Assembly: GCF_031882575.1 (NCBI RefSeq)
Contig: NZ_CP134772.1
Coordinates: forward strand, 6,545,001 to 6,609,000
DNA: 64,000 nt
Origin: Pseudomonas sp. VD-NE ins
Lineage (GTDB): Bacteria > Pseudomonadota > Gammaproteobacteria > Pseudomonadales > Pseudomonadaceae
Direction: 5' to 3'
How positions within the stretch are numbered: position 1 is the stretch's first letter; each line of letters begins with the position of its first letter. Position numbers and translations under genes: made by a program. Shown here piece after piece: positions 1 through 64,000 of this stretch. The notes below the pieces were generated by a model. The model did not search any database, was not told the DNA's origin, and worked only from the letters and a program-made list of their open reading frames with translations.

Positions 1-718
1 CCGGCTCTACCAGCAACTGTGCACAAAGGCTGATTCCTTGCTGCGCGCCGCTGGTGATCACTATTTGTTCAGGCGAGCACTGCATGCCGCGCGAACTGCG
101 CAGATAGGCGGCGATCATTGCACGCAGACGCGCATCGCCGGACGGATCGCCATAGCACAGTTGCTCCAGATCCGGTTTGCGCCAGAAAGCCGCATTCAGC
201 TTGGCCCACACCTCAAACGGGAACAGATCAAACGCCGGAACCCCGACCCGAAAGGCACGCGGCGGGCCACTCGGTGGCTTGGACAAATGGTTGTTTTCAA
301 TGCGCGAAAAACCACCGCTGTGGATAACTTTACTGGATGGAATCACAGGCAAATCCAGCCAATTTGTGGATAAGGCTGTGGGTAAGCCTGTTGAAAACCC
401 TGTGGATACTTTTGTGGATAATTTTTTCGCAGAGCTCGCTACCGGCATCAATTGTGCGACGTAGGTGCCATCCCCTACCCGCCCTTCGATAAAGCCTTCG
501 GCATACAGTTGATCGTAGGCGCGCACCACGCTGTTGCGGGAAATGCCCAACGCCGTTGCCAGATCGCGACTGGCCGGTAACCGCGTACCACTCGCCAGCC
601 TTCCATCCAGTACCCGCAGGCGCAACGCCTGATAGAGCTGACTACTCAAACCCTGACGGCGATCAAGCTCGATACCCGCAGGGTTGAAGGGCATGGATAA
701 CGTCGGCGAATCGGGCAT
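1..718 (-). CDS. MocR-type PLP-dependent regulator (GntR wHTH + aminotransferase fold), 3' part outside window
   Basis: The reverse strand reads open from an ATG at 718 to the window edge, so only the N-terminal 239 residues or so are visible. Residues about 20-85 form a GntR winged helix (LPASRDLATALGISRNSVVRA). A linker of roughly 60 residues follows, then the start of the class-I aminotransferase fold (FDLFPFEVWAKLNA, LCYGDPSGDARLR, ITSGAQQG). This is the MocR/PdxR architecture, in which the PLP fold senses a ligand and the HTH binds DNA. The linker contains a degenerate tetrapeptide repeat (LSTK-VSTG-FSTG-LPTA-LSTN) encoded by a 12-bp DNA repeat that matches DnaA boxes. The ATG at 718 is preferred over 694 because an AGG lies about 9 nt upstream. 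It diverges from the PaiB-like gene and probably regulates it. Confidence 0.9.
   Translation of the reverse strand, partial: MPDSPTLSMPFNPAGIELDRRQGLSSQLYQALRLRVLDGRLASGTRLPASRDLATALGISRNSVVRAYDQLYAEGFIEGRVGDGTYVAQLMPVASSAKKLSTKVSTGFSTGLPTALSTNWLDLPVIPSSKVIHSGGFSRIENNHLSKPPSGPPRAFRVGVPAFDLFPFEVWAKLNAAFWRKPDLEQLCYGDPSGDARLRAMIAAYLRSSRGMQCSPEQIVITSGAQQGISLCAQLLVEP
319..421 (-). repeat. Cluster of DnaA-box-like 9-mers, five in 12-bp register, inside the MocR gene
   Basis: Read on the minus strand, TTATCCACA occurs perfectly at 413-421, 365-373 and 319-327. Variants lie at 401-409 (GTATCCACA), 389-397 (TTTTCAACA) and 377-385 (TTACCCACA). The five sites from 365 to 421 start exactly 12 bp apart. 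The sixth (319-327) is in a different codon frame, read as gtt-atc-cac-agc. TTATCCACA is the consensus DnaA box. A 12-bp repeat encoding xSTx is the simplest coding explanation for the first five, but not for the sixth. Confidence 0.8.
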
Positions 719-735
719 GGCAATGGACCTATGAA

Positions 736-768
736 ATTGGTCATCAATGGCTCTTACAACAGACCAAT
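736..768. promoter_or_regulatory. Inverted repeat in the divergent MocR/PaiB promoter region
   Basis: ATTGGTC (736-742) and GACCAAT (762-768) form a perfect 7-bp inverted repeat separated by 19 bp. It is midway between the start of the MocR-type regulator (718) and that of the PaiB-like gene (811). Widely spaced half-sites are typical for MocR dimers, so this is a likely operator for both genes. The regulator assignment is inferred from position. Confidence 0.55.
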
Positions 769-810
769 AGCCTGCCTACGATGCAGGCATTCGCCAAGGA
801 AAATCTGTCC

Positions 811-1434
811 ATGTACACGCCACGCGCCTTTGCCATCGAAGAGTTGTCCCAACTGCACGAACTGATTCTCGCCACCCGCCTCGCCATTCTGGTGACCCAC
901 GGCGAAAACGGTCTGCAAGCCAGTCATGTGCCAGTGCTGCTGCATTGTGAACAAGGCGAGTACGGCACGCTGTACGGGCACTTGGCGCGCGCCAATCCAC
1001 AATGGAAAGACCTGCGCGACGGCGCCGAAGCCATGCTGATTTTTGCCGGTGCCGACGCCTACGTCAGCCCGGGCTTTTACCCGAGCAAGGCCGAACACGG
1101 CAAAGTCGTGCCGACCTGGAACTACATCGCCGTGCATGCCTATGGCCACGCCGAAACCTTCAGCGATGGCGGGCGCCTGCTCGACATCGTCAGCACCCTC
1201 ACTGACCGTCATGAATCCGGCCGCGCCCAGCCGTGGTCAGTCGAGGACGCGCCCGCCGATTACATCGACGGCATGCTCAAAGCGATTGTCGGTTTCGCCA
1301 TTCCCATCGACCGCCTCGAAGGCAAGCGCAAACTCAGCCAGAACCGCAGCGCCGAAGACATTGCCGGCGTGCGCGAAGGCCTGGCGGCCAGCCCCGAGAT
1401 CAACGATCAAACCCTCGCCCGATTGATGCGCTAA
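811..1434 (+). CDS. FMN-binding negative transcriptional regulator (PaiB-like)
   Basis: A 207-residue protein of the PaiB family (FMN-binding split barrel). It begins MYTPRAFAIEE and carries the family blocks SHVPVLL, GHLARANPQW, YVSPGFYP and VPTWNY, followed by GFAIPIDRLEGKRKLSQNR. Family members bind flavin and are described as repressors of protease and sporulation genes in Bacillus; in pseudomonads the role is unclear. The ATG at 811 is preferred over 781 because AAGGAAAA lies just upstream and the family begins MY.P..F. It is first of three closely spaced genes with two acetyltransferases and diverges from the MocR-type regulator. A PaiB/GNAT pairing recalls the Bacillus paiAB operon, where PaiA is an acetyltransferase. 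Confidence 0.9.
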   Translation: MYTPRAFAIEELSQLHELILATRLAILVTHGENGLQASHVPVLLHCEQGEYGTLYGHLARANPQWKDLRDGAEAMLIFAGADAYVSPGFYPSKAEHGKVVPTWNYIAVHAYGHAETFSDGGRLLDIVSTLTDRHESGRAQPWSVEDAPADYIDGMLKAIVGFAIPIDRLEGKRKLSQNRSAEDIAGVREGLAASPEINDQTLARLMR

Positions 1435-1444
1435 GGAAATCACC

Positions 1445-1891
1445 ATGAGTCAGATCGACATTCGCCCGGTCAGCGCGGACGACCACGCCGCGTGGCTGCC
1501 GCTGTGGCAGGCTTACCTGCAGTTCTACAACACCGAACTGCCAGACGCTGTAACCGACAGCACCTGGCAGCGCTTTCTGGACCCGGGCGAGCCAACCCAC
1601 GCAGCATTGGCGTGGGCCGACGGTAAAGCCGTGGGCATGGTGCATTACATCTACCATCGCTCGAACTGGAGCATCGAAAACTCCTGCTACCTTCAAGACC
1701 TGCTGGTGATACCCGAAACCCGCGGCACCGGCGTCGGCCGCCTGTTGATCGAACACGTTTACGCCACGGCCAAGGCTGACGGCTGCTGCAAAGTGCACTG
1801 GCTGACCCACGAAACCAACGCCACCGCGATCCAGCTCTACGAGCGCATCGCCGAACGCCCCGGCTTCATCCAGTTTCGCAAAGCCCTTTAA
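1445..1891 (+). CDS. GNAT family N-acetyltransferase
   Basis: A 148-residue single-domain GNAT acetyltransferase. Strand 4 and the acetyl-CoA pyrophosphate loop are visible as YLQDLLVIPETRGTGVGRLL (RGTGVGR is the Q/RxxGxG/A signature), followed by HVYATAKADGC and WLTHETNATAIQLYER, typical of the C-terminal half. The acceptor substrate cannot be read from sequence; small amines or amino acids are plausible. It starts 10 bp after the PaiB-like gene and is followed 12 bp later by a second acetyltransferase, so the three are probably one transcript. Confidence 0.9.
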   Translation: MSQIDIRPVSADDHAAWLPLWQAYLQFYNTELPDAVTDSTWQRFLDPGEPTHAALAWADGKAVGMVHYIYHRSNWSIENSCYLQDLLVIPETRGTGVGRLLIEHVYATAKADGCCKVHWLTHETNATAIQLYERIAERPGFIQFRKAL

Positions 1892-1903
1892 GGAGACGCA
1901 CGC

Positions 1904-2575
1904 ATGACCGCTTCACTCGCTGACTGGAAAGGCGTCGCCGCCCCCACCGCCACGTTGCTTGAAGGGCGTTTTATTCGCTTGGAAAGACTCGACCCGGCGC
2001 GCCACGGTGACCAGCTGTTCGCCGCACTCGAAGGCCCCGGTGCCGACCCGAAACTCTGGGATTACTTGCCCTACGGCCCGTTCCCGGAACGCAGCGTTTT
2101 CGACGCTTGGCTGAACAACCACGCGGCCGCCAGCGACCCGTATTTCTTCAGCGTCGTTGATCGCGCCAGCGGTCAGGTACAAGGCCTCCTCAGCCTGATG
2201 TCGATTGTCCCGGCCCAGGGCCGTATCGAAATCGGCCACGTCACCTTCGGCGCGCCAATGCAGCGTTCGCCGAGAAGCACCGAAGCGGTGTACCTGCTGG
2301 CCAAACACTCCTTCGACCTCGGCTACCGCCGCCTCGAATGGAAATGCAACAACGGCAACGCCCGCTCCAAATACGCCGCCGAGCGTCTGGGTTTCAGTTT
2401 TGAGGGTGTGTTTCGCCAGCACATGGTGGTCAAGGGGCAGAACCGCGACACCGCGTGGTACTCGATTCTGGATGGCGAGTGGCCGGCGATTGCGGCAGGT
2501 TTCGAGCGGTGGCTGTCCGATGAAAATCAGACGCCCGACGGGCAGGTGAAAGGGTTGGTCGAGTGCCGTTCCTGA
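1904..2575 (+). CDS. GNAT acetyltransferase, RimJ/RimL-like (Acetyltransf_3)
   Basis: A 223-residue acetyltransferase of the RimJ/RimL type. It has the N-terminal LEGRFIRLERLDPARHGDQLF block, the central IEIGHVTFGAPMQRSPRSTEAVYLL, and WKCNNGNARSKYAAERLGFSFEGVFRQHMVVKG-type motifs (positions about 145-190). Relatives acetylate N-terminal amines of ribosomal proteins, amino acids or antibiotics; the substrate here is unknown. GGAGACGC precedes the ATG. It is last of the three-gene unit and is followed by a REP pair that could end the transcript. Confidence 0.9.
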   Translation: MTASLADWKGVAAPTATLLEGRFIRLERLDPARHGDQLFAALEGPGADPKLWDYLPYGPFPERSVFDAWLNNHAAASDPYFFSVVDRASGQVQGLLSLMSIVPAQGRIEIGHVTFGAPMQRSPRSTEAVYLLAKHSFDLGYRRLEWKCNNGNARSKYAAERLGFSFEGVFRQHMVVKGQNRDTAWYSILDGEWPAIAAGFERWLSDENQTPDGQVKGLVECRS

Positions 2576-2590
2576 TTATGTAAAAAGCAA

Positions 2591-2661
2591 AAGATCGCAG
2601 CCTTCGGCAGCTACAAGGTGAACATCAATCCCATGTAGGAGCTGCCGCAGGCTGCGATCTT
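2591..2661. repeat. REP doublet (REPIN) between convergent genes
   Basis: Inverted arms at 2591-2612 and 2640-2661 share the core GATCGCAGCC(T/G)(T/G)CGGCAG. This element recurs at eight places in the window. Here it separates two converging genes, and the hairpin could serve as a bidirectional transcription boundary. Confidence 0.85.
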
Positions 2662-2673
2662 CTGATCTGTTGT

Positions 2674-3573
2674 TCACCCCAGCTTTTGCGCAAGCACCGC
2701 AATGTGCTCCGGCCCGATCCCGCAGCAACCGCCCAAATGGCTGGCACCGCGCTGCTGCCAATCAATCGCCCAGTGCAAGTAACCCGGCGGATCCAGATCC
2801 TCGCGTAGCGGATCGAGTCCATCATTGGCCGTGGCTTCTTTTGGCTGCGGCGGAAACGCGTTGGCGTAAGCACCAATGTTTATCGTCACCCCCAGACGCT
2901 CGAAGGTTTCACGCGCGGCATCAATCGCGGCACCGATCACTTCTGGCTGACTGCAATTGAACAACAACGTCTCGACGCCCAATTCAGCCGCCACCGCCGC
3001 GGCTTCGGCGACTGGCTCACCAGAGCGCAGGCGCGGCACTTCATCGGTGTCTTCGTCCTTCAAGGTGAACGACAACCAGAACGGTTTGCCATCCTTCGGC
3101 AATCCGGCGTGAATGGCTCGCGCCTCGACGATCGAACTCTGGGTTTCCGCCAGCCACAGATCAACGTGCGGTGCCAGGCCATTGACCAAGGGCGCCAGCA
3201 ACTCGGTCACTCGGTCGGCGTTGAACAGATCCGGACGATAGGAGCCAAACAGCGGCGGCAATGAACCGGCCACCCGCACGGATTTCCCCGAGGCCTGCAC
3301 CGCACGCCGCGCCAGCTCACCGGCCAACGCGGCCAGCGCCTGCCCTTCGGCGGCGAAACGTTCTTCGCCAATATGGAACGGCACCACGGCGTAACTGTTG
3401 GTGGTAATCACGTTGGCGCCACTGGCGATATAAGCGGCATGTACCCCCTCAACCGCTTGCGGCGCCTCGCTTAGCGCCAGTGCCGACCACTCCGGCTGAC
3501 GAAATGGCGCCCCGGCGCGCTGCAACTCACGGCCCATGCCGCCATCGAGAATAATCGTGCTGCCTGCGCCCAT
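2674..3573 (-). CDS. Homocysteine S-methyltransferase family protein (MmuM-like)
   Basis: A 299-residue zinc-dependent methyltransferase fold. The N-terminal ILDGGMGREL motif, the internal Cys in LFNCSQPEV and the C-terminal Cys pair in HLGGCCGIGPEHI provide the three zinc-binding cysteines of the family. Relatives transfer a methyl group from S-methylmethionine or betaine to homocysteine. Three starts are possible (GTG 3609, ATG 3588, ATG 3573); 3573 is chosen because the conserved domain begins immediately after it and GTGAAAAG precedes it, but this is uncertain. It diverges from an ABC amino-acid binding protein gene, suggesting sulfur or methionine metabolism, though the transporter substrate is unknown. 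Confidence 0.85.
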   Translation of the reverse strand: MGAGSTIILDGGMGRELQRAGAPFRQPEWSALALSEAPQAVEGVHAAYIASGANVITTNSYAVVPFHIGEERFAAEGQALAALAGELARRAVQASGKSVRVAGSLPPLFGSYRPDLFNADRVTELLAPLVNGLAPHVDLWLAETQSSIVEARAIHAGLPKDGKPFWLSFTLKDEDTDEVPRLRSGEPVAEAAAVAAELGVETLLFNCSQPEVIGAAIDAARETFERLGVTINIGAYANAFPPQPKEATANDGLDPLREDLDPPGYLHWAIDWQQRGASHLGGCCGIGPEHIAVLAQKLG

Positions 3574-3686
3574 ATGCTTTTCACTCATATGCTTATGAAA
3601 ATAACTCACTATCAGAGTCGTTCTTATAACTATTTAATACGCACCATTCCGTTAAAAACAACCTCTTTTTTACCCAGGGATCGACT

Positions 3687-4508
3687 GTGAAATTTAAACC
3701 GCTACTGGCCCTGGGCCTGACGATTCTGGCCGCTTCCACTCAAGCCTTTGCTGGCGCCACGCTGGATCGTATCGAGCAGAAGAAAGAGCTGGTCGGCGTG
3801 CTGATGGAAAGCTATCCACCGTTCTCGTTTCTCAATGATCAGAACCAACTCGATGGCTTCGACGTGGACGTCGCCAAAGCCGTAGCTGACAAGTTGGGCG
3901 TCAAGCTACGCCTGGAAACGCCGTCCTGGGACGTCATTGCCGCCGGCCGCTGGAGCGGGCGTTACGATATCTGCATCTGCTCAATGACGCCGAGCAAGGC
4001 CCGCGCCGAAGTATTCGACTTTCCGGTCGAGTACTACGCCTCACCCGCCGTGATCGTGGTCAACGCCAAGGATGAGCGGATTCACGCTGCCAAGGATCTG
4101 AGTGGCAAAAAAGTCGGCCTCACCAGCGCGTCCAGTTACGAAAGTTATCTGAACAAAAACCTGGTCATTGAAGGCGCCGAAGACACGCAGTTGCAGTACC
4201 CGTTCGACGACGTGCAGATCGCGCCGTACGATACCGACAACGTCGCCTTCCAGGACTTGGGGCTAGGCGCTGGCGTGCGCCTGGATGCGATCCTCACCAA
4301 CCTCGTTACCGCGCAGCCACGCCTGAACCAAGACAAACGCTTCAAACTGGCCGGCGCGCCGCTGTACTCGGAGCCGAACTCGGTGGCCATCGAAAAGGGT
4401 GATGCGCAATGGGACGCCAAGGTGCGTGAAGTTTTTGCGCAACTGAAACAGGACGGCACCCTGAGCAAGCTGTCGCAAAAATGGATCGGCGCTGATATCA
4501 GCCAATGA
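3687..4508 (+). CDS. ABC transporter substrate-binding protein, polar amino-acid family (SBP_bac_3)
   Basis: A 273-residue periplasmic binding protein. It has a clear Sec signal peptide (MKFKPLLALGLTILAASTQAFA, cut after about residue 22) and the family-3 signatures GFDVDVAKAVADKLG and DICICSMTPSKARAEVFDF. The ligand cannot be assigned beyond a polar amino acid or related compound. The stop overlaps the permease start by 4 bp (ATGA), so the two are translationally coupled. Divergent from the homocysteine methyltransferase homologue. Confidence 0.92.
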   Translation: MKFKPLLALGLTILAASTQAFAGATLDRIEQKKELVGVLMESYPPFSFLNDQNQLDGFDVDVAKAVADKLGVKLRLETPSWDVIAAGRWSGRYDICICSMTPSKARAEVFDFPVEYYASPAVIVVNAKDERIHAAKDLSGKKVGLTSASSYESYLNKNLVIEGAEDTQLQYPFDDVQIAPYDTDNVAFQDLGLGAGVRLDAILTNLVTAQPRLNQDKRFKLAGAPLYSEPNSVAIEKGDAQWDAKVREVFAQLKQDGTLSKLSQKWIGADISQ

Positions 4509-5341
4509 CTTCTTTCCCGACACCGCCACAGCCACCAAAACCGGTGGCTGAATCACGCCTGCAACGCCTGTTCGGTTTTCGAACGCGGCTGTACCTGACA
4601 TGGGCAGCGCTGTTCTGCCTGTTCGCCGGGTTCTTCCTGAGCTTCGACCTGAAGTTCTCGATCATCCTCGACAAACTGCCCAATCTGGTCGGCCTGCACC
4701 TGGCGCCCAACGGCTTTTTGCAGGGCGCGGCGCTGACGCTTTTCCTCTGTGTATGCTCAATTGTCGCCTCGTCCCTGCTGGGCTTCATCACGGCATTGGC
4801 ACGCCTGTCGAAAAGCGCCGTGGCGTTCGGCATCGCCAGTTTTTACACCTCGTTCTTTCGCGGCACGCCACTGCTCATTCAGATCCTGTTGATCTACCTG
4901 GGCTTGCCGCAACTGGGCATCGTGCCTGGCGCGATCGTCGCGGGCATCATTGCCTTGTCGCTGAACTACGGCGCCTATCTCAGCGAAATCTTTCGCGCCG
5001 GCATCCTCGGTGTCGACCACGGCCAACGCGAAGCTTCGCTGGCACTGGGTATGCGCGAGACCGTGATTTTCTGGCGCATTACCCTGCCGCAGGCCATGCG
5101 CACGATCATCCCGCCCACGACCAACCAGTTCATTTCGATGCTCAAGGACTCGTCGCTGATTTCGGTGATGGGCGTCTGGGAAGTGATGTTTCTCGCCCAG
5201 TCCTATGGGCGCTCAAGCTACCGTTACATCGAAATGCTGACGACGGCGGCGATCATTTACTGGTTGATGTCGATTGGCCTGGAGTTGATTCAGGCGCGCA
5301 TGGAGCGGCATTACGGTAAGGCTTACGTGCGGCGGAGCTAG
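4505..5341 (+). CDS. ABC transporter permease, HisM/GlnP family
   Basis: A 278-residue inner-membrane permease. After a cytoplasmic N-terminus of about 25 residues it has several hydrophobic helices. The ATPase-contacting EAA loop is visible as REASLALGMRETVIFWRITLPQAMRTIIPP (about positions 178-207), and the early SFFRGTPLLIQILLIYLG block is typical of amino-acid permeases. It overlaps the binding-protein gene. No ATP-binding subunit lies within 10 kb downstream, so the importer must borrow one encoded elsewhere. Confidence 0.92.
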   Translation: MTSFPTPPQPPKPVAESRLQRLFGFRTRLYLTWAALFCLFAGFFLSFDLKFSIILDKLPNLVGLHLAPNGFLQGAALTLFLCVCSIVASSLLGFITALARLSKSAVAFGIASFYTSFFRGTPLLIQILLIYLGLPQLGIVPGAIVAGIIALSLNYGAYLSEIFRAGILGVDHGQREASLALGMRETVIFWRITLPQAMRTIIPPTTNQFISMLKDSSLISVMGVWEVMFLAQSYGRSSYRYIEMLTTAAIIYWLMSIGLELIQARMERHYGKAYVRRS

Positions 5342-5373
5342 GACGACCGGCACATTGCGGGCTGCGTCAGGTT

Positions 5374-5646
5374 TTAATGGGGCTCTCGGCGTACCCGCAC
5401 AACGCCCATTTTCAGGCCAAACAATCGGAATATTGAGTCCAACGACCTCAACGTCTGATTACCCTCAGCGTGCTCTATGTGTATCAACGTGCGGACCGAA
5501 ATTTTGCACATCTTAGCGAATTGGATTTGATGCAGCCCTGTCACCTCAACTCGTAAACGGCGGACGGCTTCGCTGATTTCCAATGTCCCGTCGGCCAACG
5601 CCTCTTGAATGCTTTCGATGAGCGCCATGCGTTCGAGAACTGTCAT
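5374..5646 (-). CDS. XRE-family helix-turn-helix protein (orphan)
   Basis: A 90-residue protein with a Cro/C1-type HTH in its C-terminal half (QIQFAKMCKISVRTLIHIEHAEGNQTLRSLDSIFRLFG). The N-terminal helix ERMALIESIQEALADGTLEISEAVRRLR is not part of the HTH. GGAGAGG positioned 9 nt upstream selects the ATG at 5646 over 5652 or the TTG at 5664. HipB antitoxins have a similar layout, but no toxin gene is adjacent. It converges on the permease gene, and the 270 bp upstream of it are AT-rich. Confidence 0.75.
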   Translation of the reverse strand: MTVLERMALIESIQEALADGTLEISEAVRRLRVEVTGLHQIQFAKMCKISVRTLIHIEHAEGNQTLRSLDSIFRLFGLKMGVVRVRREPH

Positions 5647-5915
5647 TACCATTTTCCTCTCCAATCTTCGAGCGCCGCATAAGGCTCAATAAACATTAAT
5701 GGCGCGGGGATTCATTGATGTGAGTGCTTCGGCGTTTGAATCAAAACTTACTGCACCTAATGAGAGGAGCAGGCAAAAAAACTGCAACAAAATGCAGAAA
5801 TTAATATATTTCAGCGCTGAAGATGCAAAACAATGCAGATCAGCCACCGACATCATTCTGTAAAAACCCTTCGCTATACAGGACGGCCCGCTTATAACAA
5901 AAAGGCCGTCCGACC
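5647..5915. other. AT-rich intergenic region between the XRE gene and the first autotransporter
   Basis: About 270 bp with visibly lower GC than its surroundings, including A-runs and aattaatatattt near 5800-5812. The motif aatgcag occurs near 5790 and again near 5830. It must hold the promoters of the divergent XRE gene and autotransporter. A Pribnow-like TATAAC lies at about 5893-5898, upstream of the autotransporter start. No open frame is convincing here. Confidence 0.4.
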
Positions 5916-8873
5916 ATGCCGTTCCCGCCCCAACGTCTGTCTCTCGCCATCGCCCTGTTGATCGCCGCCACGGCAGCCCACGGCAAAACCGTGCAGATCG
6001 ACACCGCCACCACTGCAGCACAAACGCTGGGTGGCAGCGACACGTTGACGATTTCCGCGCCGGGCAGCATCACCAATAGCGACAAGGCCGTGAGCCTGAA
6101 AGACAAGACCAGTGGTGCGGGTGTGGTGATCGATAACGCCGGCAAAATCGTTTCCAGCGGTGGCCGGGCCATCGACAGCAGCGGCGACCTGAGCCAGGCA
6201 CGCAACTACACAATCTATAACCGCAGCGGTGGGCAGATTCTCGGCGCCAACGACGCCTTGCGCATCGACAGCAATTTCGTCAGCGGCAGTTTGGTGATCG
6301 ATAACAGCGGCGTGATTCGCTCCACCACCGGCCAGGGTCTGGACCTCGATGCGCTGCGCAGTGATGGTGTGAAGACCACCATTATCAACCGCGCCGGCGG
6401 GCTGATTCGCGGCGACGCCAGCGACGGCATGAAGACCGGCGCCAACGCGAGCATTACCAACTACGGCGAGATTTCCACCGGCGATTCGCACAATGCCGAC
6501 GAGAAATTCGACGGCATCGATATCGACTCGGCGAGTGGCGTCAGCGTGACCAACTACGGGGTGATTTCCGGCGGCCGCCATGGCATCACCACCGATCTTG
6601 GCGCGACGCTGATCAACTACGGGCAGATCACCGGCCGCAATGGTTCCGGCTTCGGTTCCGACGGCGATGGCACGGTGATCAACCACGGCACCATCACCGG
6701 CGCTTACTCAGGCTTGCAAGCGAACGGTGACGGCGACGGCGTGGACATCGACAAGATCGCCCATATCGAAAACTACGGGATCATTCAGGGCGTCGGTGCC
6801 GGCGGTGTGGACAAGGGCGGTTTCGCCAATGGCAGCGAGGGTATCGCGTTGGGTGGCGGTTACATCCTCAACGCCAGCAACGCTTTGATCAGCGGTGCCG
6901 ACAGCGCCATTCTGGTCGACGATGGCAGCGGCGGCTCGGGACTGGCGGCGACCACACTGGAAAACTTCGGCACCATCCAAGGCCTCAACGGTTTCGGCGT
7001 GAAGTTCGTCGGTGAATTCACCGACAACGTCATCAACGGCGGCACGATCAGCGGCAGCAATGGCCTGGCGCTGGATCTGGGCGGTGGCAACGACAGCCTG
7101 ACCTTGCGCAACGGCAGTCGCTTTGTCGGCGTGGTGGATGGCGGCAGTGGTTACGACCGGGTGATGATGGATGACACGGCCGGTGGCAGCTTCGGCGCCA
7201 GTCGCAACTTCGAATGGCTGGAGGTCAAGCAAGGTGCGTGGACACTCACAGGCAGCGGCGACTTCAGCGACGGCGGTGCCGTGCGCAACGGCGCAACACT
7301 GGTCAACCAGGGCGGTATTGCTGGCAACCTGACCATCGACGCCGGCGGTGTGTATGCCGGTGGCGGTTCGGTGGGTAGCCTCAACGTCAACGGCACCTTG
7401 CGCACCGACACCCGCCTCGGTCGCGCAACCATCGTTCGTGATTTGAACATGGGCAGCGCAGCCACCCTCGCCTACGGCGTCAATGCCGATGGCAGCAGCG
7501 CGCCCGTACAAGTCGGCGGCATCGCCAATCTCAACGGCGCAACGCTCGCAATCAACCCCGGCAGCGGCACCTATCCCTGGCAGAGCCACTACACCGTTCT
7601 GCAAGCGGCACAGGTCAACGGCACTTTCGGCACAGTCAGCAGCGACTATGCGTTTCTGACGCCGACCCTCGCCTACACACCCACCCAAGTCGACCTGACC
7701 TACACCCGCAATGACGTGGCGTTCAATGAGTTCGCCGCGACCGGTAACGCCAGCAACGCCGCCAACAGCCTGGCCTCGATGAGCAAGAACAATGCGCTGT
7801 ACAACGCCTTGCTCAATACCAGCCAAAGCACGGCTGGCGCGGCGATCGAGCAACTGGCCGGCGCCAGCAACGCCAACCTCAGCAGCGCCACCCTCGGCGC
7901 CAGCAGTCAGGTCGGCAGCAGCATGCTCTCGGCGATGCAGCAAATGGGCGGCAGCCCGGGACTGATGGTTGGCCTCGATCAGCGCGACACACCGGTACTG
8001 GCGGCCAATGGCGTGCCGTCCGAGGCGCGCAATCTGAATGATCCGAACGCTCGCGGCCGGCTCTGGCTGCAAGGCATCGGCGGCTACGGCAAACTCGATG
8101 GCGAACACGGCAGCAGTGGTCTCGAACAACGCACCAAGGGCAGCGTGCTGGGCGCCGACTGGTCACTGAATCCGGCATGGCGCCTGGGTGTACTGGGCGG
8201 CTATTCAAAAACCGATCTGGATGCGACCGGCGTCGACGGCAACGTCGAGAGCTGGCATGCCGGCGTCTACGCGTTGCACCAGAACGGCCCGATCGCTTTG
8301 CGCCTCGGCGCGGCGTACAGCGGTCATCAGGGCGAGAGCAAACGCACCATCGCCTTCAATGGTTTCAGCGACCGCCCGAAAGGCGATTACGACGCCGACA
8401 GCCAGCAAGCCTTCGCCGAACTCGGCTACGCCATGGGCAGTGGCCGGCTCAGCGCCGAGCCGTTTGCCAGCCTCGGCTATCAGCGCTACCACCGCGATAG
8501 CTATCAGGAAAAAGGTGGCGCTGCCGCGCTGCAAGTCGACAGCCAGACCCAAGACAATTTCAGCAGCACCTTCGGCCTGCGCCTGGCGCACTTGAGCAGT
8601 CTCGACAACGGCATGAGCGTGACACCGCGCGTGGCCGCTGGCTGGAAACACACCTATGGCGATGTCGGCAGCTCGACGCGTCAGGCGTTTGTGACTGGTG
8701 GCACGGCGTTCAGTGTCGATGGCAGCTCGCTGGATCGTGACAGCCTGGTGCTGGAGGCCGGGCTGGATGTGGGAATCTCGGCGCGGCATACCTTGGGTGT
8801 GGGATACAGCGGCGAGATCGGCAGCAACAGTCGTAATCACGGGCTGATCGGTCAGTGGCAGATGAGTTTTTGA
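5916..8873 (+). CDS. Autotransporter with beta-helix passenger and outer-membrane beta-barrel
   Basis: A 985-residue type V secretion protein. Signal peptide at residues 1-23 (LSLAIALLIAATAAHG). The passenger (about 24-640) contains repeated rungs of the type NYGxIxG (ITNYGEISTG, VTNYGVISGG, LINYGQITG, VINHGTITG, IENYGIIQG), typical of a right-handed beta-helix. After a helical linker (SNANLSSATLGASSQVGSSMLSAM), a C-terminal barrel of about 280 residues ends in Q-M-S-F, the terminal Phe recognised by the BAM complex. No catalytic protease triad or RGD is evident, so adhesion or aggregation is more likely than enzymatic activity. Followed 198 bp later by a paralogue. Confidence 0.93.
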   Translation: MPFPPQRLSLAIALLIAATAAHGKTVQIDTATTAAQTLGGSDTLTISAPGSITNSDKAVSLKDKTSGAGVVIDNAGKIVSSGGRAIDSSGDLSQARNYTIYNRSGGQILGANDALRIDSNFVSGSLVIDNSGVIRSTTGQGLDLDALRSDGVKTTIINRAGGLIRGDASDGMKTGANASITNYGEISTGDSHNADEKFDGIDIDSASGVSVTNYGVISGGRHGITTDLGATLINYGQITGRNGSGFGSDGDGTVINHGTITGAYSGLQANGDGDGVDIDKIAHIENYGIIQGVGAGGVDKGGFANGSEGIALGGGYILNASNALISGADSAILVDDGSGGSGLAATTLENFGTIQGLNGFGVKFVGEFTDNVINGGTISGSNGLALDLGGGNDSLTLRNGSRFVGVVDGGSGYDRVMMDDTAGGSFGASRNFEWLEVKQGAWTLTGSGDFSDGGAVRNGATLVNQGGIAGNLTIDAGGVYAGGGSVGSLNVNGTLRTDTRLGRATIVRDLNMGSAATLAYGVNADGSSAPVQVGGIANLNGATLAINPGSGTYPWQSHYTVLQAAQVNGTFGTVSSDYAFLTPTLAYTPTQVDLTYTRNDVAFNEFAATGNASNAANSLASMSKNNALYNALLNTSQSTAGAAIEQLAGASNANLSSATLGASSQVGSSMLSAMQQMGGSPGLMVGLDQRDTPVLAANGVPSEARNLNDPNARGRLWLQGIGGYGKLDGEHGSSGLEQRTKGSVLGADWSLNPAWRLGVLGGYSKTDLDATGVDGNVESWHAGVYALHQNGPIALRLGAAYSGHQGESKRTIAFNGFSDRPKGDYDADSQQAFAELGYAMGSGRLSAEPFASLGYQRYHRDSYQEKGGAAALQVDSQTQDNFSSTFGLRLAHLSSLDNGMSVTPRVAAGWKHTYGDVGSSTRQAFVTGGTAFSVDGSSLDRDSLVLEAGLDVGISARHTLGVGYSGEIGSNSRNHGLIGQWQMSF

Positions 8874-9071
8874 GGTTGAACAGACGGCGGGGTCTTGTTT
8901 GGTTGTAGGAAAAGGGGCCGCTGCAGCCGAGTAAAAGGCTTGGTTGCGGATCTGAGGGTCATTTTCTACAAAACGATGCGATGTCGCCTGCAAGCCTGCG
9001 GGAAGCAGCCGACATCGGATTTTTTGGGGCATCAATAGAGTTGGGTCTCCTTTCAGAAAAGGCCTTACCTG

Positions 9072-11273
9072 ATGCCCCTTCAACACACTTTCAAACCAAA
9101 ACACTTGGCTTTGGCCATTTCGCTGGCGCTGGCTTGTGTAGAGCTTGCCAATGCTCAGCAACCCTCTGAAGTCGCTGATTCAACCGCAATAGCGAATGCT
9201 ACGAAACAGTCCGAAACCAGCCCTAACGAAATGGCGCTTGAACGACTCAGGGCATTTCTCACTGCCCCAAGTACGGTGCCCATCGCTTTTGAAACCCCTG
9301 AAAAAACTTTTAAAGGTACCGCTGTAAACGATTTGATCACGCTCACGGACGGCGCAAGCTTTACGGGCCTGCTGGATGGTGGCGAGGGGGATAACGTGCT
9401 GTTCCTGAATGCAGCGGGAGGCGGCGACCTGAAAGACACACGTAATTTCAACGGCCTGTTCGTCAGCCGGGGCGATTGGGCGCTGAGTTCCAAGGGAGAC
9501 TTCAAGGAGGGCGTGCTGGTCAGCAGCGGTACCGCGTTGACCAACCTGGGGAGCATTAAGGGCGACGTGTATGTCGAGAGCGGTGGCAGCTTTGCCGGTA
9601 AAGGTGTGGTGGGAAGCCTGCAGGTCGCCGGCCTGCTCACCGTCAATGAGGTGCTAGGCAGCCCGCGCGTGAAAGGCGACTTGCGCTTGTCCCCGACCGC
9701 CGAACTGGCTTATGAGGTCAGCCCCGGTGGCAGTCAAACGATCAAGGTTGATGGCACTGCCAGACTGGATGGTGCAACCCTGAATGTCGTTGCCGTTCCA
9801 GGGGAGTATCCGCAAAGTCGCCAGTACAAAATCATAGAAGCCGGCAAGGTAGAAGGTGAATTCGCTAAGGTCCTTAACAACCTCGCCTTCATGACCGCCA
9901 CTCCGCAATACAACAAAAAGTCCGTCGGGCTGACTTACGCCCGTAACGGTGAGTCGCTTTCGAGCGCTGCCACGACAGACAACGGTCGTGTTGTTGCCGA
10001 AAGCATTATCGATCCAACAGTACCTACGCCATCCGCGACGCCAACGCCATTGACGGCGTCTGCACCAGCTCCAGCTCCAATTTCTGTTCCTGTTCCTGTT
10101 CCTGTTCCTGTTCCGACTTCAGCGCCGACTCCCATTGCAGAGTCTGTCCCATCGCCAATGCCGGACGAACCCCTTACCGCGCAAGTTAACGAGTCCGCCG
10201 AACAGCCCGCACCTGCGCCAATAAAACCCGCAAACGCAGCAGTCGCCGCGCTTCTGACCAGCGACAAAACCACCGCACCGGTCGCCCTCGAACAACTCGC
10301 CGCCGGCAGCAATGCCAATCTCGCCAAAGCCACCCTGAGCAGCGTCACTCCGGTGAGCGCGAGCATGCTTTCGGCCATGCAGCAGCTGAATAGCCGTTAC
10401 GGCTCTGCCTATAGCTCTGGGAACTCGCCACGTCAGGCCGCTGGTGCTGCCGATTCCGGGCGGGTGTGGATTCAGGCGCTCGGCCATGGCGGCAAGGTTG
10501 ACCGCGAGTTCGACAGCACCCTGAAACACGCGACCCAAGGTCTGGTCATGGGCGCCGACTGGCGGCTCGATGAGCAATGGCATGTCGGCCTGGTTGGCGG
10601 AAAATCGCAGACCAGACTCGATGCCCGGCAATATGATGGCGACCTCGACAGCTGGCACCTCGGCGCCTACGCCGTGCGTCAGGACGGACCGTTCTCACTG
10701 CGGCTCGGGGCAACCTATGCCAGTCATGACGGCGACAGCAAACGTCGCGTGGCCTTCAACGGCTTCAGCGATCGCCTCAAGGGCAATTACGACGCCAACA
10801 CCCAGCAAGCCTTTGCCGAACTGGCGGTCAATGTTGGCCGGCACAACGCGACGCTCGAACCGTTCGCCAGCCTCGGCTATCAGCGCTACCAGCGCGACAG
10901 CTATAGCGAAAAAGGTGGGGATGCGGCGCTGAAAGTCTTCGGGCAAACCCGCGATAACCTCAGCAGCACCTTCGGCCTGCGCACGGCAAAAATCAATCGA
11001 CTGGATAACGGCATGACGTTGACGCCGCGCTTCAGTGCCGGCTGGAAACACACCTTTGGCGAGATTGAAAACGACACCCGCCAACAACTGGTCAAGGGTG
11101 GCAAACGCTTTGAAATTGCCGGTGCAGCGCTGGATCGCAACAGCCTGGCCTTGGATGCAGGCATTGATCTCGGGCTGTCTGCCAATCACACCGTCGGCGT
11201 TGGTCTCACCGGTGAAATGGCCACTGACAGCCGCACCCACGGCGTAATGGGCCAATGGCGCATGGCGTTCTGA
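9072..11273 (+). CDS. Autotransporter paralogue with a short passenger and Pro-rich linker
   Basis: A 733-residue autotransporter. Its signal peptide (LALAISLALACVELANA) precedes a short passenger that aligns only with the last 200 or so passenger residues of the upstream protein (both share TxxNFxxLxVxxGxWxLxxxGDF, then GSLxVxGxL). Residues about 315-395 are an Ala/Pro/Val-rich stretch containing (PV)n, absent from the paralogue. The barrel (about 460-733) is very similar to its neighbour, including RRVAFNGFSDRLKG and ASLGYQRYQRDSYSEKGG, and ends WRMAF. The tandem copy probably arose by duplication followed by loss of the beta-helix; the Pro-rich segment may act as a stalk. Confidence 0.92.
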   Translation: MPLQHTFKPKHLALAISLALACVELANAQQPSEVADSTAIANATKQSETSPNEMALERLRAFLTAPSTVPIAFETPEKTFKGTAVNDLITLTDGASFTGLLDGGEGDNVLFLNAAGGGDLKDTRNFNGLFVSRGDWALSSKGDFKEGVLVSSGTALTNLGSIKGDVYVESGGSFAGKGVVGSLQVAGLLTVNEVLGSPRVKGDLRLSPTAELAYEVSPGGSQTIKVDGTARLDGATLNVVAVPGEYPQSRQYKIIEAGKVEGEFAKVLNNLAFMTATPQYNKKSVGLTYARNGESLSSAATTDNGRVVAESIIDPTVPTPSATPTPLTASAPAPAPISVPVPVPVPVPTSAPTPIAESVPSPMPDEPLTAQVNESAEQPAPAPIKPANAAVAALLTSDKTTAPVALEQLAAGSNANLAKATLSSVTPVSASMLSAMQQLNSRYGSAYSSGNSPRQAAGAADSGRVWIQALGHGGKVDREFDSTLKHATQGLVMGADWRLDEQWHVGLVGGKSQTRLDARQYDGDLDSWHLGAYAVRQDGPFSLRLGATYASHDGDSKRRVAFNGFSDRLKGNYDANTQQAFAELAVNVGRHNATLEPFASLGYQRYQRDSYSEKGGDAALKVFGQTRDNLSSTFGLRTAKINRLDNGMTLTPRFSAGWKHTFGEIENDTRQQLVKGGKRFEIAGAALDRNSLALDAGIDLGLSANHTVGVGLTGEMATDSRTHGVMGQWRMAF
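10084..10113 (+). repeat. Five tandem CTGTTC hexamers in the autotransporter stalk
   Basis: Five exact copies of CTGTTC encode the (PV)n run of the second autotransporter. Being six bases long, copy-number changes keep the reading frame, so slippage would alter stalk length rather than switch the gene off. Confidence 0.85.
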
Positions 11274-11288
11274 CTGACACAACACTTT

Positions 11289-11382
11289 CTGTAGGAGCTG
11301 CCGAAGGCTGCGATCTTTTGATCTTTGTTTTTATTAACCCAAAACAACATCAAAAGATCGCAGCCTTCGGCAGCTCCTACAG
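11289..11382. repeat. REP doublet (REPIN), long perfect arms
   Basis: Arms at 11289-11322 and 11349-11382 are perfect inverted copies of the 34-bp REP sequence around a 26-bp spacer. It sits between the convergent autotransporter and pyruvate carboxylase B genes. Confidence 0.9.
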
Positions 11383-11396
11383 ATGAAAAATTCAGG

Positions 11397-11423
11397 AAAA
11401 AAAAAGGGGAGCACATGCCCCCC
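11397..11423 (-). terminator. Intrinsic terminator of the pycA-pycB transcript
   Basis: On the minus strand, just past the pycB stop, a G-rich/C-rich stem (GGGGGGCA pairing with TGCTCCCC, one G-U) is followed by a run of nine T residues (the A-run at 11397-11405). This has the form of a Rho-independent terminator, though the loop is tight. Confidence 0.7.
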
Positions 11424-11456
11424 CGAGGTTTAAAGCATTGGATCGCGGCGGTTATC

Positions 11457-13265
11457 TCAGCCTTCGATCTCGATCAGAATTTCACCCGGATTGACCCGAT
11501 CGCCCTTGGCCACATGAATCGCGGTGACCTTGCCGGCAATCGCTGCCTGGACTTCGGTTTCCATCTTCATCGCTTCGGTGATCAACACAGCCTGGCCGGC
11601 CTTGACGGTGTCGCCCTCCTTGACCAGCACATCGACGATGTTGCCGGGCATGGTGGTGCTGACGTGGCCCGGTGCCGAGGCTTGCTTGCGTTTGCTGCTG
11701 CCACCGCCGACGAATTCGTTGAGCGGTTCGAACACCACTTCTTCCGGCATGCCGTCGATGGACAGGTAGAAGTGACGCTTGCCTTCAGACTTGACGCCGA
11801 CACCAGTGATGTCGACGCGGTAGGTTTCGCCGTGCACGTCGATGACGAACTCGGTCGGCACGCCTTCGCCACCCGCTTTTGTCACACCGCCCGCTTCAGG
11901 AATCGGCAGCAGCACTTCCGGCGTCAGGGTGCCGGCGGCGCGCTCTTCGAGAAACTTGCGGCCGATGTCCGGGAACATGGCGAAGGTCAGCACGTCTTCT
12001 TCCGACTTGGCCAGTGCACCGATGTCAGCGCGCAGCTTGGTCATTTCCGGCTTGAGCAAATCGGCCGGACGTACGTCGATGACTTCTTCGCTGCCGATCG
12101 CCTGACGACGCAGTTTTTCGTTGACCACGCCAGGCGCCTTGCCGTAGCCGCCCTGCAGGTAGAGCTTCACTTCGTTGGTGATGGTTTTGTAGCGCTCGCC
12201 GGCCAGCACGTTGAAGAACGCCTGGGTGCCGACGATTTGCGAAGTCGGGGTCACCAGCGGCGGGAAGCCGAGGTCTTCACGTACACGCGGGATTTCCGCG
12301 AGCACTTCGGCCATACGGTTGAGGGCGCCCTGCTCTTTCAACTGGTTGGCGAGGTTGGAGATCATCCCGCCCGGCACCTGGTTGACTTGCACACGGGTGT
12401 CGACCGCAGTGAATTCGCTTTCGAACTGGTGGTACTTCTTGCGCACGGCGTAGAAGTACAGACCAATCTCTTGCAGCAGTTCGAGGTTCAGACCGGTGTC
12501 GAACTCAGTGCCCTTGAGCGCCGCGACCATCGACTCGGTGCCCGGGTGGCTGGTGCCCGACGCGAAGCTGGAGATCGCAGTGTCGATGTGATCGGCACCG
12601 TTTTCGATTGCCTTGAGCTGGCACATGGTCGCCAGACCGGCGGTGTCGTGGGAATGAATGAACACCGGCAGCGACTGTTCGGCTTTCAACGCGCGAACCA
12701 GTTCACCGGTAGCGTACGGGGTCAGCAGACCGGCCATGTCCTTGATCGCCACCGAGTCGCAACCCATGGCTTCCATCTGCTTGGCTTGTGCCACAAACGC
12801 GTCGATGGTGTGCACCGGGCTGGTGGTGTAAGCGATGGTGCCTTGCGCGTGTTTGCCGGCCGCTTTCACCGCCTCGATGGCCACGCGCAGGTTACGCACG
12901 TCGTTCATTGCGTCGAAGATGCGGAACACGTCGATTCCATTCACCGCAGCCTTGGCGACGAAGGCTTTGACCACGTCGTCGCTGTAGTGGCGGTAGCCGA
13001 GCAGGTTCTGCCCGCGCAGGAGCATTTGCAGGCGGGTGTTAGGCAGCGCCGCGCGCAGTTGGCGCAGACGCTCCCATGGATCTTCCTTCAGGAAGCGGAC
13101 GCAGGCATCGAAGGTCGCGCCGCCCCAGCATTCCAGCGACCAGTAGCCGACTTTGTCGAGCTTGTCGCAGATCGGCAGCATGTCTTCGGTGCGCATGCGG
13201 GTGGCGAGCAGCGATTGGTGAGCGTCGCGCAGGATGGTATCGGTAACGAAGATCTTCTTAGTCAT
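11457..13265 (-). CDS. oadA: Pyruvate carboxylase subunit B (oxaloacetate decarboxylase alpha-like, biotinylated)
   Basis: A 602-residue protein combining a carboxyltransferase TIM barrel (DTILRDAHQSLLATRMRTEDML at about 9-30; HSHDTAGLA around 200), a PycB/OadA conserved domain, and a C-terminal biotinyl domain with the EAMKMETE lysine near residue 567. With the biotin carboxylase subunit encoded upstream it carboxylates pyruvate to oxaloacetate, replenishing the TCA cycle. Databases often name it oadA, but no membrane beta or gamma decarboxylase subunit is nearby, so pycB is the better functional name. GAGGAGAT precedes the ATG. Downstream of pycA with a repeat-filled 98-bp gap. Confidence 0.93.
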   Translation of the reverse strand: MTKKIFVTDTILRDAHQSLLATRMRTEDMLPICDKLDKVGYWSLECWGGATFDACVRFLKEDPWERLRQLRAALPNTRLQMLLRGQNLLGYRHYSDDVVKAFVAKAAVNGIDVFRIFDAMNDVRNLRVAIEAVKAAGKHAQGTIAYTTSPVHTIDAFVAQAKQMEAMGCDSVAIKDMAGLLTPYATGELVRALKAEQSLPVFIHSHDTAGLATMCQLKAIENGADHIDTAISSFASGTSHPGTESMVAALKGTEFDTGLNLELLQEIGLYFYAVRKKYHQFESEFTAVDTRVQVNQVPGGMISNLANQLKEQGALNRMAEVLAEIPRVREDLGFPPLVTPTSQIVGTQAFFNVLAGERYKTITNEVKLYLQGGYGKAPGVVNEKLRRQAIGSEEVIDVRPADLLKPEMTKLRADIGALAKSEEDVLTFAMFPDIGRKFLEERAAGTLTPEVLLPIPEAGGVTKAGGEGVPTEFVIDVHGETYRVDITGVGVKSEGKRHFYLSIDGMPEEVVFEPLNEFVGGGSSKRKQASAPGHVSTTMPGNIVDVLVKEGDTVKAGQAVLITEAMKMETEVQAAIAGKVTAIHVAKGDRVNPGEILIEIEG

Positions 13266-13283
13266 TGGTATCTCCTCATAGCG

Positions 13284-13360
13284 GCAAGCTTCAAGCTACG
13301 AGCTGCAAGAAAAAGCCCAGTCGCTCTTGCTTGAAGCTTGTAGCTGACAGCTCGCAGCTG
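13284..13360. repeat. Second class of inverted intergenic repeat between pycA and pycB
   Basis: The gap holds two opposed copies of a 'caagcttcaagctacgagctgcaag'-like sequence (13284-13308 and about 13326-13360). It is unrelated to the REP class seen elsewhere here. A hairpin within the operon may affect mRNA stability between the two subunit genes. Confidence 0.65.
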
Positions 13361-13363
13361 CAT

Positions 13364-14779
13364 TTAAAGGCCTGCGTGGGCGGCGATGGCGGCGGCGATG
13401 GCCAGGGCCAGCTCTTCGGGTTTGCGCTTGATCGAGTAGTTGGTCAGTTCAGGGTGGCTTTCAACGAAGCTGGTATTGAATTGGCCGCTACGGAATTCCG
13501 GGTTGCGCAGGATTTCCTGGTAGTACGCGGCGGTGGTCTTCACGCCTTGCAGGCGCATGTCGTCCAGCGCACGCAGGCCACGGTCCATCGCCTCTTCCCA
13601 GGTCAGTGCCCAGACCACCAGTTTCAGGCACATCGAGTCGTAGAACGGCGGAATGGTGTAGCCGGTGTAGATCGCTGTATCGGTGCGCACACCCGGGCCG
13701 CCGGGGGCGTAGTAACGGGTGATCTTGCCAAAGCTCGGCAGGAAGTTGTTTTTCGGGTCTTCGGCGTTGATGCGGAACTGCAACGCGAAACCACGGTGCT
13801 GAATGTCTTCCTGTTTCACCGAAAGCGGCAGGCCGGAAGCAATGCGAATCTGTTCGCGGACGATGTCGATCCCGGTGATCTCTTCGGTGATGGTGTGTTC
13901 CACCTGCACCCGGGTGTTCATCTCCATGAAGTACACCTCGCCCTCGGCGAGCAGGAACTCCACAGTACCGGCGTTCTCGTAACCGACAGCCTTGGCCGCA
14001 CGCACCGACAGATCGCCGATGTAGGCACGCTGTTCCGGGGTCAGTTGCGGGCTCGGGGCGATTTCGATGAGCTTCTGGTTGCGACGCTGGATCGAGCAGT
14101 CACGCTCGAACAGGTGCACGACGTTGCCGAAGCTGTCGCCGAGGATCTGCGCTTCGATGTGTTTCGGGTTGACGATGCATTTTTCCAGGAACACTTCGGC
14201 CGAACCGAAAGCCTTGGTTGCCTCGGAAATCACCCGGGGGAAATTCTGTTCCAGCTCTTCGCGGCTGTTGCAGCGACGGATGCCGCGACCGCCACCACCG
14301 GAAGTGGCTTTGAGCATCACCGGGTAGCCGATGCGGTCGCCCTCGGCCAAGGCCTCTTCGATGTCAGCAACGTTGCCTTCGGTGCCCGGCGTCACCGGTA
14401 CGCCGGCCTTGATCATGCTGCGGCGCGCTTCGGTCTTGTCGCCCATACGGCGAATGACTTCCGCCGACGGGCCGATGAACTTGATCCCGCGCTCGGCGCA
14501 GATATCAGCCAGCTCGGCGTTTTCCGAGAGGAAACCGTAACCGGGGTGCAGTGCATCGCAGCCGGTTTCAACCGCCAGGTTCACCAGCTTGCGCGGGTTC
14601 AGGTAACCGGCCAGTGGCTCGGCACCGATGCTGTGGGCCTCGTCCGCACGCTTCACATGCAGCGCATGGCGGTCGGCGTCGGAAAAAATCGCAACCGAGC
14701 GGATGCCCATTTCGGCGCAGGCTCGCACGATTCGTACGGCAATCTCACCACGGTTGGCGATCAGGATCTTTGTTATCAC
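13364..14779 (-). CDS. pycA: Pyruvate carboxylase subunit A (biotin carboxylase)
   Basis: A 471-residue ATP-grasp biotin carboxylase that carboxylates biotin with bicarbonate and ATP. Visible features: ITKILIANRGEIAVRIVRA at the N-terminus, the glycine-rich ATP loop GGGGRGIRRC, HIEAQILGD, ERDCSIQRRNQKLIE, and the catalytic VEHTITEEITGIDIVREQ block. Start chosen at GTG 14779 (Val-Ile-Thr-Lys) because GGGA lies 8 nt upstream and the domain begins there, although the frame is open to 14809. Transcribed with pycB and divergent from the LysR gene. AccC is close in sequence; the pycB neighbour decides the assignment. Confidence 0.92.
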   Translation of the reverse strand: MITKILIANRGEIAVRIVRACAEMGIRSVAIFSDADRHALHVKRADEAHSIGAEPLAGYLNPRKLVNLAVETGCDALHPGYGFLSENAELADICAERGIKFIGPSAEVIRRMGDKTEARRSMIKAGVPVTPGTEGNVADIEEALAEGDRIGYPVMLKATSGGGGRGIRRCNSREELEQNFPRVISEATKAFGSAEVFLEKCIVNPKHIEAQILGDSFGNVVHLFERDCSIQRRNQKLIEIAPSPQLTPEQRAYIGDLSVRAAKAVGYENAGTVEFLLAEGEVYFMEMNTRVQVEHTITEEITGIDIVREQIRIASGLPLSVKQEDIQHRGFALQFRINAEDPKNNFLPSFGKITRYYAPGGPGVRTDTAIYTGYTIPPFYDSMCLKLVVWALTWEEAMDRGLRALDDMRLQGVKTTAAYYQEILRNPEFRSGQFNTSFVESHPELTNYSIKRKPEELALAIAAAIAAHAGL

Positions 14780-14916
14780 TTGGAGGTTCCCTTGAGCCGG
14801 TGGCACCACGACCTGCTAGACCCAGGTCGACGCGTGACCAAATGTTTCAATTTAGTCGCAGGTCCACACTAGCGCTCATGAGGGATTAACAAAAATGAAT
14901 AAAAATTGGGTCAGGC

Positions 14917-14932
14917 ATAAGTAAAGACTTAT
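14917..14932. promoter_or_regulatory. pycR: ATAAGT-N4-ACTTAT inverted repeat in the pycA/pycR intergenic region
   Basis: A perfect 6-bp inverted repeat with a 4-bp spacer lies 37 bp before the regulator start and about 140 bp from pycA. LysR-type proteins bind such dyads in divergent regions, so it is a candidate site for the adjacent regulator. Inference from position only. Confidence 0.45.
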
Positions 14933-14969
14933 AGTTGAAGCATCCGCCAGCCGTCAGAGCCTGTAAAAA

Positions 14970-15932
14970 ATGCGTAAGTCCTTGATGCGTATGACATTGC
15001 GTCAATTGCAGATCTTCAACGAAGTGTGTGATTTACGCTCGTACAGCCGCGCAGCCGAGGAAATGTCCCTCACACAACCGGCCGTCAGCCTGCAGATTCG
15101 TCAGCTCGAAGAGCTGATCGGCCAGCCATTATTCGATTATGTCGGCAAAAAACTCTACATGACCGAAGCCGCCGAAGCACTTCAGCGCGCCAGTCGAGAC
15201 ATCTTCGGACGCCTGGAAAACCTCGATATGCAGCTGTCGGACATGCAGGGCTCGCTGCAAGGTCAGCTGAAACTGGCGGTGGAATCCAGCGCCAAATACT
15301 TCGTCCCGCACCTGTTCGCCGCGTTCAAGCGCCAGCACCCGGAAGTGAATCTGCAACTGACCGTGGTCAACCGTGGCCAGGTGATTCGCAGGCTGTCCGA
15401 CAACCGCGACGATCTGGTGATCATGTCGATGGTGCCGCAGGACATGGGCCTGGAATTTTTGCCGTTTCTCAACAACCCGATTGTTGCCGTGGCGCGTCCG
15501 GATCACCCGCTGGCACACATGGGCCCGCTGCGCTTGCAGGATCTGGAACCCTACACGCTGCTGATCCGCGAACCCGGCTCGGGTACACGACTGGCCTGCG
15601 AAGAATATTTCAAGGAGAAGCGCGTGCACTTCACCCAGACCCAGGAAGTGGCCTCAGCCGAAGCTCAGCGTGAATGTGTGCAGGCGGGTCTGGGCCTGGC
15701 GCTGTTGACGCGCCACGCCCTGAACCTGGAGCTTGCGACCGGTGGGCTCGTCGAGTTGCCGGTCGAGGAATTGCCGCTTTTCCGAAGCTGGTGCCTGGTG
15801 CAAGCCAAGGCCAAACGGCTGTCACCAGTGGCGCACGCCTTCCTGGCGTTTATCCGCAGCGAGCGCGTGCAGATCAGCGCGCTGGTTGAGCGTTTCGACG
15901 GGAAGCTGCGGGCGCTGCCTGCCAGTGAGTGA
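14970..15932 (+). CDS. pycR: LysR-type regulator of pyruvate carboxylase
   Basis: A 320-residue LTTR. The N-terminal HTH is LRQLQIFNEVCDLRSYSRAAEEMSLTQPAVSLQIRQLEE, followed by a substrate-binding fold (QGSLQGQLKLAVESSAKYFVPHLFAAF). Divergent from pycA exactly as the characterised pycR gene of P. aeruginosa. The N-terminal MRKSLMRM is kept as in that protein from memory; the alternative start is the ATG at 14991. The last 59 bp overlap a small gene on the other strand. Confidence 0.85.
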   Translation: MRKSLMRMTLRQLQIFNEVCDLRSYSRAAEEMSLTQPAVSLQIRQLEELIGQPLFDYVGKKLYMTEAAEALQRASRDIFGRLENLDMQLSDMQGSLQGQLKLAVESSAKYFVPHLFAAFKRQHPEVNLQLTVVNRGQVIRRLSDNRDDLVIMSMVPQDMGLEFLPFLNNPIVAVARPDHPLAHMGPLRLQDLEPYTLLIREPGSGTRLACEEYFKEKRVHFTQTQEVASAEAQRECVQAGLGLALLTRHALNLELATGGLVELPVEELPLFRSWCLVQAKAKRLSPVAHAFLAFIRSERVQISALVERFDGKLRALPASE

Positions 15933-16077
15933 TGTCGGGAAAGTCGCCGATTTCGGCTTGAAGCTGACGAAGTTCGAAACGATCTTCGATAGCGCGGCGA
16001 AACTCCATGCGGCGCTGGTCTTCCTGCTGACGACGGGTTTTCGCGGCGCTGTTGCGTTCTTCGTAGGGCTGAGCCAT
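15874..16077 (-). CDS. Small charged protein of unknown function
   Basis: A 67-residue frame with a good ribosome-binding site (GGGAGA, 6 nt before the ATG). The product is rich in Arg, Glu and Gln and mostly helical (EERNSAAKTRRQQEDQRRM, then EFRRAIEDRFELRQLQAEIG) with no signal peptide or membrane segment. Its 3' end overlaps pycR antisense by 59 bp, and the final 15 residues look less constrained. I do not recognise a named family. The RBS and the position in an otherwise empty gap make it a plausible real gene. Confidence 0.55.
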   Translation of the reverse strand: MAQPYEERNSAAKTRRQQEDQRRMEFRRAIEDRFELRQLQAEIGDFPDITHWQAAPAASRRNAQPAR

Positions 16078-16158
16078 TTCGAGTCTCCCAAGGCGATGAC
16101 GGGAGTTTCACGATAGGCGGGAGGGATGACGGTTTGATGAAAGTAACCGTCGTAAAGC

Positions 16159-16238
16159 AAAAGATCGCAGCCTTCGGCAGCTCCTACAGGGATCGCATTC
16201 CACATGTAGGAGCTGCCGAAGGCTGCGATCTTTTGATC
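16159..16238. repeat. REP doublet (REPIN)
   Basis: Opposed REP arms at 16159-16190 and 16206-16238 between the small unknown gene and the RpiR regulator. The spacer is only 15 bp. Confidence 0.88.
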
Positions 16239-17105
16239 TTAATCATCCAGCGCTTTGGCGGCTTTTGGCGACAAGCGCAGGCTGCGCAGACTGCGCTTCA
16301 CGCTCTTGAGGTGATTGACCAGGCTCGGCCCGCGCGCCATGGCCACGCCCATCGCCAACACGTCGATCACCACCAGGTGAGCGATACGCGAAGTCAGCGG
16401 CGTATAAATTTCCGTGTCTTCATGTACATCGATCGCCAGATTGACGGTCGACAACTCAGCCAGCGGCGTCTGGCTCGGGCACAGGGTAATCAGCGAAGCG
16501 CCACTCTCACGCACCAGATTGGCAGTGATCAGCAGATCCTTGGAACGCCCGGACTGAGAAATGCAGATCGCCACATCAGTCGGCTTCAACGTCACCGCCG
16601 ACATCGCCTGCATGTGCGGATCGGAATACGCCGCTGCAGTCAGCAGCAAACGGAAGAACTTGTGCTGGGCATCCGCCGCCACTGCACCTGAAGCGCCGAA
16701 GCCGTAGAACTCGACGCGCTGCGCCTGCGACATCAGCGTCACCGCGCGCTGCAACTCAACCGGATCGAGCTTCTCGCGAACCTCCATCAAGGTGTGCAAC
16801 GTGGTGTCGAAAATCTTCAGGCTGTAATCGGCAACCGAGTCGTCTTCGTGGATCGCGAACTGGCCGAAGCTGGCACCGGCGGCCAGACTTTGCGCCAGTT
16901 TGAGCTTGAGATCCTGAAAACCGGAACAACCGATGGCGCGACAGAAGCGCACGATGGTCGGCTCGCTGATGCCGACGCTGTGGGCCAGGTCGGCCATGGA
17001 ACTGTGCATCACCGCCGCAGGGTCAAGCAGCACGTGGTCGGCGACCTTGAGCTCCGACTTGCGTAACAGGTGACGTGACTGGGCGATGTGTTGCAGCAGA
17101 TTCAA
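16239..17105 (-). CDS. MurR/RpiR-family regulator, HexR-like
   Basis: A 288-residue regulator: N-terminal HTH_6 domain (ELKVADHVLLDPAAVMHSSMADLAHSVGISEPTIVRFCRAIGCSGFQDLKLKLAQSL) and a C-terminal SIS sugar-phosphate domain (VEFYGFGASG, ICISQSGRSKDLL). HexR of Pseudomonas is the closest named relative and controls glucose catabolism through KDPG. This copy lies beside pycR and uvrD rather than zwf, so it may be the paralogue found at that position in P. aeruginosa. A HexR-type palindrome lies 40 bp upstream, suggesting autoregulation. Confidence 0.85.
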   Translation of the reverse strand: MNLLQHIAQSRHLLRKSELKVADHVLLDPAAVMHSSMADLAHSVGISEPTIVRFCRAIGCSGFQDLKLKLAQSLAAGASFGQFAIHEDDSVADYSLKIFDTTLHTLMEVREKLDPVELQRAVTLMSQAQRVEFYGFGASGAVAADAQHKFFRLLLTAAAYSDPHMQAMSAVTLKPTDVAICISQSGRSKDLLITANLVRESGASLITLCPSQTPLAELSTVNLAIDVHEDTEIYTPLTSRIAHLVVIDVLAMGVAMARGPSLVNHLKSVKRSLRSLRLSPKAAKALDD

Positions 17106-17144
17106 GGGGCTGGACTCTTCTTATGGGCAAGGATGTAGCACGCT

Positions 17145-17159
17145 TGTAGTTATACTACA
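17145..17159. promoter_or_regulatory. HexR-type palindrome TGTAGT-TAT-ACTACA
   Basis: A perfect 15-bp palindrome (6-bp arms, 3-bp centre) upstream of the HexR-like gene. It fits the TTGT-N7/8-ACAA pattern and the TGTARTTAWAYTACA form known for HexR operators. Likely an autoregulatory site; it may also serve the GGDEF/EAL gene whose 3' end lies beyond it only indirectly. Confidence 0.65.
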
Positions 17160-17232
17160 TGAATTGGCTTTTTGCCTGCTCAATGCGTAACTCCATGTCC
17201 CTGTATCAGGCACGATGCCGTGCATGTAGCCC

Positions 17233-20103
17233 TTAAAACGGTTTGTCCTGTTCGCGCAAAAGCCCGGCCAGACTGGCAGCCTCCACAGGCCGGCTGATCA
17301 GATAACCCTGCACTTCATCGCAACGCTCGGCGCGTAAAAATTCCAGCTGCTCCTGGCGCTCGACACCTTCGGCGACCACTTTCAGTGACAGCCCATGGGC
17401 CATGGCAATGATCGCGCGAGTGATCGCCGCATCCTCGCTCCCTTCGCCCAACCCGCGAATGAATGCCTGATCGATCTTCACGTAGTCGACCGGAATGCGC
17501 TTGAGGTAACTCAACGACGAATAGCCGGTGCCAAAATCATCGATCGCCAGTTTCACCCCCAGATCACGCAATTGCTGGAAGGTCGCGATGATGTGTTCGA
17601 CGCTGTCGAGCAACTGGCTTTCGGTCAGTTCCAGCTCGAGGTAGTGCGGCGCCAGACCGGTTTCCTCCAGCACCTGGCGCACCAGACTGACCAGCTTGCC
17701 CTGGCGCAATTGATGTACCGACAGGTTTACCGAAACACGGATCGGCTCCAGCCCCTGACGTTGCCATTCGCAGGCCTGCCAGCAAGCCTGACGCAGGACG
17801 AATTCGCCAATCGGCCCGATCAGGCCGGTTTCCTCGGCAAGCCCAATGAAATCCCCCGGCGGCACCCGGCCCATGGTCGGGTGATCCCAGCGCACCAGCG
17901 CTTCCGCCGCATTCAGCCGTCCGGTTTGCAGGCACAGCTTCGGCTGATAAAACACCTTCAGCTGCTTTTCCTCGATGGCTTTGCGCAACTGATTTTCCAG
18001 CTGCAAGCGCTCAAGGGTGCTGGCCTGGAGGCTGTCGGTGTAAAACTGGAAATTGTTACCGCCCAAGTGCTTGGCGTGCTGCATGGCCATGTTCGACTGG
18101 CTGACCAGCGCAGAAATCTCTCGGGCATTGTCCGGCAGCATGCTGATGCCCATCGAGGCGCTGACCACCAACTCGTGCCCCTCGACCGTCAGTGGCAGGC
18201 GCAATTTGCTCGACAGGCGCGTGGCGACCCGAGCCAGACTCGACAGGTTGCCATAGGCGTCGAACAGTACGGCGAACTCGTCGCCGGACAATCGGGCGAT
18301 GGTGTCGGCTTCCGGCAAAGCGTTGACCAAGCGGCGCGCCATTTTCTGCAGTAATTGGTCGGCAATCTCATGGCCGAGGCTGTCGTTGAGCAATTTGAAG
18401 CGATCCAGATTGATGTGCAGCAGCGCCAGACTGCGTCGACCCTGACGCGAACGCTGATGCGCTTCGTGCAAGCGCTCGCGGAACAGTGAGCGGTTGGCCA
18501 AACCGGTCAGTTCATCGTAATGAGTCAGATAACGCATGCGCTCTTCGGATTCGCGTCGCGCCGACAGATCGGCGAAGAAGCCGACGATATGGCTGACATT
18601 TCCCCGACCATCACGCACTGCATTCAGTTGCAGCCATTGCGGGTAAAGCTCGCCGTTCTTGCGCGTCTCCACCAGTTCGCCCTGCCAACTGCCGTGCTGC
18701 TCCAGTGCATGACGGATCGCCACGTAATGGCGGCGGGCATCGCGGCTGCATGGCAGCTCGACGACGTTGCGCCCGAGCATGTCCTCGATGTCGTAACCAG
18801 TGACCCGGCTGAACGCTTGATTGATTGCGATCAGCGCGTAGTTCGGATCGAGAATCACGATGCCTTCACTGGCCGCTTCAAACACCGTCGCCGCCAGACG
18901 CTGCTGCTCCTCGAGGCTTTTGCTGGCGCTGATGTCGCGGCGGGTGCCGACCATGCGGATGACTCGCCCGCTGTCGCTGCGTTCTACTGCGCGGCCACGG
19001 TCTTCAATCCAGACCCAATGGCCATCGCTGTGACGCACGCGGTATTCGATCTGGTAGTCCTCGGTGCGCCCCTTCAAGTGCTCGATCAACGCGTATTTCA
19101 GCGTCGGCACATCGTCTGGATGCAGACGTGGCTTGAGGTCGCGCAACAGCGCCGTGACGTATTCCGGAGCGAGGCCGAACAGCTCCTGAATCTGCGTGTG
19201 GTGGACTTCGTCGGTTTGCAGGTTCCAGTCCCACAGCCCCAACTCGCTGGCCTTCAGCGCCAGCGCCAGCCGCGCTTCGCTTTTGCGAAGGGCCTGATTG
19301 GCCGCGTCCAGTTCAAGGCTGCGCTGTGCCACGCGGTCTTCGAGTTCGACCTGGGCTTCACGCAACTTGCCCTCGGCACAGCGACGCTGGTCGATTTCCC
19401 TGGCCAGCTCCTGATTGAGCTGCTCGCTGCGCATTTGCGTCTGTTGCAGGTGTTCGATCAAGTGCTGATTCTGGAAGCGCCGCAGTAAACCGCGATCAAT
19501 CAGCCGATTGACCTGCCACGCCACCACGCTCAGCGAACCAAGCAGGATCAGGCCGAGCCAGCCCCAACCGCGCGCCTGCTCGTCGCCGCCCCAGAACAGA
19601 TAACCGATCGCCGGCAACAGGCAGGGCAAGGTAAACGACAGAAACGCCGGCAGGCTCACTGCGTAGGCGACGCTCGCCGACAGAGTCGCGGCGCCAATCA
19701 GGCCGAACACCCAAGCCTGTTGCATGAAGTTGTCCGCGGGCACCAGGGCAATGCCGGCACCGGCCAGGGTCAGACCGGTCATGGTCGAGCCAAGCAGAAA
19801 CATCCGCCGCCAAATCGGCTGCGCCTGACGATCAGGGATTGCCGAGTCGAACGCTGCGACCTGAATCACCCGCAACGCCACCAGCGACAGCAGCCACACC
19901 AACCAGACGCTGACCACGAAGTAGCGCTGCGGGCTCCAGAGCAAAGCGGCGCAGACCAGACCATTGATCAACATGAACAGCGTGGGCAGCAACGAGCCCT
20001 GATACAGCAGACGCGTGCGCTCGACCGCCATCTCGACGGCATAGTGCTTGCGGATAACCCGGGGTTCCACAGAGGGGCCCGACAGTTCGGAGCTGAGGGT
20101 CAT
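17233..20103 (-). CDS. Membrane PAS-GGDEF-EAL protein (cyclic-di-GMP turnover)
   Basis: A 956-residue inner-membrane signalling protein. Residues about 35-210 hold several transmembrane helices, followed by a coiled coil (SEQLNQELAREIDQRRCAEGKL) and two PAS/PAC modules (WDWNLQTDEVHHTQ; GIVILDPNYALIAINQAFSRVTGY). The diguanylate cyclase domain carries SGDEF in place of GGDEF. The C-terminal phosphodiesterase domain has EALVRW, DDFGTGYSSLSYL and KVVAEGVE intact, so hydrolysis of c-di-GMP is the safer prediction. ATG 20103 is chosen over GTG 20163 because the latter would add 20 residues that look non-conserved, but its RBS is weak. Divergent from uvrD. Confidence 0.9.
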   Translation of the reverse strand: MTLSSELSGPSVEPRVIRKHYAVEMAVERTRLLYQGSLLPTLFMLINGLVCAALLWSPQRYFVVSVWLVWLLSLVALRVIQVAAFDSAIPDRQAQPIWRRMFLLGSTMTGLTLAGAGIALVPADNFMQQAWVFGLIGAATLSASVAYAVSLPAFLSFTLPCLLPAIGYLFWGGDEQARGWGWLGLILLGSLSVVAWQVNRLIDRGLLRRFQNQHLIEHLQQTQMRSEQLNQELAREIDQRRCAEGKLREAQVELEDRVAQRSLELDAANQALRKSEARLALALKASELGLWDWNLQTDEVHHTQIQELFGLAPEYVTALLRDLKPRLHPDDVPTLKYALIEHLKGRTEDYQIEYRVRHSDGHWVWIEDRGRAVERSDSGRVIRMVGTRRDISASKSLEEQQRLAATVFEAASEGIVILDPNYALIAINQAFSRVTGYDIEDMLGRNVVELPCSRDARRHYVAIRHALEQHGSWQGELVETRKNGELYPQWLQLNAVRDGRGNVSHIVGFFADLSARRESEERMRYLTHYDELTGLANRSLFRERLHEAHQRSRQGRRSLALLHINLDRFKLLNDSLGHEIADQLLQKMARRLVNALPEADTIARLSGDEFAVLFDAYGNLSSLARVATRLSSKLRLPLTVEGHELVVSASMGISMLPDNAREISALVSQSNMAMQHAKHLGGNNFQFYTDSLQASTLERLQLENQLRKAIEEKQLKVFYQPKLCLQTGRLNAAEALVRWDHPTMGRVPPGDFIGLAEETGLIGPIGEFVLRQACWQACEWQRQGLEPIRVSVNLSVHQLRQGKLVSLVRQVLEETGLAPHYLELELTESQLLDSVEHIIATFQQLRDLGVKLAIDDFGTGYSSLSYLKRIPVDYVKIDQAFIRGLGEGSEDAAITRAIIAMAHGLSLKVVAEGVERQEQLEFLRAERCDEVQGYLISRPVEAASLAGLLREQDKPF

Positions 20104-20360
20104 GGGCAACGTTCTTGTTCTTATAAGGAGGGCTTGCGCCCGAAACGTGGACGGAGCATACACAAGCCGATCCCGTTGCCAAACTGCTCCAGATCATAAT
20201 TTCAGCGAAACTTTTCCGTCCTTTGCCACCGGCCAAACCCTTGGAGCGCGGCGGGCCGATGCCTGTAGGCAATGACCGACCGGTCGTCATTCACAGCACT
20301 TTCATCGGCTAATGCAAAGCTCGGTTTGCCCGGGCCTGCGGCGCACCCTAGAATGCCCCG

Positions 20361-22544
20361 ATGCGCGATGATCTCTCCCTTCTGCTGAACTCCCTCAACG
20401 ATGCCCAACGCCAGGCCGTAGCAGCCCCCGTTGGCCGTCAGTTGGTCCTGGCCGGTGCTGGCTCCGGTAAAACCCGAGTGCTGGTGCACCGTATCGCCTG
20501 GTTGATCCAGGTCGAAAACACCTCGCCCCACTCCATCCTGTCGGTGACCTTCACCAACAAAGCCGCTGCGGAGATGCGTCATCGCATCGAGCAGTTGCTG
20601 GGTATCAACCCGGCCGGCATGTGGGTCGGCACCTTCCACGGCCTGGCGCACCGCTTGCTGCGGGCGCACTGGCAGGAAGCCGGACTGAGCCAGACTTTCC
20701 AGATTCTCGACAGCGACGACCAGCAACGGCTGGTCAAGCGGGTGATCCGCGAGCTGGGCCTCGACGAGCAACGCTGGCCGGCCCGTCAGGCACAGTGGTT
20801 CATCAACGGCCAGAAAGACGAAGGCCTGCGTCCGCAACATATTCAAGCCAGCGGCGATCTGTATCTGGCGACCATGCGCGGCATCTACGAAGCATACGAG
20901 GCGGCGTGCCAGCGTGCCGGCGTCATCGATTTCTCCGAATTGCTCTTGCGTGCCCTCGACTTGTGGCGCGATCACCCGGGCCTGTTGGCGCATTACCAGA
21001 AGCGCTTCCGCCATATTCTGGTGGACGAGTTCCAGGATACCAACGCCGTGCAGTACGCTTGGTTGCGCCTGCTCGGCAAGGGTGGCGATAGCCTGATGGT
21101 GGTCGGCGACGACGACCAGTCGATTTACGGCTGGCGCGGCGCGAAAATCGAAAACATTCATCAGTACTCGTCCGACTTCGCCGATTCGGTGACCATTCGT
21201 CTGGAGCAGAATTACCGCTCCACCGCCGGCATCCTCAAGGCGGCCAACGCCCTGATTGCCAACAATACCGGGCGCCTCGGCAAAGAACTGTGGACCGATG
21301 GCGGCGATGGCGAAGCGATCAATCTGTACGCCGCGTTCAACGAACACGACGAAGCACGCTACGTTGTCGAAACCATCGAAAGTGCGCTGAAAACCGGCTT
21401 GGCTCGCAGCGATATCGCGATTCTGTACCGCTCCAACGCCCAATCGCGCGTTCTGGAAGAAGCCTTGCTGCGCGAGCGCATTCCGTATCGCATCTACGGC
21501 GGCCAGCGCTTCTTCGAGCGTGCGGAAATCAAGAACGCCATGGCGTATCTGCGTTTGCTCGAAGGTCGCGGCAACGATGCGGCGCTGGAACGGGTGATCA
21601 ACGTGCCGGCCCGTGGCATCGGCGAAAAAACAGTCGAAGCGATCCGCGATCACGCGCGCCACAGCGATGTGTCGATGTGGGAAGCGATGCGCCAACTGGT
21701 CGCCAACAAAGGCCTGACCGGTCGCGCTGCCGGTGCGCTGGGTGCGTTTATCGAGCTGATCGAGAATCTCGCCGCCAAGTGCATGGAAATGCCGCTGCAC
21801 TTGATGACGCAAACCGTCATCGAGCAGTCCGGACTGATCGCTTATCACGAAGCGGAAAAAGGCGAGAAAGGCCAGGCCCGGGTAGAAAACCTTGAGGAAC
21901 TGGTCAGCGCCGCGCGCAACTTCGAGAACACCGAAGAAGACGAAGAGCTGACGCCACTGGCGGCATTCCTCGGCCATGCTTCGCTGGAAGCCGGGGACAC
22001 TCAGGCTGACGAGCACGAAGACAGCATTCAGTTGATGACCCTGCACAGCGCCAAAGGTCTGGAATTCCCTTACGTGTTCCTGGTGGGCATGGAAGAAGGC
22101 CTGTTCCCGCACAAGATGAGTCTGGAAGAGCCGGGTCGTCTTGAAGAAGAACGGCGTCTGGCCTATGTCGGCATCACCCGGGCGATGCAGAATCTGGTGA
22201 TGACCTATGCTGAAACCCGACGCCTGTACGGCAGCGAGACCTACAACAAGGTCTCGCGCTTCGTACGCGAAGTGCCGAAGGGTCTGATTCAGGAAGTGCG
22301 CTTGTCGAACAGCGTCAGCCGACCGTTCGGCGGCAATCAGTCGATGAGCGGCAGCAACCTGTTCAGCGGCAGCGAAATTCCGGAAACGGGTTTCAGCCTC
22401 GGTCAGGCGGTACGCCATTCGATCTTTGGTGACGGCGTGATCCTCAACTTCGAAGGTGCCGGTGCGCAGGCGCGGGTGCAGGTGAACTTCAGCGAAGGCA
22501 GCAAGTGGCTGATGCTCGGTTACGCCAAGCTGGAAGCTATCTAA
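20361..22544 (+). CDS. uvrD: ATP-dependent DNA helicase II
   Basis: A 727-residue superfamily 1A helicase. Visible motifs: Q motif LNDAQRQAV, Walker A AGAGSGKTR (about 31-39), motif Ia SVTFTNKAAAEMRHRI, motif II VDEFQD, motif III GDDDQSIYGWRGA, motif IV QNYRS, motif V TLHSAKGLEFPYVFLVGMEEGLFPH, motif VI EERRLAYVGITRAMQNL. The length and the C-terminal VNFSEGSKWLMLGYAKLE tail match UvrD rather than Rep. Acts in nucleotide excision and mismatch repair. Followed by a REP pair. Confidence 0.96.
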   Translation: MRDDLSLLLNSLNDAQRQAVAAPVGRQLVLAGAGSGKTRVLVHRIAWLIQVENTSPHSILSVTFTNKAAAEMRHRIEQLLGINPAGMWVGTFHGLAHRLLRAHWQEAGLSQTFQILDSDDQQRLVKRVIRELGLDEQRWPARQAQWFINGQKDEGLRPQHIQASGDLYLATMRGIYEAYEAACQRAGVIDFSELLLRALDLWRDHPGLLAHYQKRFRHILVDEFQDTNAVQYAWLRLLGKGGDSLMVVGDDDQSIYGWRGAKIENIHQYSSDFADSVTIRLEQNYRSTAGILKAANALIANNTGRLGKELWTDGGDGEAINLYAAFNEHDEARYVVETIESALKTGLARSDIAILYRSNAQSRVLEEALLRERIPYRIYGGQRFFERAEIKNAMAYLRLLEGRGNDAALERVINVPARGIGEKTVEAIRDHARHSDVSMWEAMRQLVANKGLTGRAAGALGAFIELIENLAAKCMEMPLHLMTQTVIEQSGLIAYHEAEKGEKGQARVENLEELVSAARNFENTEEDEELTPLAAFLGHASLEAGDTQADEHEDSIQLMTLHSAKGLEFPYVFLVGMEEGLFPHKMSLEEPGRLEEERRLAYVGITRAMQNLVMTYAETRRLYGSETYNKVSRFVREVPKGLIQEVRLSNSVSRPFGGNQSMSGSNLFSGSEIPETGFSLGQAVRHSIFGDGVILNFEGAGAQARVQVNFSEGSKWLMLGYAKLEAI

Positions 22545-22549
22545 AAGCG

Positions 22550-22626
22550 AAAAGATCGCAGCCTTCGGCAGCGCCTACAGGGGATTGTGTATCTGTAGGA
22601 GCTGCCGCAGGCTGCGATCTTTTGAT
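22550..22626. repeat. REP doublet (REPIN) after uvrD
   Basis: Opposed REP arms at 22550-22580 and 22593-22626, spacer 12 bp, directly after the uvrD stop. Confidence 0.88.
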
Positions 22627-22655
22627 CTAAACCCACCCGGAACAGGGCAGTGCAA

Positions 22656-23096
22656 ATGGGCTCAGGTTTCTTTTCTTCCTGGACATTCTGGGCCCTGCTC
22701 TCGGCCACTTTCGCCGCATTGACGGCGATCTTCGCCAAAGTCGGTATCGAAAACGTCAATTCCGACTTCGCCACCCTACTGCGCACCATCGTGGTACTCG
22801 TCAGCCTGGCCTTGATTTTGTACGCGACGGGCCAATATCAGTCTTTGGGATCGATCTCTGCCAAGAGCTATCTGTTCCTGCTGTTGTCCGGACTGGGTAC
22901 CGGTGCGTCGTGGCTGTGCTACTTCCGTGCACTGAAAGTCGGTCCGGCTTCACTGGTTGCGCCAGTGGACAAACTCAGCGTGGTACTGGTGGCGGTGCTT
23001 GGCGTGATCCTGCTGGGCGAGAAACTCGACCTGCGCCAATGGGGCGGCATCGGCTTGATTACAGCCGGTGTGGTAATGCTGGCGTTTCGTCGCTAA
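22656..23096 (+). CDS. EamA/DMT-family small transporter
   Basis: A 146-residue membrane protein with about five hydrophobic helices and a single EamA repeat. The block FRALKVGPASLVAPVDKLSVVLVAVLGVILLGEKLDLRQWGGIGLITAGVVML is typical of the C-terminal half of drug/metabolite transporters. Half-length members usually act as dimers. Substrate unknown. ATG 22656 is preferred to GTG 22650; neither has a strong RBS. Confidence 0.88.
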   Translation: MGSGFFSSWTFWALLSATFAALTAIFAKVGIENVNSDFATLLRTIVVLVSLALILYATGQYQSLGSISAKSYLFLLLSGLGTGASWLCYFRALKVGPASLVAPVDKLSVVLVAVLGVILLGEKLDLRQWGGIGLITAGVVMLAFRR

Positions 23097-23272
23097 GGCG
23101 ATTTCACACTGAACCTGTCTCGATTTCCTACAGCCAAAAGTACATGGCCTTATTGCCCCGACCGAGCTGAACGTAACCTGTCAGGCAAAAGCCCGAAACA
23201 CTCTCTCGCTAGCCAGTAACACTTCAGCTGTGCAACATGGCGCGCGTGTCTCCACAAACGGGAATTCCTTTT

Positions 23273-24148
23273 ATGAAACGTTTTCTTAGCATCGCCATGG
23301 CGTTGTGCATCGGCCTGACGATGAGCCTCGACGCCAACGCCAAGCGCTTTGGTGGTGGCAAAAGCGCCGGCGCTGCGCCGACGCACCAGACCAGCCAGAT
23401 GGCTCCTTCTTCTCCAGGTGTCGGCGGCGCGGCTGCGACCGCAGGTGCTGCCGGTGCCGCAGGCGCTGCCGCCAAGGCCGGCGGTGCTTCGAAATGGCTC
23501 GGCCCTCTGGCCGGTATCGCCGCCGGTGGCCTGCTGGCGTCCATGTTCATGGGCGGCGGCTTCCAGGGCATGCAGATCTTCGACATCCTGATCATGGCCG
23601 TGATCGCGTTCGTGATCTTCCGCTTCATCGCCGCGCGTCGCCGCAAGCAGCAAGAGCAGTTCGCTCCGGCCGGCGCGCCGATGCAGCGTGAAGTGTTCGA
23701 GCAAAAGCCTGCCGCCATGGGCTCGATCTTCGGTGGTTCGGCTGCACCTGCTGCCGCCCGTCCGGTGATCAACGCACCGGCCTGGTTCAACGAGCAGAAC
23801 TTCCTTGAAGCTGCACGCAGCCACTTCCAGTCGCTGCAGCAGCACTGGGATGCCAACGAAATGGACAAGATCGCCGAGTTCGTGACCCCGCAAATGCTCG
23901 AGTTCCTCAAGCGTGAGCGTGCGGATCTGGGCGACGCGTTCCAGTCGACCTACATCGACAACCTCCAGGTGCAACTGGATGGCGTGGATGATCGTGCCGA
24001 CAAGACCATCGCCACCCTGACCTTCAGCGGTGTGTCGAAGTCCTCGCGCTTCGATCAGGGCGAAGTGTTCAGCGAAAGCTGGAACATGGAACGTCCGCAG
24101 GGCGAGAACCAGCCTTGGCTGGTTGCCGGTATCCGCCAGAACGGCTGA
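23273..24148 (+). CDS. Tim44-like domain protein
   Basis: A 291-residue protein. N-terminal signal or anchor (MKRFLSIAMALCIGLTMSLDANA), then a Gly/Ala-rich low-complexity region, a membrane segment (IFDILIMAVIAFVIFRFIA, about 100-118) with a following RRRK stop-transfer, and a C-terminal Tim44 domain (WFNEQNFLEAARSHFQSLQQHWDANEMDKI, FVTPQMLEFLK). Bacterial Tim44-like proteins are membrane-attached and poorly characterised. ATG 23273 is chosen because the signal sequence begins there. A strong terminator follows. Confidence 0.88.
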   Translation: MKRFLSIAMALCIGLTMSLDANAKRFGGGKSAGAAPTHQTSQMAPSSPGVGGAAATAGAAGAAGAAAKAGGASKWLGPLAGIAAGGLLASMFMGGGFQGMQIFDILIMAVIAFVIFRFIAARRRKQQEQFAPAGAPMQREVFEQKPAAMGSIFGGSAAPAAARPVINAPAWFNEQNFLEAARSHFQSLQQHWDANEMDKIAEFVTPQMLEFLKRERADLGDAFQSTYIDNLQVQLDGVDDRADKTIATLTFSGVSKSSRFDQGEVFSESWNMERPQGENQPWLVAGIRQNG

Positions 24149-24175
24149 TACCTTCCGGGCGTCACCTGCCGTGAT

Positions 24176-24204
24176 AAAAAACCCCAGCCTCGGCTGGGGT
24201 TTTC
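24176..24204 (+). terminator. Intrinsic terminator after the Tim44-like gene
   Basis: ACCCCAGCC-TC-GGCTGGGGT hairpin (24181-24200) flanked by an A-run on the left and TTTTC on the right, 30 bp after the stop codon. Form allows termination in both directions. Confidence 0.9.
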
Positions 24205-24286
24205 TATTTCGCGGTTGCATCTATAGCGAGCTACTGTATAAACCGGCCCATATAAACCGCGCCATTCAAGCAAGAGGATCCCGGAC

Positions 24287-24694
24287 GTGGAAGAAATCAT
24301 CGAACAACTGCGTGAAGCCAACGAACCCGTGCCGGTTCCTTTGGAATTGCCTGACGAAGATCTGCTGGTCGAAATCGAAGAACAGCTGTTCATCGACATC
24401 CCGTTTGTCTTCAGAGAATTTTTGCTGACCGTCAGCGATGTGGTGTACGGCAGCCTCGAACCGGTGACTGTTACCGACCCACAATCCCACACCTACTTGC
24501 CGGATGTTGCCGCCAACGCCTGGGATGCCGGTGTTGATCGCAGCCTGATTCCAATCTGTCAGGACGGCGACGACTACTACTGTGTCGAAGAGGATGGCAC
24601 GGTGGTGCTGTGGCAGGCCGAAGAAGAGTTGATTGCCGAGGAAACCTGGGAATCGGTGTGGCACTGGGCACGGGACGTCTGGCTGGAAAGCTGA
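24287..24694 (+). CDS. SMI1/KNR4-family protein
   Basis: A 135-residue acidic, soluble protein. The pattern LPDEDLLVEIEEQLFIDIPFVFREFLLTVSDVVYG, then LIPICQDGDDYYCVEEDGTVVLWQ, matches the SMI1/KNR4 (SUKH) fold. SUKH proteins include many toxin-immunity proteins, but no toxin gene is adjacent, and this one appears as a stand-alone gene. Its 3' end approaches the antiporter gene tail to tail. Confidence 0.8.
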   Translation: MEEIIEQLREANEPVPVPLELPDEDLLVEIEEQLFIDIPFVFREFLLTVSDVVYGSLEPVTVTDPQSHTYLPDVAANAWDAGVDRSLIPICQDGDDYYCVEEDGTVVLWQAEEELIAEETWESVWHWARDVWLES

Positions 24695-24715
24695 TCGGCC
24701 AGCCGCCCCGGCAGG

Positions 24716-26479
24716 TCAATGTCCCGACGACTCCTTGTGGTTGTCGAGGGTTTCCAGCAGCGCCACCTGCATCCGCGTGTGCACGCGGATGAACCAGCGC
24801 CAGAGCAGCGCCGCCACGGCGGCTGCAACCACGGCGATCAGCACCAGCAACTTGTTGGTCGGCAGAATACTGGCCGACAAGGCTGCCAACAGCAGGAAAA
24901 TCACCAGCAGCGAGAGAATCGGGATCACTTCGGAGATCACTCGACGCACTCGCTGCGTGTGACGCCCGGCCATCTCCGGCTTCACGCCCATCTCCGCCAG
25001 CAGCATCGACAACGCCTTGAGCTTGCGATAAGCGGCGATCAAAAACGGCAACGACACCAGCAGCGCCCCGCCCCAGATCAACGCCTTCTGCCAGCTCGGA
25101 TCGCTGATCCAGTCCTGTAGCCAAGCCGAGAGGCGCGCAGCGAAAAATGCCCCGCTAAAGAAGATCGCAATCACCAACGCCAGATTGACCCCGACCTGTA
25201 GCAGGATCTTGCGGATGATCGACGCCAGCATCGCGCCCTCGCCTTGCGGCTGGATACTGCGCAGCCATTCACCATACATGCCCAACACACGCCCCAGAGG
25301 CTTGGGCACAGCGCCAGACAGCTTGATCGACAGCGGATCGGCCGCGCGAATCAGATAAGGCGTCAGCAGCGTCGTAATCACCGACACGGCCACAGCGACC
25401 GGATAAAGGAAGTTGCTGGTGACCTGCAAGGTCATGCCGAGCGCGGCGATAATGAAGGAAAATTCGCCAATCTGTGACAGCCCCATCCCCACGCGCAGTG
25501 AGGTGCGTCCGTCATTGCCGGCGATAAACGCCCCAAGGCCGCAGGACAACATCTTGCCGAGCACAACGGCTACGGTGATCACCGCAATCGGCCACGCATA
25601 TTCGAGCAGAATCATCGGGTCGAGCATCAGGCCAATAGCGACAAAGAAGATCGCACTGAACAGGTCGCGGACCGGCTCGATCAACCGCTCGATTTTCAGC
25701 AACTGGCGCGACTCGGCCATGATCGCGCCGATCAGGAAGGCGCCGAGCACCATGCTGTATTCGAGTTTGACCACCAGCAGGCAGAAGCCGAAACACAGGC
25801 CGAGCACGGTGATCAGCAGCATCTCGTTGCTTTCGAATTTGGCCACATAGGCCAGCAGACGCGGCACCAGCAAAATACCGATGACCAGCGCGACGATCAT
25901 GAACAGCGACAGCTTGCCGACCGTGGAAAACACTTCACCGGAGCTGACGGTGCCGCTCACTGCGATGCTCGACAGTAGCGCGATGATGCCAATGCCGAGA
26001 ATGTCTTCAACGATCAACACGCCGAAGATCAACTGCGCAAAGCGCTCGTTTTTCATCTTCAGATCGTTGAGCGCCTTGACGATGATGGTGGTCGAGGAGA
26101 TCGCCAGAATCGCGCCGAGGAACAGCGAGTCCATGGTGTTCCAGTCGAACCAGCGGCCGATTTCGTAGCCGATCCAGATCATCAGGACGATCTCGAGGAA
26201 CGCCGCAATAAACGCCGTGGCACCGACCTTGAACAACTTGCGCAGGCTGAACTCCAGCCCGAGACAGAACATCAGGAAAATCACCCCAAGCTCGGCGAGG
26301 GTCTTGATGGTTTCTTCGTCGTGGATCAGGCCGAACGGCGGGGTGTGCGGGCCGATGATGAAGCCGGCGACGATGTAGCCGAGCACCACCGGTTGTTTGA
26401 GGCGATGAAACAACACGGTCACCACACCTGCGACCAACATGATCACTGCCAGATCCTGAATAAAACTGATGGCATGCAT
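24716..26479 (-). CDS. CPA2 monovalent cation:H+ antiporter (Kef-type), no KTN domain
   Basis: A 587-residue membrane protein. The first 390 or so residues form a Na+/H+ exchanger domain (VVLGYIVAGFIIGPHTPPFGLI, LAELGVIFLMFCLGLEFS, AISSTTIIVKAL, VGMGLSQIGEFSFIIAALG). Kef proteins normally continue with a nucleotide-binding KTN domain; here the C-terminus instead has three or four further hydrophobic segments and ends DNHKESSGH. This resembles the YbaL/Kef-like antiporters with extended membrane domains. Likely moves K+ or Na+ against protons. Confidence 0.88.
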   Translation of the reverse strand: MHAISFIQDLAVIMLVAGVVTVLFHRLKQPVVLGYIVAGFIIGPHTPPFGLIHDEETIKTLAELGVIFLMFCLGLEFSLRKLFKVGATAFIAAFLEIVLMIWIGYEIGRWFDWNTMDSLFLGAILAISSTTIIVKALNDLKMKNERFAQLIFGVLIVEDILGIGIIALLSSIAVSGTVSSGEVFSTVGKLSLFMIVALVIGILLVPRLLAYVAKFESNEMLLITVLGLCFGFCLLVVKLEYSMVLGAFLIGAIMAESRQLLKIERLIEPVRDLFSAIFFVAIGLMLDPMILLEYAWPIAVITVAVVLGKMLSCGLGAFIAGNDGRTSLRVGMGLSQIGEFSFIIAALGMTLQVTSNFLYPVAVAVSVITTLLTPYLIRAADPLSIKLSGAVPKPLGRVLGMYGEWLRSIQPQGEGAMLASIIRKILLQVGVNLALVIAIFFSGAFFAARLSAWLQDWISDPSWQKALIWGGALLVSLPFLIAAYRKLKALSMLLAEMGVKPEMAGRHTQRVRRVISEVIPILSLLVIFLLLAALSASILPTNKLLVLIAVVAAAVAALLWRWFIRVHTRMQVALLETLDNHKESSGH

Positions 26480-26707
26480 GGCGTGGGCTCCTTGAATGAC
26501 GAGGCTCGCCGGCAGACGTCAGAAAGGTCTGGGAGAGCGAAGTAAAAATCCGCTTTTCGTGTGGGAATTGCCCTTGGAAGAGGCTTTTGCAGGTTAACAC
26601 CGCGACTTGCGGCTGGAAGGCGGTGCAATATATGGAAACAGATCGATCCCGGCGTGACGGCGGCCCCTCGCCCGGCGTCCCGATAACGGTGCTTTAGAAA
26701 AGCGACC

Positions 26708-26727
26708 AGGCACCCGCAGAGGTGCCT
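26708..26727 (+). other. Stem-loop in the leader of the thioesterase gene
   Basis: AGGCACC-CGCAGA-GGTGCCT forms a 7-bp stem and 6-base loop ending 31 bp before the thioesterase ATG, with no T-run after it. It may be a leader structure or the end of a short upstream RNA. The rest of 26480-26758 shows no gene. Confidence 0.4.
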
Positions 26728-26758
26728 CCAGAAACCAGCCTTGATCCGTGAGAACGTT

Positions 26759-27241
26759 ATGGAACCCGGAAACGCCCAGCTGTCGATGACGGTACTGATG
26801 ACCCCCGACATGGCCAACTTCTCTGGCAATGTCCACGGCGGCACCCTGCTCAAATACCTCGACGAAGTGGCCTACGCCTGCGCGAGCCGTTATGCCGGCC
26901 GCTACGTGGTGACCCTGTCGGTGGATCAGGTGATTTTCCGCGAGCCGATTCATGTCGGCGAACTGGTGACCTTCCTCGCCTCGGTCAACTACACCGGCAA
27001 TACCTCGATGGAAGTCGGCATCAAAGTGGTGACCGAGAACATCCGCGAGCGCTCGGTGCGCCACACCAACAGCTGCTTCTTCACCATGGTCGCGGTGGAT
27101 GACCAGCGCAAGCCGGCCGCCGTGCCGCCACTGCAACCGCAGAACAGTGAAGACAAGCGTCGTTATATGCAGGCGCAGCAGCGTCGGCAGATTCGTCAGG
27201 AGCTGGAGAAGCGCTATCAGGAGATCAAGGGCGACGCCTGA
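26759..27241 (+). CDS. Acyl-CoA thioesterase, hotdog fold (YciA/BFIT-like)
   Basis: A 160-residue hotdog-fold thioesterase. Core motif NFSGNVHGGTLLKYLDEVAYACASRYAGRYVVTLSVDQVIF contains the family Asn and Asp catalytic positions, followed by FREPIHVGELVTFLASVNYTGNTSMEVG. It hydrolyses acyl-CoA; chain preference cannot be read. The C-terminus is a charged helix (QAQQRRQIRQELEKRYQEI). ATG 26759 is chosen over TTG 26741. Confidence 0.9.
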   Translation: MEPGNAQLSMTVLMTPDMANFSGNVHGGTLLKYLDEVAYACASRYAGRYVVTLSVDQVIFREPIHVGELVTFLASVNYTGNTSMEVGIKVVTENIRERSVRHTNSCFFTMVAVDDQRKPAAVPPLQPQNSEDKRRYMQAQQRRQIRQELEKRYQEIKGDA

Positions 27242-27251
27242 GATCAAAAGC

Positions 27252-27329
27252 AAAAGATCGCAGCCTTCGGCAGCTCCTACAGGGTTTTGCATTCCCCTGT
27301 CGGAGCTGCCGCAGGCTGCGATCTTTTTT
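27252..27329. repeat. REP doublet (REPIN)
   Basis: Opposed REP arms at 27252-27282 and 27297-27329 between convergent thioesterase and pdxY. The right arm has a single change (gtcggag) and ends in a T-run. Confidence 0.88.
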
Positions 27330-27343
27330 GAACGATAACGCGA

Positions 27344-28216
27344 TTACAAACTGATCGCCGTCGCCTCAAACTTCACCCGCGGATGTGCAATCCGATCCTG
27401 CGCCCGCACCAGCTGCAACTCATAACTGGCGCACGCCTGAGTCTCCAGCAGCACTTCATGCACCGCCGCCGCCGTGAATTCGAACGCCGCCACCAGACTG
27501 TCGCCCAACAGTACCCGCGCCAGGAACAGGCCGGACGTCAGATCGCCAACGCCCACCGGCTGACGCGGAAACGCCAGCAGCGGGCGGCGCAGATGCCAGC
27601 TGCCTTCGGCCGTTACCAGTAGCATTTCAAAGCCATCGGCCGGTTTGCCCGGATAATCCAGATGCTTGACCAGCACCGCTTTCGGCCCACGCGCCAGCAG
27701 CGCCCGCGCCATCGCCAGGCAATCGAACAGCGACTGCGGCTTGCGCCCGGAGAAGCTGTCCAGCTCCAACTGGTTCGGACACATGATGTCCGCCACGGCC
27801 GCCGCCTCTTCCAGCAGGAAGTCGCTGACCTCGGTCGGCACACTGCAGCCCTTCTCTGGATGGCCCATCACCGGATCACACAGATACAGCGCCTTCGGAT
27901 TGACCGATTTGATGCGCTCGACACCGCTAAGAATCGCCCGGCCCTGCGCCGCGCTGCCGAGGTAACCGGACAGTACTGCGTCGCAGTTGCCCAGCTCGCC
28001 AATGGCCGCGATGCCTTCGACCAGCTCGGGAATCTGCTGCGGCGCCAGCACTTCGCCGGCCCACTGGCCGTACTGGGTGTGGTTGGAAAACTGCACCGTA
28101 TTGAGCGGCCAGACATTGACCCCGACCCGCTGCATCGGAAAAACCGCGGCGCTGTTGCCGGCGTGGCCGAACACCACGTGGGACTGAATGGCGAGCAGAT
28201 GAGGCGTACGTTTCAT
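27344..28216 (-). CDS. pdxY: Pyridoxal kinase
   Basis: A 290-residue PfkB-like kinase of the PdxK/PdxY group. Motifs: [44 protein letters not shown] at the N-terminus, [13 protein letters not shown] in the middle, and the catalytic anion hole [16 protein letters not shown] near residue 220. It phosphorylates pyridoxal to PLP in the salvage pathway. ATG 28216 fits the expected 288-290 residues and has ACGGAA about 8 nt upstream; the frame also offers ATG 28225. Confidence 0.94.
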
Positions 28217-28327
28217 TCGGGTCATTCCGTAAAACGATTGAAATTCAAGCCGCGCAGTATGCGACGAAACGCAGCCTGTACGACAGACCGGCGACGCAGT
28301 TAAGCTGACGCTATCTTTTGGAGTTCG

Positions 28328-28747
28328 ATGTTGATGCTGACCCTGGAAAACATCTTCGTGCTGATACTGTTTGCCGCTGCTGGCGCCTGGCTGTGGCACA
28401 ACCACGGCTTGCGCGAACGCGCGCTGGAGCGGGTCAAGCAGCATTGCCTGAACGTGCGGGTCGAGCTACTCGACGGCAACGTTGCATTAAAGAAGATCGG
28501 TTTCATCAAGGACGCCAACGGTCGCCGACGACTGGCGCGGGTGTACAACTTCGAATTCACCGTGACCGGCGAAACCCGGCATAACGGCACCATTACCCAG
28601 TTTGGCGCACACAGCGCGCAAATCGAACTGGCGCCCTACCCGGCACCGTACGACGACACGCCACCGGTGGTTGAAGTGCACAAGCCCCGGGCGGAAGTGA
28701 TCGAGTTGAGCCAGTGGCGGCAGGAACATACGAAGTGGAAGCCTTAA
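28328..28747 (+). CDS. DUF3301-type membrane-anchored protein
   Basis: A 139-residue protein with one N-terminal membrane helix ([21 protein letters not shown]) and a soluble domain ([39 protein letters not shown]). This pattern fits DUF3301 proteins, whose function is unknown. GGAG lies 6 nt before the ATG at 28328. Divergent from pdxY. Confidence 0.75.
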
Positions 28748-28827
28748 AGATCAAAAGATCGCAGCCTTCGGCAGCTCCTACAGGGAACCGCATGTAGGAG
28801 CTGCCGAAGGCTGCGATCTTTTGATCT
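28748..28827. repeat. REP doublet (REPIN)
   Basis: Opposed REP arms at 28748-28783 and 28793-28827, with only 9 bp between them, at a convergent gene junction. Confidence 0.88.
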
Positions 28828-29791
28828 AACTGTCCCGACACCCCGACAAACCCTGCTGCAGCTTTTCAATGTTTTGCGGATCGACGAAGATCAGCTCGAT
28901 TCGCGAATCTTTTCGCCATTCGCTGGCTTGCCAGATCAGTTCGGCATTATTCAAAGCGTTCGCGGACACCCAGCCCTCCGAGCTATGGATAACCAGTTTC
29001 GCCCGCTGCCAATTGAGGCTGGCTAGCCAGTCAGCCATGCGCCGCTTGTCGAACGTCTGCCCCGGATGCCAGCGCCAACCAATACTCCAGCCCCCCTCCT
29101 GCGCCTGACTCAGGCAAATCGGCAGCGTCGGATCAGTCCAGACGGCCGGCATTTGTCCTGATCCCTTGGGTACGGCCAGGTTATCCACACCGTTGACTGC
29201 TTTTGCGGTCAGACCCGGCAGTTCGCTCAGGCTCAATCGCGCCTCTCGAGTCCAGACCAACGGCACTGCCGGCAACTGGCTGGCAATTTTTTCCCTGGCC
29301 CTGTCATCAAGGTTTTCAGCCTTGTTCAACAACAGCAGACCAGCGGTTTCCAAGGCTTCCTGTTGCGCTGCCGGCAAGGTTTTCCCCGCTTCAAGCGCCT
29401 GAGCATCCAGCACCAGCACACACGGTTGCACCGCCAGCACACCCCGCCACGGCGCCTCATGTAACTGTTCAATCAGCTGCGCCGGATGCCCCAGCCCGGA
29501 GGGTTCGATGAACAATCGATCCGGCTTCGCCTTGCGCAACAACCGCCCAAGACCAATCTGAAAAGGCGCGCCATTGACGCAACACAGGCAGCCGCCGGCC
29601 ACTTCGCCCAGTGCGATACCATCGGCGTCACTCGTCAGCAGTGCGGCATCGAGACCGACCTGACCGAACTCGTTGATCAGCACCGCCCAACGCTCACCTT
29701 CCGGCCGCTGGGCCATGAGCTGGCGGATCAGGCTGGTCTTGCCGGCGCCCAAAGGGCCAGCAATGACATGGGTAGGAATGTTCTGCAACAT
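28826..29791 (-). CDS. CobW/COG0523 GTPase (metal chaperone family)
   Basis: A 321-residue G3E GTPase. Walker A GPLGAGKTS (12-20), Walker-B-like LINEFGQVGLD, the metal-binding GCLCC (C68, C70, C71), and NKAENL guanine specificity motif. COG0523 proteins deliver or allocate metals (Zn, Co, Fe). Close to a second COG0523 gene (zigA), but without a Zur-type box of its own, so it may be an independent member. ATG 29791 is chosen since the G domain begins immediately after. Confidence 0.87.
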   Translation of the reverse strand: MLQNIPTHVIAGPLGAGKTSLIRQLMAQRPEGERWAVLINEFGQVGLDAALLTSDADGIALGEVAGGCLCCVNGAPFQIGLGRLLRKAKPDRLFIEPSGLGHPAQLIEQLHEAPWRGVLAVQPCVLVLDAQALEAGKTLPAAQQEALETAGLLLLNKAENLDDRAREKIASQLPAVPLVWTREARLSLSELPGLTAKAVNGVDNLAVPKGSGQMPAVWTDPTLPICLSQAQEGGWSIGWRWHPGQTFDKRRMADWLASLNWQRAKLVIHSSEGWVSANALNNAELIWQASEWRKDSRIELIFVDPQNIEKLQQGLSGCRDS

Positions 29792-29820
29792 GGCCGGAAG
29801 CTTTCTTGGGAGATTCAAAG

Positions 29821-30177
29821 ATGCGTTGGATGGGATGGTCGTTGCTGTTGACGCTGCTGTCGAGCGAAGCGTGGGCTCAGGCCTGCGTGGTGCACAGTCA
29901 AGGTGAGCGGCTCGACGTCAAAGTCTGTCAGCAGAACCGCAATATTCCTGAAAAACTGTTCAACGACGGCTTCTGTCAGCCAACGCTGGCCGGGCAAAAA
30001 GTCGAGGTGCAATACGTCGATCAATGCCCGAGCGGTGCGTTTGGCGTGTGCAGCAACGCGCAAGTCGCCAATATGCCTTATCGCCAGGATATCCACTATT
30101 ACGGCGTCGCCACGGATGCCGCGTATCTGAAGCCGTACTGCGAAGGCCAGAGTCAGGGTTCGTGGCTCCAGCGTTGA
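29821..30177 (+). CDS. Small periplasmic protein with conserved cysteines
   Basis: A 118-residue exported protein. Signal peptide MRWMGWSLLLTLLSSEAWA is followed by a domain with seven or so cysteines (QACVVH, KVCQQN, GFCQP, QCPSGAFGVCSN, KPYCEG), probably disulfide-bonded in the periplasm. I do not recognise the fold. GGGAGA lies 8 nt before the ATG. It sits in a zinc-homeostasis neighbourhood between a CobW GTPase and the zigA operon, divergent from the former. Confidence 0.75.
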   Translation: MRWMGWSLLLTLLSSEAWAQACVVHSQGERLDVKVCQQNRNIPEKLFNDGFCQPTLAGQKVEVQYVDQCPSGAFGVCSNAQVANMPYRQDIHYYGVATDAAYLKPYCEGQSQGSWLQR

Positions 30178-30181
30178 GGCA

Positions 30182-30826
30182 TTAGCCAAGCCAGTCGAGA
30201 GTCAGGATCAAACGGCGCTGGTCGGCGGCAGGTTGCGGCGAGCGGTGAATCAGGCCGAAGCCTTCATTGCCATGCCATTTCTCGCCTTTCAACAGCGCCA
30301 CGTCGCCGCTGTCGAGTTGCTGGATTTGCACGTGGGGCTCGGCGTTGGCCTGCCCCAGTTGACTGCGATCCATCGCACCTTCCTTGAGCCATTGGCTGCC
30401 AACGCCCGCATAAGTCGTGATCAGGCGCACCGGGACGTGATCGACATGGAAGCGTGGACACATGGCTTTATCGAGCACCCGCAGGCGCACACCTACCCGC
30501 TTTGCTCCCAGTAAGCAGACGAACGCGCTGACCAGCCATTTCAGGTCGGCGATAAAGCCCTCGTAGCCTTCCAGATCACGGAAGCCTGAAGCCACACCGG
30601 TGAGATCTGGCTCGGCGTCCTCATCCGGCAACTCGAGGCACAACGAGTCCGCCAAGGGTTCATTGAGCGACAGCAGCAGGTGGGCGAAATCGCTGATGTG
30701 CAACGGCAGTTGGCGTTGCCAGACGGCGAGGTTGGTGTCGTCTTCGAGGATTCGCGTCAACGCCTTCGGTGTCGGACCTTGATGCTGATGGCGCGTACGG
30801 TTCTGCAGCAGCTTTAGCGCGAGCAT
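30182..30826 (-). CDS. DUF1826 protein, zigA operon
   Basis: A 214-residue soluble protein. FHVDHVPVRLITTYAGVGSQWL and GDVALLKGEKWHG are characteristic of DUF1826. From memory, DUF1826 genes accompany COG0523 genes in Zur regulons. The start ATG overlaps the zigA stop (TGATG), so it is translationally coupled. The His/Asp pattern (H-V-D-H) suggests a cupin-like or metal-binding site, but this is not established. Confidence 0.85.
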   Translation of the reverse strand: MLALKLLQNRTRHQHQGPTPKALTRILEDDTNLAVWQRQLPLHISDFAHLLLSLNEPLADSLCLELPDEDAEPDLTGVASGFRDLEGYEGFIADLKWLVSAFVCLLGAKRVGVRLRVLDKAMCPRFHVDHVPVRLITTYAGVGSQWLKEGAMDRSQLGQANAEPHVQIQQLDSGDVALLKGEKWHGNEGFGLIHRSPQPAADQRRLILTLDWLG

Positions 30827-32031
30827 CAGGCAGCCTCCTCGTGCCAAGGGCCGAACGGGTCTGGCAACAATCGCCAGCCTTTGACACCGAGCGCCATTTC
30901 TTCATCGGTGAGCAGGCAGGCATCCAACTCGGCTGAGAGCTGCAGGAAATCGATGTTCTGACCAATAAACACCAGTTCCTGGCGGCAGTCTCCTACGCTC
31001 GGCGTCCAGTTTTCCATGATGGCGGCGGTGCTTTCCTGATCTTGTGGCCACTGCTCCTTTGGCACGAAACGCCACCAGCGCCCGGCAAAACCGTGGCGCA
31101 TCAAACCACCGGCCTGCGACCAACTACCAGCGTCAGTGGGTTTGCTCGCGAGCCAGAAGAAGCCTTTGGAGCGCAGCAACTTACCGTTCAGCCAAGGACG
31201 GTCGATAAAGCTGAAGAAGCGTTGCGGGTGAAAGGGCCGACGGGCGCGATAGGCTGTGGAGGCGATACCGTACTCGTCGGTTTCCGGCACGTGCTCACCG
31301 CGTAACTCCTGAAGCCAACCGGGCGCCTGCGCGGCTTTTTCGAAATCGAAACGCCCGGTATTGAGGATTTTTTCCAACGGCACCTCACCCATCACCATCG
31401 GGATGATTTCCGCTTGGGCATTGAGACGCTGGAGGATGGCGATCAATTCCTCACGCTCGTGCTGGCTGATCAAGTCGATCTTGCTGATCAATAACACGTC
31501 GGCGAACTCGATTTGTTCGATCAACAGATCGGTGATGGAGCGTTCGTCTTCTTCGCCAAGGATCTCGCCACGGGAGGCGAGGCTTTCCGCCGCTTGGTAG
31601 TCCAGCAGGAAATTTACCCCGTCGACTACAGTGACCATGGTGTCGAGCCGGGCGATGTCGGAGAGGCTTTGGCCGTGTTCATCGCGGAAGGTAAACGTCT
31701 CTGCCACGGGCAATGGCTCGGAAATCCCGGTGGATTCGATCAGCAGATAATCGAAGCGATCTTCACGGGCCAGCTTGCTCACCTCTTCCAGCAGGTCTTC
31801 GCGTAACGTACAACAGATACAGCCGTTACTCATTTCGACTATTTTTTCTTCTGCACGATTCAGGCTGACATCACGCTGGACTTCGCTGCCATCAATATTG
31901 ATCTCGCTCATATCATTGACGATAACAGCTACGCGCAAACCCTCTCGATTACGTAGTACGTAATTCAAAAGTGTACTTTTTCCAGCGCCAAGAAATCCTG
32001 AAAGTACGGTGACGGGCAACTCCGCTGACAT
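30826..32031 (-). CDS. zigA: Zinc-responsive COG0523 GTPase ZigA
   Basis: A 401-residue G3E-family zinc metallochaperone. Walker [13 protein letters not shown] (11-22), [13 protein letters not shown], and the metal-binding [15 protein letters not shown] with cysteines at 71, 73 and 74. The C-terminal CobW_C domain contains [13 protein letters not shown]. ZigA allocates zinc under starvation. ATG 32031 is chosen for GAAGAGGA upstream and because the family begins [18 protein letters not shown] perfect Zur-type palindrome lies about 130 bp upstream. Confidence 0.93.
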
Positions 32032-32162
32032 TGGATAATCCTCTTCAGAAGGCAGGCAATTGGCGCTTTTTGCTGCGCGTGGCGTGTTCGCGCTTCCCAT
32101 GGTGAATCACGTAGAAAACAAACACTTTGAAATTGGCCTGCCCAAGTCTAATTCGAATTAAT

Positions 32163-32175
32163 GTTATAGTATAAC
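32163..32175. promoter_or_regulatory. Zur box (GTTATA-G-TATAAC)
   Basis: A perfect 13-bp palindrome matching the gammaproteobacterial Zur core GTTATANNATAAC, lying between zigA (minus) and the divergent small secreted protein. Zur with zinc would repress one or both. Confidence 0.85.
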
Positions 32176-32254
32176 AACGAGAAGACACCAGCCTTCTCTT
32201 GTCCTGATCGACAAAGAGCAGGAAGCTGTGCCAATCCCGAGCCCGGAAATCACC

Positions 32255-32632
32255 ATGAAAAATGCGCTGAAATGCTCAATGTTGAGCTTTGGGTTATTGC
32301 TGGCCGGCAACGCGAGCGCTCAATTGCCAGCGCTCGCCAGCTGTACACGGAGCGCCAATCTGCTGGCGTGCGTGGACGCCGACGGCAACGCTTATAGCGT
32401 CAGCACCGTAGGCAATACCCTTTATCTGCGGGGTTTTGAAAAGAACGGCCGGCGTTATTGGGCGCAGACCAACAGTCGTTTCGGTCAATTGACGTTCTTC
32501 ACCGGGATCGCCTCTGATGGCGAAGCTTGGGTTGGCTACACTCGACGTGTCGGCTGGACGACCATCAATCGTTTCTCCAGCTCGGGCGGCAGCAGTGCAA
32601 AATTCACCTGCAGCCGCATTATTGGCTGCTAA
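32255..32632 (+). CDS. Small secreted protein downstream of a Zur box
   Basis: A 125-residue exported protein: signal peptide MKNALKCSMLSFGLLLAGNASA, then a beta-rich domain with four cysteines (SCTRSANLLACVD, FTCSRIIGC at the end) and aromatic patches (YLRGFEKNGRRYWAQ). I do not recognise a family. Divergent from zigA across a Zur box, so probably zinc-starvation induced. Starts at 32228 (GTG) and 32255 (ATG) are both possible; 32255 places the signal peptide first. Convergent with the amidase gene, stops overlapping by 4 bp. Confidence 0.75.
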   Translation: MKNALKCSMLSFGLLLAGNASAQLPALASCTRSANLLACVDADGNAYSVSTVGNTLYLRGFEKNGRRYWAQTNSRFGQLTFFTGIASDGEAWVGYTRRVGWTTINRFSSSGGSSAKFTCSRIIGC

Positions 32633-33831
32633 ACCGGCGTGTTTTGTTGGGCTTTCTGCCAGGCAAGATAGCTGTCGACAGGCGGGTTCTTTTCAAAGTA
32701 ACGCTGTAAGCCGTCAAACAAGCCGTTGGCCACAGCCTGCTGATGTCGCGCCGTGACCAGTCGCTGACTGTCGCGTGCGTTGGAAATGAAGCCGGTCTCC
32801 ACCAGAATCGAAGGTACATCTGGCGATTTCAGGACCGCGAATCCTGCCTGTTCCACCCGTTTCTGATGGAGTGTGGTGATGCCGGCCAGACTCCCCAGAA
32901 CCGCGCCTCCCAATTGCAGACTGGCGGCGATCGTAGCGTTCATCGACATGTCGAGAATCACCCCGGCCAGCATCGGATCTTTGTCTTTCAGATTGAGCAG
33001 GCTGGTGGCGCCGAGCAGATCTGCGCCGTTCTCCCGCTGCGCCATGAAACGTGCCGTTGCCGATGTTGCACCGCCCTCCGAAAGACAATAGACCGATGCC
33101 CCGGAAGCGGTCAGACGTGGAGCCGCGTCGGCATGTACTGAGATGAACATGTCAGCCTTATGCTGACGCGCGATCTCCACGCGCTTGCGCAATGGAACAA
33201 AAAAATCGTCATTGCGCACCAGTTTCACATCGAAGCCTTTCTCTTTTTTCAGGCGTTTGGCGAGCAACTGAGCAATGGAAAGCACCACATCCTTTTCTCT
33301 TTCCCCTTTGGCGCCGACTGCGCCGGGATCCTTTCCGCCATGACCTGGGTCGACGACAACAATGATGTCTCGTCTTGGATGTGCCTTCAGCGCAGGTGTT
33401 TCACGTGGAACCATTGGCTTATTTGGTGCGGACTTGGTGCTGACCAAATCGAGAACCAAGCGATGCCCCTGGCCGTCCTGCGGTGCCAAAAGGAAGCTGT
33501 TCAACAGCGTTGGGCTGCTCAGATCCAGAACAATCCGCGTATCACCGTGGCCAAAAGGCCCGGAGCGAATCGAACGAATCACTGTACCGTTCAGCGCCAG
33601 TTGACTGAAATCTGCGCCAACGCTCGCACCGGACACATCAATGATCAGCCGCTCCGGAGCGCTGAGGGTGAAGGTTTTGTAGCGCACCGGCCCACTCAAA
33701 TCAAAGACCAATCGCAGTTTCTCATCAGAACGCCATAGCCGCGCGTTGCGAATCTGCGTGGCCGAAGCACTGAAAGGAAGGGCGAAGGCCGCGCTGGCCA
33801 GAATCAGATTAAGTAGATGACGTCTGTGCAT
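32629..33831 (-). CDS. N-acetylmuramoyl-L-alanine amidase (AmiC/AmiA type)
   Basis: A 400-residue periplasmic zinc amidase. Signal region ending LPFSASA, AMIN domain (about 26-130: RNARLWRSDEKLRLVFDLSGPV), linker, then Amidase_3 with VVVDPGHGGKDPGAVG (H164), KGEREKD (E178), SVHADA (H233) and ILVETGFISN. It cleaves the peptide from glycan during cell separation. It shares a Zur-type box with folE2, so it is probably the zinc-starvation paralogue of the housekeeping amidase, as in P. aeruginosa from memory. Confidence 0.92.
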   Translation of the reverse strand: MHRRHLLNLILASAAFALPFSASATQIRNARLWRSDEKLRLVFDLSGPVRYKTFTLSAPERLIIDVSGASVGADFSQLALNGTVIRSIRSGPFGHGDTRIVLDLSSPTLLNSFLLAPQDGQGHRLVLDLVSTKSAPNKPMVPRETPALKAHPRRDIIVVVDPGHGGKDPGAVGAKGEREKDVVLSIAQLLAKRLKKEKGFDVKLVRNDDFFVPLRKRVEIARQHKADMFISVHADAAPRLTASGASVYCLSEGGATSATARFMAQRENGADLLGATSLLNLKDKDPMLAGVILDMSMNATIAASLQLGGAVLGSLAGITTLHQKRVEQAGFAVLKSPDVPSILVETGFISNARDSQRLVTARHQQAVANGLFDGLQRYFEKNPPVDSYLAWQKAQQNTPV

Positions 33832-33871
33832 ATGAAAGCTCGTTCATGAAAAAGGCATCGTGATTTGAGTT

Positions 33872-33884
33872 GTTATAATGTAAC
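33872..33884. promoter_or_regulatory. Zur box (GTTATAATGTAAC) between amidase and folE2
   Basis: Matches the Zur core at all but one defined position, in the divergent region between the amidase gene (start 33831) and folE2. A TATAAT overlaps it (33874-33879), so a bound repressor would block RNA polymerase. Confidence 0.8.
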
Positions 33885-33915
33885 ATTCAATTCAATCAAC
33901 ACGATGGTTCCGAAC

Positions 33916-34812
33916 ATGAATTCGATGACACTCCCGGATATCGCCGCGCAAGTCGCTCGCCAAGCTTTGCCACTCGAATGGGTGGGCATGCGTGGCATCG
34001 CGTTACCTGTCTTGATAGAAGGGCAGCGCCTGAGCGCCAAGGCTGATGCCGGGGTCAGTCTTGATGACGGCGAGGCTCGTGGGATTCATATGTCTCGGCT
34101 TTATCTGACTCTGGAAGCACTCGAACAAGAGAGCCTTTCTCCAGCCTTGCTGCACCATGTTCTCAAGCGCTTTCTGCAAAGCCACGAGGGTTTATCCAAC
34201 CGGGCCTACCTGAATATCCATACTGATTTGCTGTTGAAGCGCCCCGCCCTGGTCAGTCCACTGGCCGGTTGGAAATCCTATCCAGCGACCATTTCAGCGA
34301 GCCTGAAAAACCAAATGTTCCACGTGGAACTCAAAATCGAGGTGGCCTACTCCTCAACCTGCCCCTGCTCTGCTGCCTTGGCGCGACAGTTGATCCAGCA
34401 ACAATTCATCGACGATTTCGCCAACAAGACCCTTCAACACGCAGACGTTTTGGCATGGCTTGGCTCGACTCAAGGCATCGTCGCCACGCCTCACAGCCAA
34501 CGCAGCACAGCACAACTGCATCTTCATCTCGACGAATTCATTGATGAGTTACCTCTGAGCGTGATCATCAATGACGCTGAAGCGGCACTCGGGACCGCCG
34601 TACAAACCGCCGTAAAACGCGCAGATGAACAAGCCTTCGCCCTCGCCAACGGACAGAACCTGATGTTCTGCGAAGACGCTGCGCGCCGACTGAATCTCGC
34701 CCTTCGCCGCACACCCGGCGTTAACCAGTTCCACCTGCGAGTGATCCACGCCGAGAGCCTTCACGCCCACGACGCCGTTGCCGAAAGCCACTGGCAGCGT
34801 GAGCAAGCATGA
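33916..34812 (+). CDS. folE2: GTP cyclohydrolase I type IB (zinc-independent)
   Basis: A 298-residue FolE2/COG1469 enzyme making dihydroneopterin triphosphate for folate. The key TCPCSAAL motif gives C149 (catalytic in the Neisseria enzyme) and C151. Unlike FolE it works with metals other than zinc, which fits the Zur box upstream. Starts 33904, 33916 and 33925 are in frame; 33916 is chosen by similarity to the known N-terminus (MN..TLPDIAAQ). Its stop overlaps the next gene by 4 bp, opening a six-gene operon that runs to 39122. Confidence 0.94.
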   Translation: MNSMTLPDIAAQVARQALPLEWVGMRGIALPVLIEGQRLSAKADAGVSLDDGEARGIHMSRLYLTLEALEQESLSPALLHHVLKRFLQSHEGLSNRAYLNIHTDLLLKRPALVSPLAGWKSYPATISASLKNQMFHVELKIEVAYSSTCPCSAALARQLIQQQFIDDFANKTLQHADVLAWLGSTQGIVATPHSQRSTAQLHLHLDEFIDELPLSVIINDAEAALGTAVQTAVKRADEQAFALANGQNLMFCEDAARRLNLALRRTPGVNQFHLRVIHAESLHAHDAVAESHWQREQA

Positions 34813-35477
34813 TCCGCTGCCAATCACTGAGCTGGGGCGCGCCCGGCCAACCACTGACTGCGCCCCTAAGTCTAGAACTCGACAGCGGCAGTCTGACGGC
34901 GATCATCGGTGCCAACGGCTGTGGCAAAAGCAGCCTTCTTAAGGTTATCGCCGGATTGCAGAAGCCGTTGGCAGGCAGCGTTGCTCTGAGTGTTCCACGT
35001 CAGAGCGGATTGTCCTTCCTGCCGCAGCAACAGCACCTGGATCGCCAATTCCCAATCAGCCTCGAAGAATTGGTCGCTGCGGGTTTCTGGGGACGCCGAC
35101 TCTCAACGCAACTGCGCGCACAACGCCTGAAAGACGCACTGGAAAACTGGCACCTGAGCGGACTCGAACACCGTCCACTCATGGCCCTGTCCGGCGGCGA
35201 ATTACAGAGCGCCCTGCTCGCTCGATTGAGTCTGACCGACGCCCCGGTTCTGCTCCTCGACGAACCCCATGCCGCCCTCGATGAACTCGGTCAACAATTG
35301 CTCTGGCAGCACGTCCATACCTGGCATAACCAAGGCCGAACAATCGTCGTGGTCTGCCACGACCTCGCAGCCGTCCGCCAACACATCCCCCACACCTTGC
35401 TGATCAAAAACCGAGAGTGCATGTTTGGCACGAGCGCAGAGCTCATTCAGCAAACACCTCATACGCAGGTGGCCTGA
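34809..35477 (+). CDS. Zinc ABC transporter ATP-binding protein (ZnuC-like)
   Basis: A 222-residue ABC ATPase. Walker A GANGCGKSS (37-45), Q-loop LPQQQHLD, signature ALSGGELQSALLAR, Walker B VLLLDEPHAALD, and H-loop VVVCHD. The permease and a ZnuA-like binding protein follow immediately. Together they form a zinc importer within the Zur operon. The canonical znuABC may exist elsewhere on the chromosome, in which case this is an auxiliary system (Azt-like). Confidence 0.9.
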   Translation: MIRCQSLSWGAPGQPLTAPLSLELDSGSLTAIIGANGCGKSSLLKVIAGLQKPLAGSVALSVPRQSGLSFLPQQQHLDRQFPISLEELVAAGFWGRRLSTQLRAQRLKDALENWHLSGLEHRPLMALSGGELQSALLARLSLTDAPVLLLDEPHAALDELGQQLLWQHVHTWHNQGRTIVVVCHDLAAVRQHIPHTLLIKNRECMFGTSAELIQQTPHTQVA

Positions 35478-36343
35478 TGCTCACCGTCGCCCACCTCTGG
35501 CAACCATTCAATGAGTTCGTGTTCATGCGCCGCGCCCTGCTCGGCGGACTGGTCTTGGCGTGCAGTACAGCGCCACTCGGCGTGTTTTTGATCCTGCGAC
35601 GGATGAGCCTGATCGGTGACGCCGTCGCCCACGGCATCCTTCCCGGCGCTGCATTGGGTTTCTGGTTTGCCGGACTGAGCCTGCCCGCGCTAACGCTGGG
35701 AGGCTTGGGCGCCGGTCTGAGCATGGCCGGCCTCGCCGCCTGGATCACCCGCCGCACCGGTTTGCGCGAAGACGCCAGTCTCGCTGCGATCTATCCGATC
35801 TCACTGGCCTGTGGCGTACTCATCCTTGGCATCGCCGGCAAACGCCTCGACCTGTTGCACCTGCTGTTCGGCTCAGCACTGGCCGTCGACGGTCCGACCC
35901 TCACCGGCATGTTATGGGTCTCGGGATTCAGCCTCCTCGCCATGGCACTGATCTACAAACCTCTGCTGCTCGACACCCTCGACCCCCTGTTCCTGAAAAC
36001 GGTCAGCCGCCTCGGCCCACTCGCCCATGGCGTGTTCCTGACCCTCGTGGTGCTGAATCTGGTCATCGGTTTCCAGGCCATTGGCGCGCTGATGGTGGTC
36101 GGACTGATGATGCTTCCCGCCGCCGCTTCGCGATTCTGGAGCCGCCGTCTGCCGATCCTGATTGCCATCACGTCTGTCATCGGATGCCTCTCGGTGTGGT
36201 TCGGCTTGCTGCTGTCGTTCTACTACTCGTTGCCCAGCGGCCCGGCCATCGTGTTGGTCGCAGGCCTTGGCTATCTGTTGTCCGTGGTGTTCGGGCCGGT
36301 ACACGGTCTGTTGCGCCGCCCACCGTTGCTCACATCCCAATGA
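35477..36343 (+). CDS. Zinc ABC transporter permease (ZnuB-like)
   Basis: A 288-residue ABC-3 permease. About eight hydrophobic helices with the family blocks RRMSLIGDAVAHGILPGAALGFWFAG near residue 40 and QAIGALMVVGLMMLPAAASRFWSRR near 205. The start ATG overlaps the ATPase stop (TGATG). Pairs with the adjacent ATPase and metal-binding protein. Confidence 0.9.
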   Translation: MLTVAHLWQPFNEFVFMRRALLGGLVLACSTAPLGVFLILRRMSLIGDAVAHGILPGAALGFWFAGLSLPALTLGGLGAGLSMAGLAAWITRRTGLREDASLAAIYPISLACGVLILGIAGKRLDLLHLLFGSALAVDGPTLTGMLWVSGFSLLAMALIYKPLLLDTLDPLFLKTVSRLGPLAHGVFLTLVVLNLVIGFQAIGALMVVGLMMLPAAASRFWSRRLPILIAITSVIGCLSVWFGLLLSFYYSLPSGPAIVLVAGLGYLLSVVFGPVHGLLRRPPLLTSQ

Positions 36344-36354
36344 GGTGTTTCCCG

Positions 36355-37230
36355 ATGCGCGCTCTACTCGTGCTGTTCAGCCTGATGTTGTCGATGTCAT
36401 TGTCGGCAGCGGAAAAACTGCCCGTGGTCACCAGCTTCAGCATTCTCGCCGACATGGTCCATCAGGTCGGCGGCGAGCATATCCAGATCACCAACATGGT
36501 CAGCCCCGACGCCGACGCACACACTTACGAGCCGACGCCGGACGATGCCAAAGCATTGCTTGGCGCGAAATTGATCATCAAGAACGGCCTCCGTTTCGAG
36601 CCATGGCTGGATCGTCTGGTCACCAGTACCGAGACCAAAGCCACGGTCATCAGTGCCAGTCACGGCGTGATTCCACGCTCGCTGGATGAAGACGGCGAAA
36701 CCGTTCCCGACCCGCATGCCTGGCACAATCTGGCGAACGCCGAGTTGTATATCGCCAATATCACCAAGGCACTGGTCGCTGCGGATCCTGCGAACAAAGC
36801 TGACTACGAACGCAACAGCAAAACTTATCTGAAGCAGATCTACGCCCTGCTCGCCGAAGCCAAAACCAAACTCGGTTCGCTACCACCGGGCACCCGCAAG
36901 ATCGTCACCAGCCACGATGCTTTTGGATATCTCGGCCAGGCGTACGGTATCGACTTCATGGCACCGCAGGGCTTGTCCACCGAACGTGAACCCTCCGCCG
37001 CCGAAGTCGCAGCACTGATCACCCAGATTCGTCAGGCCCACGTCAAAGCGGTATTCATGGAAAACATCAAAGACGCACGCCTGCTCAAACAGATCGCCGA
37101 TGAAAGCGGCGCGCACATCGGCGGCACGCTCTACTCGGATGCCCTCGCTGCGAGTGGCCCGGCCAGCACCTTCACCGGCCTGTTCGAATACAACCTCAAT
37201 ACCCTTTACGACGCGCTGAGCCAACCATGA
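36355..37230 (+). CDS. Zinc ABC transporter substrate-binding protein (ZnuA-like)
   Basis: A 291-residue cluster A-I metal-binding protein. Signal peptide MRALLVLFSLMLSMSLSAA; metal-site histidines in DAHTYEP and DPHAWHN (DPHxW is the family's second-site motif) and SHDAFGY. Lacks a long His-rich loop between the first two His sites that many ZnuA proteins carry. GAGGTG lies 7 nt before the ATG at 36355; a start at 36340 is also open. Confidence 0.92.
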   Translation: MRALLVLFSLMLSMSLSAAEKLPVVTSFSILADMVHQVGGEHIQITNMVSPDADAHTYEPTPDDAKALLGAKLIIKNGLRFEPWLDRLVTSTETKATVISASHGVIPRSLDEDGETVPDPHAWHNLANAELYIANITKALVAADPANKADYERNSKTYLKQIYALLAEAKTKLGSLPPGTRKIVTSHDAFGYLGQAYGIDFMAPQGLSTEREPSAAEVAALITQIRQAHVKAVFMENIKDARLLKQIADESGAHIGGTLYSDALAASGPASTFTGLFEYNLNTLYDALSQP

Positions 37231-37787
37231 TCCGCAAGAACCCTTCAGGTGATTTGCCACACATTGCCGAGTCGGCCTACGTCGATAAAACCGCAATCAT
37301 CTGCGGCAAAGTGGTGATCGGCGAGAATGTTTTCGTCGGCCCGTACGCGGTGATCCGCGCCGACGAAGTGGACGCCTCAGGCGAGATGGAGCCGATCACC
37401 ATCGGTGCCAATTCGAACATTCAGGACGGTGTGGTGATCCACTCCAAATCAGGCGCGGCGGTGACCATCGGCGAATTCAGCTCCATCGCCCACCGCTCGA
37501 TCTTGCATGGCCCCTGCGTCGTCGGCGATCGCGTGTTCATCGGTTTCAACAGCGTCCTGTTCAACTGCGTCGTCGGCAACGGTTGCGTGGTGCGGCACAA
37601 CTCGGTGGTCGACGGTCGGGATTTGCCGGATGCCTTCTATGTGCCCTCCACGACTCGTATTGGTCCGAACACCGACCTCTCGCAGTTTCCACCGGTGAGC
37701 GTCAGCGCTTCGGAGTTTTCCGAAGACGTGGCGCGCACCAACGTCGATCTGGTGCGTGGCTACAAAGCCTTGCAGAACGAGTTCTGA
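37227..37787 (+). CDS. Gamma-class carbonic anhydrase family protein
   Basis: A 186-residue left-handed beta-helix of hexapeptide repeats (YVDKTAIICGKVVIGENVFVGPYAVIRADE, NSNIQDGVVIHSKSG, SIAHRSILHGPCVVGDRVFIGFNSVLFNCVVGNGCVVRHNSVVDG). His residues in IHSK, AHRS and LHGP match the gamma-CA metal ligands. Gamma enzymes use Fe or Co as well as Zn, so expression from a Zur operon would maintain CO2/bicarbonate balance when zinc is short. Four-bp overlap with the binding-protein gene. Confidence 0.9.
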   Translation: MIRKNPSGDLPHIAESAYVDKTAIICGKVVIGENVFVGPYAVIRADEVDASGEMEPITIGANSNIQDGVVIHSKSGAAVTIGEFSSIAHRSILHGPCVVGDRVFIGFNSVLFNCVVGNGCVVRHNSVVDGRDLPDAFYVPSTTRIGPNTDLSQFPPVSVSASEFSEDVARTNVDLVRGYKALQNEF

Positions 37788-37790
37788 ACC

Positions 37791-39122
37791 ATGAGCAGCG
37801 TGCTGATTCGCAACGCAAGGCTGATCAATGAAGGACGCGAGTTCGACGGCGATCTATTGGTCAGCAACGGGCGCATCGTCAAGATTGCTCGCAGCATCGA
37901 AGGCGAAAACGCCAAGGTGGAAATCGACGCGAATGGCCAGTGGTTGCTGCCGGGGATGATCGACGACCAAGTGCATTTTCGTGAACCCGGTGCGCCAGCC
38001 AAGGGCAGTATTCACAGCGAATCTCGGGCGGCGGTTGCCGGGGGCATCACCAGTTTCATGGACATGCCGAATACAAACCCGGCCACCCTCACCCTTGAAG
38101 CGCTGGGTGACAAAAAGCGCCGGGCTGCGATCGGTTCGGTGGCCAACTACGGTTTTCACTTTGGTGTGAGTCAGGACAATCTGGATACAGTGACGGCGCT
38201 CAATGCGTGTGAAGTCGCCGGGGTGAAAGTGTTCATGGGCGCATCGACCGGCAACATGCTGGTGGACGATCCCAAGATTCTCGAGCGACTGTTCGCCGAG
38301 GTGCCAACGATCCTGTTGGCTCACTGCGAACACACCCCGAGTATCGACGCGAATGCGGCCAATCTGCGTGACCTGTTCGGAGAACGAATCCCGCCCGGTG
38401 CTCACCCGCTCATCCGCAATGCCGAGGCGTGTTATCGCTCCTCTTCACTGGCGGTCGAGTTAGCCAAACGTCACGGCACGCGGCTCCATGTTTTGCACCT
38501 GACCACGGCGCGTGAACTGGCGTTGTTCGAGGACAAACCGCTTGCGCAAAAACGCATTACGGCGGAAGTCTGCCTGCACCATTTGTTGTTCGACGACCGC
38601 GATTACCCATGCCTTGGGAACTTGATCAAGTGCAATCCGGCGATCAAGACTCAGGCCGATCGCGATGCGCTGCGCGCGGCCCTGAACAGCAATCTACTGG
38701 ACGTGATCGGCAGTGACCATGCGCCACATACCTGGGAAGAAAAGCAGCGAGCGTATGTGCAGGCGCCTTCTGGATTACCGCTGGTACAGCATGCGTTGCC
38801 AGCGTTAATGGAGCTGGTGGCGGATGGGGTTTTGCCAATCACCACACTGGTGGCGAAGACCAGCCATCGCGTGGCGGATCTGTTTGCCATTCCGGATCGG
38901 GGTTATCTCCGGGAAGGGTATTGGGCGGATCTGGTGTTGGTTGAACGGCAAACGCTGGAAGTCGATCGGCAACCGATTCTGTCGCAGTGCGGATGGACGC
39001 CGTTCGCCGGACGCAGCTTTCGCCATCGGGTGAATATGACAATTGTCTCGGGGCAGATTGCTTGGCGGGACGGTCGGGTGAATGAAGGATGTCGCGGGTT
39101 GGCGCTGAGGTTTATGCGTTGA
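37791..39122 (+). CDS. pyrC: Alternative dihydroorotase in the Zur operon
   Basis: A 443-residue amidohydrolase of the class I dihydroorotase type. The usual metal-binding HxH is read as Q-V-H (Q60, H62) in PGMIDDQVHFREPG. The remaining ligands are visible: Lys in GVKVFMGAST, His in LAHCEH and HVLHLTTA, Asp in GSDHAPH. It converts carbamoyl-aspartate to dihydroorotate in pyrimidine synthesis. From memory, a second pyrC in this operon position is typical of pseudomonads and is thought to replace the zinc-dependent enzyme. Final gene of the operon. Confidence 0.88.
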   Translation: MSSVLIRNARLINEGREFDGDLLVSNGRIVKIARSIEGENAKVEIDANGQWLLPGMIDDQVHFREPGAPAKGSIHSESRAAVAGGITSFMDMPNTNPATLTLEALGDKKRRAAIGSVANYGFHFGVSQDNLDTVTALNACEVAGVKVFMGASTGNMLVDDPKILERLFAEVPTILLAHCEHTPSIDANAANLRDLFGERIPPGAHPLIRNAEACYRSSSLAVELAKRHGTRLHVLHLTTARELALFEDKPLAQKRITAEVCLHHLLFDDRDYPCLGNLIKCNPAIKTQADRDALRAALNSNLLDVIGSDHAPHTWEEKQRAYVQAPSGLPLVQHALPALMELVADGVLPITTLVAKTSHRVADLFAIPDRGYLREGYWADLVLVERQTLEVDRQPILSQCGWTPFAGRSFRHRVNMTIVSGQIAWRDGRVNEGCRGLALRFMR

Positions 39123-39131
39123 TTTAAACTC

Positions 39132-39223
39132 CTGTAGGAGCTGACGAGTGAAACGAGGCTGCGATCTTTTGATCCTTTTGTAAAATCAAGATCAAAAGAT
39201 CGCAGCGTGCCGCAGCTCCTACA
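39132..39223. repeat. REP doublet, variant with 'cgagtgaaacgag'
   Basis: Arms at 39132-39174 and 39190-39223. The left arm has gagtgaaac inserted where the standard REP has ccgaagg; the right has gcgtgccgc. The same variant pair occurs at 56984-57078, so it is a distinct sub-class. Confidence 0.85.
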
Positions 39224-39232
39224 TGGAATGTT

Positions 39233-39751
39233 TTACGCGCGAGGTTTAACGGCGCCGCAGTCCTGGCCCAACCAAACCGCGCGAGTCTCCAGACTGCCCT
39301 TCTGATTGATCCCGATCGCGTTGAACGTGCCGTTGGCCACGGTGGTGAATTCACGATCACTGAGGAACGTCGCCACCCCGGTGCCCTGCGCTTTCGGGCA
39401 ACTGAAACGGAATTTCCACTGGTTGCCGGTGCGATCGGTAATCTGCTGTTTGCAGCCCGATTGCGGGTCGGCCAACGGAATATCGTTGGTCGCCACTTGC
39501 TCCGGCGTCAGACACGCGCGGATGCCTTTGCCGCCGATATTGATCCCGTTCTTTTCCAGCGCCGCGCGTTGTTGCGGGGTCATCTGACCTTGCAGCTGGC
39601 CGAGGATCGATTGCACATCCATCGGCTGGTCATCAACCTTGACGTTGCTCGATGTCATTTCCCACAGCCCCGGCTGCAGCATCTGCGCCTGTGCAACCAC
39701 CGGCAATGCCAAACCCAGGCCCAGCGCCAAACCCAGCAGACGAACGTTCAT
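39233..39751 (-). CDS. DUF3617-family periplasmic protein
   Basis: A 172-residue exported protein with signal peptide MNVRLLGLALGLGLALPVVAQA. The mature part begins MLQPGLWEMTSS, the DUF3617 hallmark (GLWE), and contains a Cys pair (RACLTPEQ, GCKQQI) probably forming disulfides. Function unknown. Confidence 0.88.
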   Translation of the reverse strand: MNVRLLGLALGLGLALPVVAQAQMLQPGLWEMTSSNVKVDDQPMDVQSILGQLQGQMTPQQRAALEKNGINIGGKGIRACLTPEQVATNDIPLADPQSGCKQQITDRTGNQWKFRFSCPKAQGTGVATFLSDREFTTVANGTFNAIGINQKGSLETRAVWLGQDCGAVKPRA

Positions 39752-39882
39752 CGAAAAACTCCTGATCAGTAGTGGCCGTTAGACGTCGGCCGATTGCTTC
39801 GGTTCATGCACCAATTAAATAGCGACATTCGCGACAGAACATGGTCTGTTAAGCATTGAATCTTCCGGAGCAAGGCTGCCCC

Positions 39883-41322
39883 ATGGATTATTTTGGACCG
39901 CACATTTTCGGTTACCTGATCGCCCTGATACACACCCTCGGCTTGATCGCCGCCATTCACGCGGTGCTCACCGTACGCACGGCTCAAGGCTCGATCGCCT
40001 GGGCATTGTCGCTGATCTTCATTCCCTACCTCACGCTTATTCCGTATCTGGTATTCGGGCGCAGCACCTTTGATGGTTACATCAAGGCACGACGCCAAGC
40101 CAACGAACAGATGCGTCAGGCCATCTCCGAACTGAACTGGCGCCCGTGGGTGGAAGAAGCCCTGACCGCGCGCGCCTCGAATGCCTACGCCTCGTTACGC
40201 GCGATGCCCAAACTGGGACGTATGCCATGCCTGGCGAACAATGAAGTGCAATTGCTGGTAAACGGTACGGCTACGTTCGAGGCGATTTTCCAGGCCATCG
40301 ATCAGGCAAAAGAAGCGGTGCTGATCCAGTTTTTCATCATTCACGATGATCGACTCGGACAACGTCTGCGCGACCTGCTGCTGAAGAAAGCCGCTGAAGG
40401 CGTGGCGATTCATCTGCTCTACGACCGCATCGGCAGCCACGCCCTGCCCCACAGTTATGTACAGACGCTGCGCGATGCTCGCGTCGAAGTGAAAGCCTTC
40501 GCCACGCGCAGCGGCTGGCTCAATCGCTTTCAAGTCAACTTCCGTAACCACCGCAAGATCGTCGTGGTCGACGGCGTCGTCGGCTTTGTCGGCGGGCATA
40601 ACGTCGGCGATGAGTACATGGGCGAAAAACCACCGCTTGCGCCGTGGCGCGATACCCATGTGAAAGTACGTGGCCCGGTGGTCGCGTGCATGCAGGAGTC
40701 GTTTGCCGAAGACTGGTTCTGGGCTGCGCGTACCCTGCCGCCGCTGATTCTGCCAGACGAGTACCCGGATGACGGCGTGCTCTGCCAATTGCTCGCCACC
40801 GGTCCGGCGGATGCCTACGAAACCTGCTCGCTGTTCTTTGTCGAAGCGATCCATGCGGCGACCGAACGGGTGTGGATCACCAGCCCGTATTTCATCCCCG
40901 ATGAAGCGGTATTTGCAGCGTTAAGATTGGCGGTCTTACGCGGTGTCGATGTGCGATTGCTGCTGCCGTCGCGTCCCGATCACCGCATCGTCTACGCCGC
41001 TTCCAGCCTCTACGCCTTTGAAGCCGTGCGCGCCGGCGTGCGGGTATTCCGCTACGAACCCGGTTTCCTGCATCAGAAAGTGGTGTTGATCGACAGCGAG
41101 ATCAGCGCAATTGGCAGCGCCAATCTGGACAACCGTTCGTTCCGGCTGAACTTCGAAGTGATGCTGCTGACCGTCGACAGCGACTTCGCCGCCAGCGTGG
41201 AAAACATGCTTATCGCAGATTTCGAGCAAGCCTACGAAATCGCCAAAGAAGAAAGCCGGGAGATCCACCGCCTGCAACAGGTCGGCATGCGGATCGCCCG
41301 GCTGATTTCACCGATTCTCTAA
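39883..41322 (+). CDS. clsA: Cardiolipin synthase
   Basis: A 479-residue phospholipase-D superfamily enzyme. Two N-terminal membrane helices ([41 protein letters not shown]) and two HKD catalytic motifs ([10 protein letters not shown] about residue 222; [10 protein letters not shown] about 397). It joins phosphatidylglycerol molecules to form cardiolipin at the inner membrane. ATG 39883 fits the family length (479) and excludes a non-conserved extension to 39856. Confidence 0.95.
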
Positions 41323-41338
41323 AAACCCCTCACCCTGA

Positions 41339-41359
41339 CCCTCTCCCAGAGGGAGAGGG
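41339..41359. terminator. Hairpin CCCTCTCCC-AGA-GGGAGAGGG after clsA
   Basis: A perfect 9-bp stem with 3-base loop lies 17 bp after the clsA stop between convergent genes. It is part of the 'CCCTCACCCTGACCCTCTCCC' intergenic repeat common in Proteobacteria. The following run is weak (GATTATTC), so termination is likely but not certain. Confidence 0.6.
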
Positions 41360-41371
41360 GATTATTCAGTG

Positions 41372-42559
41372 TTAAGGGTTATAGATATCGTCGCGCGTCC
41401 ACGGCAGTTCATGGCTGCCATCCGCATGCGCCTTCACCGCGAGGATCTGGTGCAGGTTGATCCAGCCGCGCGCAAACGCGTAAGCGCAGCCGGCCAGATA
41501 CAGGCGCCAGATGCGCAGCGCCTGATCCGGCACCAGTTTGCCAGCCGCTTCAAGGTTGTCCTCCAGCCGCTCACTCCAGTGGTCCAGCGTGCGTGCGTAA
41601 TGCAGGCGCAGACTTTCGACGTCGACAATCTCCAGACCCGCCTCGCTGATTTCCGCCGAGATCATCGCCAGGTGCGGTAATTCACCGTTGGGAAAAACAT
41701 ACTTCTCAATGAAATCCCCGGCACCGCGTCCCACCGGACGGCCATCGGTGTGCTTGGCGGTGATGCCGTGATTCATCACCAGACCGCCCTCCTTCACCGC
41801 ACCGAACAGGGTTTTGCAATACTCGGCCAGATTGGCGTGACCAACGTGTTCGAACATGCCGACGCTGACCACCTTGTCGAAACGCCCGTCCTGCGGCAGA
41901 TCGCGATAGTCGAGCAATTGTAGTTCGATCTGGTCTTCCAGGCCTTCGGCCTTGACCCGTTCGCGCGCCAGCTCCAGCTGCTCCTTGCTCAGGGTGATGC
42001 CGAAGACCTTGGCACCGAATTCCCGCGCGGCATAACGCGCCAATCCACCCCAGCCGCAACCGACATCCAGCAGATAGTCACCCGGCTGCAAACGCAGCTT
42101 GCGACACAGATGGCGGAATTTGGCTTGTTGCGCCTGCTCGAGGGATTCGCTGCCCGTTTCGAAGTACGCGCAGGAATAGGCCATGTCGCTGTCCAGCCAG
42201 AGCTGGTAGAACGCATTGGACAGGTCGTAGTGGTAGGAAATGGCTTTGGCGTCGGTTTCCTTGTCGTGCACCGAACGCACTGGCTGATTATCGTCATCTT
42301 CGCCGAGCAACGCGTTGCTCAATTCGTCGCAGACCCGAATGACTTCGCTGATCGAGCCCTCCAGTTCCAGCTTGCCTTCAACGAAGGCCGCTCCGAGCGC
42401 ATCGAGGCTTGGATGGGTGAACTGGCTGACCATCTGCGGGTCCTTGACCACAATGGTGACGCTGGGTGCCGGCCCCAGATTGAACTCATGGCCATCCCAG
42501 AGTCGCAAGCGCAGCGGAAGCTGCAGATTCTGTAAGGCCGGTGGAAGTTGCGCGAGCAT
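41372..42559 (-). CDS. cfa: Cyclopropane-fatty-acyl-phospholipid synthase
   Basis: A 395-residue CFA/mycolic-acid synthase type SAM methyltransferase. Motifs: YDLSNAFYQLWLDSDMAYSCAYFE (phospholipid handling), LLDVGCGWGGLARYAAREFGAKVFGITLSKEQ (SAM site), and EKYVFPNGELPHL. It cyclopropanates unsaturated acyl chains in membrane lipids, often under stationary-phase control. Convergent with clsA. Confidence 0.92.
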   Translation of the reverse strand: MLAQLPPALQNLQLPLRLRLWDGHEFNLGPAPSVTIVVKDPQMVSQFTHPSLDALGAAFVEGKLELEGSISEVIRVCDELSNALLGEDDDNQPVRSVHDKETDAKAISYHYDLSNAFYQLWLDSDMAYSCAYFETGSESLEQAQQAKFRHLCRKLRLQPGDYLLDVGCGWGGLARYAAREFGAKVFGITLSKEQLELARERVKAEGLEDQIELQLLDYRDLPQDGRFDKVVSVGMFEHVGHANLAEYCKTLFGAVKEGGLVMNHGITAKHTDGRPVGRGAGDFIEKYVFPNGELPHLAMISAEISEAGLEIVDVESLRLHYARTLDHWSERLEDNLEAAGKLVPDQALRIWRLYLAGCAYAFARGWINLHQILAVKAHADGSHELPWTRDDIYNP

Positions 42560-42644
42560 GGAAAATCCCCCCTTGTTTCAGACGTCAGATCTGAGGGTAG
42601 ACCATCCCGGAAAAATAGCAGGCTATCGATTTGATTAGCCCTGG

Positions 42645-43433
42645 CTATCGTTGCAGGCGCTCCAGCAAACCGTCCTGTATCCACTGTTTCAACCAGGTAA
42701 CAGCTTGAAGTGGTGCGCCCTCACCATAAGTGACTGCTAACTCGACGCACAGTTCGGAGAAACTCCAGCCATCTTTGAGCAAGCCGTTCAGAGCCGTGGC
42801 TTGCGCCGGATCAAGGCTGCGGTAACTGCAGATCAACTGGCTGCGCCAGATCAGACAGATTTGTGGGATTTCGAGCGCCATGCTGTCAGGGAATTCCGAC
42901 TCTTCTTTCACTGCGCGCCACAATGAAAGGCTGTTGAAACGGCACTCCAGCCATTGCGAGGACGGCACCGCTCTGACCCGCAATTCGGGCCATTCCTCCG
43001 CGGCCAGGGCCGCCATCGCATCAATCGTCACTGGCTCAGCGGCAGGTGCATCGAAGGCCAATGTGAAGGCCCACTCAAGCGCAATCAACTCAGCCAGTGG
43101 CGCACTCTGCTCTGGCACCAAATGCTCGCGGACAAAGCCTTCAAAGCCTTTGCCCAACCAGCGAAGGCTGAAATGTGCTGACGGAGACTGTCGGATGTAA
43201 GCCATGGCGAGTCGGTCAAATTCATCGTCGCCCAGCCAGTTCAGGGTCGTCGGAAAGTCATTGCGCAAGACTTCCAGCAAACGCGCCTTGTAAGCATGCT
43301 GATAAATCGACAGTCCCGTGCCGACATCCAGTGTCGGGCCACCGGTCAGGCTCTCGCGCAACCTCGGACTCGCGCTGGGGTGTTCTTCGAGCAGAAACGC
43401 TTCAAACGCCAGTTGCCACTCTTTCAGGCGCAT
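42645..43433 (-). CDS. DUF2063 protein, bufferin biosynthesis partner (BufC/HvfC-like)
   Basis: A 262-residue soluble protein with the N-terminal DUF2063 domain (LKEWQLAFEAFLLEEHPSAS, GLSIYQHAYKARLLEVLRNDFPTTLNWLGDDEFDRLAMAYIR). Such proteins pair with DUF692 enzymes, where they recognise the precursor leader or assist catalysis. Overlaps bufB by 10 bp, confirming coupling. No DNA-binding domain is obvious despite frequent annotation as such. Confidence 0.85.
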   Translation of the reverse strand: MRLKEWQLAFEAFLLEEHPSASPRLRESLTGGPTLDVGTGLSIYQHAYKARLLEVLRNDFPTTLNWLGDDEFDRLAMAYIRQSPSAHFSLRWLGKGFEGFVREHLVPEQSAPLAELIALEWAFTLAFDAPAAEPVTIDAMAALAAEEWPELRVRAVPSSQWLECRFNSLSLWRAVKEESEFPDSMALEIPQICLIWRSQLICSYRSLDPAQATALNGLLKDGWSFSELCVELAVTYGEGAPLQAVTWLKQWIQDGLLERLQR

Positions 43434-44269
43434 TGCTGCCTCCCGGCCAGAACCTTGTTGCCGAGCCGACGGGCCGTTTGCAGTTCATCGAGCAGTGCTT
43501 CAAAGGGCGGAAAATGGTCATCGCGTTCCAGCAACGTGGCCACCGGGCCGAAATGTTCGAGTGTGCGTTGATAGAGCGCCCAGACCGGATCACTCACCGG
43601 ATGGTCGTGGGTGTCGATCACGTAATCGCCGTAATCGCTGTGCCCCGCCAGATGCAGTTGACGGACTTTATCGATGGGCAGGGTGCTGATGAAGGCCCAC
43701 GGATCGAAACCATGGTTGCGTGAACTGACGTAGACATTGTTCACATCGAGCAATAATTCGCAGCCGCTCACACGGCTGAGCAAAGCGAGAAACTCCCACT
43801 CGGTGAAATCATCCGAGGCGCCGCGCACGTAACTGGAGACGTTCTCCAGCACCAACGGACGCTGCAGAATGTCCTGAACCTGCATCACGCGAGCAGCGAT
43901 GTAATCCAGGCTTTCTTCGGTGTAAGGCAGCGGCAGCAGATCATGCAACTGATGGGCATTGCCACGGCTCCAGCACAAATGGTCAGAGATCCATGCCGGT
44001 TTGACCCGTTCGGCCAATTGCTTGAGTTGGTTGAGATAGTCAGGGTCGAGGGCATGCGGCCCGCCGATGGACAGGGATACGCCGTGCATCACCAGCGGGT
44101 AGCGTTCGGCAATGGCGTCGAGGTAATACAGGGCCTTGCCGCCCTGCACCATGAAATTTTCCGAAACCACTTCGAACCAGTCGACGTCCGGCGACTGCTC
44201 AAGGATCTGCTGGTAATAAGCGCTGCGTAAACCCAGGCCATAACCCAGAAAAGGAAGAGAAACAGACAT
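43424..44269 (-). CDS. DUF692 multinuclear iron-dependent oxidase (BufB/MbnB-like)
   Basis: A 281-residue TIM-barrel enzyme of the MNIO (DUF692) family. Metal-ligand regions: VSENFM, MHGVSLSIGG, ISDHLCW, LENVSSY, LLLDVNNVYVSS, LAGHSDY, DTHDHPV. Family members install thio-oxazole or thiooxazole-like groups on Cys residues of precursor peptides; the neighbouring Cys-rich DUF2282 protein is the likely substrate. A strong terminator lies between the precursor and this gene, with a GGAG RBS just after the terminator T-run. Confidence 0.9.
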   Translation of the reverse strand: MSVSLPFLGYGLGLRSAYYQQILEQSPDVDWFEVVSENFMVQGGKALYYLDAIAERYPLVMHGVSLSIGGPHALDPDYLNQLKQLAERVKPAWISDHLCWSRGNAHQLHDLLPLPYTEESLDYIAARVMQVQDILQRPLVLENVSSYVRGASDDFTEWEFLALLSRVSGCELLLDVNNVYVSSRNHGFDPWAFISTLPIDKVRQLHLAGHSDYGDYVIDTHDHPVSDPVWALYQRTLEHFGPVATLLERDDHFPPFEALLDELQTARRLGNKVLAGRQQCA

Positions 44270-44284
44270 GTGCGGACTCCTGAT

Positions 44285-44318
44285 AAAAAGTGGCCGCAGT
44301 GGCGCAAACCACTGCGGC
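44285..44318 (-). terminator. Intrinsic terminator between precursor and modification genes
   Basis: On the minus strand GCCGCAGTGG (44309-44318 reading down) pairs perfectly with CCACTGCGGC (44293-44302) around a 6-base loop, followed by CACTTTTTATC. It is a perfect 10-bp stem with a T-run, located between bufA and bufB. It would let most transcripts end after the precursor gene. Confidence 0.85.
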
Positions 44319-44334
44319 TACACTTGCCGGTCAG

Positions 44335-44586
44335 TTATTCGCCGACCTTGCCACCGGCTTTTTCGCACGCCGCCTGAGTCATCGCCTTGAAGCCCTGGCC
44401 TTTGCAGGAACCCATGCCTTTGCAGGCGTGGTCTTTGGTTTTGCAGTCGTTCTGGCCTTTGCAGCCGTTCACGCCGTAGCAGTGAACGTTGGCATCGGCG
44501 GCCATCGCGTTGGAGGCAACACCGGCGAACATTGTCGCGGCGGCCAAAGCGAGAGCGGCACCAGCAGCAGCGGTCTTGATGGTCAT
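44335..44586 (-). CDS. Bufferin-type RiPP precursor (DUF2282, BufA1-like)
   Basis: An 83-residue exported protein. Signal-type N-terminus (residues 1-30) ending SNAMAA, then a mature region with six Cys at 36, 42, 48, 55, 61 and 74 and repeated Lys-Gly (CKGQ, CKGMGSCKGQGF). This matches DUF2282, the precursor family modified by DUF692 enzymes; bufferins are proposed to sequester copper in the periplasm. CGAGGAT precedes the ATG. It is the first gene of the bufABC unit; no DoxX gene is present. Confidence 0.85.
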   Translation of the reverse strand: MTIKTAAAGAALALAAATMFAGVASNAMAADANVHCYGVNGCKGQNDCKTKDHACKGMGSCKGQGFKAMTQAACEKAGGKVGE

Positions 44587-44696
44587 TTTTCTTATCCTCG
44601 GTAATCGTCAGGGGTGTCGGCTGGAAGGTTGTTCAGTCCCGACATAGCACTAGAGAGAGCGGCCCCGACGGCGTTACAGAGGATCGAAAAATAATT

Positions 44697-46604
44697 TCAA
44701 AGGTCTTTCCGGAGCTTGAGCAACGGCTCTTGAAAGCGCAGCAAGCGCCCGGCATTACCGAGCACCAGCAACGTGCTGAGGTTATGCAGCAGCGCGGCAA
44801 TCATCGCCCCGGCGGCACCCAGCCAGCCGAATGCAGCGAACACGACGATGGCCAGCGTCCAGCTCAGGCCGATGATCACGTTGACCTGCAACGTCCTTCG
44901 GCACTGACGGCTGAGCCGCACACAAGTACCGAGTCGGCGCAGGTCGCTGCCGATCAAGACGATGTCGGCCGAGGCCAGCGCGATATCCGCACCACCGGCC
45001 CCCATCGCCACACCGACCACGCCCGCCTTCAGCGCGAGCGAATCATTGATGCCGTCACCGACCACCATCGGCCGGAAACCATTGTCGATTTCCTTGAGCA
45101 CACGATTGAGTTTGTCTTCGGGCAGGGCCTGGGCTTCAACCTCATGCAAACCGACCTCTTTGGCCAGCGACTGAGCCACGCTTTGGCGGTCGCCGGTCAG
45201 CAGCAATTGCCGGCCGAGACCCAGCTCGCGCAATTCGTCGAGGGCGAAACGGGCTTCCGGTTTAACCGTATCGGCGAGCAACAACCAGGCGAGGAACTCA
45301 CCGTTCAATGCCAACCCGGCGATAGGCCCATCGTGATCGGGAACCGTTGTCGTGGTGATGCCCAGTTGCGCGAACAACTCCGGGCGGCCCAGCGCGGCTT
45401 CGCCCTGTGCGGTCATGGCTACCACGCCGAGGCCTTGGCGCTCGTGGATATCACTCAGGGGTAATGACTCTTCCTGACTGACCAACCCGGCGAGCGCACG
45501 ACTGACCGGATGGCTGCTCGCCGCGCCAAGGCTGGCAGCGAGCGCAATGATCAAGGATGACTCTGCGCGCGGGTTATTGATCGACCGCAGGCGCAGGGTG
45601 CCGAAAGTCAGGGTGCCGGTCTTGTCGACCACCAGCGAGGTCAAATCGGCCAGCTCCTCAAGGAACGCCGAGCTGCGGATCAGAATGCCGTGGCGTGCGG
45701 CCACTGCCACACCGGCAATCGCCGTGGCCGGAGCCGACAGCACCAAGGCACACGGACAGGCGGCAACCAATACCGCGAGCATCGCTTGCGCATCGTGAGT
45801 GATAAACCAGGTCACCGCCGCCAACAGCAACACCAGCACCATGTAGCTGCCGGCATAGCGTTCGAGCAATCGCGTGATCGGTGGCTTCGAGCGCTCGGCG
45901 TTCTGCATCAACGCGATGACCTTGCCCAGCGTCGACTCGCCACCGGTGCGCGTCACCTCAATACGCAGCAGGCCGTCGAGGTTGATCGCCCCGCCGAACA
46001 CCGACATGCCGACGCCCGCCTCGACCGGCACCGATTCACCAGTAATCGAAGCGGTGTCGAGACTGGCTTGGCCGGATAGCACTCGACCATCGGCGGGAAT
46101 ACGATCACCGGCGCGCACTTCAACGGTGTCGCCTGCTTTCAGCGTGCCGTTGTCCACTTCGATGATCGAGCCGTCAGCCTGAACCTTACGTGCATGGCTG
46201 CGCGTCAGTTGGCCAAGGGCATGGATCGCCTCCTGCGAACCGATGACGCTACGCTCTTCCAGGACATGACCGAAGATCATGATGATCGGCAGCAGCGCGG
46301 CCGTCAGCAGGTCACCCGTCGCCCAGGCGCCAAGCATGGCCAGGGCAATCAGTTGATCGGTAATGCCGTGCAGACTTGGATAGCGAAGGCTGTACCACGC
46401 CGAGCGCATCACCGGCACGGCGACCAACAAAGAAGCAACACCCAACAGCAACTGGCTGACCCCGGTTTGCTCCGGCACCAGCCAACGCCAGATCAGACCG
46501 AGACCAAGAAGGCCCAGCGCGAGCATGGCTAACGTCAATTGACGTGCAGCGCGGCGTTGTTCGGCCGAGGACAACAAGCTCGGTGCGGCGGTCGTCGCAG
46601 TCAT
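44697..46604 (-). CDS. Heavy-metal P-type ATPase with atypical metal-site residues
   Basis: A 635-residue P1B-like ATPase. No N-terminal HMA domain; TGES at 188-191, CPC at 283-285 (AACPCALVLSAPA), phosphorylation site DKTGT (D327), HP locus SHPVSR, and GDGIND. In the last membrane region the ZntA-type Asp or the P1B-4 HEG-type motif is replaced by HNLST (H607). Transported metal therefore cannot be predicted. Last gene of a four-gene operon with three SPFH proteins; its start overlaps the previous stop by 4 bp. Confidence 0.88.
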   Translation of the reverse strand: MTATTAAPSLLSSAEQRRAARQLTLAMLALGLLGLGLIWRWLVPEQTGVSQLLLGVASLLVAVPVMRSAWYSLRYPSLHGITDQLIALAMLGAWATGDLLTAALLPIIMIFGHVLEERSVIGSQEAIHALGQLTRSHARKVQADGSIIEVDNGTLKAGDTVEVRAGDRIPADGRVLSGQASLDTASITGESVPVEAGVGMSVFGGAINLDGLLRIEVTRTGGESTLGKVIALMQNAERSKPPITRLLERYAGSYMVLVLLLAAVTWFITHDAQAMLAVLVAACPCALVLSAPATAIAGVAVAARHGILIRSSAFLEELADLTSLVVDKTGTLTFGTLRLRSINNPRAESSLIIALAASLGAASSHPVSRALAGLVSQEESLPLSDIHERQGLGVVAMTAQGEAALGRPELFAQLGITTTTVPDHDGPIAGLALNGEFLAWLLLADTVKPEARFALDELRELGLGRQLLLTGDRQSVAQSLAKEVGLHEVEAQALPEDKLNRVLKEIDNGFRPMVVGDGINDSLALKAGVVGVAMGAGGADIALASADIVLIGSDLRRLGTCVRLSRQCRRTLQVNVIIGLSWTLAIVVFAAFGWLGAAGAMIAALLHNLSTLLVLGNAGRLLRFQEPLLKLRKDL

Positions 46605-47650
46605 TTACTGGCTCCCTGAATGATCAGGCGGGAATCGTCTTTCGGGTCGACCGTGGTGACCGATCCGGCCTGACCGAGAATCTTCGGCATGCGCTCGCGG
46701 TAAAGGCGCAGGAGCAATTGCGGATCGGTAGTTTTGGCCAGGCTCGACACTGTGGCCGTGTCGGCCGAGGCTTTGGCCAAGCGCTCACCAGCCTGCGCGT
46801 GAGCTACCTGCAACGTGCGGTCGGCTTGTTCGTTGGCAGTCTGGGTAAGTTTCTCGGCGTCGGTGCGTGCATTGGCCACCGCTTTGTCGGCCTGCTGACT
46901 GGCGGTCAGCACCGCATTAAAAGCGCTGACCGCCGGATCCGGCAGACTCGATTGCACATCGACTCGCGCCACTTCGATGCCGATGCCCTGCCCGCTTGCC
47001 TTCAGCGCGGCCAAGCGTTTGTTGATGCCCTGGACCAGATCACCACGAAGTTTTTCACGACGTTCAGCGGCCTGGTTGTCAGCGCCGATCAACTCCGGGC
47101 GAGCAACCAGAATGGTGTCCAGATCACGTGAGGCCGTCAGTGCCACCGCACTGCGGGTGACCAATCGGTCCAATGCCGGCAACACATGATCGCCTTGCAA
47201 CACGAAATCGTAAGGGTCGGTGACTTTGTAGAACACCCGTACATCCAGTTGTACGACGCCGGCATCACCGGTCAATAAATAACCAGATCCGGCCAAGGCA
47301 TCGCTCAGCGGTGTGGCGAAGGAAGCGACCCGATCCGCCTTCAGCGCCTCATCGCTGCGCAACAGATTATCGACGCGACGCTCGATCACCCGATCAGCTG
47401 CGGGCAGCAAAATCACCTGCTCGAATGGCTGCGGCCAGGCCAACAGCAGACCGGCATTCTGGATGCGATCCAGCGCGCCGAAATGCAACACCACCGCGCG
47501 ATTCTGCGGATCAATTTGCCGAACATTGGAAAACACCCAAGCCAATGCGGCGAGGATCGTCACCGCGTACAAGGCAAAGAATGCCAACCGCCCAGCCTGA
47601 ATCCACGGACTGTTCAGCGCATGTGTTCCACGTGGAACTTCTTCACTCAT
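46601..47650 (-). CDS. SPFH/Band-7 protein, HflC-like
   Basis: A 349-residue protein with one N-terminal membrane helix (LAFFALYAVTILAALAWVFSNV) and a Band-7 domain (IDPQNRAVVLHFGALDRIQNAGLLLAWPQPFEQVILLPA), then a long Ala-rich coiled coil (ADKAVANARTDAEKLTQTANEQADRTLQVAHAQAGERLAKASADTAT). HflC and HflK normally form a cage around the FtsH protease. This is a paralogue outside the hflKC locus, sandwiched between a second SPFH gene and the P-type ATPase, each coupled by 4-bp overlaps. Confidence 0.87.
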   Translation of the reverse strand: MSEEVPRGTHALNSPWIQAGRLAFFALYAVTILAALAWVFSNVRQIDPQNRAVVLHFGALDRIQNAGLLLAWPQPFEQVILLPAADRVIERRVDNLLRSDEALKADRVASFATPLSDALAGSGYLLTGDAGVVQLDVRVFYKVTDPYDFVLQGDHVLPALDRLVTRSAVALTASRDLDTILVARPELIGADNQAAERREKLRGDLVQGINKRLAALKASGQGIGIEVARVDVQSSLPDPAVSAFNAVLTASQQADKAVANARTDAEKLTQTANEQADRTLQVAHAQAGERLAKASADTATVSSLAKTTDPQLLLRLYRERMPKILGQAGSVTTVDPKDDSRLIIQGASK

Positions 47651-48684
47651 GGTTGCGATCCGGTTTTGCTGTCGAGTGTCGGCGGGCCATCGACCAATAC
47701 GCGGAATGGCGCGGCGTCGGTACGCAGAATCAGTTTGGTGTCAGGCGTGACGATGGTGCCGAGGGTGTCCAGCGAACGCAGCAAGTTGTAGAGCTGCGGT
47801 GAACTGGCGTATGCACGACCATAAATCTGCGCCGCTTCGACGCGCGATTGCGCTTCGATTTCTGCCGCTTTTACCGTCGCGTCAGCCTGCACGATTCGCG
47901 CATCGCGCTCGGCTGCGGAACGGATTTGCGCGGCCTCACGTTTGCCGATGGCCGTGCGTTCAGTGGCGATTGTTTCACGCTCGGCGCGCATGCGATCGAC
48001 CGTGGCAGTGAGCGTCACCGACGGCAAGGTCAAACGCTCTATGCCGACTTGCACAACCCGCACGCCATATGTCGCGAGCAATTGCTGATCGATCTGTTGA
48101 CGTAGCTGCGCTTCAAAATCGGCGATACGCACCTGACGGGCATCAGTGTTCACCAGATTCGCCAGATCAAAACTGCTCGCGGTGGTTTCCAGCGCCGAAC
48201 CGACAAAAGTACGAATCTGCCGCGCCGCTTCGTCCGGTTGATTCTGCACGGCGCGCATAAAACGCTGCACATTGTCCGCGTCGCCCTGCACCTGCCACGC
48301 CACGTAGGCCTGCACAATGATGCGCAATCCATCACGGGTGCCGACATCCTGCAAGCCACTGGACGTCGTGCGCAGACGCAGGTCCACCGGAATCGCCGCC
48401 TCGAACGGCGCCGGCCAGCGCCAGCTCAAACCCGGATCAAGCAACACCCGCGCTGGGTTACCAAACCGCGTAATAACTGTGGCTTCACCGGAGCGAACCT
48501 GCACCAGGCTCGCCGCCGCAATGGCAAACACCACCAACAAGACTGCCCAGCCCATCCGCCGCCAAGGAAAAGGCCCGGCCTCTTCCGGCGCACCGTGATG
48601 ATGTCCGTGGTGATGGTGATGCCCGCCGTGACCGTGATCGTGGCCGCTGTGGTCATGATGATCGTGTGTGTGCGACTGGCTCAA
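47647..48684 (-). CDS. SPFH/Band-7 protein, HflK-like, with a His-rich N-terminus
   Basis: A 345-residue protein. Residues 5-30 hold 16 histidines (starting SHTHDHHDHSGHDHGHGG), a soft metal-binding tail in the cytoplasm ahead of a membrane helix (MGWAVLLVVFAIAAASLVQV). The SPFH domain follows (SGEATVITRFGNPARVLLDPGLSWRWPAPFE) and a coiled coil (RIVQADATVKAAEIEAQSRVEAAQIYG). Typical HflK carries a Pro/Gly-rich rather than His-rich N-terminus. Overlaps both neighbours by 4 bp. Confidence 0.88.
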   Translation of the reverse strand: MSQSHTHDHHDHSGHDHGHGGHHHHHGHHHGAPEEAGPFPWRRMGWAVLLVVFAIAAASLVQVRSGEATVITRFGNPARVLLDPGLSWRWPAPFEAAIPVDLRLRTTSSGLQDVGTRDGLRIIVQAYVAWQVQGDADNVQRFMRAVQNQPDEAARQIRTFVGSALETTASSFDLANLVNTDARQVRIADFEAQLRQQIDQQLLATYGVRVVQVGIERLTLPSVTLTATVDRMRAERETIATERTAIGKREAAQIRSAAERDARIVQADATVKAAEIEAQSRVEAAQIYGRAYASSPQLYNLLRSLDTLGTIVTPDTKLILRTDAAPFRVLVDGPPTLDSKTGSQP

Positions 48685-50642
48685 TGGGCGACTCCTGGTT
48701 GAGCGTTGGTGCGCGCGGGCGTCGGGTCAGCCGGCAGCGTGAACGTACGCAGGTCAATGGTCGGTGCATTGCTGCTGCCGCCCAGACGGTGGTCGAGGAT
48801 CAACAATTTGGCTTTGCTCAGGCCTTGGCTGAGCTCGCCGAGGTATTGCTCCAGCACAAAGGCCTGGCCGGCGCTGGCGTAGGCTTTTTGCTCGGCGCCG
48901 AATCGCAGATCCGCTGCTTGCGCCGTGGCACGGGTTTCCCGCGCATTGGCGCTGGCCTGATCGCGAGCCAGGCTGGCCTGCAATTGCGCCTGATTACTCG
49001 CTTCAGCTGCCGCACCACGCTCGCGGGAAATCAATGCCTGCGCGCCGATCTGCGCGGCTTGCACACCGTGATAGGCATTGGCGGCACCGGCCGGGGGATG
49101 AATGGCCTCGACGACCGTGGCAAGGATCTCCACGCCGCTGTTAAGTTTTTCCAGATCACTCTGCACCGCGCGACCAATCTCCTCGCCCAGCCCTACCCGG
49201 TCTTGGCCGAGTAAACCGTCCAGCGTGCGCGAGGCGAAGTCATGTACCAGAATTCGGCTGGCGGTGCTGCGGATCAGCGTCGGCACATCCGCACTGTTGT
49301 ACGTCGCGGCCAGTGCGGCCAGATCGCTCAGGCCGATGCGATAGACGAAACGCACGTCCATGTTGACGATCTGGAAGCTCTGCTGGTCGCCACGGCTGCT
49401 GGCAATAACTTGCGATTTGTCGTTGACGTGACTGGCGTCCCACAGACGGTTGGCGGTCACTGGTGCCGGGCCTTCAGCAGGGTCGGCTTGCAGCGGTATC
49501 GCATTCTCGCCGACGCTGGTGGCCAGTTCATGCACCACGCCATTTTCAACGATCAACACCCGCCCCAGCGGCCAAGGCAAACCGCTGTGCAACCCCGGAC
49601 CGAATACCTGAACCGGTTTTCCAAAGCGCTCATAAATTCCTCGGCCCTGCAGCGGAATTTCATGAATACCGGTGAGCAACCAGCCCACTGCCGCGACCAG
49701 CGCCAACACCGGTAAAAAGGCGCGGCGCATGTAACTGAACGCCCAGATCTGGCGCAGATCGATGCCAAAACGGTTGCGCAATTCATGCTGCAGCGCGAGT
49801 AAAGGTTGTGGTGGCCAACGCAGCATATCGGCGACAAAACTGCGCGCCAGCAGTGTCGGCTCAAGCAGTTCACGGCGAGGACTGAAAATGGAAAGAACGG
49901 CGCGCAATAGCAACTCGATCGCAACCAATCCCGGCAAGATACCGATCAACACAGCAACGCGAACTGGCCATATGGCGTTGTCGCCAGCGAACAGCAAACA
50001 CAGCGCGCCCAGCACCAGACTGATGATCGCCACACGCGTCAGTTGCGCGAGTGAACCCGCTTCGGGCCATTGCGCCGGGTTTTCCTGGGCCAGTTGCCGC
50101 TCCAACACCAGCAAGCCGAACGCCAGCAACAACGCTAACGCTGCACCCACCGTAGCGGATAAACCCATGGCGGCGGCCGGCAACGCCAGATTCCACGCCT
50201 GGTCGATACTCAGCACCACCAAAAGCGCCCAGCCACCCAACCACAGCGTCGCCGCACCGATCTGGCCGAGCAGGTGCAGGCTGCGTTGGCTCAAACGGTC
50301 CAGCAGCCGCTCATACCAACCCTGCGGCGCAGAATGTTCTTCCACGGCAAGCGGTGCCGGCGCAACAGGATTGATCACCTGCACCCGCCAACGCGTCACC
50401 CACCGCGCCGATTGCAGCCCGGCCACCAGCACCAGCAATGCCGCACTCTGATTGACCAACAGCGGCAGCCACAATGACTGCGGGGCAAACAGCCCGACAA
50501 AAAATGCCAGCACCCAGCCTGCCCCGGCCAATCCGCCGAAGCCGATTGCCCATCGTCGCAGACGACGGCTCTGCGCGGCCGCCTGCTGAAAGCGCGGCAG
50601 TGCGGTCACTTGCGTGCCATCCACTTCCAGATCGACTTGCAT
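48681..50642 (-). CDS. Large SPFH/Band-7 protein with an N-terminal multi-helix membrane domain
   Basis: A 653-residue protein, nearly twice the size of HflK. The first 320 residues hold about seven hydrophobic segments (GFGGLAGAGWVLAFFVGLFA, LATLWLGG-type pairs, VAVLIGILPGLVAIELLL, LPVLALVAAVGWLL). The Band-7 domain follows (GIYERFGKPVQVFGPGLHSGLPWPLGRV; MDVRFVYRIG), then a coiled coil rich in Ala and Gln. I do not recognise a named protein of this architecture. It starts the four-gene operon; a Zur-like palindrome lies 35 bp upstream. Confidence 0.85.
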   Translation of the reverse strand: MQVDLEVDGTQVTALPRFQQAAAQSRRLRRWAIGFGGLAGAGWVLAFFVGLFAPQSLWLPLLVNQSAALLVLVAGLQSARWVTRWRVQVINPVAPAPLAVEEHSAPQGWYERLLDRLSQRSLHLLGQIGAATLWLGGWALLVVLSIDQAWNLALPAAAMGLSATVGAALALLLAFGLLVLERQLAQENPAQWPEAGSLAQLTRVAIISLVLGALCLLFAGDNAIWPVRVAVLIGILPGLVAIELLLRAVLSIFSPRRELLEPTLLARSFVADMLRWPPQPLLALQHELRNRFGIDLRQIWAFSYMRRAFLPVLALVAAVGWLLTGIHEIPLQGRGIYERFGKPVQVFGPGLHSGLPWPLGRVLIVENGVVHELATSVGENAIPLQADPAEGPAPVTANRLWDASHVNDKSQVIASSRGDQQSFQIVNMDVRFVYRIGLSDLAALAATYNSADVPTLIRSTASRILVHDFASRTLDGLLGQDRVGLGEEIGRAVQSDLEKLNSGVEILATVVEAIHPPAGAANAYHGVQAAQIGAQALISRERGAAAEASNQAQLQASLARDQASANARETRATAQAADLRFGAEQKAYASAGQAFVLEQYLGELSQGLSKAKLLILDHRLGGSSNAPTIDLRTFTLPADPTPARTNAQPGVAH

Positions 50643-50676
50643 ATCACCCCAAATTCATCAGCCCACACTGCATAGC

Positions 50677-50689
50677 GTTACGATATAAC
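50677..50689. promoter_or_regulatory. Zur-like palindrome upstream of the SPFH/ATPase operon
   Basis: GTTACGATATAAC matches 9 of 11 defined positions of the Zur core; flanks extend it to the inverted repeat CGTTA-N5-TAACG. It is 35 bp from the start of the large SPFH gene and 165 bp from lpd3. Weaker than the two other boxes in this window. Confidence 0.4.
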
Positions 50690-50853
50690 GAAAAGCGTGA
50701 AATATTCGTACACAATTGCGCTTATTCAAAGACGCCGATCCTGTCGCTTGCCTGAAGCCTTGACCGAAAAGCCGTGAAACGCACATATTACGTTCGTAAT
50801 TTTCATCCGGAACTACTTTTAGCGATCCGCACTCTTCAATCAGGAGCAAGCGC

Positions 50854-52254
50854 ATGAGCAACTATGACGTGATCATTCTGGGCGGTGGCCCCGGTGGTTA
50901 TAACGCGGCGATCCGCGCCGGCCAGTTGGGCCTCAAGGCCGCTTGCGTCGAAGGCCGGGCGACCCTCGGCGGCACCTGCCTGAACGTCGGCTGCATGCCG
51001 TCAAAAGCGTTGTTGCATGCTTCAGAGCTTTACGATGCGGCGATGGGGGCGGAGTTCGCCAACCTCGGCATCGAGGTCAAACCGACGCTCAACCTCGCGC
51101 AAATGATGAAACAGAAAGACGAGAGCGTGGCCGGCCTGACCAAAGGCATCGAGTTTCTGTTTCGCAAGAACAAGGTCGACTGGATCAAGGGCTGGGGCCA
51201 TATCGACGGCCCCGGCAAGGTCACGGTGACCGACGATCAGGGTGGCAAAGTCAAGCTGACCGCCAAGGACATCATCATCGCCACCGGCTCTGAACCCACT
51301 CCCCTGCCCGGCGTCGAGATCGACAACAAACGTATCCTCGATTCGACCGGCGCGCTTTCCCTGAGCGAGGTGCCAAAGCATCTGGTGGTGATCGGCGCGG
51401 GCGTGATCGGTCTGGAATTGGGCTCGGTATGGCGGCGGCTCGGCGCGCAGGTCACCGTGGTCGAATACCTCGACCGCATCTGCCCGGGCGTCGATGGCGA
51501 GGCCGGCAAAACCCTGCAACGCGCGCTGAGCAAACAGGGCATCGCCTTCAAGCTGAGTTCGAAAGTCACCAGCGCCACTTCTTCCGTCAACGGTGTACAG
51601 CTCAGCGTCGAGCCGGCCGCTGGCGGCACTGCCGAGTTGCTGGAAGCCGATTACGTGCTGGTAGCCATCGGCCGCCGCCCGTACACCCAGGGCCTCGGTC
51701 TGGAGAACGTCGGCCTGAGCACCGACAAACGCGGCATGCTCGCCAACAAACAGCACCGTACCGAAGCCGCTGGGGTCTGGGTAATCGGCGACGTGACCTC
51801 CGGGCCGATGCTCGCGCACAAGGCCGAAGACGAAGCGATGGCCTGCGTCGAGCAAATCCACGGCAAGGCCGGCGAGGTCAATTACGAGCTGATCCCCAAC
51901 GTGATCTACACCCGACCGGAGCTGGCCAGCGTCGGCAAGACTGAAGAACAACTCAAGGCTGAAGGACGCGCCTACAAGGTCGGCAAATTCCCCTTCACCG
52001 CCAACAGCCGGGCGAAGATCAACCACGAGACCGAGGGGTTCGCCAAAGTCCTCGCTGATGAGCGCACCGATGAAGTCCTCGGCGTGCATCTTGTGGGGCC
52101 GAGCGTGAGTGAAATGATTGGCGAGTTTTGTGTGGCGATGGAATTCAGTGCGTCGGCGGAGGACATCGCGCTGACTTGCCATCCACATCCAACGCGGTCA
52201 GAGGCGTTGCGCCAGGCGGCGATGAATGTCGAGGGGATGGCGACGCAGATGTAG
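50854..52254 (+). CDS. lpd3: Dihydrolipoyl dehydrogenase
   Basis: A 466-residue FAD disulfide oxidoreductase. FAD-binding GGGPGGYNAAIRAGQLG, redox-active GGTCLNVGCMPSKAL (Cys pair), NAD site VIGAGVIGLELGSVWRRLG, and the C-terminal His-Glu catalytic stretch CHPHPTRSE. It reoxidises lipoamide of 2-oxoacid dehydrogenases or the glycine cleavage system. No E1/E2 genes are adjacent, so it is a stand-alone paralogue; the lpd3 name follows P. aeruginosa from memory. GGAG precedes the ATG. Confidence 0.9.
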   Translation: MSNYDVIILGGGPGGYNAAIRAGQLGLKAACVEGRATLGGTCLNVGCMPSKALLHASELYDAAMGAEFANLGIEVKPTLNLAQMMKQKDESVAGLTKGIEFLFRKNKVDWIKGWGHIDGPGKVTVTDDQGGKVKLTAKDIIIATGSEPTPLPGVEIDNKRILDSTGALSLSEVPKHLVVIGAGVIGLELGSVWRRLGAQVTVVEYLDRICPGVDGEAGKTLQRALSKQGIAFKLSSKVTSATSSVNGVQLSVEPAAGGTAELLEADYVLVAIGRRPYTQGLGLENVGLSTDKRGMLANKQHRTEAAGVWVIGDVTSGPMLAHKAEDEAMACVEQIHGKAGEVNYELIPNVIYTRPELASVGKTEEQLKAEGRAYKVGKFPFTANSRAKINHETEGFAKVLADERTDEVLGVHLVGPSVSEMIGEFCVAMEFSASAEDIALTCHPHPTRSEALRQAAMNVEGMATQM

Positions 52255-52286
52255 GGTTCGGAATTTTTATTGGCTGCCCCAGCGCT

Positions 52287-52369
52287 TTCGCGAGCAGGCT
52301 CGCTCCCACAGTTGACCGTGTTCCTTCTGAAGGACTGCGGTCGAATGTGGGAGCGAGCCTGCTCGCGAA
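52287..52369. repeat. REP doublet of a second sequence class
   Basis: Perfect inverted 24-bp arms 52287-52310 and 52346-52369 with the core GCGAGCAGGCTCGCTCCCACA, unrelated to the GATCGCAG class. Lies between lpd3 and the Lrp gene (convergent). Confidence 0.9.
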
Positions 52370-52385
52370 TGCGGACTACCCGATT

Positions 52386-52859
52386 TCAAGCGGGGAGATG
52401 CCCCAGCGGCAAGGCCCCCGGCGTCTTCACCGTGTGAATCGCAAAGTTGCTGCGAATATCGCTCACCCCCGGCAGCTTCAACAGGCAACCGCTAAGAAAG
52501 CGGTCATACGCGCGTAAATCCGGCACCACCACCTGCAGTAAAAAGTCGGATTCCCCCGACACCAGAAACGCAGAAATCACTTCCGGCAACGCCGTCACCG
52601 CAGCATAAAACGCCTCGGCCTGTTCATCGTTGTGGCGCTCGACCTTGACCCCGACAAACACCGTCAGCCCCAGCCCGACTTCATCGCGATCGAGATTGGC
52701 CTGATAACCGCGAATGACCCCGGCATCCTCGAGCATCCGCACCCGGCGCAGGCACGGTGAGGCCGACAAGCCGATTTCATCCGCCAGCTCGACATTGCTC
52801 AGGCGTCCGTTGCGTTGCAGCGCCGCGAGAATCTTGCGGTCGAAGGCGTCGAGTTTCAT
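52386..52859 (-). CDS. Lrp/AsnC-family regulator
   Basis: A 157-residue regulator: N-terminal HTH (LDAFDRKILAALQRNGRLSNVELADEIGLSASPCLRRVRMLEDAGVIRGY) and a C-terminal RAM/AsnC ligand domain (VFVGVKVERHNDEQAEAFYAAVTALPEVISAFLVSGESDFLLQV). Divergent from a LysE-type exporter, a common pairing in which the regulator senses an amino acid and induces its export. Confidence 0.92.
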   Translation of the reverse strand: MKLDAFDRKILAALQRNGRLSNVELADEIGLSASPCLRRVRMLEDAGVIRGYQANLDRDEVGLGLTVFVGVKVERHNDEQAEAFYAAVTALPEVISAFLVSGESDFLLQVVVPDLRAYDRFLSGCLLKLPGVSDIRSNFAIHTVKTPGALPLGHLPA

Positions 52860-53003
52860 GGTTGGCAGATCCCGATAGTCATGGCACTGAGAACCAGCAG
52901 ATTATGCCAATCCGGCGTGTTTTTGAAGCTGACTACACAAGCACCTGCCCTACCCTTCGGCTCTAGACTTGGCGCACCGAATCGACAACGAAAGGGCTGC
53001 AAC

Positions 53004-53633
53004 ATGGCGAGTCTCTGGCTGTTTTTCCTGGCATTGGCAGTGGTCTATCTGTTGCCTGGCCCGGACATGATCCTGCTGCTGCAAACCGGTGCCCGGCAGG
53101 GACGCGGCGCGGCGCTGGCCACCGCTGTTGGCTTGGGCATTGCCCGCGGTTGTCACGTGGCCTTGGCGGCATTGGGGCTGGCGGCGCTGTTCAAAGCGGC
53201 GCCGTGGACATTCGAGGTGGTGCGATTGGCGGGGGCGACGTATCTGCTGTGGATTGGCATTCAATGCCTGCGCAGCACGCTGCTGCCGAACCTGAATACG
53301 GGTGAGGCTGGTGAGGCGCACGGGCAATGGCGCGAAGCCGTCCGACGCGGTTTGCTGACCAACCTGCTCAACCCCAAAGCGTTGCTGTTCTGCTCGGTGC
53401 TGCTGCCGCAATTCATCGTCAATGACGGCGCACCGGTGCTGAGCCAGTTCGCCGTGCTCGGCATGTTGCTGGTCGGCGTCGGCCTGCTGTTTGACAGCGC
53501 CTACGCCCTCACCGGCGCCGCGCTGGGTCGTTGGCTGCAACACAGTCCAACGGCCCAGCGCGTACAACAATGGCTGTTCGGCAGCCTGTTGATCGGTTTC
53601 GCCGTGCGCCTGACGTTCGTCCAGCAGGCTTAG
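53004..53633 (+). CDS. LysE/RhtB-family amino-acid exporter
   Basis: A 209-residue membrane protein with about six helices. The N-terminal LFFLALAVVYLLPGPDMILLLQTGARQGRGAALATAVGLGIARGCH is the LysE signature. It exports amino acids or related metabolites across the inner membrane. GAAAGGG lies 7 nt before the ATG. Divergent from the Lrp-type regulator; its stop overlaps the convergent gene by 4 bp. Confidence 0.92.
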   Translation: MASLWLFFLALAVVYLLPGPDMILLLQTGARQGRGAALATAVGLGIARGCHVALAALGLAALFKAAPWTFEVVRLAGATYLLWIGIQCLRSTLLPNLNTGEAGEAHGQWREAVRRGLLTNLLNPKALLFCSVLLPQFIVNDGAPVLSQFAVLGMLLVGVGLLFDSAYALTGAALGRWLQHSPTAQRVQQWLFGSLLIGFAVRLTFVQQA

Positions 53634-55765
53634 CCCTTGCGGGTCTTGCGCCGGCGACGGCTGATGAGCAGCAACGCGCCGGCCGTGAGCAGCACAATCG
53701 CGCCGATCTGCACCGGCGATTTGTACGGCCGCAACGACGAGCGCACAGCATCGGTGACCTGGGTGACGTAACGTTTGTCGGCGTTTTCGAAATCCGGGTA
53801 CGGGCACTGATTGCCGAAATCCACCGCCCACGGTACGAATGGTCCTTCCTTGATGTAACGCTGATACAGCACGCTCTGATCTTCCAGGCTGCTGTTCCAG
53901 CCGGCGGCGTTGCACAACACAGCGGCAAACGCCTGGCTGGTGTGCGGCAGATTGTCTGCGGCGCGCCCGGCCAACTCGGTGGCGACAAAACGGTAGTGAT
54001 AGCGCTGATCCGGTTTCGCTTCACTGGCGACCTGCCGTTGCACTTCGGCCTCACTCACCAGCGGGCCGACTTTCAGCTCCATGCTTTCCAGACTGTAATT
54101 GCCACCGAACGTGGCGTAGTCCGGCGACATCTCGTAACCGAGAATATCCATGCCCCACTCGCGGGCCGTCCACGCAGCGTTGTACAAGGCACTCGCGCGC
54201 TTGGTCGGCCACCACGCGGCATCGGCTTTCAGCCGTTGTTCGCCGTAGAGTCGAGCTTTGTTTTGCAGGTCGGGATTATCGAAATAAGCGACCGCATCGG
54301 CGTAATGCCCCTCACGCAGCAAGCGCCGACCAAGCAGATTGCGCAGGCTGGCGGCGACCGGCAGCGGCACGTAGTTATCGCGCTGCTGCTGGGTCAACAC
54401 TGGCGGTGCCGGCACGTTTTCATCGACGTAGCGTTTTAGTTCCTCAACCGTCAGCACACGCTCGGCCACGGTTGCGGCGTCGAACCAATAGGTGCTGTTG
54501 CTGCGATACAACTGCACGAAAGCTTGCAGATATTCCCCTCGCTGCAACGCGAGAATCGCACTTTCACCTTCAACCCGGCATTTCGGCTGAACGCTTTCAA
54601 ACGCCCAGTCTGGCGTACGGCGGTAACCCCAGTCTTCGCTCTGCGGGAAGGCCTGCGCGGCCTTGGAATAGGCCGCTGCGGCAGCGCTCTTATCGCCGTC
54701 ACGCACCGCCAGCTTCGCCCGCAGCCACCACGCCAGCCCGCCATCACCGGCGTTTTCCAGGAAGGCTTTGGCACCGGCGTAGTCACCTTGTTGATAACTC
54801 ATCGCCGCCAGACGATCGGCATTTTCGAGGCTGCCACGGGTGCTGTTTTGCAACAACTTGACGAGCTTTTTCTCGCTCGGTGGTTCATCGCCATACGACC
54901 AGCCTTGACGGCTGACCAGCGATGCCGTTACCAGTTGCTGCACCGCTTTGTGTTGCAGCAACTCGGCCAGTTCGGCCTCGGGCAACTCCGCCAGCTCATT
55001 CATCACTTGCTTGAGCGAGGTGTAACCCACCGCCGAGCCATGCAGGTTCTGCGCTTCATACAATTCGATGGCGCCGCTCCAGTCGCCCGCCGCGCGCAAC
55101 GCCCGCGCCTCTTCACCGAGGCTGGCAACGCCCAATTCCAGCGGATCGCTGAAACCGTCGATGCTCATCTGCCGGGCCTGACGGAACGCAGCCAGCGATT
55201 GCTCCAGCGCTTCGATCGCATCGCCGCCTTCGCTGCTCATGGCAAACCACGTGCGGCCCAGCGAATACGCGGCCCAAGTGCTGCGCAACGGACGCTGTTC
55301 CACCGGCAAGGCCAGCAGCTTGTCGAAATAGGCGATGGCGAGTTGATGATCGCCCGTGGCAAACGCCACCGCACCGGCGACGTACAAACGGATTTCCGCC
55401 GGCAGACTGGCGCCTTGCGCCTCGGCCTGACGTGCGTCTGTCAGACCGCGCAATTGTTTGACCAACGCTTGCTGCTCGGCACTCAGGCCGGCTTGTTCGG
55501 CGATTTCCCGAGCCTCGGCGGCCGCGTTTTCCTCACCGTATTCGTTGGGATTGTGCGTCGCAGCGGTGACGTTCTTCAGCCCGGCAATGGTTTTGCCGAG
55601 ACGACTGAGTTCGAAGTTGAAGTTGCCCTCAGGCAGATCCGCGAGGGTCTGCCCACGATTATCGAGCAGGCGCATCGGGAAATCCGGTCCGCAGGCCAGC
55701 GCCGAACCCAGCGGCAAGCAGAGGCTCAGGCAGAGCAGATGGCGGGGCCAGTTACGGGTCAACAT
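53630..55765 (-). CDS. Large exported repeat protein with C-terminal membrane anchor, function unknown
   Basis: A 711-residue protein. Signal peptide (LLCLSLCLPLGSALA) is followed by an all-helical region of TPR/SEL1-like repeats (AYFDKLLALPVEQRPLRSTWAAYSLGRTWFAM; WWLRAKLAVRDGDKSAAAAAYSKAAQAFPQ), many containing Trp/Tyr pairs. The C-terminus is one membrane helix (VQIGAIVLLTAGALLLI) with SRRRRKTRKG. So it is a periplasmic helical solenoid anchored at its end. I do not recognise a named family. ATG 55765 sits inside the upstream gene, overlapping it by 14 bp, so the pair is coupled. Confidence 0.8.
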   Translation of the reverse strand: MLTRNWPRHLLCLSLCLPLGSALACGPDFPMRLLDNRGQTLADLPEGNFNFELSRLGKTIAGLKNVTAATHNPNEYGEENAAAEAREIAEQAGLSAEQQALVKQLRGLTDARQAEAQGASLPAEIRLYVAGAVAFATGDHQLAIAYFDKLLALPVEQRPLRSTWAAYSLGRTWFAMSSEGGDAIEALEQSLAAFRQARQMSIDGFSDPLELGVASLGEEARALRAAGDWSGAIELYEAQNLHGSAVGYTSLKQVMNELAELPEAELAELLQHKAVQQLVTASLVSRQGWSYGDEPPSEKKLVKLLQNSTRGSLENADRLAAMSYQQGDYAGAKAFLENAGDGGLAWWLRAKLAVRDGDKSAAAAAYSKAAQAFPQSEDWGYRRTPDWAFESVQPKCRVEGESAILALQRGEYLQAFVQLYRSNSTYWFDAATVAERVLTVEELKRYVDENVPAPPVLTQQQRDNYVPLPVAASLRNLLGRRLLREGHYADAVAYFDNPDLQNKARLYGEQRLKADAAWWPTKRASALYNAAWTAREWGMDILGYEMSPDYATFGGNYSLESMELKVGPLVSEAEVQRQVASEAKPDQRYHYRFVATELAGRAADNLPHTSQAFAAVLCNAAGWNSSLEDQSVLYQRYIKEGPFVPWAVDFGNQCPYPDFENADKRYVTQVTDAVRSSLRPYKSPVQIGAIVLLTAGALLLISRRRRKTRKG

Positions 55766-56936
55766 GCGAACCTCCTTGATCAATATGTGCGCAACGCGCC
55801 CAACCGATGGCGCGTTGTCCGCCCGCCGGCAAGCGGCCGGCGCGCAGGCGGGTGAAGGTAAGCAGATCCGGGCTCTGTTGCAACGAGTAACCGGCGAGCG
55901 CATCGGCACCTTCACAGCTTTGCACCTGCAGCGTGATCCGCACCGGCCACGCACTGTCGAGATTGCCGGGGTTGTCGAGCCTGATGTCGTAGAGGCCCTC
56001 GCGTTCGCTTAACGTCACGCCGAGCTGACTGGCGAGTTGATCACCGCGGGCAACCGCCCTAAGGGTGGTCAGACTCCAGGCACGACGATCATTGGCCAGC
56101 GGCAAGCGAAACCAGATCAACCCGGCCAGATGCGCCGGCGGATCTTCGCGCAACGTCTTGCCGAGTTGGCTCAATTGCAGCGGATCGGCGAGCAGTTCCC
56201 GGCGCTCGCCACCGCGCTCAAGTTGCACCTCGCTTTCCACCACCGGCGCACCGCCGTCATCCGGCAATAGCGCGACGCCGTAAGCCGGCAGCGCGAGGTA
56301 AAAAGGTTTATCGGTGATACGCGCCCAGGCCTTGGCCCACTTCAACGCCTGATCGGAATCGAAGAGCCCTCGACGCGGGTCACTGACGGCGTGGACTTGC
56401 AACACGCTGCTGTCGACGGTTTGCAGGAGTACGGTCAATTGCGAACTATCGAGCCAGGCTGGCAGCGCGGTGATGCTTAACAGGATGTCCGTAGGCAATG
56501 CCACGCGCAGATGTTTGAGGAATTCAGCGTAAGCCGGCAAGCGTGCGTTACCGGCGTCGTGATCGATCTCGACGCCGCTCAGCGTCAGACCTTGCGCCTG
56601 CCAGTCGGCGAGCACCTGCAGAATCTGCGCGGTGACCTGATCCTGAGCCAGCGACTTGAGTTGGCCGTCGAGACGAATCACTGCAATCAACGGACGACCA
56701 TCGGCTTTCAATAACGGCGCATCGATCCGCGCCCGGCTCCATCCGGCATTTGGAAAGGCTTGCAGGGCGAGGACGCGTAGCGTTGAGAAATCCTGGCGAC
56801 TGTCACGCAGCGCCGCCTCGTGGGCCGGCGTCCATTGGCGTTGCCAGATGTAGAGTTGTTGGTCGAGGGGTGGCGCGTCCTGCTGCTTGCAAGCCACAAG
56901 CAAGATGCCCAAGAACAGACCGACAATAAACCGCAT
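55752..56936 (-). CDS. DUF3142 lipoprotein
   Basis: A 394-residue protein with a lipoprotein signal (VGLFLGILLVAC, Cys about 16). The body looks like a glycoside-hydrolase-type TIM barrel: LYIWQRQWTPAH, GVEIDHDAGNARLPAYAEFLKHLR, ILLSITALPAWLDS, KPFYLALPAYGVALL, LAGLIWFRLPL. This matches DUF3142, of unknown activity. First of a two-gene operon with the repeat protein. Confidence 0.82.
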   Translation of the reverse strand: MRFIVGLFLGILLVACKQQDAPPLDQQLYIWQRQWTPAHEAALRDSRQDFSTLRVLALQAFPNAGWSRARIDAPLLKADGRPLIAVIRLDGQLKSLAQDQVTAQILQVLADWQAQGLTLSGVEIDHDAGNARLPAYAEFLKHLRVALPTDILLSITALPAWLDSSQLTVLLQTVDSSVLQVHAVSDPRRGLFDSDQALKWAKAWARITDKPFYLALPAYGVALLPDDGGAPVVESEVQLERGGERRELLADPLQLSQLGKTLREDPPAHLAGLIWFRLPLANDRRAWSLTTLRAVARGDQLASQLGVTLSEREGLYDIRLDNPGNLDSAWPVRITLQVQSCEGADALAGYSLQQSPDLLTFTRLRAGRLPAGGQRAIGWARCAHIDQGGSHVDP

Positions 56937-56983
56937 ACCTTCCAACCCCCTGACACCACAAGGCTGCAAGGTTACACAAAAAC

Positions 56984-57078
56984 CCTGTAGGAGCTGTCGA
57001 GTGAAACGAGGCTGCGATCTTTTGCTCTTTTTTTCAGGATCAAGATCAAAAGATCGCAGCGTGCCGCAGCTCCTACAG
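56984..57078. repeat. REP doublet, same variant as 39132-39223
   Basis: Arms 56984-57022 and 57043-57078 with the cgagtgaaacgag insertion on the left and cgtgccg on the right, the sub-class also seen after the pyrC gene. It overlaps the end of the methyltransferase gene by 6 bp. Confidence 0.85.
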
Positions 57079-57912
57079 GGGTGCGGCGGGTTTACGGGCA
57101 ATGATCACCTGGCTTTTCGCAACCACCGCATCCAGCGCCTGTTTGATCTGCGCACCACGCGGCGAGTCCAGCACCGCTTGCCAGGTGTCGGCCCAGTGAT
57201 TGAGCAACGGATGATCCGGGTTGCTGAAATCGACCTTGGCTTCCCAGAACAGCAACATCCACATCGACCAGTAAAAACCGTACTGGCTGTGGCTGATGAT
57301 CTCCAGCCCCGCTTCACTGACCATCGCCTTGAACTGTTCTTCGCTGATGATGCGAATGTGGTTGGGCTTCTGGAAATACTCGGCCGCGGCGATGTCTTTT
57401 TGCAGGTCTTCAGAGCTTGGATGCGGCACGCTCAGCAGGTACAGGGCCCCCGGCTTGCCGACGCGTACCAGTTCGGCAAGGAACTGCGCCGGGTCGTCGA
57501 CGTGCTCGATGACTTCCGTGGAGACCACACGCGTGGCTGTGCCGTCGGCAATCGGCAGTGGATTGCAGTCGGTGACGTGGCATTCGATGTCCCGCGCTGG
57601 CGTATCGCTGAGACGCTGCCGGGTCGCTTCGACCTTCGCTCCGTCGATATCGGCAATGATGATCTTCGCCCCGCGCATGCCGCAGAAATGCACATTGCCG
57701 CCATCACCGCAGCCGACGTCGAGCAAGGTGTCGGCGGCGGTCACCGGAAAGCCTTTGAACAGCTCGCCGGTTTCCTGGTTGAACCAGCCACTGAGCATCG
57801 CATCGTGCAGGCCGAGCATGTACGGATCGGTCTTCTCGGCGACCGCCACGACAGGCTGCGCGGCGACCGGAGCAGGCGTGCCCGCCGTGAGTTTCTTCAA
57901 AAGGCTCAGCAT
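57073..57912 (-). CDS. SAM-dependent methyltransferase, polysaccharide cluster
   Basis: A 279-residue class I methyltransferase. SAM site TLLDVGCGDGGNVHFC, IADIDGAKVEATRQRL, and STEVIEHVDDPAQFLAEL, typical of sugar or lipid methylases. In P. aeruginosa the genes beside rmd include methyltransferases that modify the D-rhamnan (from memory), so the substrate here is probably the terminal sugar. Its start overlaps the acyltransferase by 7 bp. Confidence 0.87.
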   Translation of the reverse strand: MLSLLKKLTAGTPAPVAAQPVVAVAEKTDPYMLGLHDAMLSGWFNQETGELFKGFPVTAADTLLDVGCGDGGNVHFCGMRGAKIIIADIDGAKVEATRQRLSDTPARDIECHVTDCNPLPIADGTATRVVSTEVIEHVDDPAQFLAELVRVGKPGALYLLSVPHPSSEDLQKDIAAAEYFQKPNHIRIISEEQFKAMVSEAGLEIISHSQYGFYWSMWMLLFWEAKVDFSNPDHPLLNHWADTWQAVLDSPRGAQIKQALDAVVAKSQVIIARKPAAPL

Positions 57913-59060
57913 GAGGTGGCTCCAGAGGATGGGATGGCGGTTCGGGACGTGCCGAGGCGTTTGACCAGCGCAGCGCCACGGTTGCGCATCGGCATTTCGA
58001 TAAGGCGATAATTCAGTTCGCTAAGCAGTACGATCAGGCTGAACGCCAGCAGCAGTGTGACGATCGGATGCCCGGCGGGGCTGGGCAAACCGGCGCTCTG
58101 CAAACGGAAGATCAGTTCACGCACCAGTTGATAGGCCGGAATGTGGATCAGGTACATACCGTAGGAGCGACTGCCGATCCACGCCAGCACACGCTGCATA
58201 GCACCGGCAGGCATCAGGTAGTCGCGGTTGTACGAAGCGATCCACACGAGCAAGGCGCCGAGTACGGCAATCGAGCCGATGCGGTAAGGAGCGAAGGTGA
58301 AACGGTCGGTGGCCATGAAGCTCAACAGTGATCCAATGGCGATCAACGCCGAAATTCCGGCCCACGGTCGACGCAGGAAGGTCGGCTGCCAGCGTTGATA
58401 ACTCGGCTGCGCGCTCCACATCGCCAACAGCACGCCGAGGGCCAGCGCGTCTGTACGCACGACCATCAGCAACGGCGTGCGCACGGTCAGAATCTGCACC
58501 GCCACCAGCGCCAGCAACGCCCAGACCAGACGCTGGCGAAACAGCAGAATCAACAGCGGGAACAGCAGATAAAACTGCTCCTCCAGCGCCAGGCTCCAGT
58601 AAACGAAACTGCTGCCGTACTCGTAATGAAAGAAGCTGTCGGCAAAACGGAAGTTCGCGTACTGCAGCACCCCGGCCAGCGTCGCTTGCAGGTTGGCGCT
58701 CAGCGTGCCGAACGCCCCGGAGCGGTTGAGAAACACGCAGGCCAGCAGCATCAGCGCCAGCCACAACCAAGCTGACGGCAACAAGCGAAACGCCCGGCGC
58801 AGCCAGAAATTGCGGGTCTCCTGCCAGTATTCCTGGCGCGTCGTACAGCCTTGCAGCGTCGGGATCAGGCTACGGGCGATGACAAACCCGGAGATAGCGA
58901 AGAACAGATCGACGCCCCACCACGGCTGCGCCCAGCCATGAATCTTCTCCAGCAACGGCACCGGGTCGGTGAACAGGCTGCCCTGCATGTGGTGGAACAA
59001 CACGCCCAACACGGCAATCGCGCGCAGGACTTCAATGTCCATGATCCGTTTGCTGCTCAT
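57906..59060 (-). CDS. Membrane acyltransferase (OafA/YrhL family)
   Basis: A 384-residue acyltransferase_3 protein with about ten membrane helices. N-terminal DIEVLRAIAVLGVLFHHMQG carries the family R and H, then WWGVDLFFAISGFVIARSL, FRLLPSAWLW and SLALEEQFYLLFPLLIL. It transfers acetyl or other acyl groups to exported polysaccharide, here probably the rhamnan LPS. Overlaps the upstream glycosyltransferase by 4 bp. Confidence 0.9.
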   Translation of the reverse strand: MSSKRIMDIEVLRAIAVLGVLFHHMQGSLFTDPVPLLEKIHGWAQPWWGVDLFFAISGFVIARSLIPTLQGCTTRQEYWQETRNFWLRRAFRLLPSAWLWLALMLLACVFLNRSGAFGTLSANLQATLAGVLQYANFRFADSFFHYEYGSSFVYWSLALEEQFYLLFPLLILLFRQRLVWALLALVAVQILTVRTPLLMVVRTDALALGVLLAMWSAQPSYQRWQPTFLRRPWAGISALIAIGSLLSFMATDRFTFAPYRIGSIAVLGALLVWIASYNRDYLMPAGAMQRVLAWIGSRSYGMYLIHIPAYQLVRELIFRLQSAGLPSPAGHPIVTLLLAFSLIVLLSELNYRLIEMPMRNRGAALVKRLGTSRTAIPSSGATSC

Positions 59061-60358
59061 GCTTCGGGGGTTTCCAGGGCCATGGTGCGCTCTTCGAACA
59101 ATTGCGCGAGGAACACTTGCAGACGCTGTTCCGCCACAGCCTGACTGCAGAAACCTTGCAGGCTGCTGACGGCTTGCGCCGACATCTGTGCGTAACGCGC
59201 CGGGTGGTTTTTCGCCACGTCGTAACTGGCCTTGTAGGCTTCACACAACGACGCCCAGTTGGTTACGTAACGCAAGGTGCGAAAGGCTCGACGCGGATCG
59301 TGCGGCCAGGCGGTGAGTTCATCCGTGGACTCGATCAGAAAGGCATTGTCGGCGCTCAGGTAATCGATCATCGCCGTGGTGCGCGGCGCCACCGCCGGTT
59401 TGCCGCAGGACATGAATTCCATCAGCGGCAAGCACTGGCCTTCGCCATACGAGGTGTTGACCACATAACGGGTGGCCTGCACCAGACGCTCGTAATCCGG
59501 ATCAGCGAGGTAGCCATAAATCAGCACGATGCGGCAACGGTAGGACTGGTTTTTATAGAGGTGATGGAGGATGTCGCCGAGCGCTTCTTCGGCATCGTGA
59601 TGGGTCAGTTTGAGGACCAGCGTGGCGTCTTCGACGTCGCGGAAACTGACACAGAAAGCGCTGAGCATGTCTTCCCAGTTCTTGCGCCCGTCGCCGGGAT
59701 TGAACACCGAGGTGTACACCACGCCGTCGAGCAACAGCTCTTGTTCGGTGACCGGCGCAGTGAAATCGATGCCCTCACCACTGCGCAGATGCGCTGGACC
59801 AAAGGCATTCAAGTCGAGCTTGCGACTGTCCGCCACCAGCCCTTTGATAGTCAGGCGCAGCGGCCCCGTCGAGGTTTGCCCCTGCAACTGCGCGCCACGG
59901 GCCGCAAAGCGATCCCACACCGGTGCCGGCACCGCAACGATCGGGTAGTCATCCGTCATCGCTTCGCGCACGGCGTTGACCGTGTAATTGGAATGGGTGA
60001 TCGCTGCGCCACAGGCTGCCAGCACCGTACGCCAGTCGTTGCGCGATTCACCGGCGAACGGCTCGTTGGGGATGGTGCTGAATTCCCATGCAAACACCGG
60101 CAACGTCGGACACGCCAGGTGCACCGGGGTGCGATGCGGCGGCGAGAACGACAGAAATACACACGGCTCACCACGGCTCAGGCATTCCCGGTACAGCGCA
60201 TCGATCTCGGCTTGCGGATCGAGCACTTCCACCACCCGCCCGAGCCGTTCGAGCACCGGACGGTATTCCTTGAGCACGAAGTAATAGCTGTACTCCGAAC
60301 GCCCGAGGTTCTGCGCGATGGTGTGCTGGTTGGTTTCTGAATGAATGATGATCAGCAT
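59057..60358 (-). CDS. Glycosyltransferase (GT4-like), polysaccharide cluster
   Basis: A 433-residue protein. The C-terminal half has the GT-B pattern LYKNQSYRCRIVLIYGYLADPDYERLVQATRYVVNTSYGEGQCLPLMEFMSCGKPAVAPRTTAMIDYL (EGQCLPLMEFMSCGKP is the donor-binding EX7E region). The N-terminal half is shared with the upstream protein (SLGRxEYSYYFVLKxYRPVL). Likely adds a sugar to rhamnan LPS. Overlaps the next gene by 4 bp and the previous by 7 bp. Confidence 0.88.
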   Translation of the reverse strand: MLIIIHSETNQHTIAQNLGRSEYSYYFVLKEYRPVLERLGRVVEVLDPQAEIDALYRECLSRGEPCVFLSFSPPHRTPVHLACPTLPVFAWEFSTIPNEPFAGESRNDWRTVLAACGAAITHSNYTVNAVREAMTDDYPIVAVPAPVWDRFAARGAQLQGQTSTGPLRLTIKGLVADSRKLDLNAFGPAHLRSGEGIDFTAPVTEQELLLDGVVYTSVFNPGDGRKNWEDMLSAFCVSFRDVEDATLVLKLTHHDAEEALGDILHHLYKNQSYRCRIVLIYGYLADPDYERLVQATRYVVNTSYGEGQCLPLMEFMSCGKPAVAPRTTAMIDYLSADNAFLIESTDELTAWPHDPRRAFRTLRYVTNWASLCEAYKASYDVAKNHPARYAQMSAQAVSSLQGFCSQAVAEQRLQVFLAQLFEERTMALETPEA

Positions 60359-61929
60359 GAGGCGTTATCCGTCACGGGCGCGGCATCGGCAGCCTCGGGG
60401 GCCAGCGCGAAAAAATCCGCCATGCGTTTTTGTACCGGGGCGAACGCGCAGTAATCGTGCATGCGTTCGATGGCGGCCGCCGACATCTGCTGATAATCCA
60501 GTTGCCGGGTCTTGGCCATCCGATAACTGTTTTCGTAGGCGTTTTTCAGCGAGCCCCAGTCCGGGCGATAGCGCAAAGTACGGTAGATGATGCGCGTGTC
60601 CTGCGGCCAGATTGTCAGCTCTTCGCTGGACTTGATCACGAATGCCACCGAATCATCGATGTAATCTTCCATCGCCGTGTGATCAGGGGCGATCACCGGT
60701 GTGCCGCTGGACATGAACTCCATCAGCGGCAGGCACAGGCCTTCACAGCGCGAGGCGTTCACGTAGAAACTCGCGGCCTGATACAGCCTGGCGTACTGCG
60801 CGTCGTCGAGGTAACCGTGCATCACCACCACCCGGCAGGCGAACGGTGTGAGTTGCGCAAGCAATGTCATCAACTCGCAGTAGTAGGAAGCCAGATCGTT
60901 CTGGGTAATCTTCAACACAAGCGTCGCGTCGGACGTTTCGCGAAACGCCCAACAGAATGCGGTGATCAGTTGATGCCAGTTCTTGCGGCCATCCTTGGGG
61001 TTGAACACGGTGACATAAACCACACCGTCGACCGTGGTTTCGACCACCGAAGTGGTGTCCGGCAAGCTCAGCGTCACCGGTTCGACGACGGGTACCGGCA
61101 GCGGCCCACACACCGCCGGCAAGCGTTGTTCGAGCCAGCCGTGCAGCGTGTCTGGCACCAGATCGCGAATGCCTTCCCAATACCAGTTGTAGAGAAACTT
61201 CACCCGTGGCACCGGTTCTGCCTGCTCGAGTCCTAGATCCAGCGCCCATAGACGCAGGTAATGCCGGGCAATGACAAAGCGGCGTTTGAGGGTCAGCGGT
61301 GGCGGACGCGCGGCTTCGATTTCGGCCGCCAGCGCGGCTTCTTCTTCCGGCGTGATCGGTGTCGGGATCAGTGCATCGGCGCAGAGTCCGAGGGTGCGAG
61401 TATCGAAAATGCAGCCCTTGATCGCCAGCGAGGTGCCTGGATTGACTGGCGCACCCTGTGCCTGCTGACGGATCGCCGCGAAGTTTTCCCACAGCGGCGT
61501 GGGCAATACCAACACCGGGAAGTCTTCGCCCATGGCACGACGGATGGCTCGAGCGGTGTGGCTCGACAGCGTGATAACCCGCCCATGGCGAGCGAGCATC
61601 TGCGTCCAGTCCTGACGCGGGTCGTTGTCCCACTGTTCGTCAGGAATCGAGTCGAACTCCCAGGCCACCACACACACCGTCGGGCATTCGAGGTCGACCG
61701 GGGTTTTCTGCGGCGGAGTGAACGACAGGAACAGGCTGTCTTCGCCAGCGACGAGCAGTTGTCGATACAGCGGATCGACGTCGGCGGTGGACGCGACCAC
61801 GTGCACGCGCCCAAGGCTTTCCAGCACCGGGCGATAGGCCTTGAGCACGAAGTAGTAACTGTATTCCGGACGGCCGAGACTCTGGCCGATGGAACTGTCA
61901 TTGACGTCCGAATAAAGAATGAAATTCAT
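60352..61929 (-). CDS. Glycosyltransferase paralogue with a central insertion
   Basis: A 525-residue paralogue of the adjacent glycosyltransferase (N-terminal SIGQSLGRPEYSYYFVLKAYRPVL; C-terminal CEGLCLPLMEFMSSGTPVIAPDHTAMEDYI). About 90 extra residues, roughly 195-285 (EIEAARPPPLTLKRRFVIAR, YNWYWEGIRDLVP), separate the two halves. ATG 61929 is preferred to 61953 because the conserved domain begins at once. First gene of a four-gene operon. Confidence 0.88.
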   Translation of the reverse strand: MNFILYSDVNDSSIGQSLGRPEYSYYFVLKAYRPVLESLGRVHVVASTADVDPLYRQLLVAGEDSLFLSFTPPQKTPVDLECPTVCVVAWEFDSIPDEQWDNDPRQDWTQMLARHGRVITLSSHTARAIRRAMGEDFPVLVLPTPLWENFAAIRQQAQGAPVNPGTSLAIKGCIFDTRTLGLCADALIPTPITPEEEAALAAEIEAARPPPLTLKRRFVIARHYLRLWALDLGLEQAEPVPRVKFLYNWYWEGIRDLVPDTLHGWLEQRLPAVCGPLPVPVVEPVTLSLPDTTSVVETTVDGVVYVTVFNPKDGRKNWHQLITAFCWAFRETSDATLVLKITQNDLASYYCELMTLLAQLTPFACRVVVMHGYLDDAQYARLYQAASFYVNASRCEGLCLPLMEFMSSGTPVIAPDHTAMEDYIDDSVAFVIKSSEELTIWPQDTRIIYRTLRYRPDWGSLKNAYENSYRMAKTRQLDYQQMSAAAIERMHDYCAFAPVQKRMADFFALAPEAADAAPVTDNASC

Positions 61930-62356
61930 GGCATCCCACGATGAAGGCGCCATCCCGGTACCTTCATGCTATGACGGCCGTGCGCTGGATCGAGTCGGCA
62001 TGGCCGGCCCTCGTCCTTCGTCATCGGGTACGTCTTCGTTCTTGTTTTAGTGGTCGGTTTCACCCTGCGTCGCGGTTCTCGAATCAAAGCCCGGGATTTG
62101 GCGACGAGGGGCATTCTAAACACATCCGTCAGGGATTCGTGAACCGCCCGGCGAGAATAAATCCGCTACGCTGACGAGAACTGACCAGTCACGGTATGGC
62201 CAGTTGAAATTGCTCGGCAATTGGCACAGATTGACAGCAAATAACTACAACAACGTTTTCGCCTGTCGTCTTAGCGGTTTTTTCCAACCGATCTGACAGA
62301 CCCTTCTCTAAAGCCTGTAGGAAGTGCTGCGAAAACCAAGACCAAGGGGTCGCTGT
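61930..62356. other. Intergenic region between divergent polysaccharide operons
   Basis: 427 bp between the glycosyltransferase operon and rmd, presumably with both promoters. I see no REP, no convincing small gene and no clear palindrome. AAGGGG (62344-62349) serves the TTG start of rmd. Confidence 0.4.

Positions 62357-64000
<1,644 letters not shown>

Follow-up and report, generated by a model that had tools for sequence, protein, structure and literature searches.

A putative Zur-controlled operon in Pseudomonas links three SPFH proteins to an HmtA-type P-type ATPase

Introduction

Three different SPFH proteins and a heavy-metal P-type ATPase are encoded by four overlapping genes in the 64,000-nucleotide stretch of Pseudomonas DNA analyzed here (the window), and in the genomes examined the four genes occur all or none. 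From this coupling, and from a Zur-type box in the promoter, we infer, at roughly even chances, that the operon is Zur-repressed and that under zinc starvation it provides a dedicated cage of three SPFH proteins around an HmtA-type pump, the cage, its contact with the pump and the direction of transport all belonging to the inference. The first-pass annotation had suggested a membrane scaffold for metal transport or pump quality control. A scaffold for metal transport is still the most likely reading in view of the all-or-none link, and the Zur-type box now adds zinc starvation as its setting.

Whether P1B ATPases import metal has been an open question since HmtA was proposed to be an importer, and for most bacterial SPFH proteins the clients are, to our knowledge, not known. 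Should the SPFH trio and the pump work as a single machine, a small operon would be enough to address both questions, by assaying HmtA in the presence of its three partners and by examining SPFH triple mutants in zinc-free medium.

Operon Organization and Distribution

The four genes lie on the minus strand, in the order of transcription:

S1, 48681..50642, minus strand, 653 aa: SPFH protein with a six-helix domain predicted to be CDF-like (Pfam Band_7, hydropathy, AlphaFold2 models, fold comparison)
S2, 47647..48684, minus strand, 345 aa, TTG start: HflC-like SPFH protein with a His-rich N-terminal tail and one membrane helix
S3, 46601..47650, minus strand, 349 aa: HflK-like SPFH protein with one membrane helix
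ATPase, 44697..46604, minus strand, 635 aa: HmtA-type heavy-metal P-type ATPase

The first-pass annotation had described a four-gene set running from 50642 to 44697 with a 4-bp overlap at each junction, and its coordinates and all three overlaps are correct. The order S1-S2-S3-ATPase is kept in 168/168 fetched loci. In 165 of these (L069, L078, and L086 were dropped), counting in-frame starts that exist, a candidate start with a 4-bp overlap of the preceding stop is found at the S1/S2 junction in 129 loci, at S2/S3 in 154 and at S3/ATPase in 157. Because such starts recur across loci, the overlaps are not due to chance. The four genes very likely form one transcript.

Matches to S1, S2, S3, and the ATPase were found in the identical 87 of 149 genomes of the genus sample, to which the co-occurrence of S2 and S3 refers, while S1 and the ATPase, followed also in the phylum sample, were matched in the identical 11 of its 398 genomes. 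The possibility raised earlier that the genes separate freely in other genomes is thus contradicted by the all-or-none link between SPFH trio and pump in the genomes examined. The unit is restricted in spread, as follows from the class sample, where S1 was found only in its own genome (n = 321), despite two class-mates with the unit among the 398 phylum genomes. In a scan of contigs the best 80 of 390 relatives are all named Pseudomonas, and this set therefore gives no view of other genera. The Rhizobium names among the relatives come from a different search.

The Three SPFH Proteins

S1, S2, and S3 each score above the Pfam cut-off for Band_7 (the SPFH domain), and all three fall under the NCBIfam equivalog cut-offs for HflK and HflC. 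S2 is nearest HflC (100.2 bits against a cut-off of 134.4; 41.6 for HflK), and S1 and S3 are nearest hflK (53.0 and 91.2 bits against 159.4). Because of these scores, the HflK-like and HflC-like labels first given to the second and third genes have to be exchanged. The His-rich tail that had been assigned to an HflK-like second gene is indeed present, but it is N-terminal, preceding the single membrane helix of S2 in 168/168 loci, and the gene that carries it is nearest HflC. A canonical HflK/HflC identity for the trio was rejected on the basis of the scores and of a separate hflK-hflC pair elsewhere in the genome. As S1-S3 are related to HflK/HflC by sequence and fold, a ring-like assembly is likely by analogy.

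The membrane part of S1 comprises six helices (∼18–257) and a seventh at ∼305–326, according to hydropathy and AlphaFold2 models, followed by the SPFH domain and a long helix (332–609; Pfam Band_7 332–544). The six-helix domain joined to the SPFH domain is predicted to have a CDF (SLC30/YiiP)-like fold, and the seventh helix is predicted to place the SPFH domain in the periplasm. In CDF transporters TM2 and TM5 carry metal sites of the form D/HxxxD, and two such motifs were found in six of eight listed CDF proteins, whereas no conserved Asp, Glu, or His occurs in TM2 or TM5 among 73 S1 sequences. Sequence comparison was also negative, with no CDF family among the 25 Pfam families listed out of 28 (54 members, E up to 10) and an hhalign probability of 0.7% for S1 against CDF. 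CDF transporter activity was therefore discarded as a role for S1, despite the predicted fold.

The ATPase

The ATPase matches Pfam E1-E2_ATPase and Hydrolase and scores 487 bits against a cut-off of 313.5 for the NCBIfam 'cadmium family' subfamily model TIGR01512. The P1B core with DKTGT and CPC is found in 168/168 loci, CPC being in TM6 and an HNLST motif in TM8. No HMA domain was matched, an absence that rests on Pfam since a CxxC check was uninformative, the CadA-like pump of the same genome also scoring none. The zinc exporters ZntA and CadA (P1B-2) have a Lys in TM7 and an Asp in TM8. Both residues are present in ZntA and in the CadA-like pump of this genome; aligned with these two, the ATPase has no TM7 Lys, and His607 stands in place of the TM8 Asp. 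An ordinary zinc exporter was thus rejected, although the 'cadmium family' model fits. The nearest solved relatives, 7qbz (which we take to be sCoaT), 4umv, and 3rfu, are presumably all exporters.

Four P. aeruginosa ATPases sharing HNLST are ∼80% identical to the ATPase over 623–624 residues. Judging from sequence, they are very probably HmtA (PA2435). HmtA is reported to import zinc and copper (Lewinson 2009, as cited in the available parts of PMC4542158 and PMC10393844), and according to the available part of PMC10393844, cells that overexpressed it contained more metal and were more sensitive.

Zinc Control and Genomic Neighborhood

Two elements were located upstream of S1:

Zur-type operator, GTTATATCGTAAC, 50677..50689, minus strand: upstream of S1
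Promoter element, ACGAATATTTCAC, 50697..50709, minus strand: 7 bp upstream of the Zur-type box, likely the –35 region

The sequence GTTATANNRTAAC has four exact sites in the 6.7-Mb genome, three of them within the window, and the box before S1 is one of the four. Of 72 dereplicated promoters of S1, 70 contain a Zur-type box or a near form of it, placed at –39 to –131 relative to the start codon. Counted from the box, columns –20 to –8 of 70 promoters hold 0.9–1.9 bits, while most flanking columns carry 0.5 bits or less. With a Zur-type operator in its promoter, the operon is a putative member of the Zur regulon, and conservation of the box suggests that zinc shortage may switch it on.

A zinc-starvation island (28826–39122), which begins 5.6 kb from the ATPase and holds two of the genome's four exact Zur-type boxes, clusters zinc-starvation genes of unrelated function. 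Directly downstream of the ATPase are bufA-bufB-bufC, a position that hinted at a copper system shared with the pump. Among the genus loci, 23 of 80 have them there, with cfaB on the other side; bufferin genes were found at that place in 21/80 named loci (one more has bufC only) and in 2/8 phylum loci. Some operon-free genomes have them too (e.g., G006, G031, G051). This inconstancy excluded the bufferin copper module from the unit, and the neighboring bufferin genes are a separate module.

Proposed Mechanism and Alternatives

According to the caged-pump proposal, Zur would repress the four-gene transcript and zinc shortage would lift this repression. S1, S2, and S3 would then take alternating positions in a ring like that of HflK/C, which would cover the pump on its periplasmic side, with the CDF-like domain of S1 packed beside or between pumps. 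At the cytoplasmic face, a ring of S2 His tails could take up incoming zinc, in place of the metal-binding domain missing from the ATPase, which would likely supply the starved cell with zinc and perhaps also with copper. Import is the direction assumed because of the published reading of HmtA, itself disputed. In an extended form, which we consider unlikely, all parts constitute a single zinc-uptake machine in which a three-part SPFH cage, derived in part from a retired CDF zinc transporter, encloses the ATPase, a periplasmic chamber lined with conserved His closes the outer mouth, and the inner ring of His tails draws the ion, thereby making the ATPase an importer. If true, bacteria would have their first caged ion pump, and both an inward-running P-type ATPase and the continuing dispute over import by HmtA would be explained.

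Other explanations do without such a dedicated cage or without import. The trio, as distant relatives of HflK/HflC, could be a zinc-starvation version of these proteins that restrains or retargets FtsH, a zinc protease, thereby sparing the ATPase and other membrane proteins, and a P. aeruginosa transcriptome paper (PMC9431628), in its available part, places the three SPFH genes alongside the zur regulon and directs attention to FtsH. We regard this as unlikely, as the trio falls under the HflK/HflC equivalog cut-offs in a genome that has its own hflK-hflC pair, and a pure modulator of FtsH accounts neither for strict coupling to one ATPase nor for the His tail. A still simpler view, that the trio organizes a membrane domain in zinc starvation and the ATPase is co-expressed without contact, gains from the way unrelated zinc-starvation genes cluster nearby in the 28826–39122 island. 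It is nevertheless improbable given the same gene order at every fetched locus, mostly with overlapping start and stop codons, while bufABC, at 23/80 genus loci, exemplifies a loose neighbor.

The direction of transport is a separate matter, as the pump might run outward like other P1B ATPases, removing Cd, Co, or Cu that compete with zinc or supplying the periplasm, with the cage guiding the ion. Sequence cannot reveal direction, the nearest solved relatives would favor export, and a review regards the claimed import as unusual and still to be confirmed (PMC10393844, available part). However, the effects of HmtA overexpression and the lack of the TM7 Lys and TM8 Asp that the CadA-like pump has argue against export, and we hold it to be rather improbable.

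Relation to Known Systems

The statement in the first-pass annotation that no system of this composition had been described does not hold, because a response to zinc depletion is already known for PA2439-PA2434, a cluster of P. aeruginosa. In the parts of the literature available, this cluster, with HmtA as PA2435, showed induction in a znuA mutant depleted of zinc (PMC4542158), and Zur bound and shifted the promoter of PA2439, its first gene, while derepression of hmtA mRNA in zinc shortage was not seen (PMC8531726). Its SPFH genes form the conserved operon PaFlo5-7 in a 2026 P. aeruginosa SPFH paper, the available part of which names zinc once, for FtsH (PMC13086221). None of these three sources, in the parts available, treats the four proteins as one machine. 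PaFlo5-PaFlo6-PaFlo7 and HmtA have the equal order HflK-like, HflC-like, third SPFH, P-type ATPase, but in P. aeruginosa an extra gene, PA2436, separates the third SPFH gene from the ATPase gene, where here they overlap directly, and the operon here is near a zinc-starvation island. What is new is the all-or-none coupling of SPFH trio and pump, the His-rich tail of S2 at every fetched locus, the predicted CDF-like fold of S1, with its metal site absent, joined to an SPFH domain, and an ATPase that by alignment is without the Lys/Asp pair of zinc exporters.

With ZntA (4umv) the pump shares the ATPase core and CPC, and with 7qbz the common core, the HEGST of 7qbz aligning with HNLST in TM8. It differs from both in having no TM7 Lys, TM8 Asp, TM8 Glu, or HMA match and in having SPFH partners. 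S1 similarly differs from the CDF/SLC30 transporters (YiiP, ZnT1) in sequence and in the TM2/TM5 sites. The HflK/HflC-FtsH complex (7vhp, 7wi3, 9cz2), to which S1-S3 are related in sequence and fold, has two subunits, whereas here there are three differing ones, one with a six-helix domain and one with a His-rich tail, and the partner gene encodes a pump rather than FtsH. In human stomatin with the water channel aquaporin 1 (9zd2) an SPFH protein is likewise bound to a membrane transporter, with a single SPFH protein named in the available description, compared with three and a pump here. If our proposal is correct, the theme of HflK/C-FtsH and stomatin-aquaporin, in which an SPFH assembly is paired with a single membrane client, extends to an ion pump.

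Results

Architecture and conservation of the operon

The window covers positions 6545001-6609000 of a single-contig genome of 6,696,054 bases and carries three SPFH-protein genes (S1, S2 and S3) followed by a metal P-type ATPase gene:

50642-48681, minus strand: S1, ORF of 653 aa
48684-47647, minus strand: S2, ORF of 345 aa
47650-46601, minus strand: S3, ORF of 349 aa
46604-44697, minus strand: ATPase, ORF of 635 aa

The ORF coordinates agree with the first-pass annotation that the genes overlap by 4 bp, and do so at all three junctions. Band_7/SPFH domains were found in S1, S2 and S3 and P-type ATPase domains in the fourth protein, which passes TIGR01512 (487 vs a cut-off of 313.5). The nearest NCBIfam family is HflK for S1 (53.0 bits) and S3 (91.2 bits), both below its cut-off of 159.4, and HflC for S2 (100.2 bits, below 134.4). 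Band_7 occurs at six places in the genome, namely S1-S3, the hflK-hflC pair (597065-598572) and one more.

S1, S2, S3 and the ATPase are one unit. Each matches 87 of 149 genomes of the genus sample (E ≤ 1e-40 for S1, S2 and S3, E ≤ 1e-150 for the ATPase) and the four genome lists are identical, such that the operon is patchy in its presence yet never partial at these thresholds, and the conserved co-occurrence that the first-pass annotation proposed to look for was thereby found. S1 and the ATPase also match the same 11 of 398 genomes in a phylum sample, which has some genomes in common with the genus sample, while in a class sample (n = 321) S1 was found in the window's own genome only; the best 80 of 390 named relatives are all Pseudomonas. 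Among 168 fetched loci (80 of the 87 from the genus, 80 named, being the best 80 of 390, and eight from the phylum search), the order S1-S2-S3-ATPase is kept in all 168, and an in-frame start giving a 4-bp overlap is available at S1/S2 in 129, at S2/S3 in 154 and at S3/ATPase in 157 of 165 loci. Because linked genes travel together, all of these counts, those of co-occurrence included, overstate the independent evidence. In the remotest loci (L169-L171) identity is 44-48% for S1 and 68-72% for the ATPase, and the nearest matches to S1 of L171 are Rhizobium proteins.

A few loci deviate. S1 of genome G033 (locus L086) is in two pieces, split across two reading frames, and two ORFs stand in place of an intact S2 in L169, reflecting either decay or sequencing errors. 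S3 and the ATPase of L168 are separated by a 150-aa protein (8178-8630) whose start resembles a signal sequence and which matches no Pfam family; PA2436 has this position in P. aeruginosa.

Seven histidines of S1 (352, 371, 405, 467, 515, 525 and 618), all in the predicted periplasmic SPFH part, are conserved in ≥97% of S1 sequences (n = 73); at four of them the E. coli HflK counterpart is not histidine. From the alignment they are a possible metal site. A His-rich N-terminal tail, as on S2, is also present on the ATPase in 13 of the 168 loci (L079, L080, L085, L167, L168, L171 and seven others).

Promoter and neighboring genes

The regulatory and neighboring features are as follows:

50677-50689: Zur-type box GTTATATCGTAAC, upstream of S1
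42645-44586, minus strand: bufferin-type cluster (83-aa Cys-rich precursor, MNIO maturase BufB, DUF2063/HvfC-like protein)
28826-39122: zinc-starvation island (CobW-type GTPases with zigA, DUF1826, amidase, folE2, aztABC-like ABC transporter, gamma-carbonic-anhydrase-like protein, amidohydrolase)
32163-32175 and 33872-33884: exact Zur-type boxes in the island

GTTA-N5-TAAC lies within 250 bp in 153 of 168 promoters (the window plus 167 loci, L086 being excluded), and the box or a near form is found in 70 of 72 dereplicated promoters, at -39 to -131 from the start codon, being missing from L084 and L171. Conservation at positions fixed by the search pattern is circular, but TA at 4-5 and G at 8 are strongly conserved though outside the fixed positions of the main pattern, as is a further block that lies 7 bp upstream of the box and ends in TTTCAC, unlike most surrounding columns. 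L171, where the Pseudomonas-type box is absent, has another palindrome, GATACGTAATAACGTATC, about 100 bp upstream of S1, which may be the operator of a rhizobial-type regulator.

The pattern GTTATANNRTAAC gave five strand matches at four sites in the own genome; this number alone proves nothing because the backwards-read control pattern gave three. Three of the four exact sites are within the window, before S1, zigA and folE2, the two island boxes being 16.8 and 18.5 kb from that of S1, and an 11/13 match is present in the DNA that separates znuA from a Fur-family gene. The fourth exact site (L175, C1:2656282-2656294) lies between divergent ORFs resembling membrane proteins, for which we know of no zinc link. 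We infer that Zur binds the box before S1.

The island comes to within 5.6 kb of the ATPase stop codon. Its zigA product is a zinc metallochaperone GTPase (686.6 vs a cut-off of 600), and folE2 is followed by the aztABC-like, gamma-carbonic-anhydrase-like and amidohydrolase genes, the last of which adjoins the operon in 13 of the 80 genus loci and 43 of the 80 named ones (best 80 of 390), where flanks often end too early.

Downstream of the ATPase are a bufA-like precursor gene, whose Cys-rich product has no Pfam match, bufB (MNIO_BufB, 375.6 vs a cut-off of 310) and a DUF2063 gene. The cluster is patchy between the ATPase and cfaB, following the ATPase in 23 of 80 genus, 21 of 80 named (best 80 of 390) and two of eight phylum loci, and bufB at 81% identity is found in genomes without the operon. 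The bufferin genes were therefore rejected as part of the unit and are a separate module of the copper-peptide type described in the available part of PMC12452194.

Discussion

The operon is real, conserved and partly known. The first-pass annotation knew of no described system of this composition, a view that is not supported, as the cluster, the SPFH operon and the zinc response have been published for P. aeruginosa. In the excerpts available, a znuA mutant shows a 5.6- to 14.4-fold rise of PA2439 (HflK family), PA2438 (HflC), PA2437 (HflC family) and PA2435 (P-type ATPase HmtA) (PMC4542158), their proteins increase on zinc depletion, some not significantly (PMC11761036), and the PA2439 promoter gives a zinc-dependent gel shift (PMC8531726). 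Contrary to a zinc response, hmtA mRNA was low and not repressed by zinc (PMC8531726), and a review treats hmtA as an exception to the bound promoters (PMC10393844, in part). Four P. aeruginosa ATPases, probably HmtA, are 80% identical to the window ATPase over 623-624 residues and share its CPC and HNLST motifs.

The SPFH genes PA14_33070/33080/33110 (PA2439/2438/2437; PMC9431628, in part) were named PaFlo5-7 in 2026 (PMC13086221). As far as the accessible text of that paper goes, it already describes the genes, together with their organization and context, from a small species set across several classes, horizontal transfer may have spread them, and joint deletion lowered biofilm by about 20% and attenuated Galleria virulence, leaving pyocyanin and swimming unaffected; searching its main text by term turned up zinc a single time, in connection with FtsH, and none of ATPase, HmtA and Zur. 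Three open-licence records, which share two titles, name HmtA and HflK together. The open-licence literature yielded no paper with both HmtA and SPFH, nor, where searched, the four-gene unit in its all-or-none occurrence, the His tail that S2 constantly carries, the predicted combination in S1 of a CDF-like fold with an SPFH domain, or the altered ATPase signature.

Most likely, zinc shortage releases Zur from the promoter and the four proteins are co-produced. What they then do can be read in several ways. S1-S3 might be an FtsH modulator for zinc shortage, they might be co-expressed with the ATPase and make no contact with it, or the ATPase might be an exporter of competing ions. In the reading we prefer, S1, S2 and S3 would assemble into a mixed ring built like that of HflK/C, and the ATPase would be its client. 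The chamber and its histidines would retain zinc at the outer mouth, and the His tails inside would take it over, replacing the absent metal-binding domain. A parallel to this client relationship is stomatin, for which, going by the title of the report, a structure has been solved with aquaporin 1 as client.
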